Source: Ruminococcaceae bacterium R-25
GTDB lineage: Bacteria > Bacillota > Clostridia > Saccharofermentanales > Saccharofermentanaceae
Assembly (NCBI GenBank): GCA_003149065.1
Contig: QGFZ01000001.1
Span: 1,364,001 to 1,428,000, forward strand
Direction: 5' to 3'
DNA: 64,000 nt
In this document: positions 1 to 64,000 of the stretch, in pieces
Numbering within the stretch: the first letter of the stretch is position 1
Layout of the letters: each line of letters starts with the position of its first letter
The notes under the pieces: generated by a model
The model's database searches: none
What the model was told of the DNA's origin: nothing
What the model saw: the letters and a program-made list of their open reading frames with translations, nothing else
Position numbers and translations under genes: made by a program

Positions 1-121
1 CGCTGTACTGCTTGCAAGGTGCTACAACCCACACTTCGCCAAATTTTGAAGCTGCTTCTGCGAGCCTTTTAATTCCCTCAGAATCTATTCCGTCGTCATT
101 TGTGACCAGTATCTTTTTCAT
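1..121 (-). CDS. surE: 5'/3'-nucleotidase SurE (N-terminal fragment)
   Basis: Only the first 40 codons are in the window; the gene runs off the left edge. The visible start reads [12 protein letters not shown], the SurE N-terminal metal-binding motif with the adjacent Asp9-Asp10, followed by a VWVVAP strand that is also typical. SurE enzymes are divalent-metal-dependent phosphatases acting on nucleoside monophosphates in the cytoplasm. It lies 45 bases downstream of the nitroreductase on the same strand, so the two may be co-transcribed. The family is clear from the motif, but most of the protein cannot be inspected. Confidence 0.88.
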
Positions 122-166
122 AAATTACAATCCTTAGCAGGTTTTCAGTCTTCGCCTTTTACCTGT

Positions 167-937
167 TTAGCCTTTCAATTTGTATACGGCATTGAGATTA
201 AGTCTCTGGAAGTTGCCGTCATCAGGAGTGAGATTCCTTTCAAAAGCAATTCCCTTATGCTCCAAGCAGATATCCATAAAGAGCATGAAGATTCCTATAT
301 CGATGCTCCCGAAATATGCGAGTCTGAACGGAGGGATAATGCCGTGCTTGCCGGGTCTCCTGTAACGGTATACATCAAGCGTTCCGTCACCCTTGTTTAC
401 TACTTTCCACGGCTGAATATTACATGCCGTAGGAGTAAGCCTTACGACTTCTGTAATGCCATCTATCACAGGGCCTTCCCAGAATTCTTCAACGGGAACA
501 CGGATAAACGTTGAAAGGTCACCGGGCTTTCTGAATTTAGAATCGTCATCGATCTTTCTTATGGCCATCATGATCACATATTCCAGGCCTTCGAACTTAC
601 GCTCCTTGGTCCTTCCTACGCCGAACCAGAGAGGTCCTATTCCATTGCCTGTGAGATAGAGGTCTAACTGCTCGCCGATATAACCTATGTTCTGAAGATA
701 TCCGGGTTTCTTTTCGCTGTAGATCAGGATGCAGTATTCTTCTCCCCTGTTGCAGCTCGTCTGTGCGCCGGGGACGATCTTGATCTTCGTCTTTATGCCT
801 TCGAAAAGAGGTGTGAACTTATACCACATCTCAGATATCTCATTTAATTCTTCCTGAGTAATAGTCTTGCCGTCCGGCTCACCGTATCTGTGGAACGATT
901 TACGTTTAAAGATCAAATCATAATATGAGCTGTCCAT
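167..937 (-). CDS. nitroreductase-family protein (TM1586-like)
   Basis: A 256-residue soluble protein with no signal peptide. The first residues (YYDLIFKRKSFHRY) are the usual FMN-contacting nitroreductase start, and a later TPTACNIQPWKV segment is the second flavin/active-site motif. The layout resembles the putative TM nitroreductase family (PF14512), in which two nitroreductase halves share one chain. Members are FMN-dependent oxidoreductases with mostly unknown physiological substrates. The ATG follows a GGGGG stretch. It sits just upstream of surE and is separated from the GH9 gene by a terminator. Substrate and role are not deducible. Confidence 0.75.
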   Translation of the reverse strand: MDSSYYDLIFKRKSFHRYGEPDGKTITQEELNEISEMWYKFTPLFEGIKTKIKIVPGAQTSCNRGEEYCILIYSEKKPGYLQNIGYIGEQLDLYLTGNGIGPLWFGVGRTKERKFEGLEYVIMMAIRKIDDDSKFRKPGDLSTFIRVPVEEFWEGPVIDGITEVVRLTPTACNIQPWKVVNKGDGTLDVYRYRRPGKHGIIPPFRLAYFGSIDIGIFMLFMDICLEHKGIAFERNLTPDDGNFQRLNLNAVYKLKG

Positions 938-984
938 CAGAAGGGCCCCCTGACATGTGTTTACTGCAAGTATTTTAACATATT

Positions 985-1024
985 AAAAACAGGGCCTGCC
1001 CGGACAAAATCGAGGCAGACCCTG
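985..1024 (-). terminator. Rho-independent terminator after GH9 cellulase
   Basis: On the minus strand CAGGGTCTGCC pairs with GGCAGGCCCTG (11 bp, one G-U) around a 13-base loop and is followed by TTTTTAAT. It lies directly past the stop codon of the GH9 gene. Confidence 0.85.
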
Positions 1025-1046
1025 AAATAATTAATTAAGTGAGATA

Positions 1047-3284
1047 TCAGCCCTTACTCTTAACGTAAGCGAACAGGAATACAACAGGTGAATTCCAGTA
1101 GATCGTTACTTCGTTCAGAGAGTAAGCCTGGTCGCTGTCTGCATAGCAAAGTGCGGCAGGTGCTTCCTTGATAACATTCTGTGCATAAGGATCTTCGAGG
1201 TTCTGGTTAGGGCCTCCTGCTACCATTCCCGGAACAGCAGTCTTTTTAGCCTGTGAAGGTCTGTGGTGAGGATGCTCAGGAGAGAGCGTGCCGTATCCTG
1301 TGAGGAAGCAGTAACCTGTTCCGTTCGTTCCGAGGATGTAGTTGAGCTGCTGTCTTGCAACCTTGTCACCTGCAGAAGCGCTCTGGATCTGATCATAGAG
1401 GAGAACATACATACCGTTATTAGCGACAGTCATGTTGCTGCCCCAAGGATAATCCTTAAGAGAACAATTATAAGCGTCAGCAGCTGCAGCCGATTCTACG
1501 TCAGCGATGCCGCTCTTAAAGCTTGTCAGAACTGCATCATAGGACATGCCCTTAGTCTTAGCTGAGAGGTAAGCATAACCTGCGTATGCACTTACGCCCT
1601 GCCAGCCGAGATCTGTTGCGCAGGAAGCACCGGAAGAAACAAGTGAGCCGAACTTTTCGTCATAAGCAGAATCGCCTGTTGCCTTGAAGAGTTCTGCATA
1701 AGCCCAGATTCTCTCGTCGGTATCCTTATCGTCACCATATTCACCAGTAACGATGTCCTTAGGATTCGTTGTACCTTCTACGCTCTTATGCTTTTCAAGA
1801 TAGTTTGCAGCTTTCTTTGCCGCATCAAGGCACTTAGCTGCATATGCAGAATCAACATCTGCATAAACATAAGATGCCATTGCCATAACTGCTGCAAAGT
1901 CTGCTGTAGCAGTCGTTGAAACAGGAGTTACGATAAGTTCATCGGTCTCTTCTTCAGGCATTACGAATGTCGGGAAGTTAGCGCATGTAACCTTGTGGTA
2001 TACGCCGCCTTCGGAATTCTGCATCTTGAAGAGCCAGTCGAGCTCATACTTAACTTCGTCAAGGACATCGGGGATTCCGTTACCTGACTCAGGAATATTA
2101 AGAGCATCGTCAAAGGCATTGGGATAGAGGTTATAAGCAAGCATCAGATCTGCAGCAGCCTTAGCGCCGGATACCACATATCTTCCGTAGTCGCCTGCAT
2201 CATGCCAGCCGCCTGATACGTCGATCTTTTCGCTCGTTCCATAGATTGTTGCTTCACCGGTATGACATGCAGGATGCGCGAAATCGCCTGCGAGGTCTTT
2301 CGTAAGTTCCATACCGCATCTCTGCAGGTAGAACATACGGAGTGATGCCTTGAAAGCTTCATCATAAACATCGCCCCCGATCTTGAATTCAAAGGATTCC
2401 TGATCGCCTGCTACGATCTTATAAGTACCGGGCGCAGTAACGCTCGAGAAATCAAATCTTGCTTCATTTCTTCCTGTTGAAGGATTCATGACTGCAGCAG
2501 CAACATCGCCTTCATAGACGCTCTTGCCGGATGCAGTATCAACAACGGAAGCCTTTGATGTGATCGCATCGCCGTTCAGTACTGCGATCTTTTCAGCAGA
2601 AGGAAGGTAACCTACCTGGTTAATATTGATAAGTTTTGCAGCTGAGCCTTCCTCTTCACCTGCGAGATAACCTGTATCATCGATACATCTCAAATCGAAA
2701 TTATCGAAGCAAATCGTGTGTTCCTTAAATCCTGAATTGTTAGCAAATTTACCCATATTGAAACAAAGGCGCGGAGCCGGATCAGTAGCTTCTTCCATCG
2801 TGAAAACTATATCGAAATGCTGTACTTCAGGACCTACGTGAATAGTCTCTTCACTGTATGCGTGGTAGTCGCCGCCGTTTACCTGGATCCTGTATCCCAG
2901 GTCACGCTCAACATTCGAATAGCAGTCGAACTGCATCTCATACTTGCAGTTCTTGTAGAGTGCAAAACCATCGTAATAGAACTGGTTGGACCATTCCTTG
3001 ATACCGATCATCTTGCAGTCAAACTGCAATTCACCTTTGTCATTGACGGTCATAAGGCCGTCGCCGCCTTCGAAATATGTATGCCATTCATGAGTCTTGC
3101 TGGAAAAATCACCGTTCTCGATCATATTGAAACCCATGATCGACGGTACAGTTTCTGAAGGTTCCGTTTCTACGGAAGATTCAGTAATTGATCCGGTAGG
3201 ATCAGTGGGCGTAGCAACCGTGCATGATGCCAGGCCCAAGAGCATGGAACCTGCCAGAACCGCACTTACAATCCTTTTCTTCAT
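1047..3284 (-). CDS. lipoprotein GH9 cellulase with CBM4-like domain
   Basis: A 745-residue endoglucanase-type enzyme predicted to be tethered to the outer face of the membrane. The signal peptide ends in a lipobox (LGLASC, Cys21). A Ser/Thr/Glu-rich spacer leads to a CBM4/9-like beta-sandwich (about 48-205, starting NMIENGDF), then the GH9 Ig-like domain (about 218-303, ININQVGYLP) and the (alpha/alpha)6 catalytic domain. Visible catalytic elements are GGWHDAGDYG (Asp362, Asp365), HPHHRPSQ, and Glu725 in NEVTIYWNSP near the C-terminus. The chosen start is the ATG at 3284, preceded by GGGAGG; an upstream in-frame start at 3308 lacks a ribosome site. The order CBM4-Ig-GH9 is the known Theme D architecture. 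No dockerin is present, so it is not cellulosomal. It is probably monocistronic. Confidence 0.93.
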   Translation of the reverse strand: MKKRIVSAVLAGSMLLGLASCTVATPTDPTGSITESSVETEPSETVPSIMGFNMIENGDFSSKTHEWHTYFEGGDGLMTVNDKGELQFDCKMIGIKEWSNQFYYDGFALYKNCKYEMQFDCYSNVERDLGYRIQVNGGDYHAYSEETIHVGPEVQHFDIVFTMEEATDPAPRLCFNMGKFANNSGFKEHTICFDNFDLRCIDDTGYLAGEEEGSAAKLININQVGYLPSAEKIAVLNGDAITSKASVVDTASGKSVYEGDVAAAVMNPSTGRNEARFDFSSVTAPGTYKIVAGDQESFEFKIGGDVYDEAFKASLRMFYLQRCGMELTKDLAGDFAHPACHTGEATIYGTSEKIDVSGGWHDAGDYGRYVVSGAKAAADLMLAYNLYPNAFDDALNIPESGNGIPDVLDEVKYELDWLFKMQNSEGGVYHKVTCANFPTFVMPEEETDELIVTPVSTTATADFAAVMAMASYVYADVDSAYAAKCLDAAKKAANYLEKHKSVEGTTNPKDIVTGEYGDDKDTDERIWAYAELFKATGDSAYDEKFGSLVSSGASCATDLGWQGVSAYAGYAYLSAKTKGMSYDAVLTSFKSGIADVESAAAADAYNCSLKDYPWGSNMTVANNGMYVLLYDQIQSASAGDKVARQQLNYILGTNGTGYCFLTGYGTLSPEHPHHRPSQAKKTAVPGMVAGGPNQNLEDPYAQNVIKEAPAALCYADSDQAYSLNEVTIYWNSPVVFLFAYVKSKG

Positions 3285-3455
3285 AATAAGCCTCCCTGGT
3301 GGATTCAATACATCAAAGCGATTATATCATCACTAAATGTCAAATCATATCAGATTAATATATATTAATATTGTGATTCACTAATTAGAAGACTTTTATA
3401 TTTATTAGACAGTGCCTAAAGCATCCACATTGAGAAATCATTTTCCGAATAATAA

Positions 3456-3486
3456 AAAAGGTTGGCTCAATCTGAGTCAACCTTTT
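3456..3486 (-). terminator. terminator downstream of tRNA-Gln
   Basis: A 14-bp stem (one G-U) with a 3-base loop flanked by A/T runs on both sides, starting 4 bases after the tRNA 3' end. The U-run on the minus strand makes it the tRNA terminator. Confidence 0.85.
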
Positions 3487-3489
3487 ATT

Positions 3490-3563
3490 TGGCTGCCGAA
3501 CAAGGATTCGAACCTTGACAAACGGTGTCAGAGACCGGTGTGCTACCGTTACACAATTCGGCA
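3490..3563 (-). tRNA. tRNA-Gln (anticodon CUG)
   Basis: Read on the minus strand, the acceptor arms TGCCGAA and TTCGGCA pair perfectly, followed by discriminator G and a genome-encoded CCA. The D-arm (GTGT/GCAC), T-arm (CAAGG TTCGAAT CCTTG) and 7-base anticodon loop CTCTGAC place CUG at positions 34-36, which decodes the glutamine codon CAG. The outermost anticodon-stem pair (27-43) is a C-U mismatch, but the rest of the cloverleaf is regular. It stands alone, followed by its own terminator. Confidence 0.93.
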
Positions 3564-3622
3564 ATGCTTTTTTCAACTCACGAATTATAGCAAAGCCAAT
3601 TTTGAAAATCAATACAGAAAAA

Positions 3623-4222
3623 TCATTCTTTTACAGACTCTAACGGAGGCATGGCTCCGATCTCGGTCAATTTCTCGCGGACCTTGCCCATATCTTCGTA
3701 TATCGGCATCTTATTTGCGGGGTTTCTCAAAGCATATGCCGGATGATAAGTTGTCATAATAAAATAACCATTCTTTTCGATAAAGCGGCCCCTAACATCA
3801 TGCATGACGGGCTTTGTGCCGAAAAATCCTTCATAAGCGGTCGATCCGCAGAGGAGGATCACCTTGGGCCTTACCATCATGAACTGCTCAGCCAAAAGCG
3901 GCTTGCAGCAATGGATCTCTTCGGGTGTCGGGCGCCTGTTCTGTGGCGGCCTGCACTTGGCGATATTGCAGATATGGTAGTCATTATTGGTAAATCCGTA
4001 GCTGCCCAAAAGGTTTTGGAGGAGCTGGCCGGACCTGCCTACAAAGGGCAGTCCCTGGATATCCTCGTTCTCGCCGGGAGCCTCGCCGATGATCATCAGA
4101 GGAGCCTTCCTGCTGCCCCTGTATATAACGACATTAGTAGCGCCTGCTCTGAGGCCGCAGTTATTGCACGCCTTGCATCTGGCTTCAAACGCTTCCCATT
4201 TCTTATCAAATTCGTCTGCCAT
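3623..4222 (-). CDS. uracil-DNA glycosylase, family 4-like (Fe-S)
   Basis: A 199-residue base-excision repair enzyme that removes uracil from DNA. Motif A is GEAPGENEDIQGLPFVGRSG (about 46-65) and the C-terminal motif is TYHPAYALRNP. Cysteines for a 4Fe-4S cluster are present as CKACNNC near residues 16-22 and as KCRPP plus HCC about 75-90 residues later, the family 4 spacing. Length matches the family (190-220). It is followed upstream, 9 bases away, by the small Smr gene on the same strand, suggesting a DNA-maintenance pair. Family 5 is a less likely alternative because of the GEAPG motif. Confidence 0.9.
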   Translation of the reverse strand: MADEFDKKWEAFEARCKACNNCGLRAGATNVVIYRGSRKAPLMIIGEAPGENEDIQGLPFVGRSGQLLQNLLGSYGFTNNDYHICNIAKCRPPQNRRPTPEEIHCCKPLLAEQFMMVRPKVILLCGSTAYEGFFGTKPVMHDVRGRFIEKNGYFIMTTYHPAYALRNPANKMPIYEDMGKVREKLTEIGAMPPLESVKE

Positions 4223-4231
4223 ATAAACCTC

Positions 4232-4570
4232 TTACTTGAACATGATCACGGTAATACCGTCGTTTTGAAGTCCCCAGTCCCTGTCGCGTGATACCGCAGG
4301 ATGTTTAGCGCTCATCTCGCGCCCTGCAGATGAGAATGGGCCGAAATCCTCGCCGGGACAATAGGACTTTATCATGCCGCGGGAGATATATTTTCGAAGT
4401 TCTAAGCAAAGAGCCTGCTTTATCGCACCGCCCGTGCCCGAAGACCCGTAGCCGTGAACGATCTTTGCCAAAGGCTGCCCGGTCGCTCTTACGCGGTATA
4501 TCCCGTTCTGGAGCTTGACCATAGCCTGCTGCACAGTCGGATGTCCCTGTTCGATATTGATTATTTCCAT
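4232..4570 (-). CDS. small Smr-domain protein
   Basis: A 112-residue protein with an Smr-like core, including the diagnostic KIVHGYGSSGTGGAIK loop and an N-terminal helix MEIINIEQGHPT that normally packs in Smr folds. Smr domains, found at the C-terminus of MutS2, bind branched DNA or RNA and often cut it; here the domain stands alone. The ATG at 4570 is preceded by GAGAGG; a TTG further upstream would add seven residues without a better ribosome site. It shares an operon with the uracil-DNA glycosylase. The substrate is unknown. Confidence 0.8.
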   Translation of the reverse strand: MEIINIEQGHPTVQQAMVKLQNGIYRVRATGQPLAKIVHGYGSSGTGGAIKQALCLELRKYISRGMIKSYCPGEDFGPFSSAGREMSAKHPAVSRDRDWGLQNDGITVIMFK

Positions 4571-4607
4571 TCTAAAACCTCTCGAAAACAATTATACGCT
4601 AATAAGT

Positions 4608-4613
4608 TATAAT
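4608..4613 (+). promoter_or_regulatory. -10 box implying a leaderless mRNA for rsuA
   Basis: A perfect TATAAT ends 6 bases before the ATG at 4620, and there is no Shine-Dalgarno sequence in between or just upstream. Normal start-site spacing would begin the transcript at the A of the start codon. No good -35 is visible, so the call rests on the -10 box only. Confidence 0.5.
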
Positions 4614-4619
4614 AATCTC

Positions 4620-5360
4620 ATGAGACTGGATAGGTTACTTGCAAACAGCGGCTTAGGCACCAGATCTACAGTCCGCGACATCATCTCAAGAGGCAGCGTA
4701 CAGGTTAACGGCGCTGTTGTTACCGACTCATCTTTCCATGTTAAAGATACGGATCTGATAACTTTGGACGGGCAGGACATCAACTGCCAGACAAAGCTCT
4801 ATTTCCTTTTGGATAAACCTGACGGCGTCCTTACGGCTATGGAAGACAAGCGTCTTCCCTGCGTTGCGGACTATATTCCGCCGGAGCTTAAGTCCAAAAA
4901 GCTCTCACCCGTCGGCAGGCTCGACTACCACACTTCCGGCCTTCTCATTATCACCAACGACGGCGAGCTCTCACACCGCCTCCAGTCACCCAAATATGAG
5001 GTTCCGAAGATATACCTGGCAACTTTCAGAGGCCTTGCCTGGACAGATGAAGAGATCAAGACAGTCGCTTCAGGCTTTAATATCCGCGACAAGGGCTTTA
5101 GCGAGCAGATAGCTCCTGCTGACCTTAAGGTAATAGAGACTTCAAAAGACGGAACCGGCAGGGCGCTTTTGACCCTTCACGAAGGCAAGACACATGAGGT
5201 CAGGAGGATCTTTGCTCATTTTAATAAGGAAGTCACAGAGCTCCGAAGGATCGAGCTTGCCGGCGTAAAAATAGAAGAAGGTCTGGATTCCTGCGGAACC
5301 TTCAGACCTCTTACTGAAAACGAATTAAATCTGCTTTTCGAAGCTACCGGACTTAAGTAG
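4620..5360 (+). CDS. rsuA: RsuA-type rRNA pseudouridine synthase
   Basis: A 246-residue enzyme that isomerises a specific uridine in rRNA to pseudouridine. It opens with an S4 RNA-binding domain (MRLDRLLANSGLGTRS, about 1-60), followed by the synthase domain with the catalytic Asp in GRLDYHTSGLLIITNDG and the EVPKIYLATFRG and GKTHEVRRIFAH motifs. Sequence and length are closest in style to RsuA (16S U516), but RluB/E/F-type specificity cannot be excluded. The ATG at 4620 fits the S4 start; longer reading frames upstream have no ribosome site. Its end overlaps the convergent membrane-protein gene by 8 bases. Confidence 0.88.
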   Translation: MRLDRLLANSGLGTRSTVRDIISRGSVQVNGAVVTDSSFHVKDTDLITLDGQDINCQTKLYFLLDKPDGVLTAMEDKRLPCVADYIPPELKSKKLSPVGRLDYHTSGLLIITNDGELSHRLQSPKYEVPKIYLATFRGLAWTDEEIKTVASGFNIRDKGFSEQIAPADLKVIETSKDGTGRALLTLHEGKTHEVRRIFAHFNKEVTELRRIELAGVKIEEGLDSCGTFRPLTENELNLLFEATGLK

Positions 5361-6732
5361 ATTCGGCAGCAGATTCGGGCATCTCTTTGGCAAAAGCCGC
5401 ATTGATTATCGCCGTTATCATCTTAACTGTACGTTCGTCATCGGTGCTGTTGATGCACTGCCCTACCATGAGCGTTGTCTGACGTGACATCCACTTGGCT
5501 TCGACGCCGTAATTCGTGACAACATCCTGATCTGTTATCTCAAAACCGATCAAAACAGGATCGTCCGGGAATTCGGCAGGATTCCTGATATCCTCATCGC
5601 CAAGTCCGTACTCTAAATACATATCATTCTTATATCTGACAGACTCCCTCTCAGACATGTAGATAGGCTTGACTCCTGCCTTTGCCTCGTCAGAAAGGCC
5701 TGCCATGATCTGGTCGTAGAGAGGTCCTAAATCCTTAAATACATTGAAATAGTATTTATAGGCTATGCGGTCTGATATAAGAACATCGGGATTGGTATAG
5801 AACTGGGCATTGAAAGCCTCGTTGCCCATCTGATCCAGCGGGATATTCTCATCATTGGGAACGACGACATCGGCAAGTCCCACGTAAGGATTCTTGAGCC
5901 CCTGCTCCTCAAGAGCTTCCCTCATATAAGTATTGTCGAGATACATGTGTCCGAAAACAAGGACCGAGCATTCGTACTTCGAATTGAAAAGGTATCCGAT
6001 GAGAATTACGAGAATAGAGATTCCGACAACGGCGCCGAGCAGCCAGTTCTTCCAGTTATAGTGGATGATTGTCTTCCAGTCGCTCTTATATCTTCCGAAG
6101 TACATCGGCTCATTCTGCCTCTGTTCTTCCTCTTTGGACCTTATATCACGCCTTCCGGATGCAATATCGTAAACGGCGGATATCTCGTCTTCCATCGCCT
6201 TTGATTCCGCATCGTCCTTGCCTCTGTACTTCTTGGACATCTGCCAGAAACGGTCGTCGATCTCTTTAATGTCGGCATCCTTGGAAAGGCCCATATACTC
6301 CAAAGCCTGCTCACGCGTCATGGAAGCATATTTGGTATCGGCTTCTGATGCTGAAGGATCTGTCCTGAGCTTTACTTCTTCATAAGTCTTGCAGACTATG
6401 GTCTTAAATCTGTTGCCGCAAAAGACCCTTATAGCCTGAACGATCTCGAGATCGTTGTCGTCAATAAGTGCCAGTGTCTCAAGTCCGCTCTTTTTAAGGT
6501 TTGCGAAAAGGACCTTCTTACTCCAGTTCAGGTCTTTTTCGGAAAGCTCGGGATTGGCTTTGAAATCGACAGCCATGACCTTGCAAGAGTGACGCAGCAC
6601 CATATCGGCTGCGTGCATCATCGGTGTTCTGTAATTGTCTCTTGTAGCTTTGCCCTTCAATACAACAAGGACGATGTTATCGTCCTTTTTGTACTCTACA
6701 TTAAATTGTTCTGAATCAAATACTTCGTTCAT
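5353..6732 (-). CDS. membrane protein with STAS-like and J-like domains
   Basis: A 459-residue protein of unknown function with an unusual build. Residues 9-120 resemble the SpoIIAA/STAS-SEC14-like fold (alternating strands such as IVLVVLKGKA, CKVMAVDFKA, ETLALIDD). Residues 138-195 look like a J domain (MTREQALEYMGLSKDADIKE... KKYR), but the HPD tripeptide needed to stimulate DnaK is replaced by RGKDD. A charged linker precedes one membrane segment (230-249), and a 210-residue region after it should lie outside the cell with no domain I recognise. It follows the GH3 gene by 11 bases and starts after AGGAG, so it is probably translated from the GH3 message. Domain calls are by eye. Confidence 0.65.
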   Translation of the reverse strand: MNEVFDSEQFNVEYKKDDNIVLVVLKGKATRDNYRTPMMHAADMVLRHSCKVMAVDFKANPELSEKDLNWSKKVLFANLKKSGLETLALIDDNDLEIVQAIRVFCGNRFKTIVCKTYEEVKLRTDPSASEADTKYASMTREQALEYMGLSKDADIKEIDDRFWQMSKKYRGKDDAESKAMEDEISAVYDIASGRRDIRSKEEEQRQNEPMYFGRYKSDWKTIIHYNWKNWLLGAVVGISILVILIGYLFNSKYECSVLVFGHMYLDNTYMREALEEQGLKNPYVGLADVVVPNDENIPLDQMGNEAFNAQFYTNPDVLISDRIAYKYYFNVFKDLGPLYDQIMAGLSDEAKAGVKPIYMSERESVRYKNDMYLEYGLGDEDIRNPAEFPDDPVLIGFEITDQDVVTNYGVEAKWMSRQTTLMVGQCINSTDDERTVKMITAIINAAFAKEMPESAAEST

Positions 6733-6743
6733 TTAACTCCTGT

Positions 6744-9314
6744 TTACAAGCATTTGATCGCAAGACGCACCACATTCATGGCAGCAGACTGAACGTCAGC
6801 CAATGTAAGTCTGCCGTGGTTAACTGCCGTAACAATGTCCTCTGCATTCTTGGCGCATCCGGGCATCTGCATGTCGCAGCCTGCGTATACGCAGAGTCTT
6901 GAGAAAGCCGGCGGATACTTTAGTTTCTTCTCGTCATAACCCAAGAATTCGACATCTTCAAATGAGGAGAACCAGTCTGTCATGACAGCACCTTCATAGT
7001 CCCACTCATCTCTGAGTACGTTCTGGATCAGCTCGTAATTGTTTGCTGTATGGATTCCGTTGAGGAGATTGTAAGATGCCATTACGCAGAAAGGCTGCGA
7101 GAGTTTAACGGCAATCTCAAATCCTCTAAGGTAAATGTCACGCAGAGCTCTTACTGACACGTGAGAGTTGCTGAACATTCTGTTATCTTCCTGGTTGTTG
7201 CAGGCAAAGTGCTTGATCGTTACGCCTTTGCCGTCAACCGACTGTACACCCTTCGTATCAGCCGCAGCGCAAAGGCCTGTAATCAAAGGATCTTCGGAAT
7301 AATACTCGAAGTTTCTTCCGCACAAAGGATTTCTGTGGATATTCATTCCCGGCGCGAGCCAGAGATGTACACCGAACTCTTCCATCTCTTCTCCGACGAG
7401 ACGTCCGAGCTTTTCGATGAGATCCAGGTTCCATGTCTCGGCAAGCGCTGTAGCCGTAGGGATCATGGTGCAGTACTGGTAGTAATCGATCGCATCTTCC
7501 GGTGTATCTTCAGGGAACGGATTGTTGATAAGACCGAACATCTCACCGCCTCTTAAGAGGTCGCCGTTCCTTGTTGCCTTGAAATGAGGCTGGAGTCTTA
7601 AGCCTGCAGGGCCGTCAGCCATGACGAGGACAGGGAATCTTCTCTTTCCTTCAAAGCGTCCTGTTGTCTCTGCGGCAGCGCCGGGCACATGCATGGCGGA
7701 AGAGAAGACGACATCCTCGAATCCGTCCTTGATGTAGTTTCCGACAATAAGCTCTGAGAGCTCTTCCAAAGAGAACTGGGCTACGAATTCAGCAACGCCG
7801 GCATTTCTTCCGATGACTGAACCTAATGTAAGGACCTCATCTCTTCTCTCGTCCATGTGCGTCTCACAAACACCTCTGTATCTGATGATGCTTCTTCTGA
7901 CACGGAACAGATTGAGAGTGAACCTCCTCTCACATGTTAAGAGCTGTGCATAGTCGATTGCCTGGTGAACTTCTTTTCCTGTTCCGGGATTCTTCAAGTC
8001 CTCGAAAACATATCTTGCGTCATCTTCCAGGATCCTGTCGTACTTTTCCTGAACAACAAACTCAGGGATATTCAGAACAGCTTCGATATTTGTCTCACGT
8101 GAACTTGTACCGACTCTGATGATATAGTCACCGTCAGGAATTACTCTTGCGGGATATCTGTCATCAAAGCATGCGAAGTTGTCAATAGGGAAAGATACTT
8201 CGACATTCATGCTGTCACCGGGATAGATAAGATCAGATTTAGCAAATCCTGCGAGTTCCTGATAAGGTCTGTCAACAGGACCTTCCGGTGCAGAGAAATA
8301 AACCTGGATTACTTCCTTGCCGGGATAGTTACCGGTATTCATAACCTTTACCCAGACCTTGATATCATTACCCTCCTGGGTAACGCTCAAAACCTCTGTG
8401 GAGAAAGTCGTATAGGATCTTCCGAATCCGAAGCAGTATGCGGGAGTAATTCCGAAAGAATCAAAATATCTGTATCCGACATATATGCCTTCTTTATAGA
8501 ACTCATCATCCGTATTGCCGTTAAGGCTTGAATAATCATTAGCGAAAGGATAATCCTCATAGTGGCTTGCCCATGTATCTACGAGCTTTCCTGAAGGATT
8601 TGTCTTACCTGTAATCGCGTCTGCAACGATATCGCCTGTCTGGTTGCCTACCTGGCCTACGAGGAGAATAGCGCTGACACCGGGACGGTGCTTTAATCGT
8701 GTCATGTCGATAACGCCTCCGATGTTAAGGAGAACGATTACCTTGCTGAAATTGTCAGTGATGTAATTGAGGTTATATTCTTCTTCGTCAGTCAGATAAT
8801 AATCGCCCTTTTCAGGCTTTCTGTCTCTTCCTTCCGTGGAATCTCTTGAAATAACAAAGATGGCTGCATCGCAAGCAGCTTCGGCAATGTCCTCTTCGGT
8901 TATCTGAGGCATGACCGGCGCTTCAAAAGCCATCTCGAAATATACGCTTGTGGCAGGAACTCCGCGTTCCTTTGCGATAGACTCGACCTTGTCCATATAG
9001 GATCGGATCGAAGAATCGTAGATCTCATCATATCTGTCGAGCCAGCCTGCGGATGCTACGTCAAAACCTGCGTTTATGAGGCCGTCGCAGATGGTGATAT
9101 TATTTCTGGTGTTAACTTCGCCGGATCCGCCGCCGCCTCTGACGGTGTGTCTCGCACCATTGCCATACACGGCAATTCTTCCGGGTTCTGCTATAGGTAA
9201 TGCCCCGTCATTTTCAAGAAGAACAAGACACTCACTTGCGAGTTCTCTTACAGTTTTCGCGTGTCTGTATTCCAGTTCGGTAACTGCATCGTTAGTCTTG
9301 GCGAGAAAATCCAT
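6744..9314 (-). CDS. GH3 beta-glucosidase with permuted domain order
   Basis: An 856-residue cytoplasmic glycosidase (no signal peptide) hydrolysing beta-linked glucosides such as cello-oligosaccharides. The domain order is swapped relative to canonical GH3: the alpha/beta sandwich (GH3_C, about 25-270, with LLENDGALPI and GGGGSGEVN) and the FnIII-like domain (about 300-410) come first, and the catalytic barrel (about 500-856) last. The nucleophile is Asp780 in AVMTDWFS; KHFACNNQEDNR is the conserved substrate loop. This permuted type is known from ruminal Butyrivibrio and Ruminococcus enzymes. The ATG follows AAGGGG. A good promoter lies upstream and the STAS/J-like gene follows in the same unit. 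Confidence 0.92.
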   Translation of the reverse strand: MDFLAKTNDAVTELEYRHAKTVRELASECLVLLENDGALPIAEPGRIAVYGNGARHTVRGGGGSGEVNTRNNITICDGLINAGFDVASAGWLDRYDEIYDSSIRSYMDKVESIAKERGVPATSVYFEMAFEAPVMPQITEEDIAEAACDAAIFVISRDSTEGRDRKPEKGDYYLTDEEEYNLNYITDNFSKVIVLLNIGGVIDMTRLKHRPGVSAILLVGQVGNQTGDIVADAITGKTNPSGKLVDTWASHYEDYPFANDYSSLNGNTDDEFYKEGIYVGYRYFDSFGITPAYCFGFGRSYTTFSTEVLSVTQEGNDIKVWVKVMNTGNYPGKEVIQVYFSAPEGPVDRPYQELAGFAKSDLIYPGDSMNVEVSFPIDNFACFDDRYPARVIPDGDYIIRVGTSSRETNIEAVLNIPEFVVQEKYDRILEDDARYVFEDLKNPGTGKEVHQAIDYAQLLTCERRFTLNLFRVRRSIIRYRGVCETHMDERRDEVLTLGSVIGRNAGVAEFVAQFSLEELSELIVGNYIKDGFEDVVFSSAMHVPGAAAETTGRFEGKRRFPVLVMADGPAGLRLQPHFKATRNGDLLRGGEMFGLINNPFPEDTPEDAIDYYQYCTMIPTATALAETWNLDLIEKLGRLVGEEMEEFGVHLWLAPGMNIHRNPLCGRNFEYYSEDPLITGLCAAADTKGVQSVDGKGVTIKHFACNNQEDNRMFSNSHVSVRALRDIYLRGFEIAVKLSQPFCVMASYNLLNGIHTANNYELIQNVLRDEWDYEGAVMTDWFSSFEDVEFLGYDEKKLKYPPAFSRLCVYAGCDMQMPGCAKNAEDIVTAVNHGRLTLADVQSAAMNVVRLAIKCL

Positions 9315-9380
9315 ATCAACACCCCTTCCGTAAAGCCGCCGACAATTCCGACTTTACTATTCAGCTAAACACTAGCTTAT

Positions 9381-9408
9381 TATATTATAAAAAATCAAAT
9401 GGTCAAAA
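9381..9408 (-). promoter_or_regulatory. promoter of the GH3 operon
   Basis: On the minus strand TTGACC (9403-9408), a 16-base spacer and TATAAT (9381-9386) lie about 70 bases before the GH3 start codon. Confidence 0.65.
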
Positions 9409-9420
9409 TTTGTATTTAAT

Positions 9421-9455
9421 AAAAAGCACTCCGGGGAAAAATCCCCCAAAGTGCT
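9421..9455 (-). terminator. terminator after NlpC/P60-like gene
   Basis: AGCACT pairs with AGTGCT and GGGG with CCCC inside it. The minus-strand stem is followed by TTTTTAT, just beyond the stop codon at 9464. Confidence 0.8.
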
Positions 9456-9463
9456 CATAAAAT

Positions 9464-10669
9464 TCATCTGAAATCCGATATTTCAATTACCTGCCCGCCT
9501 TGTCGGTAATCGTAGTCTTCGATAGTCTTGCCGGAATAATACCTGATATCCTCAGCACCGTATACCGTATAAACCAGGGTTCCCTTGTTTTCTTCACCCG
9601 GAGTGATCTTTATCTTCAGTTTGTAAACGATCTGATCAGTTCCGGATAGCTCTGTGCTGGAAGCCTTATAGGGCGAAACGTCCCTTTTGACATAGAGGGT
9701 CTTTTCATAGGCGCTCTTATCACTATTGAAAAAAACAGAAAGATTCTCCAAAGATGACTGTTCCTTAAGGGTACAGCTGCTGGCAATCCTTCCGAGCTTA
9801 CTGCTGCAGGCCTCATCTTTATAAATGGAATATGAGAAATCCCTGTCATTTTCACCTGTGCCGACACAAAGTCCCACCTTCGCCGGAGCATCCGTCATAG
9901 GAATAACACAGGCAAGCTTAAGATAGTTAGAATCTTCGGTCAGCTCCGACATTATCTGCTTCATACAAATTTTCCTTACTGCGGAAGAATGCCATATTAC
10001 AGCCTTGCCGTTCTCTATACCGCAAAAAATACTAATATGGGTCCAGTAAGTCTTATTGTAGTCGTTATCCCACAGGATCAGGTCGCCGGGCTGGGCTCCG
10101 ATGCTCTCCAGATAATTGACCCAGTCTTTATTTGACCAGCCCTCAACTTTCTTTCTGTTGGATCCTCTGGCATTTACGATCTTGCCTACATAGTTATTGT
10201 AGATCCAGGTTACCGAGGTTCCGCCAGGTCTGAAAATCTCATACTTGTCAACATAGCTGTCAGCTACTTTGTGCTCTTCTTTGGTGTTGAATTTATACGA
10301 GATAAATCTCTTCTTTTTCTTATGATCGTAACGGACCTTGACCTCATGAACCGTTCCGAATGTAAGCCTCAATACCATGCTTACGAAACCGTCACATGCC
10401 AAAGCATCCACCTGCGCGCCCGAAGTATAAGAAACTGTATTGAGTTTTTTGCAGTTTGCCAGAATCGCATTACGGAATTCTTCCTGATCCATAAACGAGT
10501 CCGGATTCCCGCTCCGTTCCTTGAAAACGTCATAGAGAGTCTGATATTTGGCATCGGCCAAAACAGTGACGGGCTGTACATATGATTCTGCAATGCCCGC
10601 AACCACAGCAGTCATTGTAATAATCGCAATTGCTTTCACCGCAATCTTCCAGATGTTAATTTTGCCCAT
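9464..10669 (-). CDS. secreted NlpC/P60-like cysteine peptidase
   Basis: A 401-residue protein with an N-terminal hydrophobic segment (about 8-26) acting as signal or anchor. The middle has the NlpC/P60 pattern: catalytic Cys in ALACDGFVSMVLRL and His in AQPGDLILWDNDYNKTYWTHISIFCG. Such enzymes cut peptide cross-links of cell-wall peptidoglycan. A C-terminal stretch of about 140 residues (KVGLCVGTGENDRDFSYSIYKDEA onward) is beta-rich, like prealbumin-type surface domains, and is probably a spacer or binding unit. The ATG follows GAGG. It has its own terminator and no obvious partners. The fold match is moderate because the spacing between Cys and His (about 130) is long. Confidence 0.65.
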   Translation of the reverse strand: MGKINIWKIAVKAIAIITMTAVVAGIAESYVQPVTVLADAKYQTLYDVFKERSGNPDSFMDQEEFRNAILANCKKLNTVSYTSGAQVDALACDGFVSMVLRLTFGTVHEVKVRYDHKKKKRFISYKFNTKEEHKVADSYVDKYEIFRPGGTSVTWIYNNYVGKIVNARGSNRKKVEGWSNKDWVNYLESIGAQPGDLILWDNDYNKTYWTHISIFCGIENGKAVIWHSSAVRKICMKQIMSELTEDSNYLKLACVIPMTDAPAKVGLCVGTGENDRDFSYSIYKDEACSSKLGRIASSCTLKEQSSLENLSVFFNSDKSAYEKTLYVKRDVSPYKASSTELSGTDQIVYKLKIKITPGEENKGTLVYTVYGAEDIRYYSGKTIEDYDYRQGGQVIEISDFR

Positions 10670-10773
10670 TCAGCCTCGCTTTTTCCCCGCGGTTATTTTA
10701 GCAAGGCAAAAGCAACAAGTAAATCAAGTTTAATAGGCAAAGTAATACCATTTCGTGACAAAACAATAACAGA

Positions 10774-13700
10774 TTACCATTTCCACTCTTCGAAGAATCT
10801 TCTCTTCTTTCCGTCTTTGTTATGTCTCTTGCCCCACTCGTTAATGGATGCCATAACGATAAGAATGCTTCCGGAAACCAGGAGGTAGATGAGCCATACG
10901 AGTGTGGACCAGAAAGCAACCGACAGGTAGATCGCGATAGATACCATTGAGACGATTCCCAGGATAAACCAAAGCCTCAGGCGCTTTATGAACGAGAAAA
11001 TAAAGATTCCGATAGCAGCCGTTCCGACGATTATGAGGTCAACCCCTTCTTTGGTAGTCGCTGCGGAGACACCTTCTGCAACCAGTGCAAGCGTTACTCC
11101 CGTAAACCAGGTATACTTGGCTGCCTCTGCAGGGAAAGGCTTTATCGCCTTACAGATCAGGAGCAGAGTTCCGAGAATCAGTGCGAGATGGATCTCGAAA
11201 TCAATAACCTCAGGGAATTCGAGATAAGGCTGCGCAAGAAGGCCTAAGCAGCAGAAAACAGTTGAGAAAGTCAGAATCACTCTGAACGGCACCTTTACCC
11301 TGCCTGCGATATTCATTATGAGGACCGCAATGGTAAAGCAGACTGCCATAAACAGATAATCTTCTTCCCTCATTCCCAAAAGGAATATACAGGATGAAAG
11401 CGTCAGATAGTCCGCGCCTTTTTCGGTGAACATGTTCTTTCTGAACAGAAGTCTTCCCAAACCTGCAACCGCAAGAGCAAGGACGATCATAAGGATATTG
11501 TTCAGATCATCGTTTTTTATCTTCGTAAGCTCGGCTAACAAGGAAACCTCTGCTGCCAATATAGGAACGACAGTAAAGAATTCAGCTTTAAGCAGAGCCA
11601 GGACAACTGCGAAGACTACCGCTATTGCAAATGTCTGCCAGTTAGCTCCGATAAGGAATGCTGAGCACAGGAACCAGATCGTTGAGAATGCCAGTGAGAA
11701 ATACTTTAATGCCGTGAAATTCTCATTTTCAAGTTTTCTCTTGAAGAATGCCACTGCCACCGATGCCACATTGATCACAAGGAATGAGAGCGCAGCTATC
11801 TGTCTTGTGAGATCGATATATTCTTCAGGGATAAACTCCAATCCCCATTCCTGCTGTGCATTGAACTCGATCATGAGGAATATGCCGACAGAAAAAGAGT
11901 TGATGCATGCGGAAATCCATGCTATCTGGCCAATACCGACCCCACGGCTCTTGATCGCATCAACATTACAGTTGACAGCCAGTAGAATGAAAGCAAAAAC
12001 CAGGAGCCATGCACATACATAAAGTTCTTTGCAAAGTGTCATTCCTCTCGTATAAGCAAAAAGCGAGAAGAAGCTTGCAGCAAGAGATAAGCCCGCCATT
12101 ATAAAGCCGATCAGCTTGAGCCTGAAATCATCCTTTGTAATGAATCTGAAGATCAGGATAACGACCGCAGGGATCAATGCCAGGACAGGAAAATAGATGT
12201 TTCCGGAGACCGGATTATCTTCAGGAACGAAGTAAAGCATTATTACTCCGATGTAGTAATAGATCGCGGTAAGAACAGCCATGAAGACTTGCTCTGTAAC
12301 GGAAACCTCTTTTCTGAAGAATCCGGCGAGCTTGTTTTCTTTGTTTGCAAATACTGGTTCCAGTGTCATCCTGAACACGAAAAGAACGATCAAAATTGCG
12401 CAGGATATGACGCCCATGATCGGACAGTCTTCTGCCGACATGATAGCCGCAATCGTATTCATTAATATCGGGAAAACAGTATCCGAAGCCCACGAAGATA
12501 TCTTAAGGATCTTATGTGCTACAAACAGCAGAACCGTAATAGCCAGCATGAGCGAGGTAACGAGAACCGTGTTGTCTGAATCCAGGAAAACAACCAGGGA
12601 GATCTCGATCAAAAATCCCATTAGAGGAGTGATGTATTTTACCCAGGCTCTGCCTTTCGTAAACTTGGCAAACAATACAAGTGCTATGAATTCAACTACA
12701 GTGCCGGCAACGATGGCAACATCAGAAAAAGCTACCGTGAAGAGCAGGAATGCTGCAGGAATATAAGTCATTATTTCCGAATAGACCCTGAAAAAGATCT
12801 CTTCCCTGAACTGAGGAATAAGAGCAGCTATCCTGAGCATCAGAGCAAGAGTTGCGAGACCCAGGCAGATCGCAGTCCATTCGCTGACATCAAGGCTCGC
12901 CTGCCCTACCTGTGCAGACAGGAAAACCACAAGCCACGTCAGTGCAATATAAGTAGTTGTGCGGTACACATTGGCCTTGGATTTTTCGGCAAAAATGAAT
13001 CTTCCTGCGATCGAGGATACGAGAAGTACAAATGAGGCAACAGATGCTACGATCCAGCCATTTCCATTTTTAAACGAGAAAGCTGATCCGAACAGTTCAT
13101 AAATACCCATGCCTATAACAACGATCGGTCCCAAGAGGCTTGCGAGCGTGTACAGAGCAAAGCCCGTCTGCTGGAGCTTTAATCCCTTTCCGGCAAATAA
13201 AGACATTCCGTAGATCATAACAACTATTGCAATAAGTCCAATTATTCTTACCGCATCAGACATCCATTCCCATGATCCTGTCATGAAGGTAGCGCCTACC
13301 ATTGTAAGGAGCAGTACGCCGATTCCGAAAGTGATATTGATGCTGCTGAAGAACTTTTCGCGCTTAGGCTTTTCAGCCACAGCAACAGGTGCCGTTTGAG
13401 GATTAGCTGCAGGTGCTGATACAGGTGTGTATGCAGCTGCTGCAGGTACAGCTGATTGAACCGGCTTCGGTGCTGTTACCGGAGCTGATACCGGTGCTGA
13501 AACAGATGCAGATACCGGAGCGGGAGCAGCAACAGGAGCCTGTGCAACCGGAGCCTGAACATAAGTGGCTGCGGAGGGTTTAACAACAGGCTCTTGAACA
13601 GTTTGCTGTACAGGCTGATAAACTTGCTGTTGAACAGGGCTCTGCACAGGCTGCTGTGCCGGCTGGTAAACCGGTTGTTGAACGGGCTGTTGAACCTGCT

Positions 13701-13995
13701 GAACAGGCTGATAAACCGGCTTCTGAACAGGTTGTTGTACCGGTGTCTGAACCGTCTTTGGATATACATTTCCCTGAGGCTTATAATATTGCTCCTCAGA
13801 AATAGGAACAAGCATTTTGATCTGCTTATATAATTCAGGATCGCGTTCCTTTATCAGACGCTCTAATTCCGTTATTCTGTTTCCACGTTTAATAGACTTA
13901 ATCAGGAAAATAACAAACAGAGTAGCAAATGTAACTGCAAGGACAGCAAAAGGTGTTGAGTTCAAAAAACTCTTTAAACCAAACAAATCGCCCAT
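10774..13995 (-). CDS. DUF2339-like polytopic membrane protein
   Basis: A very large integral membrane protein of 1073 residues. One N-terminal helix (about 13-33) is followed by a short coiled segment (ITELERLIKERDPELYKQI), then a Gln/Val/Pro-rich low-complexity linker of about 150 residues (repeats of QPVQQPVYQ and PVSAPV), then more than 20 hydrophobic helices to the C-terminus. Size, helix number and Pro-rich linker resemble DUF2339 proteins, whose function is unknown. The start at 13995 has AGGAGG eight bases upstream; the longer frame from 14043 has none. It stands alone between the NlpC/P60 gene and kdgK. Transport or envelope assembly are possible but not shown. Confidence 0.62.
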   Translation of the reverse strand: MGDLFGLKSFLNSTPFAVLAVTFATLFVIFLIKSIKRGNRITELERLIKERDPELYKQIKMLVPISEEQYYKPQGNVYPKTVQTPVQQPVQKPVYQPVQQVQQPVQQPVYQPAQQPVQSPVQQQVYQPVQQTVQEPVVKPSAATYVQAPVAQAPVAAPAPVSASVSAPVSAPVTAPKPVQSAVPAAAAYTPVSAPAANPQTAPVAVAEKPKREKFFSSINITFGIGVLLLTMVGATFMTGSWEWMSDAVRIIGLIAIVVMIYGMSLFAGKGLKLQQTGFALYTLASLLGPIVVIGMGIYELFGSAFSFKNGNGWIVASVASFVLLVSSIAGRFIFAEKSKANVYRTTTYIALTWLVVFLSAQVGQASLDVSEWTAICLGLATLALMLRIAALIPQFREEIFFRVYSEIMTYIPAAFLLFTVAFSDVAIVAGTVVEFIALVLFAKFTKGRAWVKYITPLMGFLIEISLVVFLDSDNTVLVTSLMLAITVLLFVAHKILKISSWASDTVFPILMNTIAAIMSAEDCPIMGVISCAILIVLFVFRMTLEPVFANKENKLAGFFRKEVSVTEQVFMAVLTAIYYYIGVIMLYFVPEDNPVSGNIYFPVLALIPAVVILIFRFITKDDFRLKLIGFIMAGLSLAASFFSLFAYTRGMTLCKELYVCAWLLVFAFILLAVNCNVDAIKSRGVGIGQIAWISACINSFSVGIFLMIEFNAQQEWGLEFIPEEYIDLTRQIAALSFLVINVASVAVAFFKRKLENENFTALKYFSLAFSTIWFLCSAFLIGANWQTFAIAVVFAVVLALLKAEFFTVVPILAAEVSLLAELTKIKNDDLNNILMIVLALAVAGLGRLLFRKNMFTEKGADYLTLSSCIFLLGMREEDYLFMAVCFTIAVLIMNIAGRVKVPFRVILTFSTVFCCLGLLAQPYLEFPEVIDFEIHLALILGTLLLICKAIKPFPAEAAKYTWFTGVTLALVAEGVSAATTKEGVDLIIVGTAAIGIFIFSFIKRLRLWFILGIVSMVSIAIYLSVAFWSTLVWLIYLLVSGSILIVMASINEWGKRHNKDGKKRRFFEEWKW

Positions 13996-14055
13996 ATCAT
14001 CATCCTCCTTTGTTAAGAAGTCTTGATACCGGGATATTAGCATTCACAGGGCTTT

Positions 14056-14095
14056 GCTGTAAATAGCTTTGATAGTCAAAGTAAATTTTTACAGC
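14056..14095. other. nested inverted repeat between kdgK and membrane-protein gene
   Basis: GCTGTAAA pairs with TTTACAGC and, inside, CTTTGA pairs with TCAAAG. It sits between the 3' end of kdgK and the start of the DUF2339-like gene, so it could end the kdgK transcript, although no long U-run follows. Confidence 0.45.
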
Positions 14096-14132
14096 AATTT
14101 TGCCACAAATATATTTGTTAAGTTTTGCTTGA

Positions 14133-15161
14133 TTACCGCTGGACTCTTCCTGATCCGTCGCCTTTTGCGAGCTTCATTACTTCATCAATCGTGACTCTGT
14201 TGAAATCGCCGTCAATAGTATGTTTAAGACAGCTTGCAGCAACTGCAAATTCAAGTGCTTCCTTATCACTTTCAAGTTCATTCAAACCATAGATAAGACC
14301 GCCTGCAAAAGAGTCTCCGCCGCCTACTCTGTCGACGATGTCATACATCTCATATTTACGGCTTACAATAAACTCAGAACCGTTATTCAAAGATGCTGCC
14401 CAGAAGTTGATATCTGCGCTCTTGCTCTCTCTTAAAGTGATCGCAACTTTCTTAACATTTGGGAACTGCGCCATCAACGAATCGCTTAATTTCTTATAAT
14501 CTTCAGCCTCAAGCTTGCCACCTTCGACATTGCTCTCACACTTAAGGCCCAAAGACTTCTGGCAGTCTTCCTCGTTGGCGATGATGATGTCTGCATACTT
14601 AGTCATCTCAGTCATGACATCCTTTGCTTCAACACCATATTTCCAGAGATTCTTGCGGTAGTTAAGATCGATGGAGACAGTAACGCCTCTCTTTTTCGCT
14701 TCCTTAACAGCAATGATCGAAGCGTCTTTTGTCTCCTCAGATATTGCAGGAGTAATACCTGAGATGTGAAGCCACTTTACGCCATCATAGATAGAATCCC
14801 AGTCATATCCTTCGGGCTTGAAAAGCGAGAACGCTGAATATGCCCTGTCATAAATAACCTTGCTCGCACGCTGGTTTGCACCGGTCTCAAGGTAGTAGAT
14901 ACCCATTCTGCCTGAGGTGCGGATGACCTTGGAAGTATCAACATTGAATCTTCGAAGTTCACCGATTGCAGCATCACCGATTGCATTGTCGGGAATAACA
15001 GATAAGAACTCAGCATCGAGTCCGTAATTTGCGAGTGATACGGCAACGTTAGCTTCGCCGCCGCCGAATGTCGCTTCCAAAGAAGGAGACTGCAAAAAAC
15101 GCTCCCTGCCGGGGCTCTTAAGTCTTAACATCAGTTCGCCGAAAGTAAGATATTTGCTCAT
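14133..15161 (-). CDS. kdgK: 2-keto-3-deoxygluconate kinase (PfkB family)
   Basis: A 342-residue ribokinase-fold sugar kinase that phosphorylates 2-keto-3-deoxygluconate (KDG) to KDPG with ATP. It shows the PfkB N-terminal [15 protein letters not shown] signature and the C-terminal [17 protein letters not shown] signature with the catalytic Asp. In the middle, [23 protein letters not shown] is typical of KdgK. It overlaps kdgA by four bases (ATGA), and its ribosome site AAGGAG lies inside the last codons of kdgA, so translation is coupled. Together they form the final two steps of uronate breakdown. The neighbouring uxaC, uxuA and uxuB support this specificity. Confidence 0.93.
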
Positions 15162-15793
15162 GATCTTGTCTCCTTAATGATCTTTACGGCACTAGCCGAC
15201 AATGCTGTTATTTTATCCCAATCGTGATTTGCGATGTCATCTTTTTTGCATACCCAGCTGCCGCCGATAGCAGCAACAGATTTATTTTCGATGAAATCCT
15301 TAAGATTTGCTTCGGAAACGCCTCCCGTAGGAAGGAACTTTACCTGTCCGAAAGGTGCCGACAAAGCCTTTATCGCTTTGATTCCTCCGAAAACATCAGC
15401 CGGGAAGAACTTAACGACATTAAGGCCGAGGCTTATCGCCTTCATGATCTCAGTCGGCGTAACGCATCCTGGAATAACAGGTATATTGTTGCCCTTAGCC
15501 CAGATGACAACACCGTCATCGAGCCCCGGGGACACAATAAACTTAGCGCCATTCTTTACAGCCAGTGCTGCCTGCTCAACGCTGATCACAGTTCCTGCGC
15601 CTACAGTCATCTCGGGAACTTCTTTCGCGATCAAGGCAATAGACTCTGCTGCGCATTCAGTTCTGAACGTTATCTCCATGAAGTCTATTCCGCCCTTGAG
15701 CAAAGCCCTTGCGAGCGGCACTGCATCTTCAGCTTTATTTAAGACTACAACCGGTACTATTCCGGTGTTATAAACCTTCTCGAAAAATGTCAT
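15158..15793 (-). CDS. kdgA: KDPG/KHG aldolase
   Basis: A 211-residue class I aldolase that splits 2-keto-3-deoxy-6-phosphogluconate into pyruvate and glyceraldehyde-3-phosphate. The family hallmarks are the FMEITFRT strand with the catalytic Glu, the GAGTV motif, [14 protein letters not shown] with the Schiff-base Lys, and the FLPTGGV phosphate site. The ATG at 15793 has GAGAGG eight bases upstream; an earlier in-frame start at 15802 lies inside that site's spacer. It heads the kdgA-kdgK operon, divergent from uxaC with about 100 bases between them that carry a candidate operator. Confidence 0.94.
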
Positions 15794-15811
15794 AAGTATC
15801 ACCTCTCAAAC

Positions 15812-15827
15812 AACTGGTATTCTAGCA
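15812..15827. promoter_or_regulatory. candidate uronate-regulon operator (kdgA/uxaC)
   Basis: AACTGGTATTCTAGCA lies between the divergent kdgA and uxaC genes. It matches the palindromic pattern found upstream of the importer, DUF624 and uxuA genes. Its AGAAT half could also be part of a minus-strand -10 (TAGAAT at 15819-15824). Confidence 0.6.
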
Positions 15828-15895
15828 TATTTTCATTTGCGATTATACCAAAAATAAGTTATTTTATAAGAGCTAACAATAAAAAGAGGTACATC

Positions 15896-17302
15896 ATGAA
15901 AAGCCTTATCAATGACAACTTCCTTTTGGAAAATAATACCGCGTTAAATCTCTATAACGAATATGCAAAAGATCTCCCGATAATCGACTACCACTGTCAC
16001 ATCGAAGCAAGAGAGATCGCTGAAGATATCAACTATGAGAACATCACAAAGCTCTGGCTTGGCGGCGACCATTACAAGTGGCGTCTTATGAGAGCTTGCG
16101 GCATTGACGAAAAATTCATTACAGGCGATGCTTCAGATAAAGAGAAATTCATGATGTGGGCAAAGGCTGTTGAATCAGCTTTCGGCAATCCACTTTACCA
16201 CTGGACATGCTTAGAGCTCACAAGATATTTCGGTATCGAAGAGCCTCTTACGATCTTAAATGCCGAAAGCGTCTGGAACAAAGCAAACGAGATGCTGAAA
16301 TCCGGCGAACTCTCCGCTAAGAGCATTATGAGAAAATCCAACGTCGAACTTATCTGCACCACAGATGATCCCATCGATTCTCTGGTTTTTCACGAGCAGA
16401 TAAAAGAATCTGGTTTTGAATCCAAAGTATTACCCGCATTCAGACCTGACAATATCGTTGATATCGAAAAGGACAGCTTTGCTTCTTATGTCGCAAAACT
16501 CGAATCCGCATTCGGCATTAAGATCACTTCGATGAAAACTCTCAAAGAAGCATTGATCTCAAGGCTCAATCATTTCGAAAACCATGGCTGCAAACTCTCA
16601 GACCACGGAACCGAATATATCTGGTACGGCAAGGATCTGAGTGTTTCTTCAGACGATGTTCTTGCAAAGAAAATGTCTTCTCCTGATGTCAAACTGACCA
16701 GCGAAGAACTCACAGCATTTAAGACTGATCTCATGCTCTTTTTCGCACGCGAATATGCTAAGCGCGGCTGGACTATGCAGCTCCATTTCGGATGCAAGAG
16801 AAACGTTAATTCCGTCATGTTAAATAAGGCCGGCATCAACTGCGGCTGTGACATCATCACAGGCTCATTTGATTTCGTAACTCCTCTGACCGGATTCATG
16901 GATCAGCTTAACAGTGAAGGACTCCTTCCCAAGATGATCATCTACTCTTTGAACCCTACAGACAACACCGTGATTGACACTCTCTGCGGTGCTTATAATG
17001 ACGGCACTGTTTCCGGCAAGATCTCTCACGGTGCAGCATGGTGGTTTAACGACAACCTTTTAGGCATGGAAGAACACTTAAAGTCACTTTGTGCACAGAG
17101 CTCACTTCCCTGCTTCATGGGCATGCTCACGGATTCCAGATGCTTTTTGTCCTACACAAGGCACGAATACTTCAGAAGGATCTTCTGCAACTTCTTAGGT
17201 TCTGAAGTCGAGCGCGGCAGGTTCCCTAATGACAAGAGGATCTTAAAATACATCATAGAGAGAGTCTGCTACAGGAATTCCAAGGGTATGTTTGAAGGCT
17301 GA
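15896..17302 (+). CDS. uxaC: glucuronate/galacturonate isomerase
   Basis: A 468-residue isomerase converting D-glucuronate to D-fructuronate (or galacturonate to tagaturonate), first step of the uronate pathway. It has the UxaC start region DLPIIDYHCHIEAREIAED with the metal-ligand HxH, the KLWLGGDHYKWRLMRACG motif, the MQLHFG strand with a further His, and the late SRCFLSYTRHEYFRRI motif. Length is normal for the family. The start codon follows AAGAGG. It is divergent from kdgA-kdgK and followed by a hairpin. The other pathway genes lie 7 kb away across the importer genes, apparently under the same operator. Confidence 0.95.
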   Translation: MKSLINDNFLLENNTALNLYNEYAKDLPIIDYHCHIEAREIAEDINYENITKLWLGGDHYKWRLMRACGIDEKFITGDASDKEKFMMWAKAVESAFGNPLYHWTCLELTRYFGIEEPLTILNAESVWNKANEMLKSGELSAKSIMRKSNVELICTTDDPIDSLVFHEQIKESGFESKVLPAFRPDNIVDIEKDSFASYVAKLESAFGIKITSMKTLKEALISRLNHFENHGCKLSDHGTEYIWYGKDLSVSSDDVLAKKMSSPDVKLTSEELTAFKTDLMLFFAREYAKRGWTMQLHFGCKRNVNSVMLNKAGINCGCDIITGSFDFVTPLTGFMDQLNSEGLLPKMIIYSLNPTDNTVIDTLCGAYNDGTVSGKISHGAAWWFNDNLLGMEEHLKSLCAQSSLPCFMGMLTDSRCFLSYTRHEYFRRIFCNFLGSEVERGRFPNDKRILKYIIERVCYRNSKGMFEG

Positions 17303-17340
17303 TTTCTCCTGTTTTTAGCGGGTGTAACATTGTTACATTC
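17299..17340 (+). other. lipobox-like relic shared with the 53.4-kb lipoprotein
   Basis: Directly after the uxaC stop codon, in another frame, the DNA reads LISPVFSGCNIVTF. This closely matches LITPIFSGCNIVTN in the NlpC/P60 lipoprotein at 53495-53536; 23 of 24 bases are the same around the lipobox. It includes the 15-base palindrome TGTAACATTGTTACA (17323-17337). It is either a gene relic or a shared protein-binding site. Confidence 0.4.
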
Positions 17341-17370
17341 TGCATTTTAGCTTTATTTGGGTACTATTTG

Positions 17371-17394
17371 GAGCTGTCTCATGTGAGGCAGCTC
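17371..17394 (+). terminator. hairpin after uxaC
   Basis: GAGCTG-CTCA pairs with TGAG-CAGCTC around a 2-base loop, about 70 bases past uxaC. The following TATTTG is a weak U-run, so termination is likely but not certain. Confidence 0.55.
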
Positions 17395-17444
17395 TATTTG
17401 CACTGAGATACAAATCCTCTCACTTCTCCACACCGCAGCCCAAA

Positions 17445-17476
17445 CAAAAAAGAAGTTGCCCCGAAACGAGGCAACT
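17445..17476 (-). terminator. terminator of the LplABC-type operon
   Basis: On the minus strand AGTTGCC-TCG pairs with CG-GGGCAACT (one mismatch, 3-base loop) and is followed by TCTTTTTT. It lies 34 bases beyond the solute-binding protein stop. Confidence 0.85.
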
Positions 17477-17509
17477 CCCTTTGTAAGTGTGTTGTTTAAG
17501 GAGATTTCC

Positions 17510-19243
17510 TTATTTGTAAAGTGTAGCGTAGATGTCTACCAAGCCCTGATAGTTAAGTGATTCGCAAGACTTAACGTATTCATCCCACTGCTTATCGATG
17601 TCAGCCTGACCTGTGACGAACTTCAATGTCCAGGAGTTAACGCTGCTGATAAGAGGTGTAGCGATGAGGTTGATCTCTTCGTTCTGGTCTGCTGTAGGAG
17701 CGATACCGGGAGCGAGCGGAGGTACGTCTCTGTCTGTGTAGTCACGGTTAACGTAATCTGCAACAGCGCCTGTAAGGTTGTCAGACATTTCTGCAACTGT
17801 TCCGCCGTACCAGAAGTTACCACCTGCATAACCCCACTTAAGTCTGATGTCTACAAGTGACTCATCGCCGCCGTTACCGAAGCCCAAACCAGAGCAGCAG
17901 TAACCAGCCTTAAGCTTCTTAACGCCATCAACTACTTCGTAGTGCTCGCCTTCGACACCCCACTTTGTGAGCTCATAAGCTTCGTGAGAATAGAAGAGCC
18001 AGTCAACGAATCTGAGCATCTGGATGAAGCCGTCTTCGCCGAGCTCATCAAGAGCCTTCTTTGAGATCATAACACCGTTCTCAAGTCTCTCTGCAGAAAC
18101 TGTAGAATTTCTTGTTGTGCCGATCGGGATTGTGATTACGTAGTTCTCATAATTGCCTGCGCCGAGCTGAGCTGTCATGTTCTGCTCATAGTTAGCCCAC
18201 TGGCCCTGGTTGATAGACATGATAGCTGTCTTGCCGTTGTAGTACTTAGCTGTTGCTGTAGCGTCATCCTGTGTGAATGTTTCAGGATCTAAGATGCCTG
18301 CTGCTACGAAGCTGTTAGCTGCCTTAAGGAACTGCTTATAGTTATCGGTTACAGGTGAGAAAATGAACTTATCCTGGTCCTTGTTATATCTCATACCATT
18401 GCCCATGTTCCAACCTGCATTACAATCATAGGTTGCTGCCATAACGCCAAGGAGGTTTCCGCCGGAACCCTGACCTGATTCGTTTCCGCACCAGAGGTCA
18501 GACCAGATGTAGTCGGACTCTTTGCACATACCCTGGGATACCATGTAAGCCTTAACCTTCTTCAATGCTTCGAGGAAGTCAGACCATGTCCAATCCTTCT
18601 GGAGAGCAACGACGTCAACGCCTGCCTTGTCCCAGATATCCTTTCTGATAACGAAAGAATAGTTGATGAGGTTGGATTCCTTCATACCAGGGAGCTTATA
18701 GTACTTACCGTTAGATCTTGTGATCGTCTGGATGTCCTTGGAGAGGTCGTACTTATTGTAGAACTCTGTGTAGTTAGGCATATACTTAACATAGTCAGAG
18801 ATAGGAACGATAGCACCACCGTCTACGAACTTGGAATCATCATAGATCTTAGGAATGATGTATGCTGCATTACCTGCCTGGATGTCGAGTGTGATCTGAT
18901 CCATGTAGTCGCCGCTGTCGTAAGACTTGATGTCGAGCGTTACATTTGTCATCTCTTCGATCTTCTTGAAAACACCCTCCGTCTTCCAAGTATCGACCAT
19001 CGGATACCATGATGCATCACTGAAGAACATCGTGTATGTAACAGGCTGGTCTGCATGGAATGTCTTTCCTACTCCGTATGTGTAGGGAACATTCTCTTCT
19101 GTCTCAGTAGGCTCAGTTTCGATCTGACTGGGAATTGTAGTTACCTCAGTAGTCTCTTTTGTACCTGCACAAGCAGCTAAACTTGAGAGCATTGAAACTG
19201 CAAGACCTACACACATTACTTTTGCAAGTTTTGTTGTCTTCAT
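17510..19243 (-). CDS. LplA/YtcQ-type solute-binding lipoprotein
   Basis: A 577-residue lipid-anchored sugar-binding protein of an ABC importer. The signal peptide ends in LAAC (about residue 25), followed by a Thr/Glu-rich tether. The mature part has the large family 1/LplA pattern, with WSDFLEALKKVKAYM and KTAIMSINQGQWANYE segments and aromatic residues for stacking on sugars. Length suits LplA-type proteins (500-580), which generally bind oligosaccharides. It is the last gene of the three-gene importer operon and ends at a strong terminator. Given the uronate genes on both sides, aldouronic or acetylated xylo-oligosaccharides are plausible substrates; this is inference from context. Confidence 0.9.
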   Translation of the reverse strand: MKTTKLAKVMCVGLAVSMLSSLAACAGTKETTEVTTIPSQIETEPTETEENVPYTYGVGKTFHADQPVTYTMFFSDASWYPMVDTWKTEGVFKKIEEMTNVTLDIKSYDSGDYMDQITLDIQAGNAAYIIPKIYDDSKFVDGGAIVPISDYVKYMPNYTEFYNKYDLSKDIQTITRSNGKYYKLPGMKESNLINYSFVIRKDIWDKAGVDVVALQKDWTWSDFLEALKKVKAYMVSQGMCKESDYIWSDLWCGNESGQGSGGNLLGVMAATYDCNAGWNMGNGMRYNKDQDKFIFSPVTDNYKQFLKAANSFVAAGILDPETFTQDDATATAKYYNGKTAIMSINQGQWANYEQNMTAQLGAGNYENYVITIPIGTTRNSTVSAERLENGVMISKKALDELGEDGFIQMLRFVDWLFYSHEAYELTKWGVEGEHYEVVDGVKKLKAGYCCSGLGFGNGGDESLVDIRLKWGYAGGNFWYGGTVAEMSDNLTGAVADYVNRDYTDRDVPPLAPGIAPTADQNEEINLIATPLISSVNSWTLKFVTGQADIDKQWDEYVKSCESLNYQGLVDIYATLYK

Positions 19244-19305
19244 AACTGTTTCCTTTCTTTACATTTTTCTATTGCCGTGGGTAAGTCCCATTTAGCACAA
19301 AGTGA

Positions 19306-20253
19306 TTACTCTTTTACGCCGCCGAGCATCATGCCCTGTACGTAATATTTCTGAATGAACGGATATATGCATATGATCGGAAGGACCGTGAGAACCATTG
19401 CGCATGACTTGATGTTTGCAGACATGTTCTGCGCATCTGGATCGGATGCGCCGGCACCTCTAATGATCGTCTGAAGGAAATAAGCTACAGGCCACTTTGT
19501 CTTATCCTGCAAATAGAGTTTTGCATTGAACCAGTTATTCCAGTACATGACCGCATAGAACAAAGTCATCGTGGCAATGATAGGTGTCGACAAAGGAATT
19601 GCTATGTGCCTGAAAACGCCCCACTTGTTTAGACCGTCGATCTCTCCTGCTTCTTCCAGGTCTTTCGGAATGCTCATGAAGAAAGATCTCATAAGGATTA
19701 CATAATAAGTGCTGATGAGCATCGGGAGAATAAATCCCCACATGGAGTTCTTAAGACCGAGCTTTAACATCAAGACGTAGTTCGCCATAAGTCCGCCGCC
19801 GAAATACATCGTGAAGATGATAAAAGGCGAAAGGATCTTATTTATTCTGAGCTTCGGCTTTGATAACGGATATGCAAGGATTGCCGAGAAGAAAAGCGAG
19901 AGTATCGTACCTACTATGGTATAGAAGATCGTGTTTCCATAGTATTTTAAGAACTCACAGTCATTACGTGTAATAACATAGATATATGTGTTGATACTGA
20001 AGTCCTCAAATGTGAGCTTTCCTTCAAGAAATGCCTGAATGCTCAGTTCACCTGCAATGATCGCATGATCGGATGTGAATGACTGAAGGATGAGATAAAG
20101 GAACGGGAAAAGCGTCAAAAGCGAAACGACGATCATTATGATCGTGTTAAATACCGTAAACACTTTATATCCGGTAGATTCCTTGATCTTGTTTTTCGGA
20201 TTATGGATATGGATCTCTTTAAGCTCGGGAACTTTTGTGCTTATATCACTCAT
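19306..20253 (-). CDS. ABC importer permease, YtcP/LplC type
   Basis: A 315-residue permease of the carbohydrate uptake (CUT1) class with about six membrane helices. The cytoplasmic EAA loop that docks the ATPase reads EEAGEIDGLNKWGVFRHIAIPLS. It starts with a long hydrophilic N-terminus (to about residue 30). The ribosome site AAGGGGG lies in the short gap after the upstream permease. It works with the next permease and the binding lipoprotein. No ATPase gene is nearby, so energy must come from a shared MsmX-type ATPase encoded elsewhere. Confidence 0.93.
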   Translation of the reverse strand: MSDISTKVPELKEIHIHNPKNKIKESTGYKVFTVFNTIIMIVVSLLTLFPFLYLILQSFTSDHAIIAGELSIQAFLEGKLTFEDFSINTYIYVITRNDCEFLKYYGNTIFYTIVGTILSLFFSAILAYPLSKPKLRINKILSPFIIFTMYFGGGLMANYVLMLKLGLKNSMWGFILPMLISTYYVILMRSFFMSIPKDLEEAGEIDGLNKWGVFRHIAIPLSTPIIATMTLFYAVMYWNNWFNAKLYLQDKTKWPVAYFLQTIIRGAGASDPDAQNMSANIKSCAMVLTVLPIICIYPFIQKYYVQGMMLGGVKE

Positions 20254-20265
20254 ACTGTTACCCCC

Positions 20266-21234
20266 TTACCAAAGACTCGTATTTGCGACTTTGCGTGATA
20301 CAAAATTCGCAACTGTCAGAAGGATCAGGTTGATGAGTCCTTCGAAAAGACCTACTGCCGTAGCAAAGTTGATTGATCCTGATTCGATACCCATACGGAA
20401 TACGTAAGTTGAAACGATATCTGATGTCTCATATGTCAGAGGGCTGTAAAGGAGGTATACCTTTTCGAAAGCTCCGCCGGAACCTACGAGTCCGCCGATA
20501 TCAAGAATGAGAAGCGTTGCGATCGTAGGAAGGATGCAAGGAATAGTAACATGCAGAACCTGCTGGAAGTGATTAGCACCGTCAACAGTTGCAGCTTCAT
20601 AGAGTGAAGGATTGATGCCTGACATTGCTGCGAGATAGAGTATCGTGCCCCAGCCTAAGCTCTGCCAAACGCCTGAGACTACGAAGATAGTTCTGAACCA
20701 TTCAGCAAGTGCGATGAAGTTGATCTTCTCTCCGCCTAACTGCTGGATAATGTCATTTACAGGACCGCTGGTAGAAAGTACTTCCTTGATCATGCCGCAT
20801 ACGATAACCATGGAGATAAAGTGCGGAAGATAAGATACTGTCTGAACGAATTTCTTCCAGCGGATCTTTCTGATCTCGTTTAAGAGCAACGCGAAAATAA
20901 GTGTCAGCGGGAATCTGAAAAGCAGATAAAGACCATTAAGGATGAGCGTATTCTTAAATGCATCCCAGAACGGCTTTGCTGTAATGAACTGTTTGAAATA
21001 CTTAAGTGTTAAAGGACCTTCGCCGAAAATATTGCCGCCGGCATTATATTTACGGAAAGCAAGGATATTACCGAACATCGGAATATATCTGAAAATGATG
21101 TAATAGATTACAGGAATAATAAACATGGCATAAAGCTGCCAGTTGATGCGGAAATCTTTGCTGATTCGTGTTCTAAGAGACAGCTCAGTAGGAGACCACT
21201 CTTTTAATTCCTGAAGTTCTTCTTTACTAGACAT
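20266..21234 (-). CDS. ABC importer permease, LplB type
   Basis: A 322-residue CUT1-type permease with six predicted helices starting at about residue 33. The EAA loop is YEAATVDGANHFQQVLHVTIPCI, and the SLGWGTILYLAAMSGIN segment preceding it is typical of LplB. It is the first gene of the importer operon, about 80 bases downstream of a consensus promoter with one candidate operator on each side. The protein pairs with the YtcP-type permease to form the transport channel. Confidence 0.93.
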   Translation of the reverse strand: MSSKEELQELKEWSPTELSLRTRISKDFRINWQLYAMFIIPVIYYIIFRYIPMFGNILAFRKYNAGGNIFGEGPLTLKYFKQFITAKPFWDAFKNTLILNGLYLLFRFPLTLIFALLLNEIRKIRWKKFVQTVSYLPHFISMVIVCGMIKEVLSTSGPVNDIIQQLGGEKINFIALAEWFRTIFVVSGVWQSLGWGTILYLAAMSGINPSLYEAATVDGANHFQQVLHVTIPCILPTIATLLILDIGGLVGSGGAFEKVYLLYSPLTYETSDIVSTYVFRMGIESGSINFATAVGLFEGLINLILLTVANFVSRKVANTSLW

Positions 21235-21294
21235 TTCCTGTTCCCTCTATTTACAGCTGTTACAACCAAACCCAAAACGCGAGCCTTCTTGCAT

Positions 21295-21308
21295 ACTTGT
21301 ATGTTAGT
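21295..21308. promoter_or_regulatory. candidate operator, importer promoter (downstream site)
   Basis: ACTTGTATGTTAGT, a match to the uronate-locus palindrome, sits just after the expected transcription start of the importer operon. Confidence 0.55.
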
Positions 21309-21320
21309 TGTCTTGCATTG

Positions 21321-21349
21321 AGATTATCACCGCTTGGGCGATATGTCAA
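21321..21349 (-). promoter_or_regulatory. promoter of the LplABC-type importer operon
   Basis: On the minus strand TTGACA (21344-21349), a 17-base spacer and TAATCT (21321-21326) form a near-consensus sigma-A promoter, with one operator-like palindrome on each side. Confidence 0.8.
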
Positions 21350-21360
21350 GATAATCTTCA

Positions 21361-21374
21361 ACTAGAATGCTAGA
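21361..21374. promoter_or_regulatory. candidate operator, importer promoter (upstream site)
   Basis: ACTAGAATGCTAGA lies just upstream of the -35 box; its centre is 66 bases from the downstream site, close to six helical turns, which would allow looping. Confidence 0.6.
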
Positions 21375-21395
21375 TAATTGTGCAAGTCGAATAAC

Positions 21396-21428
21396 AAAAA
21401 AAGAGGATTTCAAAAAGACACCCTCTTA
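21396..21428 (-). terminator. weak terminator after acetylesterase
   Basis: AAGAGG and CCTCTT pair around a long loop on the minus strand and a run of seven U follows. The stem is short, so this is a tentative call. Confidence 0.45.
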
Positions 21429-21453
21429 AAAGAAATAATGTGATTTTTAATGA

Positions 21454-22974
21454 TTAAAAACTCATTGAAGCCTTTGCAACATCGGCTCCGATCCCGCTCT
21501 TATTTTGCGGATGAAGTTCGTAGATCGGATCCGGTGTGGCGCTTGCTACAACCTTTACATCACTTATGTAATTTGGTGCTTCGTCCTGAAGCTTCTGGAT
21601 CATTTTCCATCCTTCGGGTACTTCACTCTCAAATGTCAGAGGATTGATGTAGTCAGCGATCTTTACCATTACAACAGGTACCTGACCGAAAAGTTCTCTC
21701 ATAGTCTTAAATGTCAGGATCATCTTCTTGTCATAGCCTTCAGGCTCAGCGGCATTGGACTCACCCTGGCACCACCAGATCTGTGATATTGCGATATTCT
21801 TAACCGTCAGAAGGCTTGCATAATAGAGCGTTGCAGGAAGCATCTGTGCCATCGGGATCGGATTGAACTTAGGCATCTTTTTCTCAACAACCATCTTCCA
21901 CTCACCCATGATGTCAGTCATGCCGGAAGGAGTCTTAAGATAATAAGGATGTCCTTCGACAAAGCCGCCGAATTCCTGCTCGACGGTAAGTCTTGTCATT
22001 ATCGTATTCTTTCCTTTATTGAGGACAGAACCGTCAAAACGGTAAATTCTCGGTGGATACTGGTACTCAGTTCTGCCGACTTCAATGCCGTTTATATATG
22101 TAATATCGGCATCGATCAGATCGCCCAGTCTTAAGAGGCACTCGCCTTCACATCCGCCTTCATAATCGAATTCTTTAATAAACCATACGATACCGGAGAA
22201 ATCCTTTACTACGATTCCGGGAAGAGTCACGGGCTTTGCGTCTTTTATGCCTTCTTCAATATTGAAATCATTATCGTCAGCTTCAGCGCGCCAGTCTATC
22301 GTGAGCTGCTGCCAGTGTTCCACATATTTTTTCAGTGCGCCCTTTCCTCTTAACGGAGCTAGCTCTTCTTCCTTAACTCCGACTTCGTAAAGATCTTCTT
22401 CACTCATCCATGCTTCGATAGTAGAGCCGCCCTGTGCTGCCAAGATAAGACCTACAGGAATATTCTTTTCTTCGAAGATCCTCTTTGCAGCATAAAAAGC
22501 AATTGCGCCGAATGCATTTTTCGAATCGCCTACAGCGCTGATCCAGTCAAATTCAGGGAGAGTGCAGATGCTCTCTTCGCCTTTATTGGGAATCTCAAGA
22601 TCCGGAGTTAAAAGGTACTGTCTGATATAAGGATAGTCTTTGGCATCGACTTCTTCTTTGTTGAGCTCAAGTGTTCTTCCGACAGGAAGTTCCATATTTG
22701 ACTGTCCTGCGAGAAAGAAAACATCGCCGATACAAACATTATTAACCGTAACGGTATCTGTTCCTTCGACTTTAAGTTCTGTGTCGAAAACAACGTCCAT
22801 CGGCGGAAGGACTGCTTTGAACTTTCCGTCTGAAACACCGGCAGTAACAGAATTTCCGTTTAAAGAAACAACAACTGATGATTTTGTACTCTCAAAACCT
22901 TCTATTATTATTTCTTTATTTCTTTGAATGACCATTCCGTCTGAATAGATTCCGAGAAGCTTTGTTTCTGACAT
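21454..22974 (-). CDS. SGNH acetylesterase (sialate O-acetylesterase-like)
   Basis: A 506-residue cytoplasmic esterase of the SASA/DUF303 type, removing acetyl groups from sugars; members act on acetylated xylan fragments as well as sialic acids. The N-terminal part GIYSDGMVIQRNKEIIIEG is characteristic. The nucleophile Ser lies in FFLAGQSNMELPVGR, a second block is SQIWWCQGESNAAEPEGYD, and the C-terminal DPIYELHPQNK supplies the Asp-x-x-His pair. A beta-sandwich insert (about 220-320, RIYRFDGSVLNKGKNTI) is usual. It lies between the importer operon and the DUF624 gene with an operator-like palindrome upstream, so de-acetylation of imported xylo-oligosaccharides is a fitting role. No signal peptide is visible. 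Confidence 0.85.
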   Translation of the reverse strand: MSETKLLGIYSDGMVIQRNKEIIIEGFESTKSSVVVSLNGNSVTAGVSDGKFKAVLPPMDVVFDTELKVEGTDTVTVNNVCIGDVFFLAGQSNMELPVGRTLELNKEEVDAKDYPYIRQYLLTPDLEIPNKGEESICTLPEFDWISAVGDSKNAFGAIAFYAAKRIFEEKNIPVGLILAAQGGSTIEAWMSEEDLYEVGVKEEELAPLRGKGALKKYVEHWQQLTIDWRAEADDNDFNIEEGIKDAKPVTLPGIVVKDFSGIVWFIKEFDYEGGCEGECLLRLGDLIDADITYINGIEVGRTEYQYPPRIYRFDGSVLNKGKNTIMTRLTVEQEFGGFVEGHPYYLKTPSGMTDIMGEWKMVVEKKMPKFNPIPMAQMLPATLYYASLLTVKNIAISQIWWCQGESNAAEPEGYDKKMILTFKTMRELFGQVPVVMVKIADYINPLTFESEVPEGWKMIQKLQDEAPNYISDVKVVASATPDPIYELHPQNKSGIGADVAKASMSF

Positions 22975-23027
22975 GTTTTAAGCCCGTCCTTTACATAAAC
23001 TTTGGTTTATTGTATCACTTTTTATCA

Positions 23028-23041
23028 TCTTGTATTCTAGT
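23028..23041. promoter_or_regulatory. candidate operator between acetylesterase and DUF624 genes
   Basis: TCTTGTATTCTAGT, the same palindrome family, sits between the two divergent genes and just upstream of the DUF624 promoter. Confidence 0.5.
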
Positions 23042-23051
23042 TGGCAAAACA

Positions 23052-23080
23052 TTGATTTTTACCAATTTCACTTTTATACT
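23052..23080 (+). promoter_or_regulatory. promoter of the DUF624 gene
   Basis: TTGATT (23052-23057), 17-base spacer, TATACT (23075-23080), 25 bases before the chosen start codon. Confidence 0.6.
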
Positions 23081-23104
23081 GACTTCAAAAGGAAGCTTGA
23101 TCAG

Positions 23105-23764
23105 ATGAAAAACAAATTCGACCAAATCACAGGCAGCTGGCTTTATAAAGGATGTAAAACCATTGGAGACGTTGTTATCGCCTCTTCGCTGTTCCTGTTA
23201 TTCTGTCTCCCCATAGTCACGATCGGAGCTTCTGTTACCGCTTTATATTACACCGTATTTCGAAAATACAATAAGAAGATCGATTCTATATCCAAAGATT
23301 TTATGCATTCTTTGAAGGATAATCTCAAGAACGGGATAATCATTCATCTGATCTATCTGCTCTATAGCGCAATTACGGGATTTAATATCTATTTCGCATT
23401 CTTCGGCCTTGGTAATTTAAAGCTTCCCGAGTGGTATAAGATAGTTTCTTTCATCCCGGTACTTCCCATAATCTTTACTCTTCCTTTTGTTTATCCGCTT
23501 ATGGCAAGGTTTAGTAACGGAATCAAAGGTACCATCACAAACAGTTACACACTCTGCATGATCAACTTTCCCAAGTTCCTGCTTATCTGGCTGATCCTTA
23601 TTGTTGCCCTGGCAGTTAGCATCTGCTTCCCGCCAGCAGCACTGTTAACACCCGTCGGTGCGATGTATCTTACGCAACTGATCACCGAAAAAGCTTTCGA
23701 GAAAGCCATAGCGGTCGAAAAATCCCGCGAAGAAAAACCTGATGAGGCAAACAAAGATGAGTGA
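23105..23764 (+). CDS. DUF624/YesL-like membrane protein
   Basis: A 219-residue protein with five or six membrane helices. The N-terminal pattern MKNKFDQITGSWLYKGCKTIGDVVIASSLFLLF, followed by a CLPIVTIGAS turn, is the DUF624 (YesL) signature. YesL-type proteins are regularly encoded beside LplABC-type sugar importers in Firmicutes, and their exact role is unknown. The chosen ATG at 23105 has AAGGAAG upstream; an earlier frame at 23030 would start inside the promoter. Its end overlaps the start of the next small gene. Confidence 0.82.
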   Translation: MKNKFDQITGSWLYKGCKTIGDVVIASSLFLLFCLPIVTIGASVTALYYTVFRKYNKKIDSISKDFMHSLKDNLKNGIIIHLIYLLYSAITGFNIYFAFFGLGNLKLPEWYKIVSFIPVLPIIFTLPFVYPLMARFSNGIKGTITNSYTLCMINFPKFLLIWLILIVALAVSICFPPAALLTPVGAMYLTQLITEKAFEKAIAVEKSREEKPDEANKDE

Positions 23765-24128
23765 ATATTTTAATCTTATTCAGATAATATCGGGTGTTTT
23801 AGCGGCCGCGCTTGTCTTTATCGGTGTTCTTTTGAGCGCCAAAAAGCTCAATCCCGAAAAATATGAAGTGATCCCTGTGAAGACCACGGTCATTTCGACT
23901 GCACTGATCATCTTGGGACTGCTCTCTTATGCTGTCACGAAAACATGCACTAACTTAACGATCGTCACCGAAGAAGATTACGAACTCTGGACTTTATACG
24001 TTGCTTCTCTGGGCGAAGTCATAAAGAACCTGGGCTTTATTATCCTCATTCCGGTTCTTTTCAGATTGATTAAGCCGAAGGGCCAAAAGAAGGAAACTAC
24101 GGAAGAAGATATTCCGGAAGAGGAATGA
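23757..24128 (+). CDS. small three-helix membrane protein, unknown
   Basis: A 123-residue protein beginning MSEYFNLIQIISG, with hydrophobic helices near 8-27, 41-61 and 84-106 and a highly acidic C-terminal tail (ETTEEDIPEEE). I do not recognise the family. Its ATG overlaps the last codons of the DUF624 gene by eight bases, so the two are translationally coupled and may form one membrane complex. It lies upstream of uxuA, which has its own promoter. Confidence 0.7.
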   Translation: MSEYFNLIQIISGVLAAALVFIGVLLSAKKLNPEKYEVIPVKTTVISTALIILGLLSYAVTKTCTNLTIVTEEDYELWTLYVASLGEVIKNLGFIILIPVLFRLIKPKGQKKETTEEDIPEEE

Positions 24129-24237
24129 TCCTGCCCTCTTTATTCCGATAAAACCATAACTTATCCCCTATTTTACTGTACTTTGTTGGGTATTTCTTAT
24201 CCTCTTGTAGAGGTACTATTTGATATGTCATATTCTA

Positions 24238-24266
24238 TTGACAAAGCTCAAGACTACTAGTATGCT
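24238..24266 (+). promoter_or_regulatory. uxuA promoter
   Basis: TTGACA (24238-24243), exactly 17 bases, then TATGCT (24261-24266). The -10 box lies inside the operator-like palindrome at 24256-24269. Confidence 0.82.
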
Positions 24267-24269
24267 AGT
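24256..24269. promoter_or_regulatory. candidate operator over the uxuA -10 box
   Basis: ACTAGTATGCTAGT is the best copy of the palindrome seen across the uronate locus. Because it covers the -10 box, a bound protein would block RNA polymerase, which argues for repression. The GntR/FCD protein encoded at 27216 is the obvious candidate. Confidence 0.7.
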
Positions 24270-24337
24270 AAGCAGAGTGAGACTTGAGTATTGTCCCATG
24301 ACTCTCTTTTCAATAAATATTCGGGGTGTGAATTCGT

Positions 24338-25408
24338 ATGAAACTGGTTTTGAGGTGGTTTCCGTATGGTGATGACAGTGTCACCCTCAAGCAGATAAAG
24401 CAGATTCCTGGTGTCAGCGGCGTAGCTACACATCTTACAAGGATCCCTGTCGGTGACATCTGGACCATGGATGAGATCAATCTGGTAAAAGATGAGATCA
24501 ATTCTTATGGTCTTGAGATGGAAGTCATCGAGAGCCTCAATATCCACGAAGACATCAAGAAGGGCCTTCCTACAAGAGACCAGCTCATCGATAACTACAT
24601 TGTTTCGATGAGAAACCTCGCTAAAGCCGGCGTTAAATGCATCTGCTATAATTTCATGCCCGTTATGGACTGGTACAGGAGCGATCTTGCAAAAGAGCTT
24701 TCTGACGGCAGTACTGCTATGGCATATAGTCACAAGGAAGCAGTCCAGCTTACACTTGAGAAGATCACATCTTCCATGATCGACGGATCACATAATTTCA
24801 GCCTTCCCGGATGGGAGCCTGAGAGATTCGCACAGATGGCTGAAGATATTAAGTTCTATCAGAATGTTTCATCAGAAGAATATTTCAAGAACATCAAGTA
24901 TTTCCTCGATGCTGTAGTTCCTGTCGCTGAAGAGATCGACATCAACTTTGCAGTTCATCCCGACGATCCTCCGATGCCGCTTTTCAACCTTCCCAAGGTC
25001 GTTAACAGCAAGGAATCGATCAATACATATCTTAATCTCAACCAGTCTAAGAGAAACGGACTTACTCTCTGCACCGGAAGTCTTGGCGCAGGAATCCATA
25101 ACGATGTTGTCGATATCGCGAAAACATTTACTCCCATGGGCAAAGTCCATTTCGTTCACTTAAGAAACGTTAAGCATGAAACTGACACAGACTTCCATGA
25201 ATCAGCACACCTCTCATCCTGCGGCGACCTTGATATGCTCGCAATCGTAAAGGCCCTTTATGAGAACGGTTTTGACGGTTACATCCGTCCTGACCACGGC
25301 AGAATGATCTGGGATGAAGTAGGCAGACCCGGCTATGGTCTTTATGACAGAGCACTCGGTGCTACTTACATCAATGGTTTATGGGAAGCCGTTACTAAAC
25401 TTTGTTAA
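24338..25408 (+). CDS. uxuA: mannonate dehydratase
   Basis: A 356-residue enzyme that dehydrates D-mannonate to 2-keto-3-deoxygluconate. It begins MKLVLRWFPYGDDSVTLKQIKQIPG, the UxuA start, and contains VKCICYNFMPVMDWYRSDL, NFAVHPDDPPMPLFNLPKVV and the metal-ligand-bearing VHFVHLRNV and YIRPDHGRMIWDE motifs. The barrel fold is that of the xylose-isomerase superfamily and uses a divalent metal. It is preceded by the strongest operator-promoter overlap in the locus and followed, past an inverted repeat, by uxuB. Length is normal. Confidence 0.96.
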   Translation: MKLVLRWFPYGDDSVTLKQIKQIPGVSGVATHLTRIPVGDIWTMDEINLVKDEINSYGLEMEVIESLNIHEDIKKGLPTRDQLIDNYIVSMRNLAKAGVKCICYNFMPVMDWYRSDLAKELSDGSTAMAYSHKEAVQLTLEKITSSMIDGSHNFSLPGWEPERFAQMAEDIKFYQNVSSEEYFKNIKYFLDAVVPVAEEIDINFAVHPDDPPMPLFNLPKVVNSKESINTYLNLNQSKRNGLTLCTGSLGAGIHNDVVDIAKTFTPMGKVHFVHLRNVKHETDTDFHESAHLSSCGDLDMLAIVKALYENGFDGYIRPDHGRMIWDEVGRPGYGLYDRALGATYINGLWEAVTKLC

Positions 25409-25439
25409 CTATTATTGGCAATAACTCCTCCCTGCCCGC

Positions 25440-25481
25440 AAAACCGATGATCTTATAATCACTTATAAGGTTATCGGTTTT
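25440..25481 (+). terminator. long hairpin between uxuA and uxuB
   Basis: AAAACCGAT pairs with ATCGGTTTT and, inside, CTTATAA pairs with TTATAAG around a 4-base loop; GTTTG follows. It may end uxuA transcripts partially and so lower uxuB expression, or protect the uxuA 3' end. Confidence 0.6.
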
Positions 25482-25517
25482 GTTTGAGGGACAAGCAGAT
25501 GAAAGGACTTTGGATCT

Positions 25518-27140
25518 ATGAATCTTTCAAAAGAAAACCTGAAGAACACTGAATTTTGGGACAGCATTAATGTTGTTCTTCCCAAGTACGATATCGACTC
25601 CGTAAAAGATGCAACTTATAAAGCTCCCGCCTGGCTTCATGTCGGCGGCGGAAATATATTCAGGGCATTTATCGCAAGGGTCAACCAGAGACTTTTAAAC
25701 CAGGGTCTTACCAACACTGGAATCATCGTATGCGGCACGATGGACTATGAGAATTTCGAGCGCGTTTATAAGCCTTTCGACAATCTCTCGATCATCTGCG
25801 ATCTTAAGCCTGACGGCAACACAGGATATGAGATCATCGGCAACATCACTGAAGCGATCGCTGCCAATTATGATATTGATGAGAATATCGCAAGACTTAA
25901 TGAGATCGCATCCAATCCTTCATTGCAGATGGTATCTTTCACTATCACAGAGAAGGGTTACGCATTAAGAGATGCCGACGGCAACTTATATAATGATGCA
26001 GCAAAAGATATGGAGAGCGGTCCTTCCCATCCGCTCACATGCATGGGCTTTATCGCTTCACTTCTTTATGAGAGATTTAAGGCAGGTGCTTATCCTCTGG
26101 CATTGGTCAGCATGGATAACTGCAGCCACAACGGCGATAAGCTCAAGTCATCAGTATTGGAGATAGTCGATGCCTGGGTGGCTAAGGGTTTTGTGGATAA
26201 TTCTTTTCGAGATTACGTAAATGATCCATCCCGAATTGCATACCCCTGGACCATGATCGATAAGATTACACCAAGACCTTCAGACGAGATCCTGAACAAA
26301 CTTACCCTCCTGGGCATCGATAATCTTAAGAGCGTTAAGACGACAACTGGTGTTTTTGCAGCGCCTTTCGTAAATGCCGAAGTACCTGAATATCTGGTTG
26401 TAGAAGATCTTTTCCCCAATGGAAGACCTGCGCTCGAAAAAGGCGGCGTCATCTTAACTGACAGAGACACAGTCGATAAGTGCGAGAGAATGAAGGTCAC
26501 TGCATGCCTTAATCCTCTTCATACTGCACTTGCGATCTATGGATGCCTTTTAGGATTTAAGAAGATCTCAGACGAGATGAACGACGAAGACTTAAAAACA
26601 CTCGTAACCAAGATGGGTTATAACGAGTGCCTTCCTGTCGTATGCGATCCGAAGATCTTAAATCCCGGCGATTTCCTGAAGGAAGTCTTAACTGAAAGAT
26701 TCCCTAATCCTTTCCTTCCCGACACTCCCCAGAGGATCGCAACAGATACGAGCCAAAAGCTGCCGATAAGATTCGGTATCACATTGAATTCTTATTATAA
26801 TGATGAGCCCGGAAAGTTATCTTCGTTAAAGCTGATCCCTCTGGTAATTGCAGGATGGCTCAGATATCTTCTCGCATTTGACGATAACGGAAATGAATTT
26901 GAGATCAGCTCAGATCCTATGGCAGAACATTTCCAGAATGAGCTTTCCGCACAGGGCATAAGCTATGGAATGGAAGGCAGTGTTAAGGGTAAGTTAAGTG
27001 GCATTTTATCTAACGAAACTGTTTTCGGAATCGATATAAACAAGACCGGATTAACACCTGTCATCGAAGATTATCTTGATGAACTTTTGAAAGGAAACGG
27101 AGCCGTAAGAAAGACGCTTCATTCAGCCGTTGCAAATTAG
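25518..27140 (+). CDS. uxuB: D-fructuronate reductase (mannonate oxidoreductase)
   Basis: A 540-residue NAD-dependent enzyme of the long-chain mannitol dehydrogenase family that reduces fructuronate to mannonate. The N-terminal nucleotide-binding region contains WLHVGGGNIFRAFIARV, and the SFTITEKGY and DNCSHNGDKLK motifs are those of the family. The YPWTMIDKITPRPS and KVTACLNPLHTALAIYGCLLG segments carry catalytic Lys/His positions. It follows uxuA and precedes the GntR regulator, so uxuA-uxuB-gntR form a likely unit. UxuB is preferred over mannitol dehydrogenase because of the operon context. Confidence 0.92.
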   Translation: MNLSKENLKNTEFWDSINVVLPKYDIDSVKDATYKAPAWLHVGGGNIFRAFIARVNQRLLNQGLTNTGIIVCGTMDYENFERVYKPFDNLSIICDLKPDGNTGYEIIGNITEAIAANYDIDENIARLNEIASNPSLQMVSFTITEKGYALRDADGNLYNDAAKDMESGPSHPLTCMGFIASLLYERFKAGAYPLALVSMDNCSHNGDKLKSSVLEIVDAWVAKGFVDNSFRDYVNDPSRIAYPWTMIDKITPRPSDEILNKLTLLGIDNLKSVKTTTGVFAAPFVNAEVPEYLVVEDLFPNGRPALEKGGVILTDRDTVDKCERMKVTACLNPLHTALAIYGCLLGFKKISDEMNDEDLKTLVTKMGYNECLPVVCDPKILNPGDFLKEVLTERFPNPFLPDTPQRIATDTSQKLPIRFGITLNSYYNDEPGKLSSLKLIPLVIAGWLRYLLAFDDNGNEFEISSDPMAEHFQNELSAQGISYGMEGSVKGKLSGILSNETVFGIDINKTGLTPVIEDYLDELLKGNGAVRKTLHSAVAN

Positions 27141-27154
27141 TATGTAAGAAGTGG

Positions 27155-27174
27155 ACATAAAAATATTTTTATGT
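27155..27174. promoter_or_regulatory. perfect 20-base palindrome upstream of gntR
   Basis: ACATAAAAATATTTTTATGT is an uninterrupted inverted repeat 41 bases before the regulator start codon. The overlapping ATGTTAGT (27171-27178) resembles a half of the uronate-locus operator. Autoregulation or termination of uxuB are both possible. Confidence 0.5.
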
Positions 27175-27215
27175 TAGTTTCTTTATAGATATCGTAATTA
27201 AAGGGGATTTCTATA

Positions 27216-27890
27216 ATGATCATTACACCTAAGAATACTTTTGAGCCTAACCGCGAGTATGCGCTCCGCATCGTAAAAGACAACATCATCAACATGGAGA
27301 TCAAGCCCGGTTCACTTATCGGCGAGCAGGAGATCGCAACCCAGCTCGGAATCTCCAGAACACCGGTTCACGAAGCATTCTTGGAATTGTCCAAATCCAG
27401 GATCGTAAATATCCTTCCCCAGAAGGGCTGCAGCGTCTCCCTTATCGATTACGAGCTCATCAAGGAATCAAGGTTCCTGCGTATCGCTGTTGAGACCGCA
27501 CTTCTTAAAGAAGCATGCGACGTCGCTACCGAGGAAGACATCCAGAAGCTCTATGCGAACATCAAGCTCCAGCAGTTCTATATCGAAAATGATCCGCCGA
27601 AGTTCTTAGACCTCGACAACGAATTCCATAAGGATATCTATGTTGCCTGCAACAAGCTCAACTGCTTTTATATGGTATCTCTCATGAGCCTTCACTTTGA
27701 CCGTGTAAGATCGCTCTCGCTTAAGACCATCAAGGACCAGAAGCTCGTATCTGACCATAAGGCAATCGCTGACGCAATCGCTGCTCACGACAAGGATGCA
27801 GTTGAAGCCGCTTTCGCAAAGCACATGTCCAGATTCGATCTCGACTGGGACATCATCAAGAAAGCTTACAGTGAATACATCACTGAATAA
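27216..27890 (+). CDS. GntR-family regulator, FadR/FCD subfamily
   Basis: A 224-residue transcription factor. The N-terminal winged helix (about 12-75) has the GntR signature GEQEIATQLGISRTPVHEAFLEL. The all-helical C-terminal FCD ligand domain shows the metal/effector ligands in DLDNEFHKDIY and SDHKAIADAIAAHDKDAVEAAFAKHM. Related proteins (UxuR, ExuR, KdgR-like) control hexuronate genes and release DNA on binding a pathway intermediate. Its position after uxuB and the repeated palindromes across the locus make it the probable local repressor. The effector (for example fructuronate or KDG) cannot be read from sequence. A terminator follows directly. Confidence 0.9.
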   Translation: MIITPKNTFEPNREYALRIVKDNIINMEIKPGSLIGEQEIATQLGISRTPVHEAFLELSKSRIVNILPQKGCSVSLIDYELIKESRFLRIAVETALLKEACDVATEEDIQKLYANIKLQQFYIENDPPKFLDLDNEFHKDIYVACNKLNCFYMVSLMSLHFDRVRSLSLKTIKDQKLVSDHKAIADAIAAHDKDAVEAAFAKHMSRFDLDWDIIKKAYSEYITE

Positions 27891-27914
27891 GAATTTTCAA
27901 AACTGATAATAAAG

Positions 27915-27946
27915 AATCCCTCCTGTGCATCGGGAGGGATTTTTCG
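27915..27946 (+). terminator. terminator after gntR
   Basis: AATCCCTCC pairs with GGAGGGATT around a short loop and is followed by TTTTCGTTTTT. Confidence 0.88.
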
Positions 27947-27967
27947 TTTTTGACTTTGGAAAGGGGT

Positions 27968-28342
27968 TTACATCTTTACCGCAGTCACGATAAAGCAGAC
28001 TGCTTCAATCAATGCCAGAGGCGTCATTACATACTTTTCTTTCTTACTCGGTGAGATGAAGTTCATTACTGTATTAATTGCGAAGAAACCGCCGAAAACA
28101 AAGCAGATGACTTTGGTCGGAGCTAATCCGAACCACATATTCATAAAGCCGGCTCCCTGGAGCATCATCAAAGCTCCGAAGATCTGAATTAATATCGATG
28201 AAGCGGCGGCGATCCTGTAAGGACCCGGTAGGACTTTGTGTCTGCCGCCCATCGTATATTCACCTAAAGGAAGGCCTAATATAAGCAGCACTTCCATCAC
28301 TGCAACTGCTAAAAGTAAAACCGCACCTAATATAGCCAACAT
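27968..28342 (-). CDS. four-helix membrane protein, unknown
   Basis: A 124-residue protein with four hydrophobic helices (about 2-25, 45-65, 73-93, 103-123) and a LPLGEYTMGGRHKVLPGPYR loop between the first two. I do not recognise a named family, although the layout is like small multidrug or stress-related membrane proteins. It follows the TetR gene by two bases and has its own AAGGAG site, so it is the likely target of that regulator. Confidence 0.72.
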   Translation of the reverse strand: MLAILGAVLLLAVAVMEVLLILGLPLGEYTMGGRHKVLPGPYRIAAASSILIQIFGALMMLQGAGFMNMWFGLAPTKVICFVFGGFFAINTVMNFISPSKKEKYVMTPLALIEAVCFIVTAVKM

Positions 28343-28344
28343 TA

Positions 28345-28944
28345 TTATTTCTCCTTCTTGGGCATCTTCTTCGGGTCGATGCCTTCTTTTAATATGAATG
28401 CGTCAGCAGCATCGTTGATCATCTGCATCATCTCTTTCTCGGTGCCTTTAAAAACACCTGTTGCGACCATCGTGGCGATACCGTGGGAATAGATAAGCGT
28501 ATTTCTGACAAAGCGGATCACCTGCTCTTCATTAAGTCCCGTCTGCTCTGCGATCTTTGAGATCATCTCCTTATTCTTCTTGTCCCGTGCAATACCCTTA
28601 AGGTCATAGGGTTTTCCCATGGGGCTCTCACCAAGATACAAGAACTTAAAAAGATTCGGTTCTTTGATAGCCATCCTGACGTAGGATCTTCCCAAATATT
28701 CGAAGCTCTCTACTTTGTTCTGACTGTCAAGGAAAGCTTTCTTTGCAGCATATTCCCTCGCATATTCCGAAAGGGCATTTCTTACACCTTCCATGTTTTC
28801 GAAATGCCAGACGATCGGCTGGGTCGAGCAGCCGATCTCAGAAGCAATAGTCTTAACGTTGACTGCAGCATATCCGTCTCTTATCAGGATCTTGAGCGCT
28901 GCTTCAAGGATGACTTCCCTGCTGATCGTAACTTTTCTTGCCAT
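28345..28944 (-). CDS. TetR-family transcriptional regulator
   Basis: A 199-residue repressor-type protein. The helix-turn-helix (about 8-50) reads ISREVILEAALKILIRDGYAAVNVKTIASEIG followed by CSTQPIVWHFENMEGV, in the TetR register. The C-terminal part is helical and would bind a ligand not identifiable here. It is first in a two-gene operon with a small membrane protein. The region before its start codon carries three copies of TTTATATAA that also form an inverted repeat, the expected place for an autoregulatory operator. Confidence 0.88.
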   Translation of the reverse strand: MARKVTISREVILEAALKILIRDGYAAVNVKTIASEIGCSTQPIVWHFENMEGVRNALSEYAREYAAKKAFLDSQNKVESFEYLGRSYVRMAIKEPNLFKFLYLGESPMGKPYDLKGIARDKKNKEMISKIAEQTGLNEEQVIRFVRNTLIYSHGIATMVATGVFKGTEKEMMQMINDAADAFILKEGIDPKKMPKKEK

Positions 28945-28955
28945 GTGGTCACCTC

Positions 28956-28992
28956 TTTATATAAACTCATTTATATAATCGTGTTTATATAA
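28956..28992. promoter_or_regulatory. TetR operator candidate, triple TTTATATAA repeat
   Basis: TTTATATAA occurs at 28956, 28970 and 28984, a strict 14-base period. The outer copies also give TTATATAAAC and GTTTATATAA, a perfect 10-base inverted repeat. The block starts 12 bases upstream of the tetR start codon. Confidence 0.65.
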
Positions 28993-29078
28993 TACGAGGC
29001 CCCACGCTGTTTGTCAATCAGGTATTTATGAAAGTTTGTGGTAGAATGCGTTTATTAGGAATAAAGGAGAAATAAATA

Positions 29079-29693
29079 ATGGAAGGTTTAGATATATTTC
29101 TGAATATCGGCATAATAGCCTTTTTCGTATCTTTGCTGATGCTTATAGGCGGAGTTATCCTTCTTGTGATTTCCGTTGTGAAAACGGTCAAAGGCAAAAA
29201 GAAGATCGGCGGCATTGTTGCCGGCGGCATCATGACTCTTCTGGGATTGATAACGGTCTTTTATACTTTCGGCATGGTGCTTTTAGGCGGCTACGCAGGC
29301 ATTATGGCAACCAGTTCGGAAGCATCCAAGATACAGTATAAGATCACCGGTGCCATCGATGATAAGGATGCGGACGATCTATCTGACCTGTTCGCAAAAA
29401 GAAGTTATTCCGGTGACGAGATTAAGCCCGAAGACGCCGAGCAGCTTTTAAGTTACCTTGAAGATTACGAGATCAGCTCAAAGTCCATTGCAGGTACTTC
29501 CTGGCATAATGATATAAAAGAGGTCGAATATAAATATGTGCTGGAAAACGACGACGGAGATAAGAGCACGCTTGTTTTCTACTGCATAACCTTGACTAAT
29601 GACAGCAACAAGAAATACGTCGGCATCCAGTACATAAAGCTTACTCAGGGTAAGTCGATTACCGAGTACGGCACCAAGCCAAAGCTTAACTGA
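29079..29693 (+). CDS. two-helix membrane protein with DUF5104-like domain
   Basis: A 204-residue protein with two membrane helices (about 8-33 and 44-70) followed by an outside domain of about 130 residues. The domain opens with a helix (GAIDDKDADDLSDLFAKRSY) and continues as a sheet (EYKYVLENDDGDKSTLVFYCI... VGIQYIKL), which recalls the NTF2-like DUF5104 lipoprotein domain; this is a tentative match. Start follows AAAGGAG. It is alone and ends at a terminator shared with the convergent lipoprotein gene. Confidence 0.6.
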   Translation: MEGLDIFLNIGIIAFFVSLLMLIGGVILLVISVVKTVKGKKKIGGIVAGGIMTLLGLITVFYTFGMVLLGGYAGIMATSSEASKIQYKITGAIDDKDADDLSDLFAKRSYSGDEIKPEDAEQLLSYLEDYEISSKSIAGTSWHNDIKEVEYKYVLENDDGDKSTLVFYCITLTNDSNKKYVGIQYIKLTQGKSITEYGTKPKLN

Positions 29694-29710
29694 TCTATCG
29701 GAATAGAATA

Positions 29711-29740
29711 AAGCCCCTGCACCTTTAAGGTACAGGGGCT
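29711..29740. terminator. bidirectional terminator
   Basis: AAGCCCCTG-ACCTT pairs with AAGGT-CAGGGGCTT. U-runs follow on both strands (TTTTTC rightward, TATTC leftward), serving two convergent genes. Confidence 0.85.
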
Positions 29741-29775
29741 TTTTCAAAGAGTTACTACTAATGGAAGTCAGGTAA

Positions 29776-30507
29776 TCAGCCAACCTTTATTTCTATGTCT
29801 GTTGTTTCTGTGATCTGGCAGTTGCCCTGGAGATCTTCGTAAACATAAACGAGTACATACTGAGCTTTGGCATCAGTTGCAGGTACGGAAGGAACGCACT
29901 TGCAAAGGATCGCATGATTTGTTCCTGCAACTACCTGGGAACCAATGTAAGCTACGGGCTCATATGTAGCGCCTGTGAGAGTCTCTGTTGCCTTTTCCAT
30001 AACCTTCTTCATGTCATCTGTGATCTCAGTGGATTCAGCATATGACCAGCCGCCAACCTTGTCGCCGCCTTCGCCGATACCGGGAAGAAGGATCATATCA
30101 TCATTTAAGAATTCTGCGTTGCCGGAAGGATCAACGTTGATGTATGCGATCCTCATCTCTTTTGCTGCATTATTTGCCTGGATCGTGGATGTGCAGAGGA
30201 AGCAGTAATTTGTTCCTGCAACAACCTGTGTAGCAAGGAGAGCTACAGGAATGTGGGAGTACCCGTCGATCTTGCTGATAGCTTCATTGAAATACTTTTC
30301 GAGCTCAGGTGTAACTGCGGATGATTCAGCATACTGCCATGAACCTGCGCCGCCGATCTGGATCTCGGTGTTGATAACTTCTTCACCATTGATTTTAACG
30401 TTTGCGTCGATCTTGCCGTTATTATTAACCTTGCATGCCGTGAGGCAGCCGGTAAGAAGAATTGCAGAAATTCCGAGTGTTAAGAGTTTTGTTGTAAAGT
30501 TTTTCAT
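29776..30507 (-). CDS. lipoprotein with two cystatin-like domains
   Basis: A 243-residue lipoprotein with a lipobox at LLTGC (Cys21). The mature part is a tandem of two related units: about 55-140 (SWQYAESSAVTPELEKYF...) and about 152-240 (GWSYAESTEITDDMKKVM...). Each has an N-terminal Gly-Trp/Ser-Trp strand, a long helix, and the exact motif QVVAGTN (Gln94-Val-Val-Ala-Gly98 and Gln191 to Gly195), the first binding loop of cystatin cysteine-protease inhibitors. The order of Gly, helix and QxVxG is that of cystatins. The ATG at 30507 has GGAG upstream. The family match is by motif; actual inhibition is unproven, and other cystatin-fold roles are possible. Confidence 0.7.
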   Translation of the reverse strand: MKNFTTKLLTLGISAILLTGCLTACKVNNNGKIDANVKINGEEVINTEIQIGGAGSWQYAESSAVTPELEKYFNEAISKIDGYSHIPVALLATQVVAGTNYCFLCTSTIQANNAAKEMRIAYINVDPSGNAEFLNDDMILLPGIGEGGDKVGGWSYAESTEITDDMKKVMEKATETLTGATYEPVAYIGSQVVAGTNHAILCKCVPSVPATDAKAQYVLVYVYEDLQGNCQITETTDIEIKVG

Positions 30508-30608
30508 TTTGATTCTCCAATCAGATTTGTTTTGGTTTATGCCATTAATACAGATGTGCTTTTTGAAATGTTGCACTTTACCCCAAAAAAATTTACTGCA
30601 ACCATAAT

Positions 30609-30642
30609 AAAGAGGTTGCCCAAAATAAACGGACAACCTCTT
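30609..30642 (-). terminator. terminator after hsp20
   Basis: AAGAGGTTG pairs with CAACCTCTT with one inner mismatch and two more G-C pairs. The U-rich tail on the minus strand is short (TTATTATGG). Confidence 0.6.
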
Positions 30643-30674
30643 GTATTATTTATGTAATTGTTCCTTTAAAGCCG

Positions 30675-31127
30675 TCAGCCCTCAATGGCTATGGTATTGT
30701 CACCACCCGGCAACGCTTTCAGTTCCTTCTTCGGGATGAAGAGCTTTAAGACACCGTCTTCAAACTTGGCCTTAACATCTTCCGTCTTTACACCCTCACC
30801 TACGTAGAAGCTCCTCTGCATTGAGCCTGCGAATCTTTCCTGACGGATGATCTTGCCGTGCTTGTCTTTCGTTTCCTGGTCGTGGTCTTTAGTGGCACTG
30901 ATGGTCATGTAACCATCTTCGAGCTTCACGTTAATCTGGTCTTTCTTAAATCCCGGGAGGTTCATCAGAAGCTCGTAGTCGGTATCAGTTTCATGAACAT
31001 CGGTTTCCATCATGTGGCGGGCGTGCTTGCCGTACAAGCGCTTATCGATATTCGCCAGATCGTGCTGTGTAGGGAAACCCCAAAAGTCGTCAAACAAATC
31101 TTCTCCAAATAATCCGGACATCAACAT
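30675..31127 (-). CDS. hsp20: Hsp20/alpha-crystallin small heat-shock protein
   Basis: A 150-residue ATP-independent holdase chaperone. The alpha-crystallin domain (about 40-130) contains YELLMNLPGFKKDQINVKLEDG, QERFAGSMQRSFYVGEGV and FEDGVLKLFIPKKE. The C-terminal IAI tripeptide is the oligomer-bridging IxI motif. The ATG at 31127 has AGGAG nine bases upstream; an ATG three codons earlier abuts the ribosome site. Expression is from a consensus promoter whose -35 box is covered by a CIRCE element, so HrcA control on heat shock is predicted. Confidence 0.94.
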   Translation of the reverse strand: MLMSGLFGEDLFDDFWGFPTQHDLANIDKRLYGKHARHMMETDVHETDTDYELLMNLPGFKKDQINVKLEDGYMTISATKDHDQETKDKHGKIIRQERFAGSMQRSFYVGEGVKTEDVKAKFEDGVLKLFIPKKELKALPGGDNTIAIEG

Positions 31128-31212
31128 AATAATCATCTCCTTTTAATGTTGTTATCCGAGCATTAGAGCGGAGGTCTGATCTATTGATCTTCGTTCCTTT
31201 GTTCCATCTCCG

Positions 31213-31240
31213 ATTATAGTACGCTGATTAGCACTGTCAA
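31213..31240 (-). promoter_or_regulatory. hsp20 promoter
   Basis: On the minus strand TTGACA (31235-31240), a 16-base spacer and TATAAT (31213-31218): full consensus hexamers. Confidence 0.88.
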
Positions 31241-31254
31241 CACGAGAGTGCTAA
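31228..31254. promoter_or_regulatory. CIRCE element (HrcA operator)
   Basis: TTAGCACTG, nine bases, GAGTGCTAA: eight of nine base pairs of the standard inverted repeat with the standard 9-base spacing. It overlaps the hsp20 -35 box. Confidence 0.92.
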
Positions 31255-31344
31255 TTCGTTTGAACAATTAATGCATTTCTTTTTGTGCAGATTTTAATGC
31301 GCCACATATTTGCAGCGGAACTATAATGATGGGGGGTTAACCAA

Positions 31345-31404
31345 TTTTCCGCCAATGGACTTGAATGGCGCGGTGAGGGTCATTTTTTCGTGCGCTGAAA
31401 AGCA
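31345..31404. repeat. direct repeat copy 1 (second copy 31549-31609)
   Basis: Both copies begin TTTTCCG(C/T)CAATG and share GTGAGG-TCA followed by a TTTTC stretch; the copies are 204 bases apart. The second copy overlaps the right arm of the large hairpin. Confidence 0.6.
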
Positions 31405-31447
31405 GTAAAGGCCCAACTTTCGAGTGCGAAAGTGTTCGCGGATCCTG

Positions 31448-31560
31448 ATTGACGAAAAACTGTACGAAAACAGCTCAAACTGTCAATAAAATCGTCAATA
31501 TTGCTCTGATTGACGGATTTATTGACGATTTTGGTCATTTCTGTACAGTTTTCCGTCAAT
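31448..31560. repeat. large imperfect hairpin, 52-base arms
   Basis: 31448-31499 pairs with 31509-31560 around a 9-base loop with about 41 of 52 positions complementary. Both arm ends read ATTGACG when taken inward, and GTCAAT motifs recur inside the arms. Confidence 0.75.
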
Positions 31561-31652
31561 GAGCGTAAAGGGTGCAGTGAGGTTCAATTTTTCATACACT
31601 TGCAGAGCACATCTCCCACTAGTTAATCACTTGCAAAGCGCTGCTTCGGGCG

Positions 31653-31704
31653 AATGACTCAAACAGTGACTAAATTCCCTAAAATAGTCACTACTCCAGT
31701 CATT
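31653..31704. repeat. hairpin repeat, copy 1
   Basis: Left arm AATGACTCAAACAGTGACTA pairs with 31685-31704 at 16 of 20 positions, with a 12-base loop. Confidence 0.75.
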
Positions 31705-31714
31705 TTGGGGTGAA

Positions 31715-31766
31715 AATGACTCAAACAGTGACTCAAAACCCAAAATCAGTCACTATTTCAGTCATT
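31715..31766. repeat. hairpin repeat, copy 2
   Basis: The left arm is identical to copy 1 over 19 bases and pairs with 31748-31766 at 17 of 19 positions. The two copies start 62 bases apart. Confidence 0.75.
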
Positions 31767-31785
31767 CACCGAAAATGCTGCCCTC

Positions 31786-31869
31786 CAGTCGCTCACGAAA
31801 AGGCTCTCCTCTCCAATCACTCACGAAAAGGGGCGCCTCTTCAATCACCCATGAAAAAGGGCCGCCTCT
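31786..31869. repeat. three 28-bp tandem repeats
   Basis: Units start at 31786, 31814 and 31842 with the core CAATCACTCACGAAAAGG and small changes; the last runs into the terminator stem. Confidence 0.7.
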
Positions 31870-31884
31870 TTCGAGACAGCCCTT
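31853..31884 (-). terminator. terminator of zinc-ribbon membrane-protein gene
   Basis: On the minus strand AAGGGCTGTCTC pairs with GAGGCGGCCCTT (12 bp, two G-U) around GAAA, followed by TTTC. Confidence 0.82.
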
Positions 31885-31905
31885 AAACATTTAATTTAAT
31901 TATCT

Positions 31906-32643
31906 TTAGATTACCGCGATAGCTTCTTCTACCGTTTCTGCATGTCCTTCCTTCAGTGCCTCAATAATGAGGGATACCTTCTGGCTCGTCTGATACTCTT
32001 CGGGAACGAGAGTCTCATATCTTCTCATGCTTGAGAGATTATCCTGATAGATATCGATCATTCTCTCATTCTTAAGACCCTGCTGGTATCTCTCGGATGC
32101 AATGCGGTTCATCATGTCAGCATTGCTGTTAAATGCGTCTCTCTTTTTTCTCGAGAGCCATAATCCCAGGAAGATGATCGCAAGTGCAACAATTATTGCA
32201 ACAAAATAACCACCGTAAATGTCAGTTACTGCATGGGATGTATATGTATCTATCTGTGCCTGAGTCATTGACGGCTGGGTGCCGGCACTCATAACAGTAG
32301 ATAACATAATTATCATCGAGATAATATAGATGACTATTCCTGCGCCGATTCCTCCAACCAGGAAAGGCCAGAAGAACTTCATGAGCGATCTCTTTTTATA
32401 GATCTGCTCATCTGTACGTGGGAACTCACTCTGCGGCTTGATCATTGTCTGGAGCTCTTCATTCTCGCTCAAAAGATCCCTGAACTTAGTCAGGTTCATG
32501 ATCAATACATGCTTTTCGGAATTGAACGGTCTCGCGGGACCTCCTGCCGGTGCTACATTTTCACCGTCTTTTGAAAAACCACACTTGGGACATTTCATAC
32601 CTGCAAACGGAAGAATGGTTCCACATGCTTTACAAGTATCCAT
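31906..32643 (-). CDS. zinc-ribbon membrane protein, unknown
   Basis: A 245-residue protein that begins with a CxxC-x(10)-CxxC zinc ribbon (CKACGTILPFAGMKCPKCG), then a soluble stretch, two membrane helices (about 87-114 and 140-163) and a helical cytoplasmic tail. Such ribbons usually stabilise the N-terminus of envelope or stress-response membrane proteins. I cannot assign a function. The ATG follows AGGAGG. It lies downstream of the MBL-GAF-GGDEF gene but a terminator separates them. Confidence 0.75.
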   Translation of the reverse strand: MDTCKACGTILPFAGMKCPKCGFSKDGENVAPAGGPARPFNSEKHVLIMNLTKFRDLLSENEELQTMIKPQSEFPRTDEQIYKKRSLMKFFWPFLVGGIGAGIVIYIISMIIMLSTVMSAGTQPSMTQAQIDTYTSHAVTDIYGGYFVAIIVALAIIFLGLWLSRKKRDAFNSNADMMNRIASERYQQGLKNERMIDIYQDNLSSMRRYETLVPEEYQTSQKVSLIIEALKEGHAETVEEAIAVI

Positions 32644-32683
32644 AGATACAACCTCCTTATAGATCTACCCTTATTTCTTTTAG

Positions 32684-32710
32684 AAAAACCTGTGCTTTTA
32701 GGCACAGGTT
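32684..32710 (-). terminator. terminator of the cyclase/GGDEF operon
   Basis: AACCTGTGC pairs perfectly with GCACAGGTT around a 6-base loop on the minus strand, followed by TTTC and more U. Confidence 0.85.
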
Positions 32711-32759
32711 CTCGCTAATGTATAAATAATACAGTAATAAAGATTTTTTTACAATGTTT

Positions 32760-34472
32760 TTACTCGCAGCAGACTTTGTTTCTTCCCGTCTCTTTGGCGG
32801 TATAGAGCCTCTCGTCGGCATTGCTGATATTCTCTTCAATAGACTTAGAAGGATCGAAAAGACTGCACCCGAAACTCATCGTGCATCTTATTGTATTTCC
32901 GTCTGCTGTAATATCGGATTCCATGAGCTTTAACCTGATGTCTTCGGCTTTCTTTGCAGCACCTGTAAGATCGGTGTCACGCATTACCATTACGAACTCT
33001 TCGCCGCCCCATCTGTATACGCTGTCAGTCTCACCGCAGAAGGATTCCAGGAGCTCAGATGAGAAGATAAGGACATCGTCGCCTGCGTTATGACCATAAG
33101 TATCATTAACACGCTTAAACCTGTCGATGTCGCAGATGAATACCGACATGATCTTTCCTGATTCGGGAATGAGATATTCTCTGAAGCGCTTACCGAAATC
33201 GTAGTAGAAACCCATTCTGTTCTTAAGGCCTGTGAGCCTGTCGTGATGGGAGTCTTCCAAAAACGTTTCGGACTCTAAAGCGATACCGCATACGAGAGCA
33301 GCAAGAGAGAGTTTTTTCGGATCCTCATCTTCATCAAAGCCATTCTCGTCATTTTTGTTGATGAGCTGCAACGCACCGATGAAATCACCGTTAACGTCAG
33401 CCACAGGCAGAACGAGAACAGAATTTGTCTTATAGCCTGTCTGGATATCGATCTCGTTATTGAAATCAGGATCGTTATAAGGATCATTTGTAATGACCGT
33501 TGTTTTTTCTCTCAGTGCCTTTCCTACAAGACCTGAGTCGTCCGGGATCACGATCTTTTCGACGCCTGTTGCAGACATCGTCCAGATCTGATTCTTTCTC
33601 TTGTCCCATTTCCAGAAGCTTGCTCTGTCGGCATCAACTATCGTCTTGCCGAGCTCTGTAAGATATGAGAACAACAACTGGTGATCCTTGTTGTTATTCA
33701 TGCACATGTCTTTATAGAGACTGTCGGATATCGTAAAGATACCGTCCAGAAGTCTTGCTGTGTCCTGGACCATGAAAGCCCGCTTTTCGAGCGGCGCAAA
33801 TTCGGCACCTGTATCGCTCAATATTTCTCCGATCCTCTTCTCTTCATCCATATGCATGAGATATACATGAACGCCGCGTTCGACATAATACTTGATCTTA
33901 TCGTGGATATCTACGCAGTAAAGATGAACAGGCGACTTATAAGCAGATACTTCAGTGAATAAATACGAGCCGTCGGAAATGTATTTTTCATAAGGTATGA
34001 GAGTATTCGTATCGCCTGTATAGACAACTCTGTTGCCATCGACAGTAAGGCAGTAGCCGAAGCACTTTCCAGCAAGTTCCTCTGTATGCGTTGTCTGGAT
34101 AGAGCAGACAAGCCACTCCGCTTCAAGTTCTTCTGCACAGGTCAGATCGTACCAGGAATCATTGCAGCCTTCGATCCTCGAGAGAAGATAGAAAAGGTCT
34201 CCCTCTACTTCCTTTGAAGGAGCGACTATAGTAATAGGTGTCTGTACGGAAAACTGTAAAAGATCAACGAGCATCCCGATCCCGCTGACATGATCTCCAT
34301 GCGTATGGGTAACCAGCAGATAGATGTGGTCGAACAGCGTGAGATTCATGTCGTTTAACTTCTCGAAAGAACTCATCGGACAATCGATAAGGATCAGATT
34401 GCCGTTATCGATGAAAAAGGCGCTGTTATGCTCATCTGCGAATGCAGAACCTCTGCCTAAAAAAGTAAGCAT
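32760..34472 (-). CDS. MBL-GAF-GGDEF diguanylate cyclase fusion
   Basis: A 570-residue soluble protein joining three domains. The first (about 1-235) is a metallo-beta-lactamase fold hydrolase with the metal motif VTHTHGDHVSG (His56, His58, Asp60, His61) and later GDTNTLIPY and YLMHMD, in the RNase Z/phosphodiesterase style. Next comes a GAF sensor (about 255-400, with LVLPVADVNGDFIGALQLINK). Last is a GGDEF domain (about 405-570) with RLTGLKNRMGF and GGEEF at 489-493, expected to make c-di-GMP from two GTP. The inhibitory RxxD site is not conserved (GETD). It starts 3 bases after the adenylate cyclase stop with GGAGG upstream, so the two nucleotide-signal enzymes are co-expressed. Confidence 0.88.
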   Translation of the reverse strand: MLTFLGRGSAFADEHNSAFFIDNGNLILIDCPMSSFEKLNDMNLTLFDHIYLLVTHTHGDHVSGIGMLVDLLQFSVQTPITIVAPSKEVEGDLFYLLSRIEGCNDSWYDLTCAEELEAEWLVCSIQTTHTEELAGKCFGYCLTVDGNRVVYTGDTNTLIPYEKYISDGSYLFTEVSAYKSPVHLYCVDIHDKIKYYVERGVHVYLMHMDEEKRIGEILSDTGAEFAPLEKRAFMVQDTARLLDGIFTISDSLYKDMCMNNNKDHQLLFSYLTELGKTIVDADRASFWKWDKRKNQIWTMSATGVEKIVIPDDSGLVGKALREKTTVITNDPYNDPDFNNEIDIQTGYKTNSVLVLPVADVNGDFIGALQLINKNDENGFDEDEDPKKLSLAALVCGIALESETFLEDSHHDRLTGLKNRMGFYYDFGKRFREYLIPESGKIMSVFICDIDRFKRVNDTYGHNAGDDVLIFSSELLESFCGETDSVYRWGGEEFVMVMRDTDLTGAAKKAEDIRLKLMESDITADGNTIRCTMSFGCSLFDPSKSIEENISNADERLYTAKETGRNKVCCE

Positions 34473-34475
34473 CTT

Positions 34476-36272
34476 TTATTCCTCCGGTCCGATAAGACGT
34501 AAGATCTCAAATCCGTCCGCCTTACCCTTAAGTTTGATTGGCTTTTCCAAAGGCTCGTACTTCATACGGCCATTGAGTTTATCGATTACGGAACGGCTGA
34601 CATAAACCATGCCGCCCGGTGCGTTTGCTTCAAGTCTTGCAGATGTGTTTACGGTATCGCCTATCGCCGTATAGTCCATTCGTCTTTCTGAACCCATGTT
34701 GCCGACGACTGCAGGGCCATAGTTAACACCGACACCTACGTGGATCTCCTCATTGATATCAGCCTTAAGTTTTGCCGACAATTCATCTGCGCCCTTAACG
34801 ATATCGAGAGCTGCCATGCATGCGTGATAGACTGCTTCGTCATCAGCGATCGGCGCACCCCAGAAAGCCATCGTGGCGTCGCCAATGAACTTATCGAGCG
34901 TTCCGTGATATCTGTCAACGCAGGCACTCGTCATGGAAAGATACTGGTTAAGGATGTAAACGACTTCTTCAGGAGACAATCTCTCGGACATCGTGGTAAA
35001 GCCTCTGATATCAACGAAAAGGACTGCGATATCAACAGTCTTGCCGCCCAGTTTCAAGCTCTCTGTGCCTTCCTTTAAGATCTCGCTTACGACATTAGGT
35101 GCTACGTATCTCTCGAAAGTCTTAGTAACATTCTGTCTTGCGATAGCAGCACGTATATAGTTTCCACCGACGCTTACAATGAAAAGCATGAATAATCCGA
35201 ACGGGACCCAGAGAGCATGCGTGATATAGCCTAAAGAGAACAGCCATACACTGATTCCCAAAGCTAAGCCGATACCGGCAATCGCAACGGGAACAGTAAA
35301 TCTCAGTTTTCTGTTGTCAGCAAAAATATAGAACGCCATGCAGCAGATCCACAATACGCCGAGCTGGACATAATCCGGAGCGTAATTTTTATAGTTTCCG
35401 TCAAGCAGGCACTGGACGACATTTGCATGGTATTCAACGCCGAACATCATCTCAGCTTTTTCTATCGGCGTGATAAAGGAATCCTGAAGGCCAGGCGTAT
35501 AAGGTCCGATATAAACTATCTTTCCCGCATAAGCGTCAGGATGGATATTTCCGCCAATAAGATCGCTCAGATTATAGCCGTCGTAGTATCCGCCGGGTTT
35601 CTTGGAATACGTGACATAAAAGCGTCCTCTGGAATCAGTATCAGGCATCGTTATCGAAAAGCCGTTCTTCTCGGCATACATCCTTGCTGCCTGATACTGC
35701 ATCGAATAACAGCGTCCGCTGTCGGGCTCTACGTATAAAGTAGCGTGACGGATAACACCGTCTTCATCGTACATCGCATTGATAGAACCCTGCGTTGTGA
35801 CATTTTTCAATTCTTCATAAGGTTCTTCATAACCTAAGACGGCGTATTCATCCAATGTAACCTTGCCGCTTCCGAAAGAATACTGTGAACCGAATGTAGC
35901 AGTCGTGGCAGTGATAACGTTTCCGAGATTTTCAGCAGCTTTGGCAAGCCTTAAATCTCCTTCATCATCCATCCTGCCTGAGTACTGGATATCGATCGCG
36001 ACTACGGCAGGAGCATTATCAGGATCAGATCCCAAAACCTCCAGAGCACTGGCCATAACAGATCTGTCCCAGCTGCTGTATGGACCGAAATTTTTGATAT
36101 CTTTATCATCAATTCCGATAATGACGATGTCGTTATCAACATATATCTCACGCTGGTACAACAAGTCATTGACCCACAAGTCAGCAGTTCTAAGAACTCC
36201 GCTGGCGCATATCAAAGTAATCGCTGTTGCCAGCAACACGGCATAGATCAGATGTCTGGTACGTTTACTCAT
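34476..36272 (-). CDS. CHASE2-type adenylate cyclase
   Basis: A 598-residue membrane receptor cyclase. One helix (8-26) leads to an extracytoplasmic CHASE2 sensor domain (about 27-300, with VIIGIDDKDI, VVAIDIQYSG and GKIVYIGPYTPGLQD), then three helices (302-318, 325-345, 350-372) and a class III cyclase domain (about 410-590). Metal-binding Asp421 (LFVDIRGFT) and Asp465 (FIGDATMAFWGAP), adenine-selecting Lys461 and Asp539 region (DYTAIGDTVN), and Asn542/Arg546 are present, so ATP to cAMP conversion is expected. The order CHASE2-3TM-cyclase is known in cyanobacteria and proteobacteria, often beside FecR-domain proteins, as here. Confidence 0.92.
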   Translation of the reverse strand: MSKRTRHLIYAVLLATAITLICASGVLRTADLWVNDLLYQREIYVDNDIVIIGIDDKDIKNFGPYSSWDRSVMASALEVLGSDPDNAPAVVAIDIQYSGRMDDEGDLRLAKAAENLGNVITATTATFGSQYSFGSGKVTLDEYAVLGYEEPYEELKNVTTQGSINAMYDEDGVIRHATLYVEPDSGRCYSMQYQAARMYAEKNGFSITMPDTDSRGRFYVTYSKKPGGYYDGYNLSDLIGGNIHPDAYAGKIVYIGPYTPGLQDSFITPIEKAEMMFGVEYHANVVQCLLDGNYKNYAPDYVQLGVLWICCMAFYIFADNRKLRFTVPVAIAGIGLALGISVWLFSLGYITHALWVPFGLFMLFIVSVGGNYIRAAIARQNVTKTFERYVAPNVVSEILKEGTESLKLGGKTVDIAVLFVDIRGFTTMSERLSPEEVVYILNQYLSMTSACVDRYHGTLDKFIGDATMAFWGAPIADDEAVYHACMAALDIVKGADELSAKLKADINEEIHVGVGVNYGPAVVGNMGSERRMDYTAIGDTVNTSARLEANAPGGMVYVSRSVIDKLNGRMKYEPLEKPIKLKGKADGFEILRLIGPEE

Positions 36273-36300
36273 AAATCATCATATATGGTGCTTTCAACTG

Positions 36301-37599
36301 TTAATCATCGTTAACAGCTGCACCCCAGCTGTAAGAGAAATAAGTTGTGCCATTGTATTCAAATCCTATAGAGTCCGGGCCTTGGAGTTCTGAAAGAATA
36401 ACCCATCTTCCGTTAACATAGCCCTTGTATCTTCCGTCAGAAGCTCCTAATCCTTCGTTAGCGCAGATATAGACCATATGGTCACCATATTCGACGCCCC
36501 ACCAATCGGTTTCTTCATAACCGTCAGGAGGAGTAGGTTCCTTTTCATCTTCATCGTCATCGCCAGATCCCTCTGTAGAAGGATCTGATGACGGATCCGT
36601 TGAAGGATCTGTCTGTGATGAAGGATCAGTCGTTGTTGTAGGAGTAGGAGTAGCTGTTGCCTTCGGCTTAGGCTTCGGTGTTGCTGTAGGCTTAGGTGTC
36701 GATGTAGGTAGCGGACTTGGGGTCGGAGAATCAGTCGGTACCGGCGAAGGTGTCGGAGTAGAAGTATCCTCCGGTGCATCTGTAGGTGTAGGCTCAGGTG
36801 TCGGAGAAGGAGTAGGAGATGCAAGACCTTTTAAAACCTTCTTGAGCTTATCCTCATTCCAGCCCGTATGCTCGCTGATCCTCTTCATGAGTGATTCATC
36901 ATCAGCAAGAGCAGCTAAATTGAAGTTGCCCAATTCATCCACAGGAACATAATCTAACTCAAACTGAACACTATCCTCAGGATTTTCGTCATCTAAAAGA
37001 TAGACCTTGACTCTTTTGCCTGCTTCAACTCTGGCAGTCTTTGTATATCCAGTCGTTTTGTTTGTAGCAGAAACTTCAACTACGCCATCCGTAACGATCA
37101 GGGTTTCTATATTCTCATCAGTCTCATCGTAATAAGCGATACCGGACGTACCGCGGATTCCGGCAGTCATAGTAGATGTCTTGATCTCGAAAGCCTCATC
37201 GTCTTTGAGCTTTTCGGTAACATTGAAGAATACGGCACCTTTGGTGAGCTTAAGTTCCAGCTTCTTGCCGTTCTTCATAAACTCCGCTCTGCTGTCATTC
37301 TGGAGCGTGATGATCTTCGTGTCATCAAGGCCAACGGTAGCAAGTCCGTCATCACCTGTATTCAGGGCATCGCCTGACTGGAAACGAAGATTATCGGAAA
37401 CAGGCTTTGAGCCACCCCTTGAATCTTCGATATTAACTGTTCCTTCAGCATGAAGGAGTCTCATCGTTGTAGCGAGGTATTTACTGCGCGAAAAAACGAC
37501 GCAAACAACAACGACGGCTGCAACTACAACCGCCGCTGAAACAGCCATAATAATCTTCTTTTCACGTGTGAGATTCATAAACTTATCGATAATGCTCAT
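36301..37599 (-). CDS. FecR-like membrane-anchored protein A
   Basis: A 432-residue protein with a short cytoplasmic start, one membrane helix (15-36), an outside FecR-like domain (about 48-190: LRFQSGDALNTGDDGLATVGLDD, LKLTKGAVFFNVTEKL, TSTMTAGIRGTSG), a conserved TGWNEDKLKK helix and a Pro/Thr/Ser-rich stalk of about 110 residues. It ends in a roughly 70-residue module (WWGVEYGDHMVYICA... YKGYVNGRWVILSEL). The start at 37599 has GGGGAGG upstream; a longer frame runs into the relic gene behind it. It precedes the CHASE2 cyclase by 28 bases. FecR domains sense or relay signals at the envelope; a sensory partner role for the cyclase is inferred. Confidence 0.82.
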   Translation of the reverse strand: MSIIDKFMNLTREKKIIMAVSAAVVVAAVVVVCVVFSRSKYLATTMRLLHAEGTVNIEDSRGGSKPVSDNLRFQSGDALNTGDDGLATVGLDDTKIITLQNDSRAEFMKNGKKLELKLTKGAVFFNVTEKLKDDEAFEIKTSTMTAGIRGTSGIAYYDETDENIETLIVTDGVVEVSATNKTTGYTKTARVEAGKRVKVYLLDDENPEDSVQFELDYVPVDELGNFNLAALADDESLMKRISEHTGWNEDKLKKVLKGLASPTPSPTPEPTPTDAPEDTSTPTPSPVPTDSPTPSPLPTSTPKPTATPKPKPKATATPTPTTTTDPSSQTDPSTDPSSDPSTEGSGDDDEDEKEPTPPDGYEETDWWGVEYGDHMVYICANEGLGASDGRYKGYVNGRWVILSELQGPDSIGFEYNGTTYFSYSWGAAVNDD

Positions 37600-37678
37600 A
37601 AGATCTGCCTCCCCTGCCCGAGTGGTTTGATGATCTTTTTTAATTATAACATATATGAGAAAGCAATTACGGTAACGG

Positions 37679-37786
37679 TCATTGACGGCAACGCAGCACA
37701 GCAACAACTACAACCACTACTGCTACAGAGCAGATAATGATTTGTTTAAGGAAGGATAAACTCATAAAGTTGATAACTGACATCAT
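37679..37786 (-). pseudogene. 5' relic of a FecR-like paralogue
   Basis: A 35-codon frame starting MMSVINFMSLSFLKQIIICS and ending in a poly-valine helix and a stop codon matches the first 30 residues of paralogue B at protein and DNA level, including its upstream sequence and a GGAG site. Everything after the membrane helix is missing. It is a truncated extra copy between paralogues A and B; it could still encode a tiny membrane peptide. Confidence 0.75.
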
Positions 37787-37864
37787 ACGACTCCTATAAA
37801 TCTTCTGTTGCTTCAATTCATTCCATATGACAAGGTTATCTTAATTACCTGCACGACAGAAAAA

Positions 37865-39349
37865 TCAATCAGCATAGTACGTTATCTCTTTATCACCATA
37901 GTTAAAAGCATATACAATCGGACTGACACTCTTATAATGCAAAGGTACCCATTTTCCGTTTATCGGAGCTGAATATGTATAAGTTTCTCCGCCATTATCA
38001 TTTGGAACTTTATAGTAGCGAATGTAAACAGGGTGCCCATTATAAGTTGTTCCCCATACTCTTCCTTCACCATACTTTCCGTAAGTACCAACGCCATCGC
38101 TTACAAAGTCAGCATCAGTAGGAACATAAGAATAATCAGGTTCAACAGGCGTCGGAATAGGAGTAGACGTAGGTGTAGGTGTGTTTGTAGGTGTATTTGT
38201 TGCTGTCGGTCTGGTAGTCGGCGTAATTGTTGCTGTCGGCCTGGTTGTCGGCCTGGTTGTCACTGTCGGAGTGGCAGTCGGCGTACTTGTCGCTGTCGGG
38301 CTGGTAGTTGGTGTATTAGTAGCCGTTGGCCTTGGAGAAGGCGTCGGTGATGTGGTTGGTCGCCTTGTTGCCGTCGGCTTTGGTTTAGCCATAGGAGACG
38401 GTGAGATAGTCGGCTCCGGTGTCGGAGTCGGAGAAGGTGTCGGTGTGGACGGCGGTGTAGGTGTCGCAGGAGGCAATGTTGGTTTCGGTGTGATCGTCGG
38501 AGTCGAAGACGGTGTTACCGTAGGAATAGGCGTAGGAGAAAGCGTTACTATAGGCGTAGGTGCCTTCTGTCTTTCTTCTGCATCCTTGATTGCATCTTCA
38601 AGACCGCCCTGGTCCCAACCGGTGTCATTAGCGATTCGTTTTACGAGTTTCTTATCCTTACCGATATTTCTGAGAGCAAAATCATCAAGATCTCTTGCGT
38701 TGACTTTGTTATTGCTGAACTCTACGGAATCTGTCTTTCTGTCATCATAATAAGTGACCTGCGCTTCTTCACCGCCGGAAACTTCCATTGTTTTCGTTTC
38801 ACCTGTGATCTGGTTTGTAGCCGATAATGCAACTACTCCGTCTGTAACGACAATTGTCTCTTTGCCATCATCTTCGACGGCATAATAGACAATGCCTGAC
38901 GTGCCTCTGATACCGGCAGTCATCGTAGATGTCTTTATCTCAAATGTCTCATCGGGTTTTAACTTTTCGGTGACGTTGAAAAATACGGCGCCCTTAGTCA
39001 GTTTAAGTTCAAGGTGTTTTCCGCTTTTCGTAAACTCAGCTCTGCTGTCGTTCTGAAGAGTGATTATCTTTGTCTCATCAAGGCCGACCGAAGCAATACC
39101 GTCTGCTCCTGTGTTCATGGCATCGCCGGACTGGAAACGCATATTACCCTTAACAGGTCTGGAATTACCATTGGAATCTTCGATATTTACAGTACCTTCA
39201 ACATTAAGAAGCCTCATCGTAGTAGCAGTGTACTTGTTGCGGTTCAGTACAATTCCAATCACAACAGCAACTACAACCACTACTGTTACAGAGCAGATAA
39301 TGATTTGTTTAAGGCGGGATAAACTCATAAATTTGTCAACTAACTTCAT
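37865..39349 (-). CDS. FecR-like membrane-anchored protein B
   Basis: A 494-residue paralogue of protein A. A membrane helix (about 15-35) precedes the FecR-like domain (MRFQSGDAMNTGADGIASVGLDE, LKLTKGAVFFNVTEKL, TSTMTAGIRGTSG) and the DTGWDQGGLEDAIKD helix. A stalk of about 150 residues is built of Thr-Pro, Ser-Pro and Pro-Thr-Ala-Thr repeats, long enough to cross the cell wall. The C-terminal module (WGTTYNGHPVYIRYYKV... APINGKWVPLHYK... ITYYAD) is shared with protein A. The ATG at 39349 has AGAGG upstream. It follows paralogue C by 31 bases. Confidence 0.82.
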   Translation of the reverse strand: MKLVDKFMSLSRLKQIIICSVTVVVVVAVVIGIVLNRNKYTATTMRLLNVEGTVNIEDSNGNSRPVKGNMRFQSGDAMNTGADGIASVGLDETKIITLQNDSRAEFTKSGKHLELKLTKGAVFFNVTEKLKPDETFEIKTSTMTAGIRGTSGIVYYAVEDDGKETIVVTDGVVALSATNQITGETKTMEVSGGEEAQVTYYDDRKTDSVEFSNNKVNARDLDDFALRNIGKDKKLVKRIANDTGWDQGGLEDAIKDAEERQKAPTPIVTLSPTPIPTVTPSSTPTITPKPTLPPATPTPPSTPTPSPTPTPEPTISPSPMAKPKPTATRRPTTSPTPSPRPTATNTPTTSPTATSTPTATPTVTTRPTTRPTATITPTTRPTATNTPTNTPTPTSTPIPTPVEPDYSYVPTDADFVSDGVGTYGKYGEGRVWGTTYNGHPVYIRYYKVPNDNGGETYTYSAPINGKWVPLHYKSVSPIVYAFNYGDKEITYYAD

Positions 39350-39380
39350 AAGACACCTCTGGATTTTCTGTTGCTTCAAT

Positions 39381-39962
39381 TTATTTCATTGCCGGAGTCT
39401 GTATAATAGTCGGAGAGGATACCGGTGCCGACGTCGGAGAAATCTCCTCAGTTGTTTCCTCAGTCGGCACCGGTGTAGGTGTCTCGGACGGACCCTGAGC
39501 ATTCTCATTCTCAAGATCCATATTGGCTTTTTTAAGTTTGTCTTCATCCCAACCTGTGTATGCCGCTACTCTGTTCTTGAGATCAAATCCGTCAGGATTT
39601 TCTTCAGTAACGGGATCAAGTTCGAACTCGACACTATCTTCGGTTCTATCGTTATTCAGATAGACTTTTATCTCCCTGCCGCCGTCGGCATTGTCGAAGC
39701 AGATCATTTCAGAAATGCCACGAATGCCGGCGGTCATTGTAGAGGGCTTTATCTCAAAGGTTTGGTCTGCCTTGAGTTTTTCTGTAACGTTGAAAAATAC
39801 TGTTCTGTCTTCCACATCAAGAAGACTCATAGTTGTATACGGATACTTATTACGGGAAATAACAATGCAGACTGCAACGGCAGCGATAACCGCTACCAGA
39901 ACAACAGGCATTATTAATTTCATATTGGGAGATAAGGATTTAATGCTATTTACTAAACCCAT
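39381..39962 (-). CDS. FecR-like paralogue C with internal deletions
   Basis: A 193-residue, intact frame that has lost most of the FecR core. The N-terminal helix (about 15-36) and SRNKYPYTTMSLLDVE are like paralogue B. The sequence then jumps to VFFNVTEKLKADQTFEIK, skipping about 70 residues that carry the FQSGDA and GLDDTK strands in the others. A second loss removes the strands after GIRGIS. The YTGWDEDKLKKA helix and a short Pro/Thr tail remain; the C-terminal module is absent. Both deletions keep the frame, so a product is possible, but the fold is probably broken. It is likely a decaying gene or a recombination reservoir. Confidence 0.75.
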   Translation of the reverse strand: MGLVNSIKSLSPNMKLIMPVVLVAVIAAVAVCIVISRNKYPYTTMSLLDVEDRTVFFNVTEKLKADQTFEIKPSTMTAGIRGISEMICFDNADGGREIKVYLNNDRTEDSVEFELDPVTEENPDGFDLKNRVAAYTGWDEDKLKKANMDLENENAQGPSETPTPVPTEETTEEISPTSAPVSSPTIIQTPAMK

Positions 39963-40132
39963 ATGAATCCGCCTTTCCGTAACAGGTAATGGAGCGGTAT
40001 GAATTCATACCATAGCAGGATATCGAAAAGGCCTAAAACATGCTACCCAAATTTAACGCAACTTTTTTGTGCGTTTTGCTGCAACACCGGAGTTCTCATT
40101 TTATTATTTAGAAATCAGTTAGCGTAGACATA

Positions 40133-40162
40133 ACAAGGCTGCCTCGTATGAGACAGCCTTGT
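40133..40162 (-). terminator. hairpin after FecR-like gene D
   Basis: ACAAGGCTG pairs with CAGCCTTGT plus an inner CTC/GAG around a 4-base loop; the U-tail on the minus strand is weak. Confidence 0.6.
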
Positions 40163-40191
40163 AAAGTTATTACTTTATAAATGACCAGCTA

Positions 40192-41484
40192 TTAATTAGT
40201 GGTATCTCCGTCAACTGTTGATCCGCCGCCACCTTGCGTAGACTCATTGCTGCCGCCACCGCCGCCTTGCGTAGGTTCACCGCCGCCGCCCTGCGTAGGC
40301 TCACCGCCACCGCCTTGCGTAGGCTCACCGCCGCCACCTTGCGTAGGTTCACCACCACCGCCTTGCGTAGGCTCACCGCCACCGCCTTGCGTAGGCTCAC
40401 CGCCGCCGCCTTGCGTAGGCTCACCGCCGCCACCGGGATTTTCGCTGCCACTGGTACCATTAGTTGGCTTAGTAGTTCCGCCGGAACTGCCACCGCCGCT
40501 CGGCTTATTGTTATTATTATTCTTCGGCTTAGGTGTTGCTGTTGCCTTGGGCTTCGGTGTAGCTGTAGGATCCGGTTTATCGGTATTTGTAGGCGCCGAA
40601 GTAGGTGTAGGTGTGTTTCCCTTTGTTTCATCTGTCTCTGATGATTCAGAAGTATCCTCAGACTCTGAAGACTCAGATGATTCTGTAGGTGCAGGTGTTA
40701 CCTGTTTTGTTAAGATCGCATTGATGAGTGATTTGAGCTTATCTCTGTCCCAACCTGTGTATTCACATACCTTGGTAAGGAGTCTCTCGTTGTTACCGAG
40801 CATCTTGAGTGTGAAATCTTCGAGCTCATCTTCAGCAATATCTTTGACATCCAATTCGATGGTGTCATGCTCCTTGGTCGAATCAGAATAAAGATATACG
40901 GTGATCCTCTGTCCGCCGGATACTTCGGCATATTTTCTCTCACCTGTCTCAGGATTTACTGCTGAGATAATCAGTTTTCCGTCCGTGACGGTCAGGTACT
41001 CATTGCCGTCTACATCAAGGCCGAAATAACCGGAAGTACCCTTGATTCCTGCTGTCATTGTGGAAGTCTTGATCTCAAAGATCTCGCCATCCTTAAGTTT
41101 TTCAGTTACTTCGAAGAACATGCCGCCCTTGGTAAGCTTGATGCCAAGCTGCTTGTTGACCTTGGAAAACTCGACGCGGCTGTCAGGCTGAAGAGTAACA
41201 AACTTTGTATCGTCGAGACTTACTGTTGCAAGACCGTCAAGGCCTGTAAACAAAGCTTCGCCTGATTCGAATCTTGCATTCTTGCTGATAGGCTTAAGCT
41301 TTCCGCCTTCTTTTTCGATTTTTACGGTGCCCTCTGCCCTGACAAGCTTCATGGTCTTGGCAAGATAGCTGCTGCGGTTAAAGATAATAACGCAGACTAT
41401 TACAATGATTATTGCCACACCCAGAAGCGCATAAAGAAGCTTCATACCGAACGTCAGATTTTTCGGCAAGTTGATAGAAATCAT
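40192..41484 (-). CDS. FecR-like membrane-anchored protein D with Gly-rich repeat
   Basis: A 430-residue protein with one membrane helix (about 14-36), a FecR-like domain (ARFESGEALFTGLDGLATVSLDD, IKLTKGGMFFEVTEKL, TSTMTAGIKGTSG), the EYTGWDRDKLKSLIN helix, a Ser/Glu/Thr then Lys/Pro/Thr-rich linker, and a C-terminal stalk of seven exact GGGGEPTQ octads plus degenerate copies. It lacks the C-terminal module of A and B. It is the first gene of the array on the minus strand, with AAGGAAGGG before the ATG. A hairpin separates it from paralogue C, so it may be its own unit. Repeat number probably varies between strains. Confidence 0.82.
   Translation of the reverse strand: MISINLPKNLTFGMKLLYALLGVAIIIVIVCVIIFNRSSYLAKTMKLVRAEGTVKIEKEGGKLKPISKNARFESGEALFTGLDGLATVSLDDTKFVTLQPDSRVEFSKVNKQLGIKLTKGGMFFEVTEKLKDGEIFEIKTSTMTAGIKGTSGYFGLDVDGNEYLTVTDGKLIISAVNPETGERKYAEVSGGQRITVYLYSDSTKEHDTIELDVKDIAEDELEDFTLKMLGNNERLLTKVCEYTGWDRDKLKSLINAILTKQVTPAPTESSESSESEDTSESSETDETKGNTPTPTSAPTNTDKPDPTATPKPKATATPKPKNNNNNKPSGGGSSGGTTKPTNGTSGSENPGGGGEPTQGGGGEPTQGGGGEPTQGGGGEPTQGGGGEPTQGGGGEPTQGGGGEPTQGGGGGSNESTQGGGGSTVDGDTTN
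40264..40437. repeat. 24-bp coding minisatellite (GGGGEPTQ octads)
   Basis: Seven near-identical 24-base units in frame inside FecR-like gene D, differing only at third codon positions. Being a multiple of three, gain or loss of units keeps the frame. Confidence 0.9.
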
Positions 41485-41618
41485 AAATAATCCCTTCCTT
41501 TATAACTGTTCCTAAATGAGAAATTCTATCAGTAAAGAAAATTATATCAAGTATTTTTGCCGAAAACTATTCCTAACACCCCGTTTTAGAACGATTTTGT
41601 CTTTCCGGCGCACGAAAA

Positions 41619-42410
41619 TCAGAGCACTGATTTCAGTTCATAGAGCCTGTATATCTTCTTATACGTCTTTCCTGTGAACATCAGCTTGAAAAACAGTCTC
41701 TCAGAAGAATTCAACTCATTGATCAGATGTACCGGAGTAAACGAATGCTCAGCGGCCTTCTTTACGCCTGTTCCTTCTAAAAGCCCGTCTATATCATCAA
41801 CGCCGTAAACCTTGGTAACACCGACATCATTTATCGGGTTCTTCTTTTCCGAAGCTTTGGCACCAAATTCAGTATAGACATCCATAAGGACGCTTATCTT
41901 CCGGTACTTATGTTTCAAGGCAGCTATAAGAGCTCTGAGCTCATTGTTTGTAAGATACATTGAAAGACCTTCAAGCACGATAATGGCCGAATCAGAATCA
42001 GGCAAAATTTTTATCTGCTCATTATCAGCAGCATTCAAAACCTGCATATGGTAAGAAACTGATTCCTGATAGTATTGCTTCCTGACTTCCAAAACATCAG
42101 GAAAATCGCAGTCGATCCAGAGCTTATAAGGCTTTTTGACCCTTAAGCACCTGCTGTCCATTCCGCAGCCGATGTGGATCACTACTGCATCAGGATCTTT
42201 GGAAAGCTCTGCTTCTGTCCAGTCATCGAAAACCTTGGCGCGCATCGCCATGTTGTAAGCAAGCCACTTGGACTTTGACTTCCCTTTCAGATCAAAGCCT
42301 TCCTTTTCCCAGATCTCTTCAGCTTTTTCGTCATGAAGGATGATCCCCAGTTTGCTCACAAGGGATTTTCCGTAAAGCGGGATATAAAGTGTTTTATTTA
42401 CTTCATTCAT
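41619..42410 (-). CDS. leucine carboxyl methyltransferase-like SAM enzyme
   Basis: A 263-residue methyltransferase of the LCM/PPM1-like family. The SAM site is VVIHIGCGMDSRCLRV, followed by an acidic strand KLWIDCDFPDVLEVRKQYY and AIIVLEGLSMYLTNNELRALI, the standard family motifs. Bacterial members methylate small-molecule or polyketide-type carboxyl or hydroxyl groups, but most have no known substrate. The start overlaps the previous membrane-protein stop by one base (TGATG), so they are coupled. Nothing nearby indicates a biosynthetic pathway. Confidence 0.85.
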   Translation of the reverse strand: MNEVNKTLYIPLYGKSLVSKLGIILHDEKAEEIWEKEGFDLKGKSKSKWLAYNMAMRAKVFDDWTEAELSKDPDAVVIHIGCGMDSRCLRVKKPYKLWIDCDFPDVLEVRKQYYQESVSYHMQVLNAADNEQIKILPDSDSAIIVLEGLSMYLTNNELRALIAALKHKYRKISVLMDVYTEFGAKASEKKNPINDVGVTKVYGVDDIDGLLEGTGVKKAAEHSFTPVHLINELNSSERLFFKLMFTGKTYKKIYRLYELKSVL

Positions 42411-42967
42411 CAGGAATCGAGCACCGAATAATCTTTTGCACTGTATGCTTCAAGAGGTTTGTTTCCGCACATGATCAGATAGTATTTCTTCTGTTTAGAG
42501 CCGTACTCGTACTCAGAGGAAGGCACTTTAACATGCGCTCCGTTATCAAAGTACAAGGTATAAGTATTTGCGCTCAAGTTGCCGGTATCAAAATCCGCGC
42601 GCTTAAGAGTAACTGTCTCAACTCTGGGTTTTGCAAAGAGCGGGACTGCGCTCATGAAGAAAAAGAATCCGAATACCAGGACACTGATCCCCAGGAAGAC
42701 CAGTGATAAGACTTTGTGACCTGCGAGCGCCGTCAAAATGCAGACAACCACAAGGCAGGCAAAGAATACCGTCAGGCACTGGGATATAGTGTTACAGAGA
42801 TAATAGGATCTGAGCGAATCGCAATAAGATGAATAGATATATTGTGTCTTAGAAGGTTTTGAAGTTATGTTTCCCATTATGACCGATACTATAAGAACAA
42901 GTATGGTCAATGCCAGTATGATCCTGAATAAGGCCGTCGAAGTGTTTTCGCGAATACGTTCACCCAT
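42410..42967 (-). CDS. three-helix membrane protein, unknown
   Basis: A 185-residue protein with hydrophobic helices at about 14-32, 62-84 and 88-112 and a C-terminal soluble part of about 70 residues (VETVTLKRADFDTGNLSANTYTLYFDNG). I do not recognise the family. The ATG has GGAGG upstream. It is translationally coupled to the LCM-like methyltransferase, which suggests a joint function that cannot be named from sequence. Confidence 0.68.
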   Translation of the reverse strand: MGERIRENTSTALFRIILALTILVLIVSVIMGNITSKPSKTQYIYSSYCDSLRSYYLCNTISQCLTVFFACLVVVCILTALAGHKVLSLVFLGISVLVFGFFFFMSAVPLFAKPRVETVTLKRADFDTGNLSANTYTLYFDNGAHVKVPSSEYEYGSKQKKYYLIMCGNKPLEAYSAKDYSVLDS

Positions 42968-43051
42968 GGATTAATCCTCCGAAATAATCTTTTCCCTTAA
43001 AGGTAAGGATACCCCAAAGGACATTATTTCTCAAATGCGTTTAACAAAGTA

Positions 43052-43084
43052 ACAGGGCCGCCCCGTTTGTAGGAACAGCCCTGT
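43052..43084 (-). terminator. terminator after BceAB-type operon
   Basis: ACAGGGC pairs with GCCCTGT, extended by six pairs rich in G-U wobbles. It sits 24 bases past the permease stop; the U-tail is short. Confidence 0.55.
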
Positions 43085-43107
43085 GGAGGGTGTATATAAC
43101 GCGCTTC

Positions 43108-45144
43108 TTACGAAACGATCTTGTAGTAAGCGTTCGAAGTAAGCTTATAGACGAACGCATAGATCAAACCGAAGAAAAGAACGCAGATTCCGGCACTTGC
43201 AAGCAGGAGCGGGATATTGTTGTGGCCGAACAGCAAGAGGAGCTTATGTACGACCGGCAATACTACCAACAGGTGCACGCAGGCAAAGAGGATAGGAATG
43301 AGGAATACCGTGAGCATCTGTGAGTTAATGCTCTTCTTGATGTTTTCTTTTGTCATTCCGACCTTCTGCATGATCGAGAATCTCGACTGGTCTTCGAAGC
43401 CTTCAGAGATCTGCTTGTAGTAAATGATGAGCACGCAGGATACCATGAAGATTGAAGATAAAAGGATTCCGAGGAAGAAGAGTCCTCCGAATGTACTTAC
43501 GAAATCCTCACGTTGTGCTTCACGGCTGGTGCTGTAAGGTGAAATAACATTTTCTTCACCGATATCTAAATAAACTTCTTTGTTTATCTCACTGCTAAGA
43601 GCCATCTGCCCCTGTGAATCCAGCTCAGTATCAAAATAGTAATTCCATGTCCAAAAGAGCATAGTATCGTTACGGGTGTCCTTGAGGTCCTTATAGTAAG
43701 AGACAGCCTCATTCATATCATCTGCTATCAATACTAGAGTAGTTACGGGCATAGAACCAAGGCACTTATTGAAACCGCCGTCATTCAGATCGATCTTCTT
43801 CTCTATTCCGAAAGTCTTATTCCCGATCGTTAACTCATCACCTGCCTGGTAATTGCCATCGACACCTAAAAGGATCTTACCCGAAGGAACTGATTCATTC
43901 TTTTTTGTGATCCTGTTGTAGTCTTCAATGTCACAGAGGTAAACAGCAACAACCCTGTCGTAATCCATCGTCGCAGAAAGTGTTTCAAGCGGATCAAGTT
44001 CGAGATCCACAGCACCATTATCACCGATATATCCGCTGAGACTATAGTAGCTGACAGCTTTCGGATCTATAACCTTCGTTCCGGCATTTTCAGCGACTTT
44101 ATTAACATCGCTCTCGAGCCTTGCTGCGGCATCTTTGTAATTCTCGAAAAGGCCGTCATTATGAGCCATTATATCGATCTGGCTCGGATAGTGATTTCTC
44201 AATGTCTCTTCCCTGTTGAAATAAAGAGCAGCGGTAGATGAGATGGTTACGAGGATCATGGTAAGCAGGATGCAGATAGATGCAAGGCCTGCGCCGTTTC
44301 TCTTCATTCTGTATGCCATTGAAGAAACGGATACAAAATGGTTTGTCTTGTAGTAATAATTCTTATTTTTCTGCAATATCCTGCAAAGAACAACAGAACC
44401 TGCGATAAGAACGAGATAAGTTCCGATAATGATAAGGATTACCGCAACGAAGAAAAACAACAGAGCTGAAATAGGTGACTCGATCTTAAGAGCTAATGCA
44501 TAACCGGCAAGAAGGATGATAAGTCCCAAAATGCCTACTACCCAGTTGGCCTTCGGAGGCTTTTCTCCGGCTTTGTCAGTTTTAACAAGATTGATCGTTC
44601 TTGAGAACAGGATCTGTCTTGCCGCATTAAGGAAGATCAGGCCGAAGATAATGCTGTAAACGATAATTGTCTGTACTAAGGATTCACCGGAAACGACAAA
44701 GCCGTAATTAACATCTGCTTCTATCATTCTTGCGAAGCCTAACTCAGCGAGCTTTGAAAGGCCGATTCCGGCCAAAAGGCCGCCTGTCATGGACATGACC
44801 CATGTCATGACTGTCTCGCAGAATACGACCTTGATAAGGTTCATTTTGTTCATTCCGAGAACGCTGTAGATACCGAATTCCTTAAATCTTCCCTTGATCA
44901 AAGTGGACTGGGTATAGAACAAAAAGATCGTTCCGAATACAGCCATGATCACAGATCCGAACTGAAGCATTTCTCTTGCTGTCGACGCGCCGGAAAAGCC
45001 CTTCATAATATCCGAAAAGCCTAAAAGATGCATGATGTAGAACACTGCGATCATGAGAATGCTCGTCACAATATAAGGCACGTAGATCCTGCCGTTCTTG
45101 CGGATGCCGTCGGCAGCGATCTTAGGAAATAATCCTATTTTCAT
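43108..45144 (-). CDS. BceB-type ABC permease (FtsX-like)
   Basis: A 678-residue permease with ten predicted helices and one large outside domain of about 200 residues between helices 7 and 8 (about 310-550), the layout of BceB/VraG peptide-antibiotic transporters. FtsX-like segments lie near residues 60-180 (GTIFLFYTQSTLIKGRFKEFGIYSVLGMNK) and at the C-terminus (KQISEGFEDQSRFSIMQKVGMTKENIKKSI). Such systems free targets from bacitracin-like peptides or lantibiotics and also pass the signal to a BceS-type kinase. It overlaps the ATPase gene by four bases (ATGA). A BceRS-like pair lies 5 kb away on the same strand. Confidence 0.9.
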   Translation of the reverse strand: MKIGLFPKIAADGIRKNGRIYVPYIVTSILMIAVFYIMHLLGFSDIMKGFSGASTAREMLQFGSVIMAVFGTIFLFYTQSTLIKGRFKEFGIYSVLGMNKMNLIKVVFCETVMTWVMSMTGGLLAGIGLSKLAELGFARMIEADVNYGFVVSGESLVQTIIVYSIIFGLIFLNAARQILFSRTINLVKTDKAGEKPPKANWVVGILGLIILLAGYALALKIESPISALLFFFVAVILIIIGTYLVLIAGSVVLCRILQKNKNYYYKTNHFVSVSSMAYRMKRNGAGLASICILLTMILVTISSTAALYFNREETLRNHYPSQIDIMAHNDGLFENYKDAAARLESDVNKVAENAGTKVIDPKAVSYYSLSGYIGDNGAVDLELDPLETLSATMDYDRVVAVYLCDIEDYNRITKKNESVPSGKILLGVDGNYQAGDELTIGNKTFGIEKKIDLNDGGFNKCLGSMPVTTLVLIADDMNEAVSYYKDLKDTRNDTMLFWTWNYYFDTELDSQGQMALSSEINKEVYLDIGEENVISPYSTSREAQREDFVSTFGGLFFLGILLSSIFMVSCVLIIYYKQISEGFEDQSRFSIMQKVGMTKENIKKSINSQMLTVFLIPILFACVHLLVVLPVVHKLLLLFGHNNIPLLLASAGICVLFFGLIYAFVYKLTSNAYYKIVS

Positions 45145-45905
45145 TTAAGGTCACCCCCCTGAGCGAGAAGTGTCAATGTATCGCTTATGGACTGATACAT
45201 CTGCTGATCGGTAGCCTGGCCCTTATAGATCTGATGGAAGATCATTCCGTCCTTGATGAAGAGGACACGTGAAGCATTAGATGCAGCCTTTGTGGAATGT
45301 GTAACCATAAGTATTGTCTGGCCCATCTGGTTGACCTTCTTAAAGAGTGAGAGGAGTTCGTCAGATGACTTGGAATCAAGTGCTCCCGTAGGCTCGTCAG
45401 CAAGGATCATCTTGGGATTTGTGATGAGAGCTCTTGCAACAGCAGCTCTCTGTTTCTGACCGCCTGATACCTCATAAGGATATTTCTTTAAAAGATCGGC
45501 AATGCCAAGTGTGCCTGCGATATTGTCTAATCTCTCTTTCATCTCGGCATGCTTCTTGCCGGCCAGGACCAAAGGGAGATAGATATTATCTTCAAGCGAG
45601 AATGTATCAAGGAGATTGAACTCCTGGAAAACGTAACCTAAATTATCTCTTCTAAATTTCGCAACATCCTTGTCCTTAACTCTGGAAAGATCCATCCCGT
45701 CAAGGATAACTGTTCCTTCAGTTGCTCTGTCGAGAGATGCGATAATGTTGAGGAGCGTTGTCTTTCCTGAACCGGACTCACCCATAATGGCGACATACTC
45801 GCCCTTCTCAACCGTAAAACTGACATTCTTAAGTGCCTCGACAGAAGCACCTCCGAATCTTGTCTTATATACTTTTCTGATATTCTTTGCTTCAAGCAGA
45901 CTCAT
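45141..45905 (-). CDS. BceA-type ABC transporter ATPase
   Basis: A 254-residue ATPase of the LolD/MacB/BceA class. Walker A is GESGSGKTT, the Q-loop is YVFQEFNLLDTFSLEDNIYLPL, the signature is VSGGQKQRAAVARAL, Walker B is MILADEPTGALD, and the switch His is in VTHS. It powers the downstream permease, with which it overlaps by four bases. A purine-rich AAAGGA lies upstream of the ATG. The pair most likely gives resistance to cell-wall-active peptides. Confidence 0.94.
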   Translation of the reverse strand: MSLLEAKNIRKVYKTRFGGASVEALKNVSFTVEKGEYVAIMGESGSGKTTLLNIIASLDRATEGTVILDGMDLSRVKDKDVAKFRRDNLGYVFQEFNLLDTFSLEDNIYLPLVLAGKKHAEMKERLDNIAGTLGIADLLKKYPYEVSGGQKQRAAVARALITNPKMILADEPTGALDSKSSDELLSLFKKVNQMGQTILMVTHSTKAASNASRVLFIKDGMIFHQIYKGQATDQQMYQSISDTLTLLAQGGDLK

Positions 45906-46050
45906 TATTCATAATTCCTTTCCTCGGTTTGATGGCCACAGTATAGAATTACCTTTCAAACCATTCCTTAACTTCTGCTTACGCAAATCTAACAAGTCTG
46001 TCACATTTTCGTATACACAGGAAAAGAAGTCAATTCTGCCGCATTTCGCA

Positions 46051-46078
46051 AAAGAAAACTCCCGGTGATACCGGGAGT
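46051..46078 (-). terminator. terminator after serine hydrolase gene
   Basis: ACTCCCGGT pairs perfectly with ACCGGGAGT around a 3-base loop on the minus strand and is followed by TTTCTTTT. Confidence 0.88.
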
Positions 46079-46085
46079 CTTAAGA

Positions 46086-47198
46086 TCAATAGTGTTCTAA
46101 TATAATGATGTATACATGTCCGAATTTATCCGAGTTTAAGATCTCGTTTCTGGAGGTTGCCGTAAACCCTCCGCCTGTGTGGTTGTATCCCAGGCCTTTG
46201 CCGTCCATCAGGCCGCAGCAGTAGCCTTTATCGTTGTGAAGCAATATCTTCATAGATTCCTCATTGAGGAGCTTACCATTGAAAAGCGCACGGTCAAATG
46301 CCAGAAAATCAGTAAGACAAGTGCAGACTCCCCCGTCTCCACGTTCGCTGTTAGGCGACATCGAATAGCCGTGTTCATCAACCGCTCCGAATTCCAGCTG
46401 TTCTTTATAATCGATCGGAACGTATGTGTATTTATCCACTCTCATGGCATAGGAATTAGTCATTCCGCAAGGCTTGAAGATATATTTCTTCAGATAATCA
46501 CAATACTTCATCTTGGATACTTTTTCGATTATGTAGGCAAGCAGCTTGTAATTGGTATTGCTGTAAGTCATCGCAGATCCCGGTTCATAAAGCAGAGGTG
46601 CCTTATACATCGTATTCAGCAATTCCTCATCAGAGATCCTGTCACTGTAAAGGTCGCGAAGTCGGTCATCCAGGGCATCGCCTTCCAATCCGAAGAAGAG
46701 AGCAGGCTCATTAAGATAATCCGGGATTCCGGAGTTCATGTGAAGGAGATTATAGATCTTTATTCTTTTACCTTCAGGATAGTCAGGAAAATACTTGTCA
46801 ATCGTATCATTGATATCAAGCTTTCCTTTTTCCTGAAGCTGAAGGATCGATACCGCGGTAAAAACCTTGCTGCAGGAAGCTATATCATAAACCGTATTCT
46901 GCGATTCGAGAGTCTTTCCGTCCTTTTCCGTTGCATTCTCGGCGTACAGACAAACAATATCATCATCTGTTGCAACAACAAATGTGCCTTTGCATTTCTT
47001 TTTACCGTAGACCAGAAGAAGATCTTCATATTTTTCATCAGGATTGACCCATTTCCTCTCTTCTTCCGTAAGTTGAATATTTTTAAGCGAGTTCCCTGAC
47101 TCCTCCTCTTTCGCGCATCCGGCAAAGGATACAAGGATCGAGAATATAAGAAGTGCCGAAGTTATTTTGGTTATGCGTTTTAAAACCTGTTCTTTCAT
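46086..47198 (-). CDS. lipoprotein serine hydrolase, beta-lactamase/PBP class C-like
   Basis: A 370-residue lipid-anchored hydrolase (lipobox VSFAGC near residue 27). The class C/esterase motifs are present: SCSK (Ser-x-x-Lys, in YDIASCSKVFTAVSIL), YSN (Tyr-x-Asn, in AMTYSNTNYKLLAYIIE) and HTGG near the C-terminus. Members are D-aminopeptidases, D,D-carboxypeptidases, esterases or, rarely, beta-lactamases; the protein is not diagnostic for antibiotic resistance. The ATG at 47198 follows AGAGGTGGG; the longer frame from 47282 runs inside the upstream gene. It follows the DUF6273 lipoprotein with one base between them. Confidence 0.85.
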   Translation of the reverse strand: MKEQVLKRITKITSALLIFSILVSFAGCAKEEESGNSLKNIQLTEEERKWVNPDEKYEDLLLVYGKKKCKGTFVVATDDDIVCLYAENATEKDGKTLESQNTVYDIASCSKVFTAVSILQLQEKGKLDINDTIDKYFPDYPEGKRIKIYNLLHMNSGIPDYLNEPALFFGLEGDALDDRLRDLYSDRISDEELLNTMYKAPLLYEPGSAMTYSNTNYKLLAYIIEKVSKMKYCDYLKKYIFKPCGMTNSYAMRVDKYTYVPIDYKEQLEFGAVDEHGYSMSPNSERGDGGVCTCLTDFLAFDRALFNGKLLNEESMKILLHNDKGYCCGLMDGKGLGYNHTGGGFTATSRNEILNSDKFGHVYIIILEHY

Positions 47199-47199
47199 T

Positions 47200-47985
47200 T
47201 TATCCCACCTCTTTAACACTATCAGCAAGCTTGATCCAAACAACAGGGCGTACGCAATTAGATTCGGCGAAGACAATATCACCGTCTATACCGTCCGCAT
47301 TTTTCACGGTATCAATGTTGCCAAAGCAGTCTGCATCTGCAGCTCTGTTGGAAGATGAAGCGGGAGATCTGAGCCACCACCAGCCCGTCTTCATGCCATT
47401 TGCGAGCTTGCAGTCATCACTTACCGCCGCGCCTTTCATTACCGCATATTCCGTCGGAGCAGCCCTTCTGTCGTCAGCATCTTTGAAATACTTCTGCGCT
47501 TCCTCAAGACTTAAGCAAAACACATTATCTTCGGTGTCATTGCCGCCCGGTGTCCCGTATAACGGGTTGTCCTGATTTTGAATCTTCGTGGTCACGATCA
47601 GGTTCTTCTCGCTCTCCGAAAATGCCGCATCGTAAAACGTGCTGTTCAGCCATTTCCGCAATGAGCTTTTCTCCCATGTAACATCTGCCATGTCATAGTA
47701 GTAAACTGTCGCGTCGAGAAGATATTCCGAGATGATAAGAGCGTTGCCGTCACGGATCTCAAGCACACGCCATTCAACAGGTTCGGTATCGTACTTATCC
47801 GTTTCGGGATTTTTCTTTTGCGGATAATTACCGAATATGATCTTATCGCCGACGGCAATGCCGTCATCTTCCTGAGCAGACTCGGATTCCGAAGATGTTG
47901 TCGTCTCTTCCACCGTTTTCTGACACGAAGTCATAAACGCACAACTCATAAGAACCGCAAGCAAAGTAGCACAAGCTTTTTTCAT
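47200..47985 (-). CDS. DUF6273-type lipoprotein
   Basis: A 261-residue lipoprotein (lipobox FMTSC, Cys21) with a Ser/Glu tether followed by a domain beginning VGDKIIFGNYPQ and EWRVLEI and ending GWWWLRSPASSS... CVRPVVWIKL. This arrangement is that of DUF6273, a fold related to formylglycine-enzyme/C-type-lectin domains common in gut Firmicutes surface proteins and of unknown function. The ATG follows AAAGGGGGAAAGG. It forms a two-gene operon with the serine hydrolase, and both are placed outside the cell, so they may act on the same wall component. Confidence 0.8.
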   Translation of the reverse strand: MKKACATLLAVLMSCAFMTSCQKTVEETTTSSESESAQEDDGIAVGDKIIFGNYPQKKNPETDKYDTEPVEWRVLEIRDGNALIISEYLLDATVYYYDMADVTWEKSSLRKWLNSTFYDAAFSESEKNLIVTTKIQNQDNPLYGTPGGNDTEDNVFCLSLEEAQKYFKDADDRRAAPTEYAVMKGAAVSDDCKLANGMKTGWWWLRSPASSSNRAADADCFGNIDTVKNADGIDGDIVFAESNCVRPVVWIKLADSVKEVG

Positions 47986-48079
47986 TCCTTTCCCCCTTTA
48001 TGCAATTATGATTATTCAGCCCTCTTCAGGGTTTCATGATATGAATTTAGCAAAGCAAGTTGAATCTTTTTTGAATGCT

Positions 48080-49531
48080 TTATGGATTTACTGTGGAGAC
48101 AGGAAGAATGATGTGCGCGGCAACATCATCGCCGTCATTTCCGAGATCAACAGTGCCGTTCTGGCGCTCGATAATAAGCTTTCCGAGATATAATCCCAGA
48201 CCGGATCCGCCGCTTCTTCTGCTCCTTGAACTGTCAGATCTGTAGAATGCTTCAAAAAGATGCGGGAGATCTTCCTCACTGATATGCGAACCGGTATTGC
48301 GTATCTCAGTTACGATCTTTCCGTCTTTTCTTACTGCCGTGACCTTTACGGCTGATCCTTCAGAGCAATAGAAGACTGCGTTTGAGAGAAATGAACCCAA
48401 TGCCATTGATGTAAGATCAGGATTGCCTTCGAAGATCAGGCCATCGCCGATATCTGTCTCAAGAGCGATCCCTCTTATATCCAGAAGTTCTTTCATTTCT
48501 TCAAGACGATTCTTTAAAAGCGATCCGAGATCGACCTTTTGGAATACGATCTCATTTCCCGCCTGCATCCTGGATGCCGTAAGGATCTCGTTGATAAGAG
48601 ATTCCATACGCTTCAGAGATGAGAGTGTCTTAGGAAGATATGTATCAATATCGTTATATGGCTCAATGCCATCAATCATGCCACGGACCTGTCCCTGTGC
48701 GATGGTTATAGGTGTCTTGAGCTCATGTGATGCGGCAGCGAAAAAGACATCCTTCTGCCTCTCAAGTTCATTAACGCGTTCGATCTCGCGCTCGAGTTCC
48801 TCAGTTCTTTTATTGAGGTTCGTTATCGTCTCATTAAGATTGGTTGAGAGTTCATCCAGGTCACGTCCGAGATCGCCGATCTCATCGCGTCTTTTGGATC
48901 CGCTCTTTACATCAAAATCCATTTTCGCGATCCGGCCTGATACCTCAGAGAGCTTTTGGACAGGCCTGGCGAACAAATGCGTATAAATAAAAGAGCAGAT
49001 TACAGAAATCAGAATTATAGCAACAATAATCAAGGGTAATGTCTTCTTAAGAGCTTCCCAAAGAACATTTTCGGCTTTTTGAGACCATATGCAGACCACT
49101 GTATATTCACGGGACTTTTCCTGATTGAAATTGACGTTCCTTGATGTATACAGATTCATCACGACACCGTCTTTGATGTTAATGAGGTTATATACATCGT
49201 ATCTGGTCATTACCGCATAATCTGAAGACGGAACAACCGCAGGGAGAGCATTCCAGTTCAACCTGGGTCCTTTATAAAAAACTATATTGCAGTTATTTGT
49301 AAGTATAAAATCATCAACCAGCGGTCCGCATTCCTTGAATTCAACCTGACGGAGTTCTTCCGCTAACTTCGCAAACTTAGTCTCCATCTCATTCTTCTGT
49401 GCAATATCCCAGCTTAACGGAGCAGCATTATAGAGCAACAGATAGATCAGACCGCCGAACAGTATCTGAACGGTGAATGTGATCACAAAGACCTTGAACG
49501 ATAATCTGTCAGTTATCTTTTTGTGCGACAC
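48080..49531 (-). CDS. sensor histidine kinase (HAMP, HisKA)
   Basis: A 483-residue membrane kinase. Two helices (about 13-33 and 168-190) flank an outside sensor part of about 135 residues without a domain I recognise. HAMP (about 190-245, RPVQKLSEVSGRIAKMDFDV) and a coiled linker lead to HisKA with the phospho-His in AASHELKTPITIAQ, and then HATPase with GSFLSNAV, EDLPHLFEAFYR and GGSGLGLYL boxes. It overlaps its response regulator gene by 23 bases and so certainly forms a pair with it. Confidence 0.93.
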   Translation of the reverse strand: MSHKKITDRLSFKVFVITFTVQILFGGLIYLLLYNAAPLSWDIAQKNEMETKFAKLAEELRQVEFKECGPLVDDFILTNNCNIVFYKGPRLNWNALPAVVPSSDYAVMTRYDVYNLINIKDGVVMNLYTSRNVNFNQEKSREYTVVCIWSQKAENVLWEALKKTLPLIIVAIILISVICSFIYTHLFARPVQKLSEVSGRIAKMDFDVKSGSKRRDEIGDLGRDLDELSTNLNETITNLNKRTEELEREIERVNELERQKDVFFAAASHELKTPITIAQGQVRGMIDGIEPYNDIDTYLPKTLSSLKRMESLINEILTASRMQAGNEIVFQKVDLGSLLKNRLEEMKELLDIRGIALETDIGDGLIFEGNPDLTSMALGSFLSNAVFYCSEGSAVKVTAVRKDGKIVTEIRNTGSHISEEDLPHLFEAFYRSDSSRSRRSGGSGLGLYLGKLIIERQNGTVDLGNDGDDVAAHIILPVSTVNP

Positions 49532-50183
49532 GGTATCCGCGGCCTCTTACTGTCTCTATTACGCCCTCGCCGATCTTGTGGCGAAGGTTCTTGATGTGGC
49601 TGTCGACTATACGGTCATCCACGAGCGAATCGTAATCCCAGAGCATCTCAAGAAGGAGCTCTCTTGTATAAACACGGCCCGGATTCTTTATGAGCGTAAG
49701 AAGAATATCGAATTCTTTGGAAGTAAGCTCAACGTCTTTGCCGCTGACCGTGACCTTCATCATATCAGGAATCATCACTATGTCTTTATAAGTAAACTTG
49801 GAATGTTCTTCAGCCGTAGCAGACGGGTCACGTCTCAGGACCGCTTTAACTTTCCTTAAGAAAACGGGCATCGAGAAAGGCTTGGTGACATAGTCGTCTG
49901 CAAGGGAATCATAGCCTTTTACCATGGACTTCTCATCACCAAGAGCGGAAAGGAATATTACGGGCATGTTTGACTGCTTCTTCACGAATTCACAGACGCC
50001 GTAGCCGTCTATCTTTGGGATCATTATGTCCAATATGAGAAGATCGAACTTCTCCTTTGAGAAAAGCTCGATTGCAGCTACTCCGTCCTCTGCTTCCGAG
50101 ACGGAATATCCTTCGTTTATAAGGTAACTTGCAAGAAGCTGCCTTATCTCAGGTTCATCTTCAACGATCAAAATCTTTTTCAT
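49509..50183 (-). CDS. OmpR-type response regulator (pairs with HK at 48080)
   Basis: A 224-residue DNA-binding regulator. The receiver (1-115) has acidic Glu7/Asp9-type residues in ILIVEDEPE, the phospho-Asp in LLILDIMIP, and the Lys in YVTKPF. The winged helix (about 130-222) is of the OmpR/PhoB type (LTSKEFDILLTLIKNPGRVYTRELLLEMLW... VDSHIKNLRHKIG). No ribosome site precedes the ATG; instead a TATAAT ends six bases upstream, suggesting a leaderless transcript. The kinase gene overlaps its end. Target genes are unknown, but the nearby lipoprotein and transporter operons are candidates. Confidence 0.93.
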   Translation of the reverse strand: MKKILIVEDEPEIRQLLASYLINEGYSVSEAEDGVAAIELFSKEKFDLLILDIMIPKIDGYGVCEFVKKQSNMPVIFLSALGDEKSMVKGYDSLADDYVTKPFSMPVFLRKVKAVLRRDPSATAEEHSKFTYKDIVMIPDMMKVTVSGKDVELTSKEFDILLTLIKNPGRVYTRELLLEMLWDYDSLVDDRIVDSHIKNLRHKIGEGVIETVRGRGYRVAQKDN

Positions 50184-50189
50184 AATGAG

Positions 50190-50195
50190 ATTATA
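50190..50195 (-). promoter_or_regulatory. -10 box implying a leaderless response-regulator mRNA
   Basis: TATAAT on the minus strand is followed by six bases and the ATG (50181-50183); no ribosome site exists. This is the same spacing as at rsuA (4608-4620). Confidence 0.5.
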
Positions 50196-50249
50196 GAATA
50201 CTTTTATGAATTTAATGTGCAGAGAGCGAAAATGATCCGCACATGGAAT

Positions 50250-51206
50250 TTATTCTATTCCGATGTCATGTTTGTTCAGGTCGATCCTGATCTTTGTTCC
50301 TGCTCCCTGCTCAGATTCTGCAGAGATCTTGTGACCGAGATTGTCGCAGATGCGCTTGCAGAGATAAAGCCCGATGCCGCTTGCACGCTTGTCTTCGCGG
50401 CCGTTAAAGCCCGTATAGCCGTTCTCAAATATTCTCGGAAGATCCGCAGCATTTATTCCTATTCCTGAATCCTCGACGCAGAGTATGCCCGGCTTATCCA
50501 TATAGATCTTGATCCCGCCTTCATTCGTATACTTGACCGCATTTGAAAGGACCTGTTCTATTACGAATGAGAGCCACTTCTCATCTGAGAGCACCCGGGT
50601 CTCAGTCGGCTTAAAATCCATAGTAAGCTTTTTGGAAATGAAGTCTCTGGCAAATTTTCTTATCGCGGGCTTAATGACCGCATCAAGGTCGATCTCCTTT
50701 ATCACATAGTCTGTGCTGTCCGAATCAAGTCTTAAAAATGTAAGTACCATCTCGACATAGGCTTCGATCCTGTTAAGGTCACCGTCAAGACGGCGAGCCA
50801 CATCAGAATCCTCTGACTGGATCTGCAGACGCATGGAAGCTATCGGAGTCTTAATCTGATGAGCCCAGATGGTATAGTATTCGACCATGTTGTTGTAGTC
50901 GGAAGTCGTTTTCTTGCGTGAATATTCCTGCTCTTCTTTGAGCTTGCCGATTATCTCCTGATAATCTTTTTCGAGCAATCCGGAAGGCTCAGGAAAAACA
51001 ATTTTTTGAAGTTTTTTGTGCTTGTTTAACACAAGCAGGAAGTCAATGACACCCGCAGTCAGAATGAGCACAGAGCTTAGAATTAAAGGATACACCACGG
51101 TTACAACGGGCAGATCGAACAGGAAATACACCGATGCGAAGACCGCTTCCACTCCCAGGAGCAGAATCAGGATCTTAATACGCGATTTGAGATAATCCCC
51201 GAACAT
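50250..51206 (-). CDS. BceS-like intramembrane-sensing histidine kinase
   Basis: A 318-residue kinase with two N-terminal helices (about 10-30 and 34-58) separated by only a few outside residues, the hallmark of kinases that sense through a partner ABC transporter. The phospho-His lies in WAHQIKTPIASMRLQI, and the ATPase part has VLSNAVKYT, LCVEDSGIGI and ASGIGLYLCK. Its start overlaps the regulator stop by one base. With its regulator it matches BceRS/GraRS; the BceAB-type transporter at 43-46 kb is the likely input. Confidence 0.92.
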   Translation of the reverse strand: MFGDYLKSRIKILILLLGVEAVFASVYFLFDLPVVTVVYPLILSSVLILTAGVIDFLLVLNKHKKLQKIVFPEPSGLLEKDYQEIIGKLKEEQEYSRKKTTSDYNNMVEYYTIWAHQIKTPIASMRLQIQSEDSDVARRLDGDLNRIEAYVEMVLTFLRLDSDSTDYVIKEIDLDAVIKPAIRKFARDFISKKLTMDFKPTETRVLSDEKWLSFVIEQVLSNAVKYTNEGGIKIYMDKPGILCVEDSGIGINAADLPRIFENGYTGFNGREDKRASGIGLYLCKRICDNLGHKISAESEQGAGTKIRIDLNKHDIGIE

Positions 51207-51880
51207 TAATCCTCCAGAATATAGCCCACGCCGAACTTGGTCTTAATAAGATCTTTAAGTCCAATTCCCTCAAGAGTCTTCCTAAGGCGCCCGACATTTA
51301 CGGTCAGGGTATTCTCGTCGACATAACAGTCGGTCTCCCACAAAGCTTCCATGAGCTTCTCGCGGCTGACGACCTTATTCTTATTCTGCACGAGCGTTAA
51401 AAGGATCTTGTACTCGTTTCTGGCAAGATCGATCTCCGTTCCGTTATAGGAAAGCGTATTGTTGTTCGTATTGAGAACAGCTCCTGCAACCTCCAATGTT
51501 GCCGAAGCCTGGCTGAAATCGTATGTCCTTCGAAGGAGTGCCGTAACCTTCGCGATAAGAACGCTCTGATCGAACGGCTTTGCGATAAAGTCATCCGCAC
51601 CCATATTGATCGCCATGATGATGTTCATGTTATCCGTTGCGGAAGAAATAAAGATGATCGGCACTTTGCTGGTCTTTCTTATCTCCTGGCACCAGTGATA
51701 TCCGCCCATGTATGGCAAAGTGATGTCCATGATTATCAGGTGAGGTTCATATTCTTCAACCTCTTCCATAACCTTCATGAAATCAGTTACCACACGGCCT
51801 TCCATGCCCCAGTTGCCGAGACAGGATACTATGCCGTCCGCTATTCCCTTATCATCTTCAACGATATAAATCTTATACAT
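51206..51880 (-). CDS. BceR-like response regulator
   Basis: A 224-residue OmpR-family regulator. The receiver has the phospho-Asp in LIIMDITLP, acidic residues in YIVEDDKG, and Lys in FIAKPFD. The DNA-binding half contains LARNEYKILLTLVQNKNKVVSREKLMEALW and VNVGRLRKTLEGIG. The sequence style (NMGADDFIAKPFDQSVLIAKVTALLRR) is that of BceR/GraR. It overlaps the kinase gene by one base and is preceded by GGGGACT. It probably turns on the BceAB-type operon. Confidence 0.93.
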   Translation of the reverse strand: MYKIYIVEDDKGIADGIVSCLGNWGMEGRVVTDFMKVMEEVEEYEPHLIIMDITLPYMGGYHWCQEIRKTSKVPIIFISSATDNMNIIMAINMGADDFIAKPFDQSVLIAKVTALLRRTYDFSQASATLEVAGAVLNTNNNTLSYNGTEIDLARNEYKILLTLVQNKNKVVSREKLMEALWETDCYVDENTLTVNVGRLRKTLEGIGLKDLIKTKFGVGYILED

Positions 51881-51890
51881 ATAGTCCCCA

Positions 51891-52322
51891 TTACAAAATC
51901 TTATTCATTCTGACGCAGCCGAACGAACCGCACTTTTTTACGTGGTCATCGACATGTGAATAACCTAACTTTTCGTAAAAGCCTGTAACTTCCACCCTGC
52001 TGTCGATCTTTATCTCTTTATAACCTAATTCTTTTATCCAATCTTCTGCTTCTTTAACGACTTTATTGCCGAGCTTCTTTCCTCTGTATTCCGGCAGAAC
52101 GACGACGCGGCCCAATGTTACGGCGCCTTCACCGTCATCGTAAAAGCGGCATGTCGCAACCGGATATCCGTCGTCTAACAGAACGATATATTTCGTTCCG
52201 TCGCAGTCGTGCTCATCGAACTCATCTCTGAGCGATATGTGGTGCTGGCGGTTCATACCCTCGATCCTTACAGAGTATGCTCCGGCCCTTTGCCATTCAG
52301 CTTCTGCCCTTAATACTTCCAT
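51891..52322 (-). CDS. GNAT-family N-acetyltransferase
   Basis: A 143-residue acetyl-CoA-dependent transferase. The acetyl-CoA loop motif is VVVLPEYRGKKLGNKVV (Arg/Gln-x-x-Gly-x-Gly/Ala pattern), preceded by the ATCRFYDDGEGAVTLGRV strand and followed by KIDSRVEVTGFYEKLGY. It resembles ElaA/YjcF-like small GNATs. The substrate is unknown. It lies six bases downstream of the GNAT-nitroreductase fusion and just before the BceR-like gene, so it is probably in the same transcript. Confidence 0.87.
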   Translation of the reverse strand: MEVLRAEAEWQRAGAYSVRIEGMNRQHHISLRDEFDEHDCDGTKYIVLLDDGYPVATCRFYDDGEGAVTLGRVVVLPEYRGKKLGNKVVKEAEDWIKELGYKEIKIDSRVEVTGFYEKLGYSHVDDHVKKCGSFGCVRMNKIL

Positions 52323-52328
52323 CTCTTA

Positions 52329-53309
52329 TCAACCCTCGAAACGATTGAATCTTACGCGTTCGTCAAAAGACTTTTTCGAAGGTGCATGGAAGTCATCTGT
52401 TGCCTTTCCTACCGGCAGTATGCAGACAACATCGTAGTTTTCGGGAACACCGAGAACTTCAGCGATCTTATCGCAGATACGGTCATCATCAGTGATGTGG
52501 CCTTCGTACCAGCAGCTCTGGTATCCGAGTTCCACGATCGCAAGAAGCATATTCTCGATTGCAGCAGAATAATCCTGCGTTGCAAAACACTTGTCGCGGT
52601 ATGCGTTGATCCTCTGTGAGAGAACTACGATCATGGCAGGCGCAGTCTGAGCTACCGGAGGATCGATAAGCCCCTTGATCTTATCCAATGTTTCCTCGTC
52701 ATCTACAACGATAAGGTCTGTCGTCTGCTTGTTGCATCCTGAAGGTGCATCAATGCCGCAGCGGGCGATAGTCTCCAGATCTTTTCTGGGGACCTTTTCA
52801 TCAGAGAACTTGCCTCTGTAGCTGTGCCTTGCACCAATCGTAGAGATAGCGCTCTTAAGGTTCATTACGTAGATCTGGCAGGGGTTTGCCTCATCCCAGT
52901 AATCAGCGAGGACTTCCAATTCCCTGAATCCTACGCTCTTATAGAATTCGTTTGTGATGTCATAATCTTCATACATGCCGGATCTGACTGTCTTTACCTG
53001 CATGAACGAAAAGCCCTTCTGAACTGCATAATCCTTGGCAGCAGCGAAAAGCCTTCTTCCGTAGCCGTTTCTGTGGAAATCTTTCTTAACGCCCATTACG
53101 GCAAGTTCCATAGTAGCGTCACCTGTCTGCTTAAGGCAGAGGAATCCTGCAGGGACATCATTTTCAAAAGCGGCCCAGAAAGGCTGGTCTGCCGATTCCC
53201 TGATATACTGCTCTCTGCTCTCTTCCACTTCGAACCATTCGGTAAGGGCTTCCAATACCTCTCTGGCGATCTTCTGCTTTTCATTTTTGTCTTCGATAAA
53301 ACGGATCAT
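52329..53309 (-). CDS. GNAT-nitroreductase fusion protein
   Basis: A 326-residue, two-domain protein. Residues 1-150 are a GNAT acetyltransferase (ELAVMGVKKDFHRNGYGRRLFAAAKDYA, then TNEFYKSVGFRELE). Residues 155-326 are an FMN-dependent nitroreductase (KVPRKDLETIARCGIDAPSGCNKQTTDLIVV, then YSAAIENMLLAIVELGYQSCWYEG and DVVCILPVGKA). There is one start, with AGGAG upstream, and no frame break, so this is a true fusion. Both halves act on small molecules; one enzyme may reduce and acetylate the same toxic compound, as in detoxification. That role is inference. Confidence 0.88.
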   Translation of the reverse strand: MIRFIEDKNEKQKIAREVLEALTEWFEVEESREQYIRESADQPFWAAFENDVPAGFLCLKQTGDATMELAVMGVKKDFHRNGYGRRLFAAAKDYAVQKGFSFMQVKTVRSGMYEDYDITNEFYKSVGFRELEVLADYWDEANPCQIYVMNLKSAISTIGARHSYRGKFSDEKVPRKDLETIARCGIDAPSGCNKQTTDLIVVDDEETLDKIKGLIDPPVAQTAPAMIVVLSQRINAYRDKCFATQDYSAAIENMLLAIVELGYQSCWYEGHITDDDRICDKIAEVLGVPENYDVVCILPVGKATDDFHAPSKKSFDERVRFNRFEG

Positions 53310-53446
53310 CTATATTCTCCTAATTGCTTATGAATTAACTCATATTTGTTCAAGGCATATTGTACCATTGAAGACAACAGGATTCTCCAATAACTAGGAT
53401 ATAATCGTGGCAAAGACGATAAGACGTTCATGAACGGGAGCAAATT

Positions 53447-55036
53447 ATGAGGAACAAAAAGCAAAAGACTTTGCCGGTGCTTCTTGCGCTGTGCCTGATC
53501 ACCCCAATATTTAGCGGTTGTAACATTGTTACAAACCCAAATGTTGAGCCCAGCCTGCCCACAATTCCGGAAGGCACAACCTCCGAAGTCACAACGGCAA
53601 CCACATCTGAGACTACTGAAGAGACCACCGAACCTTCCGCTGAAGAGCGGGTCATTCTTAAGACTCCCGATGGAAAGACTGTCATCGACACTACCTATGT
53701 CCGCACAATTGCAGATGTTACTCCCGAGATGATGAACGCCGACTACTGGATCGGCGAAGACGACAACGAGATCCTCATGACTCCTGAAGAGATCGAAGAA
53801 TTCAACTACAACAACAGAGCGATAATAAAGGCGGCAGACAACAAGACCATAATGCCCCACCTGGAAGATTTCGGCGATACCTTTGACGGCAATATCTTGA
53901 GGACTTTCCTTAATGACAACGCAAAATCCGTACCCAAGGATCCTTCCAAATACTATCTTAACGGCAAGCCCACCACGGCAGAATACTGGCAGGGTCTTGT
54001 CGCACTCTCTAATATGGACTCAGTGCCGGATACTATTGCAGTTAAGTACGGCTTTTCGACAAAGAGACTTACAGTCAGGATGTTCCCTACTGAGGACCGC
54101 GTTTTCGAGAGTGCTTCAGACCAGTACTTCGACTCACTCCTTTATTCAGAATGTATGCCCTATATGCCTGTCGTAGTGCTTCATGAGAGCACCGACGGAG
54201 AATATCTCTATGTCGTTTTCGACAGTTTCTCCGCATGGGTAAGAAAAGATGCAATCGCTCTGTGCAAGGACAGAAAAGACTGGGAAGCAAGGCAGAATCC
54301 AGGCCAGTGGCTCGTCGTAACAGAAAGGGAAATCAGACTTGGCAACGACCCATACAGCCCTCTTACTACTGACTTAGTCCTCCCTATGGGCACACGCATG
54401 GAACTGGTTCCTGCAAAGAATGCGCCGAAAAGCATCAACCAGCGCACGACTTACGGAAACTATGTAGTCAAGGTTCCGACCAGAGGCTCTGACGGCTACA
54501 TCAAAGATGAACTGGTGCTTATCCCGGTCTCAGATGACGTCAATGTAGGATATCTCCCCTTAACTCCCGCAAATATCGTAAGACAGGCATTTAAGCTCTT
54601 AGGCGACAGATACGGCTGGGGCGGCGACCTCCAGGCAAATGACTGCACCGGGATCACAAGAGAGATCTACCGTTGCTTCGGCGTACTTCTCCCCCGTGTC
54701 GGCCAGTCAGCTTCAAAGGGCGTTTTCAAAGTCGACATGAGCAACATGAAAGAAAAAGAGAAACTTCAGGTAATAAGCGAACTCAAGCCCGGCAGCCTTA
54801 TCTCCTTCCCCGGTCACATGACGATCTATGTCGGCACGAAGGACGGAAAGCCTTATGTAATAAGCGCCTGTGGCACATTCATAATGCCCGCGCCCGGTTC
54901 AACTGATGTAATCCATCCGGAGAGCGTCATCCTCAACAGCCTTTATGTAAGGAACAGGTCGCTTGTAACCTGGCTCGACAAGTCAACGACGGCGCTGACG
55001 ATGAAGAAGGCAGTGCCGGAAAATACTGAGGGCTGA
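53447..55036 (+). CDS. NlpC/P60 peptidoglycan hydrolase lipoprotein
   Basis: A 529-residue lipoprotein (lipobox FSGC, Cys25, after a hydrophobic segment) with a Thr/Glu-rich tether. SH3-like wall-binding regions lie in the middle (about 190-350, including DGEYLYVVFDSFSAWVRKDAIALC). The C-terminal NlpC/P60 domain (about 375-510) has the catalytic Cys in GWGGDLQANDCTGITREIYRCFG and His in LISFPGHMTIYVG. The family cuts gamma-D-Glu-diaminopimelate bonds of stem peptides. The start has GGGAG upstream. The DNA around the lipobox contains the palindrome TGTAACATTGTTACA, repeated after uxaC. Confidence 0.9.
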   Translation: MRNKKQKTLPVLLALCLITPIFSGCNIVTNPNVEPSLPTIPEGTTSEVTTATTSETTEETTEPSAEERVILKTPDGKTVIDTTYVRTIADVTPEMMNADYWIGEDDNEILMTPEEIEEFNYNNRAIIKAADNKTIMPHLEDFGDTFDGNILRTFLNDNAKSVPKDPSKYYLNGKPTTAEYWQGLVALSNMDSVPDTIAVKYGFSTKRLTVRMFPTEDRVFESASDQYFDSLLYSECMPYMPVVVLHESTDGEYLYVVFDSFSAWVRKDAIALCKDRKDWEARQNPGQWLVVTEREIRLGNDPYSPLTTDLVLPMGTRMELVPAKNAPKSINQRTTYGNYVVKVPTRGSDGYIKDELVLIPVSDDVNVGYLPLTPANIVRQAFKLLGDRYGWGGDLQANDCTGITREIYRCFGVLLPRVGQSASKGVFKVDMSNMKEKEKLQVISELKPGSLISFPGHMTIYVGTKDGKPYVISACGTFIMPAPGSTDVIHPESVILNSLYVRNRSLVTWLDKSTTALTMKKAVPENTEG

Positions 55037-55083
55037 AGCCGGCAGGCTCCCTGTCTGTAATCTTTGCCCCTTTTTTTGCATCG

Positions 55084-55117
55084 ACAATTATATAAATTCG
55101 CATTTTTATATAATTGT
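55084..55117. terminator. 13-bp perfect inverted repeat between convergent genes
   Basis: ACAATTATATAAA pairs with TTTATATAATTGT around an 8-base loop. It is A/T-only apart from one C-G pair near the base, so it is a weak but plausible two-way terminator between the NlpC lipoprotein and GH9 genes. Confidence 0.5.
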
Positions 55118-55178
55118 TGGCCATTTTTCGAGGCAACAATTACAGAAGATAAATTCTGTACCGCTAATAGCCATAGCC

Positions 55179-57719
55179 TTACTTAACGATCTCGATATTA
55201 TTCACACTCTTATGTGACCAGTCATTTGAGAGGTCCATATTCTGCCAGTCTGATCTGTGAGCGCTGAAGCTTATCGTCAGCGTATCACCCTTGGCAAGAG
55301 AGCCGCTTCCTACAGTGATGGTAAGACATGTATCGCGGTCTTCACCGGTAGCTGCAGAATATGTTCCCTTAACCTTATCGGTCAAGGCAGTATATTTGCC
55401 TGTTGAAGAATTGGTTGCTGCGTGATAGCAGTCGAAAACCATATCCCCGCCGTCTTTTGTGAAGTAATAGTTGATCTTGATCTTCGACAGATCTACCGTG
55501 GAACTGCCGTTATTTGTGATCTCTATCGTACCTGCTATCGCATTTGCGGAAGAGCCGTTATTGTCGTAATTCATCTTGATGCTCAAGTCACCTGTTGAAG
55601 CTGATCCCGAGCCGCCTGCAGGCTGTGTCTGCGTAGTAGAAGAACCTGTTTCCTTTGCAGGATCTGCACCGCTTACGGATTCACCAGAGCCCGTGCCTTC
55701 TTTGTCAGGCAGGGTTCCGAAAACAAGCTTGCCGTCATCTAAAAGAACTGCGCCATTACTATATGAAAAGTCATTCTTGTTATCCCATGCGCCGTTAGGA
55801 CTTGTCATCCTTATCTGGATCTCGGATTTATACTGCGACTGGCCGCCCGGTCTTAAGTTGCCGTCGTCGAAAACAACGGACAGATAGTAAATATGGTTTT
55901 CTTCGTTCCAAACCTTAAGGCCGTCTACTCTTCCCGACTGCATGTAGTTTGTGGAGATCTTTACTCCGGATGCGTCGCCGCCTGCCTTATAGATCTCGGA
56001 AAGGTCTACGAAATATCTGAATTCGAGCTTGTCAGCAATTCTTGCAGGCCAGGCGGTCTTGTTATAGATCAAAGCCTTTATCTCGGCAAAATCATTGCCC
56101 TGTACATTAAGGCTGCACTCAGCTGAGTATTCGTCATTCGGCACCTCTTCCACAGCACCGAAATCAATAAGTGTCTTGCCGTGGTATTTCGAATACATGG
56201 CTGCCATAAGGCCCGTAAAACCGGCATTGTAGTCGCATGCGACTTCGTTCTTGTTATAGTCACTTACGGTATCCGTATAACCGTCAGAAGCATCAGGACC
56301 GCCTACTAAAGCGCCGTAGAGAGTATGCCTTGCTTCACCCGGTTCATTCATGTTATCGCAGTAAGAACCCTGGCTTGTTCTGTGATGGGGATGCGCAGGA
56401 GGATTTTCGCCGAAACCTACGACATAAGATCTGCCTGAAGAACCCAAAGCATAGTTTGCCTGGGAGACAGCGAAATCCCAATACACGGAAACTTTATCCT
56501 TGGGGCATCCGTCCCACCTGCTGTATACGGTTGCGACAAACGATGTTGTCGTTGCATATCTTAAAGAACCCCACTGGTCGAGCCAGGCAAGGCCTTTGGG
56601 TGAATATGTGATCCTCTTTCCGTCAGATGTGCCGCATGACCAGTAATCCAAGTGTTTCTGAACTTCATCCTTATATGCTTTCTCGCCTGTTATCTTTGCG
56701 AGCATGACAGCTGCTCCGATATGGACGTCATCCCAGCAGAGCGCCCAGTCGAAATCGTGGCCGGCCTTGGTAAAACTTGTTTTCGCATTCGTAAGATACT
56801 TGCTGTCATCAGTTGCAAGATAGAGCCAACAGCCTGCCCATGAGAGCTCATCGTAAAAACCGCTCCATGAATTGTAAAAGCCGTTGGCAGCGGTATAACC
56901 GGAATCACTTTTCGTGGAATCCGCGAAAGCATAAAGGCTCTTTGCGTGATCAAGGCAGAGCTTCGAATAGTCTTTGTCGGTATCCTTGAAAACGATGGAA
57001 GCAACAGCCAGAGCTGCAGCCGCTTCGCCTACTACCGCAGAACCGGGATTATCCTTTGTGACCTTATAGGAAGGCCTGTTCATGGTCATGACCTCGCAAG
57101 GTCCCCACCAGGAGTGATCGGCATTTCCGTCACCTACCTGATAGTAATAAACTTCAGGCTCCGGATGACACTTGATAAGGTAATCTGTGACCCACTTGAT
57201 ATCGCCTAAAATATATTCCAGCTGGCCGCTCTGTTCGTAAGCAGCTTTGTCTTCATAAACAGACCAGCCCAGGATTGCAGCAGAATAAGCCATCGGGAGA
57301 TTAAACTTAACGTTGTCTCCCGCGTCGTACCATCCGCCTGTCAGATCGATATTGTTATCGGCGCCGTCATTAAGTGCGGAATCGCCTCTCCAGTTGCATC
57401 TGGTATATTCGGGAAGCTTGCCGCTTCTCTGCAATTCATAAAAGAGGATGGCTTTCTGAAGGGCTTCGCCGTAGTTATAGTCACCTATCCCTTCAATGCC
57501 CTCATAACCCTTGCCCTTTTCGGTGAGGTCCTTTGTGGAATGCGTTCCAGATGACGCGCCGTTAAAACCGCCCGAAGCATAAGTCTCAGAACTCTCTGTG
57601 ACGGAAGTTTCCGTATTATCTGATGGATCGCCTGATTCTATGTTTTCGCCTTTATTGCAGGCAGTTAAAAGTATTGCTAATGCAAGGACTAACGCTATGG
57701 GTCTAAGAGCTTTTTTCAT
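55179..57719 (-). CDS. lipoprotein GH9 cellulase with CBM3c and CBM3
   Basis: An 846-residue surface-tethered endoglucanase. The lipobox is LLTAC (Cys21), followed by a Ser/Thr/Gly-rich tether. The GH9 domain (about 78-520) starts with [20 protein letters not shown] and has the catalytic Asp132 and Asp135 ([12 protein letters not shown]), HPHHRTSQ (443-450) and Glu492 ([12 protein letters not shown]). It is followed by a CBM3c-like module (about 532-672), a Gly/Ser/Thr linker (673-709) and a second CBM3 (710-846, [20 protein letters not shown]). GH9-CBM3c is the known Theme B layout of processive endoglucanases; the second CBM3 would bind crystalline cellulose. GGAGGGG precedes the ATG. No dockerin. 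Confidence 0.94.
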
Positions 57720-57808
57720 ATGCCCCTCCGGAAATTGATAGTCACATTATAGTACAGACATGTGTCAGTTGCCCCGATAGGCGCGATATCGAACGCTTTC
57801 GTAAATTA

Positions 57809-57837
57809 TTGTTTATCTTTTATTAGTACGCTATACT
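57809..57837 (+). promoter_or_regulatory. promoter of zinc-ribbon/TPR-like gene
   Basis: TTGTTT (57809-57814), 17 bases, TATACT (57832-57837); the ATG is 82 bases further on. Confidence 0.65.
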
Positions 57838-57919
57838 TTCAAAATATAAGGGGAATAGGTTTTCTGATTCTCCAACGTAACCAGACAGCCTGGAAACATT
57901 ACAAAAGTGAGGAATAGAT

Positions 57920-59770
57920 ATGATTTGCTCCAATTGTGGAAAAGAGATCGAAGGCGGTAAGTTCTGTCCTTTCTGCGGAACTGCCGTAGCAGCACCCGAA
58001 GCTCCTGCAACAGAGACACCTGCTGAAGAAGCAAAAACTGAAGTTCCGGCCGAAGAGCCTGCCGCAGAAGCAGTTGCAGCAGAAACTCCTGCAGAGGAGA
58101 CTCCTGCCGAAGCACCTGCAGAGGAAGCAAAGGCTGAAGAAGCACCCGCTGCTGATGCTCCCGTAATCGAAGAAACACCGGCAGAAGAGCCTGCCGCAGA
58201 AGCTGCTCCTGCAGAGCCTTCTGTTTTAGAGCCCGTTGAAGCAATCTCGTCTGAAGTTACCGAAGTAGCTCCTATTGAGACTCCGGCAGTTCAGTCTCCC
58301 ATCGAGGCAGCACCTGCACCTGCTCCCGCACCTGCTGAAGCAGCACCTGCGCCTGCTCCCACTGAGGCTCCTGTTGCTGAGCCTGCAGTTGAAGTTGCTC
58401 CCGTTGCTGCACCTGTTGCCGCAAAGCCTAAGAAGTCAAAGAAGCCTTTGATCATAGTACTTAGCGTCATCGCTGCAGTGATCATTCTGGCCGGTGCCGG
58501 CGTCGGCGTCTTCTTCTACCTGCTCGTACAGAAGTACAACAAGGCAAGCGAAGCATTTGAGAACGAAAATTACGAGGAATCTTTGGAGCTCTTTACACAG
58601 CTTAAGACATTCAAGGATTCTGAATACTGGGCTCAGTGCTCACAGGTAGAGCTCGACTATCAGAAAGTCGACGGTCTCATCGAGAATGAAGATTTCGACG
58701 GTGCCATCACGATCCTTGCCGAAGTAGAAGATTTCTACGGCAACGATTCCAAGGGCAAAGAAGCAAAAGCTCTCAAGACAGAATGCGAAACTGTTAAGGA
58801 AGCTTTCGCACAAAAGGATCAGAAGAATTATTTCGAAGCTAAGGGCAAGTTCAATTCACTTACCAAGTTCAAGGAAAAGTATGCAGCTCAGGTTAATATC
58901 TGCGATGCACACCTTGCTGAAACAAACAAAGCATGGATGATCGTTATTGCAAATCTCTACGGTGTCCAGACAGGCGATCTCGAACTCCAGTTCATCAACA
59001 ATCCCAAGACTGATGACGACAAGTTTATCAGCTCGATCTATAACGACGGCACAACAGATTACGATAAGATCAAGAGCGTAGTAAAGCCTGCCGATGACGA
59101 GCAGAAAGCACTGCTGGAATCAGCTATCAAGGGTCTCAAGTACGATAACGCTTTCAAGCTTATGGAAGAGAACAAGTACGAAGAAGCACTTGCTATCTTC
59201 AAGGAACTCGGTGATTTCCTTGATGCAAGCACACAGGTCGGTGTAGCACAGGCAAAGATCGATGAATTGAACAAGAAGTACGAAGAAGCACAGAAGTATT
59301 TCGATAACGGCGAATTCTATAAGGCAAAGGCAGCATGGACTGAGATCTCCTTCTGGAAGGATTCTAAGGACAAGGCTTCCAAGTGCGTACAGACAATGCC
59401 CGAGAACGGTTCAATGAAGAAGGGCAGCGGCGGCATCACACTTACCATCAATGCACCTGCCAAGATCAACGCACTCTTGAGGGTCTATAATTCCAGCAAC
59501 GAAGTTGTTGGCCAGATATTCATCGCTGCAGGCAAGTCTTCTTCCATCAAGCTCAATGCCGGCACATATACCATCAAGGTCGCATATGGAACCGAATGGT
59601 ATGGCGAGACCGATCTCTTCGGTGCCAAGGGCGCTTATCTCCAGCTTAAGAACGGCACAAGCGAATCCTTCACATTCAAGAAGAATTACAAGTACACATT
59701 AAAGCTCCAGTCCGGTACATCCGGCAACGTCGGTTCATCAACAGTCGGCGGCGGCGCAGCAGGCATGTAA
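57920..59770 (+). CDS. zinc-ribbon membrane protein with TPR-like repeats
   Basis: A 616-residue protein. An N-terminal zinc ribbon (CSNCGKEIEGGKFCPFCG) is followed by a low-complexity Ala/Pro/Glu region of about 150 residues (repeated PAEE, EAPA), then one membrane helix (about 175-200, LIIVLSVIAAVIILAGAGVGVFFYLLV). The part beyond has helical repeats of the TPR type (YNKASEAFENENYEESLELFTQL; KYEEALAIFKELGDFLDAS; AQKYFDNGEFYKAKAAWTEI) and a beta-rich C-terminal domain of about 110 residues. The repeats should face outside and bind proteins or wall. I know of similar zinc-ribbon proteins in Firmicutes but no function for this one. Confidence 0.75.
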   Translation: MICSNCGKEIEGGKFCPFCGTAVAAPEAPATETPAEEAKTEVPAEEPAAEAVAAETPAEETPAEAPAEEAKAEEAPAADAPVIEETPAEEPAAEAAPAEPSVLEPVEAISSEVTEVAPIETPAVQSPIEAAPAPAPAPAEAAPAPAPTEAPVAEPAVEVAPVAAPVAAKPKKSKKPLIIVLSVIAAVIILAGAGVGVFFYLLVQKYNKASEAFENENYEESLELFTQLKTFKDSEYWAQCSQVELDYQKVDGLIENEDFDGAITILAEVEDFYGNDSKGKEAKALKTECETVKEAFAQKDQKNYFEAKGKFNSLTKFKEKYAAQVNICDAHLAETNKAWMIVIANLYGVQTGDLELQFINNPKTDDDKFISSIYNDGTTDYDKIKSVVKPADDEQKALLESAIKGLKYDNAFKLMEENKYEEALAIFKELGDFLDASTQVGVAQAKIDELNKKYEEAQKYFDNGEFYKAKAAWTEISFWKDSKDKASKCVQTMPENGSMKKGSGGITLTINAPAKINALLRVYNSSNEVVGQIFIAAGKSSSIKLNAGTYTIKVAYGTEWYGETDLFGAKGAYLQLKNGTSESFTFKKNYKYTLKLQSGTSGNVGSSTVGGGAAGM

Positions 59771-59795
59771 TCTTTTTGAACGGTCAATGTTTTTC

Positions 59796-59828
59796 AGAGG
59801 CTGTCCCAAAACCGGGGCAGCCTCTTTT
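59796..59828 (+). terminator. terminator after zinc-ribbon/TPR-like gene
   Basis: GAGGCTG-CCC pairs with GGG-CAGCCTC around a short loop and is followed by TTTTAG. Confidence 0.85.
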
Positions 59829-59902
59829 AGTTTTGGTGTTTAACATACGCACAGCATTCATTCTGTTATAATCGGCAGTATAACCTTTGAAGGAGATTCT
59901 TC

Positions 59903-61654
59903 ATGAACGGACCTGCTCCCATAGACGATTACAGACTGAGATTTGACGACTTTTCCAATGCTGACATTTTTGCGAAAAAGCACCGCCTCCCTGCCATGGG
60001 CTGGAACAGCTGGAATGCTTTCGGGAGCGGCAATACGGAAGAACTTACCAAGGCAATGGTCCTTAAGATAAAGGAATTGGAGCTCGATAAGCTCGGTTAC
60101 AAGTACGTCGTCTTAGATGACGGATGCTATCACCCGGAGCGCGTTAACGGCCACCTTCAGGCAGATAAAATCAAGTTCCCTTCAGGCTTTAAAGCAATGG
60201 CTGATTTTGTTCATGAGAACGGCCTTAAATTCGGCATGTATAACGACATCGGAACCAGGCTCTGTTCAGGCGCAGAAGTCGGCATCTATGGATATGAAAA
60301 GACCGACTGCGAAGACTACATCAAATGGGATATCGATTTCATAAAAGTCGATAACTGTTATTACATGTGGGACAATGCGACTTTCGCTGATCCCGAAAAT
60401 GCAAAATACTCATTTGCGCCGAATATCAGATCGATATATTTTGCAGGAAAGACTTATCCTGCTGCAGGTTATGCTGACATTACAGGAACATGCGCCTCTG
60501 TAAAAAGTGATTATGTAACTTCCATCGGCACATTTGATGGAACGGCTCCTGATCACAGCCCTGTAGGATCAAGGAGCAGCGAACTCGTATTTGAAGTTGA
60601 GATTGACGAGACAGGTGAATACGAACTCACAGTAACTTACGCTTCAGGAAAAAATGAAGGTGTCGGAAACTGGCTTCAGGTTGCAGTTAACGACGACGTT
60701 GTTTTCGATGAGATGCTTCCTGATACCGGATCACCAGATACATTTAAAGAGTCTGCTCCTATCAAGTTAAGATTCCCTACACCAGGTTTCAATAAGATCC
60801 GCATAATGAATCACAGGAGACAGGAAAATACTCTTCATTCTTATACCGAGATCAGGCGCGAACTTGAGAACGCCGGTGACCGCGATATCGTCTTTTCTAT
60901 CTGCGAATGGGGAAAGACACAGCCTCAGAACTGGGGACACAAGGTCGGCGATTCCTGGCGCATCTTAAATGACATTACTTTCCAGGTAGGTGCCGACGGC
61001 AATCACGGAACGGCAGCCTGGGAGTGCGACTACACTACATCGATCACTTCGCAGTACAACAAGGCAGTAATAATGGATGAGTTCTCAGGCCTCGGCATAG
61101 GCTGGAACGACCCTGATATGCTGGTTATCGGAATGGACGGCATCAATAACATTATGTGCCGCTCTCACATGGCTATGTGGTGCATGCTGAACTCTCCCCT
61201 CATGCTCGGCGTTGACTTAAGAAGAGTAAATAAAGGCGATGAGATCTATAACATCATTGCAAACAAAGACCTGATTGCTTTAGATCAGGATCCTCTCGGC
61301 GTGCAGGCAAAAAGAATATTTACGACATATGAGTGCTCCGAACCTGACAAGGATTATATCCGTGACAACAACAGGATCGATATCCTCGCCAAGCCGCTTT
61401 CTGACGGCGGCATCGCACTCGGTTTCTTTAACTTAAGTCAGGAGCAAAAAGAAGTCCCGTCGATCAGCGTTAATGAGATATTAGATAAGATCGGCAGGAA
61501 GACAGTAAATAAAGATCTTTTCGCAAACGCGGAAGAATATAAGATCAAAGACCTTTATACCGGCGAAGAAACGATCTCAAGAAGCAAGATTTTTGATGCC
61601 GGCTCTCTTGAAGGTTGTGATAGTAAAGTTATAAGGATCACGCCCGTTTCATGA
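59903..61654 (+). CDS. GH27-like alpha-galactosidase with CBM-like insert
   Basis: A 583-residue cytoplasmic glycosidase. The barrel starts MGWNSWNAFG (32-41) and continues YKYVVLDDGCY, LKFGMYNDIG and DFIKVDNC with nucleophile Asp150. After that a beta-rich stretch of about 125 residues (about 180-305: SRSSELVFEVEIDETGEYELTVTYASG, NWLQVAVNDDVVF, FNKIRIMN) interrupts the barrel like a carbohydrate-binding module. The barrel resumes with DIVFSICEWGKTQPQNW and the presumed acid/base Asp357 (SWRILNDI), then GLGIGWNDPDMLVIG. A C-terminal beta domain ends the chain. The start has GAAGGAG. GH27 enzymes remove alpha-galactosyl (or N-acetylgalactosaminyl, or beta-L-arabinopyranosyl) units; exact substrate unknown. 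Confidence 0.88.
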   Translation: MNGPAPIDDYRLRFDDFSNADIFAKKHRLPAMGWNSWNAFGSGNTEELTKAMVLKIKELELDKLGYKYVVLDDGCYHPERVNGHLQADKIKFPSGFKAMADFVHENGLKFGMYNDIGTRLCSGAEVGIYGYEKTDCEDYIKWDIDFIKVDNCYYMWDNATFADPENAKYSFAPNIRSIYFAGKTYPAAGYADITGTCASVKSDYVTSIGTFDGTAPDHSPVGSRSSELVFEVEIDETGEYELTVTYASGKNEGVGNWLQVAVNDDVVFDEMLPDTGSPDTFKESAPIKLRFPTPGFNKIRIMNHRRQENTLHSYTEIRRELENAGDRDIVFSICEWGKTQPQNWGHKVGDSWRILNDITFQVGADGNHGTAAWECDYTTSITSQYNKAVIMDEFSGLGIGWNDPDMLVIGMDGINNIMCRSHMAMWCMLNSPLMLGVDLRRVNKGDEIYNIIANKDLIALDQDPLGVQAKRIFTTYECSEPDKDYIRDNNRIDILAKPLSDGGIALGFFNLSQEQKEVPSISVNEILDKIGRKTVNKDLFANAEEYKIKDLYTGEETISRSKIFDAGSLEGCDSKVIRITPVS

Positions 61655-62094
61655 CTACTGATGAATTCATAAAACTGCTCTGTCAAAAGGCCGGAATGGA
61701 ATTTGAAGGCATCTACGGCAATGGCCGCAATAAAGGCTGGCTGGAAGCTGAGGACGAAGTTTTCAAAGACCGCCCGATAACCAGAAAGAACGTTGCCAGG
61801 ATCTGTCATATGTATCTTCTGAAAGTCACGAAGGTAAATGACCTGGACATCAGCAGAGCAAAAGAATTAAAAGATCTGTACGATTGCAGAGTGTGCGCAA
61901 ATCACGTGGCACAAGTCTATCTGCGCGGCATAATGGAAGCGAAGAATATCAGGCGCGATGGGGAGTTTTGGTGGTTCGATCTTAACGGCGAAGATGATGA
62001 ATCCAAGAACAGTGAGATCTTAGACCGTCTGTTACTTATCCATGTTGGCGATCATGTGCATCAGGATATGGGCAGCTCTGGCCAGTCCGCCTGA
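61651..62094 (+). CDS. small soluble protein, SLH-like pattern, unknown
   Basis: A 147-residue protein whose ATG overlaps the GH27 stop (ATGA), so it is translated with that enzyme. The middle (RKNVARICHMYLLKV... DLYDCRVCANHVAQVYLRGIMEAKNIRRDGEFWW) follows the spacing of an S-layer-homology-like repeat, but there is no signal peptide, and cysteine/histidine content is high. It may be a helper of the glycosidase. The last 63 bases overlap the 3' end of the convergent GDPD gene. I do not recognise a named family. Confidence 0.6.
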   Translation: MTTDEFIKLLCQKAGMEFEGIYGNGRNKGWLEAEDEVFKDRPITRKNVARICHMYLLKVTKVNDLDISRAKELKDLYDCRVCANHVAQVYLRGIMEAKNIRRDGEFWWFDLNGEDDESKNSEILDRLLLIHVGDHVHQDMGSSGQSA

Positions 62095-63918
62095 ATAATC
62101 CGCCTTATCCAAAGCATTATTGATCAGCATCGGATTGTCGGTTCCTATGACATCGACATCGCAGCTTACCAGGTACTGAACCGTATCATCGAGATCGACG
62201 GTCCAGCAGAATACCTTGATTCCCTTTTCGTGCATGGCTCGTACAAGTTCCGGAGTAACATAAGATTCTTCGATCGTTATGTTGTCTGTATATTCGATGT
62301 CATTGAGATCGCCTACAGCGATTACCATGCAGTAACCCTTTGTGATCGTCGGATCGATCTCCATTACGCGCTGAAGTCTTGAAGCATCCTGTGCGATTAT
62401 CATTACATTGTCGTGCATGCCCGTCTCATTGATAACGGCAATAACATTCTCTTCGAAGTTCTTGTCAGCAGCATGGCCTTTAAGTTCGACCTGAACATTC
62501 ATGTCGTTTTCTTTGGCAAGTTCCAACGCTTCCCTTAATGTGCAGATGTGGACATGCTCATATTCACCCGGCATCCAGGGACCGAGTTCGATCCTGGAGA
62601 GTTCTTCATATGTGATGTCATGGATGGCAAGGTTTCTTCCCGTTACTCTCTTGATCGTCGAATCGTGATTGCAGACTATTACTCCGTCTGATGTCTGATG
62701 GACATCAAGTTCGATCCACTTGAGATTCTCGCTCGCAGCGAGTTCAAATGCAGGCATCGTGTTTTCGGGCGCGTTGACATTATCTCCTCTGTGAGCACAG
62801 ACGAGCGGCCTGTCGACGCTCTCGAAAAGGTACGAATACCTGTAAGTCATTGCGCCGATGATTATGAGCGAGAGCACAGCAAGCGATACAACAAAAGCGA
62901 CTGTGCGTTTCAATGAATACTGCTTCAGCTGGTGGACTTCGTTTGATACAGTTTCTTTCTTTGTCTTGTCATCAAGGAACTTATAGAACAGGACCGTAAG
63001 GGCGGCATTGTTTATCGCAGGCGACAGGAAACTCTTAAGGATCTGTCTTAATGCATATGTATAAGTTCCGACCGCTTCCGATTTAGCGACGACATTTCCG
63101 GTTCTGCGCAGGAATGACATCAGCTCTTCACTGTTTACTACCAGGATCGAAGATACCGAATTGATCGCAAAATTGAGGATCAGCGTAAGGATGAACATGT
63201 TGAGCAACACTTCGATAACATGCCCTTTACAGAGCTTTCTTGATTTGGAGCAGCTCTTAAAGAAGGAATCCTTTTGCAGAACAAATCCGTTGACCGAGAA
63301 GATATAGACTGCAAGGAACAGGATCAATACCCAATATAAGACGATATAAAGGACGTTAAGCCACTTGGTATAGTCGATCGTCTGGTTAACGAATCCGGGC
63401 AGGATGATCTTAAAAGTCGAACCTGACAGAGGCAAAAGCTTTGTCAAAGGGAACAGGACAAGAATGAATATCATTATCGGCCAGTTTCGCGGATGAAGCG
63501 CCTTTTTGCATGCCCTGAAGCCTGCCATAAACATACATGTGAGATTTGTCTCGCACCCTGCCTGTGCGACAGAGAATGTATGAAGGAGTCCTGCTATCTC
63601 GAAAAGAGACATCAGCGTGACTATAACTGCAAAGATAAGCATCATCAGGATCGAAAGCGGATTAAAGAGCACCTGCTTTAAATTGACAGGAGCGATATAA
63701 GTCACTCCGCTGACGAGCATCATGGCCTTGACCAGAAGTTTTTTCAAGATCGATGTTGCAGATGCTGTGATTATCGTGCAGAAAAGGATAAAGAGCGCAG
63801 TCTCGACATAGTCCTGCGTAAACAAAAGCAGGACGCGCTTAAAAAAGTGTCCGAAGCCTTGAAAGTAATCAGCGACATGTCTTTTTAAGATCGCAAATAC
63901 CTTATCTATCTTTTCCAC
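62032..63918 (-). CDS. membrane glycerophosphodiester phosphodiesterase
   Basis: A 628-residue protein. The first 360 residues hold about eight membrane helices of the GPDPase_memb type (FGHFFKRVLLLFTQDYVETALFILF onward). The rest is a GDPD domain with the active-site motifs VCAHRGDNVNAPENTMPAFELAA (His/Arg and Glu), WIELDVHQTSDGVIVCNHDSTIKRVT and VQVELKG, hydrolysing glycerophosphodiesters to glycerol-3-phosphate and an alcohol; membrane-fused forms may act on lipids or teichoic acid. The start codon is GTG, with AAGGG upstream. The C-terminal 63 bases overlap the small convergent gene. Confidence 0.9.
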   Translation of the reverse strand: MEKIDKVFAILKRHVADYFQGFGHFFKRVLLLFTQDYVETALFILFCTIITASATSILKKLLVKAMMLVSGVTYIAPVNLKQVLFNPLSILMMLIFAVIVTLMSLFEIAGLLHTFSVAQAGCETNLTCMFMAGFRACKKALHPRNWPIMIFILVLFPLTKLLPLSGSTFKIILPGFVNQTIDYTKWLNVLYIVLYWVLILFLAVYIFSVNGFVLQKDSFFKSCSKSRKLCKGHVIEVLLNMFILTLILNFAINSVSSILVVNSEELMSFLRRTGNVVAKSEAVGTYTYALRQILKSFLSPAINNAALTVLFYKFLDDKTKKETVSNEVHQLKQYSLKRTVAFVVSLAVLSLIIIGAMTYRYSYLFESVDRPLVCAHRGDNVNAPENTMPAFELAASENLKWIELDVHQTSDGVIVCNHDSTIKRVTGRNLAIHDITYEELSRIELGPWMPGEYEHVHICTLREALELAKENDMNVQVELKGHAADKNFEENVIAVINETGMHDNVMIIAQDASRLQRVMEIDPTITKGYCMVIAVGDLNDIEYTDNITIEESYVTPELVRAMHEKGIKVFCWTVDLDDTVQYLVSCDVDVIGTDNPMLINNALDKADYSGGLARAAHILMHMIANMDK

Positions 63919-64000
63919 TCTTATCTGCCCTTTTCCCTTAATCTATAACAATGAATATACGCCTTTTCAGCAATAAATGAAATCTTTTGATATAATTTCA

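Follow-up and report, generated by a model that had tools for sequence, protein, structure and literature searches.

The window analyzed here, a 64,000-nucleotide stretch of the Ruminococcaceae bacterium R-25 genome, contains a cassette of minus-strand genes that runs from a series of FecR-like genes through a gene for a CHASE2-containing class III adenylate cyclase to a gene encoding a protein with MBL, GAF and GGDEF domains (Table 1). FecR-like gene A is separated from the cyclase gene by 28 nt, and the latter from the MBL-GAF-GGDEF gene by 3 nt; the ORFs agree with an earlier, sequence-only reading of this locus on these spacings, the coordinates and the strand. That reading had also counted four FecR-like paralogs and a relic, of which three FecR genes and the relic stood, with the fourth, gene C, appearing truncated.

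Table 1. Cassette features and flanking elements, in window coordinates
Feature	Position	Strand	Basis
Promoter-like site, TTGATA-16-TAGAAT, extended TG	41523..41550	-	Consensus match only
FecR-like gene D, 430 aa	40192..41484	-	Pfam FecR, 42.8 bits
FecR-like gene C, 193 aa, truncated FecR domain	39381..39962	-	Partial match to locus FecR profile
FecR-like gene B, 494 aa from Met	37865..39349	-	Pfam FecR on ORF 37865-39379
Relic, N-terminal membrane anchor of a further FecR-like copy	37697..37826	-	86% repeat of 39260-39389
FecR-like gene A, 432 aa from Met	36301..37599	-	Pfam FecR on ORF 36301-37707
CHASE2-class III adenylate cyclase, 598 aa	34476..36272	-	Pfam CHASE2 + Guanylate_cyc
MBL-GAF-GGDEF protein, 570 aa	32760..34472	-	Pfam Lactamase_B_2 + GAF_2 + GGDEF
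MBL domain, class II phosphodiesterase-like, HxHxDH metal site	33789..34472	-	PDB profile matches; boundary approximate
GAF domain, cyclic-nucleotide-binding type	33267..33683	-	PDB sequence matches; boundary approximate
GGDEF diguanylate cyclase domain, GGEEF	32775..33251	-	Pfam GGDEF
Membrane protein with zinc ribbon	31906..32643	-	Weak Pfam matches

The product of gene A, the copy adjoining the cyclase, consists of a membrane anchor, a FecR domain, a stalk and a tip domain, and that of gene B of an anchor, a FecR domain, a Pro/Thr stalk and a C-terminal tip domain, the tip domain being confined to these two among the FecR-like proteins of the window. For both genes, internal Met codons picked by eye (37599 for A and 39349 for B) are likely to be the true starts. 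Gene D encodes a membrane anchor and a FecR domain followed by a tail of GGGGEPTQ repeats, without a tip domain. The match of gene C to the locus FecR profile is limited to residues 48-97, with ~50 domain residues kept, and no Pfam FecR match to it was obtained in the scan of the cassette proteins; it is probably a decaying FecR copy. The relic lies between genes B and A, and its translation runs into a stop. In Foldseek searches, the AlphaFold model of the gene A product matched FecR/PupR-type anti-sigma ectodomains (E 2.5e-06 to 3.7e-05). The same model also matched a 'cell surface anchoring domain' (5ix9; E 0.036), and NCBIfam returned leptospiral adhesins and LapA retention modules, far under their cut-offs. 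Six PDB matches of the gene A tip domain (E 0.054 to 0.83) were taken as chance.

Conservation of the cassette in relatives

In the 76 related loci for which a cyclase was called, the gene immediately upstream codes for FecR in 59 (median gap, 14 nt), and the gene immediately downstream for a protein with a window-type MBL domain in 50 (median gap, 2 nt). Within five genes of the cyclase, 65 loci encode a GAF-linked c-di-GMP enzyme, namely, a GAF-linked GGDEF protein in 52 and a GAF-HD-GYP protein in 13. All 13 GAF-HD-GYP loci have a stand-alone MBL of a second branch nearby, as do two further loci in which the cyclase was not called. In relatives, 39 loci had one FecR copy, 11 had two and another 11 had three. 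Given these counts across related loci, the association of the cassette genes is not a matter of chance, and loss of the adjacency on which the sequence-only reading had built was not found in most loci. A class-wide sample of 13 genomes from outside the genus, all with CHASE2, had FecR near CHASE2 in 10 genomes, a GAF-linked c-di-GMP enzyme in 7 and MBL in 3; in this sample, the contrast between near and far positions was not significant (7/111 vs. 0/48, p = 0.10).

Within the genus, all 28 genomes with the cyclase carry the MBL-GAF-GGDEF gene, which in G013 has an in-frame stop, and 8 of the 13 genomes without the cyclase also lack this gene (Fisher test, 1.3e-5, a value that ignores shared ancestry). 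In 5 of the 41 genus genomes (G021, G031, G034, G035 and G040; G035 and G040 are incomplete), the MBL-GAF-GGDEF gene is present without this cyclase, and that cyclase partner is therefore not required; each of the five has a match to some other class III cyclase. The chromosomal context of the cassette is conserved across the genus. The functional link among FecR, cyclase and GGDEF proteins that had been proposed from the sequence is supported by conserved adjacency, co-occurrence across genomes and intact catalytic residues. The source organism, a gut-type Clostridia bacterium, has in this locus a conserved cassette that combines surface-stalk proteins, a predicted cAMP-making enzyme and a c-di-GMP-making enzyme that is probably also a sensor and eraser of cAMP; a single outside signal could in this way pass from the first messenger to the second.

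These patterns bear on the role of FecR, which might act as an anti-sigma factor, as in Gram-negative iron signaling, its closeness to the cyclase being incidental. Such a role would fit the predicted fold of the gene A product; it fits poorly with the position of FecR directly upstream of the cyclase in most loci, with the result of the Pfam scan, which detected no sigma-factor family in the ten cassette and neighboring proteins, and with the distribution of Pfam FecR matches, of which there are three in the entire genome, all above the cut-off and all within the cassette (genes A, B and D). We consider this explanation highly improbable, and assignment of the locus as a FecR anti-sigma system was rejected, neither an ECF sigma factor nor a TonB receptor being present among the ten proteins scanned.

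Enzymatic and sensory domains

The catalytic residues of the cyclase, MBL and GGDEF domains are essentially invariant. The cyclase was recognized by both of its domains (CHASE2, 131.5 bits, cut-off 26.3; Guanylate_cyc, 87.9 bits, cut-off 21.9), and D421, K461, D465, T535, N542 and R546 are identical in all 88 aligned sequences. We take these six positions to be the two metal-binding aspartates, the adenine-type lysine, the Thr/Asp position, and the transition-state asparagine and arginine. The class III domain is accordingly predicted, from its residues, to make cAMP.

The MBL-GAF-GGDEF protein was compared in alignments of 32 and then 53 sequences. Its GAF_2 match, the only one in the source genome, barely exceeds the cut-off (29.4 against 28.6 bits), and all 20 PDB matches of the GAF domain, in profile and single-sequence queries, are to cyclic-nucleotide GAF proteins or to PmGH, the one GAF-HD-GYP protein among them. 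A single control protein, the GAF half of Escherichia coli DgcP (GAF_2, 41.2 bits), yielded two matches, to a NifA protein and the HCN1 channel (E 0.058 and 0.08), and no cyclic-nucleotide GAF protein among its PDB matches. Residues N372, K373, F379 and D384 of the GAF domain are present in 53/53 sequences; compared with the NKFDE motif, there is one extra residue before D, and the final E is not conserved in these sequences. The GGEEF motif is found in 52 of the 53 sequences and is masked in the remaining one; the RxxD inhibitory site is absent from the window GGDEF domain and present in a single sequence of the 53. Foldseek matches of the predicted structure were mainly to GGDEF structures; at lower ranks, the MBL part matched MBLBt2 and 1zkp, and the GAF part matched PmGH; the pTM of this model is only 0.46, and the predicted domain placement was left unused. 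Judging from its family, the GAF domain would bind cAMP and switch the GGDEF domain, although the profiles cannot distinguish cAMP binders from cGMP binders.

The cyclase and the diguanylate cyclase could, instead, be parallel outputs that answer one cue independently and are merely coexpressed, with the GAF domain sensing cGMP, redox state or another small ligand. The persistence of the MBL-GAF-GGDEF gene in the five genus genomes without this cyclase is compatible with such an arrangement, as is the inability of the profiles to split cAMP from cGMP GAF domains. However, no membrane-helix-like stretch was found in the sequence of the MBL-GAF-GGDEF protein, and the signal must therefore reach it inside the cell; the GAF domain matches only cyclic-nucleotide GAF proteins and PmGH; and the same cyclase family adjoins GAF-coupled enzymes of opposite c-di-GMP sign. 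We regard independent outputs as unlikely. The sequence-only reading, in which one outside signal could set both cAMP and c-di-GMP, is supported with respect to the link itself and has to be amended with respect to its logic, which is likely serial rather than parallel: the GAF domain would read cAMP and thereby control c-di-GMP, and the same chain would also bear an eraser of cAMP.

As to the eraser, the MBL domain retains its metal ligands (H56, H58, D60, H61, H129, D154 and H207) in 53/53 sequences. The motif is HxHxDH in all 53 and not HxExDH, presumably the iron site of the oxygen-sensing di-iron MBL (ODP), and identification as an ODP-GGDEF protein was rejected. PDB profile searches matched the domain to MBLBt2 (7fct), the closest entry, and to Apyc1 (7t28, 7u2s and 7u2r; E 3.1e-14 to 1.1e-08), with weaker matches to the RNase Z relatives ELAC1 (3zwf; 1.2e-04) and 1y44 (3.1e-04). 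We know of no function for MBLBt2, and a literature search for 7FCT returned no relevant paper. Against family profiles, the domain remained under the cut-offs of both Pfam Apyc1 (PF23023; 27 bits, cut-off 50), to which a stand-alone relative in locus L084 scored 33 bits, and RNase Z (TIGR02651; 39 bits, cut-off 292.95). The second MBL branch best matched 1zkp (1.2e-18) and 6kns (8.9e-18), with RNase Z close behind (2.7e-15) and Apyc1 only at 0.0026.

These RNase Z matches raise the alternative that the MBL is a regulatory domain or an RNase Z-like RNA-processing hydrolase, which would make the protein a cAMP-gated diguanylate cyclase without an eraser. The weak family matches, the best PDB neighbor for which no function is known to us, and the narrow margin by which the best matches of the second branch outscore RNase Z all agree with this possibility; the scoring of Apyc1 above both RNase Z relatives, the invariant metal site, and the best matches of the other branch, including 6kns, which we take to be YhfI, argue against it. 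YhfI is reported to prefer cAMP and cGMP as substrates (PMC9117128). A role other than that of a phosphodiesterase thus appears doubtful, and, by family resemblance, the window MBL domain is predicted to hydrolyze cAMP.

A Pycsar-type or other antiphage cyclic-nucleotide system was considered as well: PADLOC PycC models match the cyclase (best, 6.8e-31), and the MBL domain resembles the anti-Pycsar protein Apyc1. The PycC matches, however, span the cyclase domain only; what we take to be the adenine-type Lys and Thr are invariant (88/88); PADLOC found no TIR or other effector match in FecR A or the MBL-GAF-GGDEF protein; and the chromosomal context is conserved across the genus. An antiphage function is, in our estimate, extremely improbable, and the Pycsar identity was rejected, as the cyclase residues are of the adenine type and none of the ten proteins scanned belongs to an effector family.

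Comparison with known signaling systems

The single steps of a relay from cAMP to c-di-GMP have precedents in Lcd1, Tlr0485, Apyc1/YhfI and the FecR-CHASE2-cyclase-phosphodiesterase clusters of Campylobacterota. Lcd1 of Leptospira interrogans is a cAMP-activated GAF-GGDEF diguanylate cyclase (PMC8846402). In both Lcd1 and the window protein, GAF lies N-terminal to GGDEF and cAMP is the proposed activator, and the window protein, too, has a cyclic-nucleotide-type GAF beside an intact GGDEF; unlike Lcd1, the window protein carries a fused, phosphodiesterase-like MBL domain ahead of its GAF domain and is encoded after the CHASE2 cyclase and FecR genes. Tlr0485 of Thermosynechococcus, a cAMP-activated GAF-HD-GYP protein (PMC8846402), combines a cAMP-GAF with a c-di-GMP enzyme and corresponds to the GAF-HD-GYP proteins of the 13 distant loci, whereas the output of the window protein would be GGDEF synthesis rather than HD-GYP breakdown.

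The notion that FecR and CHASE2-cyclase pairs are known is borne out by a Campylobacterota cluster of CHASE2-adenylate cyclase, cAMP phosphodiesterase, FecR and TPR genes, reported in a source that also mentions ECF-sensor gene clusters with transmembrane cAMP or c-di-GMP enzymes (PMC9239204). FecR, the CHASE2 cyclase and a phosphodiesterase, the latter putative and assigned by similarity in the window, are common to both. The passage describing the four-gene cluster names no GAF-linked c-di-GMP enzyme (PMC9239204); conversely, no TPR family was detected by Pfam among the ten window proteins scanned, and the phosphodiesterase-like domain of the window is fused to GAF-GGDEF. In the Burkholderia BiofilmReg operon, a FecR(LysM) protein is found beside a CHASE2 histidine kinase (PMC5192318), resembling the window in the pairing of FecR with a CHASE2 receptor and differing in that its output runs through a histidine kinase and a response regulator rather than through cAMP and c-di-GMP.

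At the domain level, Apyc1 and YhfI are class II cyclic-mononucleotide phosphodiesterases (PMC9117128) that share with the window MBL the MBL fold, the HxHxDH motif and sequence similarity; the window domain differs in its fusion to signaling domains, its subthreshold Pfam Apyc1 score and an activity that is predicted. The GAF domains of CyaB1 (1ykd) and mammalian PDE2/5/6/10 have N-K-F-D, ADR and Y-x-D-P-x-F-N in common with that of the window, which departs from them in the c-di-GMP output of its protein, the one-residue insertion and the lack of the final E. Literature searches in open-licence PubMed Central brought up no description of an MBL-GAF-GGDEF protein encoded next to a CHASE2 cyclase, and neither the fused architecture nor an exchange of HD-GYP and GGDEF beside one cyclase family was found in the literature searched.

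A proposed cAMP-to-c-di-GMP relay

On balance, we favor, with moderate confidence, a reading of the cassette as a membrane-to-cytoplasm relay in which an extracellular cue is converted into cAMP and then c-di-GMP, with cAMP erased on the same chain. The FecR proteins, membrane-anchored and carried outward on Pro/Thr-rich stalks, would act outside the cell on the CHASE2 domain of the cyclase, whose class III catalytic domain, with its key residues in place, would produce cAMP. In the protein encoded next, the GAF domain would, as its family suggests, bind cAMP, switch GGDEF and set c-di-GMP, and the Apyc1-like MBL on the same chain would, again by family, hydrolyze cAMP; the relay would therefore reset itself. 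In some other Clostridia, the cyclase family is paired with a stand-alone MBL hydrolase and GAF-HD-GYP, and the coupling there would therefore drive c-di-GMP breakdown. More tentatively, the MBL-GAF-GGDEF protein may be a self-resetting converter that reads cAMP, makes c-di-GMP and destroys cAMP, and that came to be partnered with the CHASE2-cyclase/FecR module through a swap, during the evolution of Clostridia, of GAF-HD-GYP for MBL-GAF-GGDEF, inverting the sign of the response to an unchanged outside input.

The two messengers, cAMP and c-di-GMP, are usually studied separately, and, to our knowledge, cAMP signaling in Clostridia has been little explored. By hard-wiring both, the cassette offers a compact setting in which to study the conversion of one messenger into another, with synthesis, sensing and the proposed erasing step placed side by side. 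It predicts cAMP phosphodiesterase activity for the MBL branch fused to signaling domains and cAMP as the ligand of GAF-GGDEF and GAF-HD-GYP proteins without an assigned ligand, and it provides an example in which partner exchange may have inverted the sign of a c-di-GMP response.

Probably, cAMP would also reach the tandem cNMP-binding proteins whose genes neighbor the cassette in a few relatives; such tandem genes were located within five genes in only 4 of the 76 loci. Tabulating the presence of any class III cyclase against that of at least two cNMP_binding matches gave 50 and 7 against 0 and 8 (Fisher test, 1.3e-6, again disregarding shared ancestry). On the c-di-GMP side, profile searches detected no PilZ in the source genome, with 5 of 14 controls positive, and the search for c-di-GMP-I riboswitches produced no matches in the source genome, a result made uninformative by the equal lack of matches in the control genomes.

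The promoter-like site upstream of gene D is a candidate promoter of the cassette by consensus, in a scanned stretch with 30 such sites against a shuffle mean of 20.7. From gene D to the GGDEF gene, the terminator-like matches on the minus strand fall inside reading frames. Downstream of the cassette, the gene for the membrane protein with a zinc ribbon is, in close relatives, often the next one after the GGDEF gene.

Organization of the cassette and conservation of its neighborhood

In the 3.07-Mb genome carrying the window (G000:C1:1364001-1428000), all matches to FecR (three), CHASE2 (one), class III cyclase (one) and GAF_2 (one) fall inside the cassette (see the table). The sequence-only reading had proposed four FecR-like paralogues and a relic, which holds for D, B, A and the relic but only in part for C. 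Its spacing proved exact: A and the cyclase are separated by 28 nt, the cyclase and the MBL-GAF-GGDEF gene by 3 nt. Shine-Dalgarno-like stretches precede A, D and the GGDEF gene. The short gaps, a promoter-like site upstream of D and the location of every minus-strand terminator-like site of the cassette within a reading frame fit, without proving, a single operon, whose genes may thus be co-transcribed.

Features of the cassette and other loci (window coordinates, or coordinates within an L-numbered gene locus)
Feature	Position	Strand	Remark
FecR-like D	40192-41484	-	first in transcription order; Pfam FecR domain
FecR-like C	39381-39962	-	second; FecR domain kept only in part
FecR-like B	37865-39349	-	third; Pfam FecR domain
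Relic	37697-37826	-	between B and A
FecR-like A	36301-37599	-	after relic; Pfam FecR domain
Tip domain of A	36301-36531		C-terminus, beyond the stalk; ~70 residues
CHASE2-cyclase	34476-36272	-	after A
MBL-GAF-GGDEF	32760-34472	-	last of cassette
Repeat element	31640-31880		intergenic, downstream of cassette
GNAT-nitroreductase	52329-53309		single reading frame
Two GH9 cellulases, one GH3 enzyme, one melibiase	1047-3308, 6744-9314, 55179-57719, 59903-61654		
Two tandem cNMP-binding proteins	L120:5218-6120, L119:4889-5812		window's genome
cNMP-binding fusions	L145:11798-12922, L146:4790-5986		near CHASE2 cyclases

Many genomes related to this one go by names such as Saccharofermentans sp. or Ruminococcaceae bacterium, with sources that include rumen, omasum, horse faeces and deer. 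Neighborhoods were surveyed with one genome per species, using the best 80 of 88 loci, 76 of them with a called cyclase. In 59 of the 76, FecR immediately precedes the cyclase, and in 50 a gene with the window-type MBL domain immediately follows it. Within five genes of the cyclase, 52 loci encode a GAF-linked GGDEF protein and 13 a GAF-HD-GYP protein (Pfam HD_5 matches, GYP motif judged by eye). The adjacency noticed in the window is thus kept in most of these loci. GAF-linked c-di-GMP enzymes account for 65 of 635 near genes versus 0 of 353 farther ones. Among the 76, 11 loci have no such enzyme within five genes, five on contigs of only three to four reading frames (L037, L077, L098, L109 and L110) and six on longer contigs (L066, L079, L083, L094, L097 and L114). 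The MBL and GAF-GGDEF parts are encoded separately in L065, L074 and L084, and the frame is broken within GAF in L086. All 13 GAF-HD-GYP loci have in their vicinity an MBL gene that stands alone and belongs to a second branch, as do L087 and L103, where the cyclase was not called; in L093 this branch is combined with GAF-GGDEF.

To avoid survey bias, 391 genomes drawn evenly across the class were searched for CHASE2, which was found in 19, 13 of them outside this genus. Within five genes, these 13 encode FecR (10), a GAF-linked c-di-GMP enzyme (7) or an MBL hydrolase (3); the GAF-linked enzymes represent 7 of 111 near versus 0 of 48 far genes (p = 0.10, in a small sample).

Within the genus, a cyclase at least 50% identical is present in 49 of 70 genomes (counted from the result table). 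Among the 41 genomes searched for both, the MBL-GAF-GGDEF gene occurs in 28 of 28 with this cyclase (the G013 copy has an in-frame stop), in five without it, and eight genomes have neither (Fisher 1.3e-5, a test that ignores shared ancestry). Genomes G031 (L122) and G040 (L124) have the same gene order with the FecR and cyclase genes lost and MBL-GAF-GGDEF retained, and G034 (L123), its cyclase gone, retains MBL-GAF-GGDEF plus a FecR gene. The five genomes count against a strict pair, tempered by the other class III cyclase match that each contains.

Domains and evolution of the enzymes

All 88 cyclase sequences share the same metal, base and transition-state residues, including 13 of a paralogous cyclase. 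Of 53 GGDEF sequences, 52 have an intact GGEEF and one has it masked; the inhibitory RxxD occurs in only one of the 53, making product inhibition at this site unlikely. Hydrophobic helices flank CHASE2 on both ends, and the MBL-GAF-GGDEF protein, being devoid of such helices, should be cytosolic.

Against PDB sequences (E up to 0.1), a GAF profile built from 12 homologues gave 20 matches, all to cyclic-nucleotide GAF proteins (CyaB1, PDE2A, PDE5A, PDE6 and PDE10A) or the GAF-HD-GYP protein PmGH; the window GAF as a single sequence likewise gave 20, and the GAF of distant GAF-HD-GYP proteins 21, all of the same kinds. E. coli DgcP (GAF-GGDEF) served as the sole control; its GAF half gave two matches, a NifA protein and the HCN1 channel (E 0.058 and 0.08), with no cyclic-nucleotide GAF between them. 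Of the NKFDE motif, all 53 GAF sequences share N372, K373, F379 and D384, and the final E is not conserved among them.

The window-type MBL profile best matches MBLBt2 (7fct; 4.3e-31), followed by three Apyc1 structures (3.1e-14, 4.9e-10 and 1.1e-08), an arylsulfatase (8.8e-06) and RNase Z relatives (1.2e-04 and weaker). The second branch best matches 1zkp (1.2e-18) and 6kns (8.9e-18), the latter presumably YhfI, with RNase Z close behind (2.7e-15) and Apyc1 distant (0.0026). PMC9117128 describes Apyc1 as a class II phosphodiesterase cleaving cyclic mononucleotides and reports a preference of YhfI for cAMP/cGMP. Since two MBL branches occupy one slot beside the same cyclase, this slot may serve cAMP removal, an indirect argument weaker than the direct similarity to Apyc1.

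In a quick tree of 74 cyclases (midpoint root, no bootstrap), those with fused or split MBL and GAF-GGDEF, plus four with differing or cut-off neighbors, make up a single set of 36 (support 94, not starred). L093 and L148, also with GGDEF, fall apart from it, and over the whole tree six changes of the GGDEF label are needed. The set of 36 nests among cyclases paired with GAF-HD-GYP, which suggests that the HD-GYP pairing is the older, with the root not secure.

FecR-like proteins and the proposed relay

In the model, FecR A consists of a membrane helix, a FecR domain rich in beta structure, a small helical part, a Pro/Thr stalk predicted to be disordered, and a beta tip domain modeled with confidence; structure comparison of the model matches its FecR part to FecR/PupR-type anti-sigma ectodomains (E 2.5e-06 to 3.7e-05). 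Of 102 FecR-like proteins, 50 have the tip domain, among them A and B and not C or D; it has no convincing relative among PDB sequences. In the FecR tree, first and last copies from close relatives of the window cluster by position rather than by species, which places the origin of the array before those species; FecR B has no supported placement. In L105, L140, L142 and L152, NHL beta-propeller proteins with S-layer or copper-amine-oxidase N-terminal domains, possible extracellular sensors, are encoded near FecR and the CHASE2 cyclase.

With the gene order, conservation, residue integrity and family placement of the cassette established, its best reading is a serial relay. FecR would act on CHASE2 by contact, upon which the cyclase would make cAMP; cAMP would be the GAF ligand, GAF would pass the signal to GGDEF, presumably toward c-di-GMP production, and the MBL domain would erase cAMP. 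The original proposal that FecR/CHASE2 input sets both messengers is favored by gene order and conservation, but is now better cast in series. A review (PMC8846402) covers cAMP-activated Lcd1 (GAF-GGDEF) and Tlr0485 (GAF-HD-GYP). PMC9239204 describes FecR-CHASE2-cyclase-phosphodiesterase-TPR clusters in Campylobacterota and mentions ECF-sensor genes clustered with transmembrane cAMP or c-di-GMP enzymes, and PMC5192318 describes FecR with a CHASE2 kinase in Burkholderia. In the open-licence PubMed Central literature searched, no paper was found to describe an MBL-GAF-GGDEF fusion, or an exchange of GGDEF and HD-GYP partners next to a CHASE2 cyclase.

Other cyclases, possible cAMP receptors and further features

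At least two cNMP_binding matches occur in 50 of 57 genus genomes with any class III cyclase match versus 0 of 8 without (65 genomes; Fisher 1.3e-6, again ignoring shared ancestry). The proteins examined are tandem-domain, ~300 aa long and have no recognised DNA-binding domain. The two in the window's genome are its only such matches, and one of their genes starts 169 nt after that for an 805-aa HD_5-domain protein. A tandem cNMP-binding gene immediately precedes the FecR array in L041, L044, L046 and L104; of the 76 loci, these four alone have such a gene five or fewer genes away. Such a gene adjoins the MBL-GAF-GGDEF gene in G021 and follows the paralogous cyclase in G031. This second CHASE2 cyclase, 36 to 40% identical, was examined in 13 genus loci (L126-L138), of which 11 have a protein of 932 to 1797 aa before it and 8 a FecR of ~303 aa within the stretch covered; it would belong to a second FecR-type cyclase system. 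The cNMP-binding domain is also fused to DUF2225 in L145 and to a SpoIIE-type phosphatase in L146, both possible other cAMP outputs.

The repeat element, comprising two copies of a 52-nt repeat and a 28-nt tandem repeat, folds on the minus strand at -109 kcal/mol (z -8.3) and looks like a structured REP/BIME-like element; its core pattern has no exact match among the 156 loci compared. Elsewhere in the window, one gene joins GNAT acetyltransferase and nitroreductase domains, and the GH9, GH3 and melibiase genes indicate that the host is probably a plant-fibre degrader.
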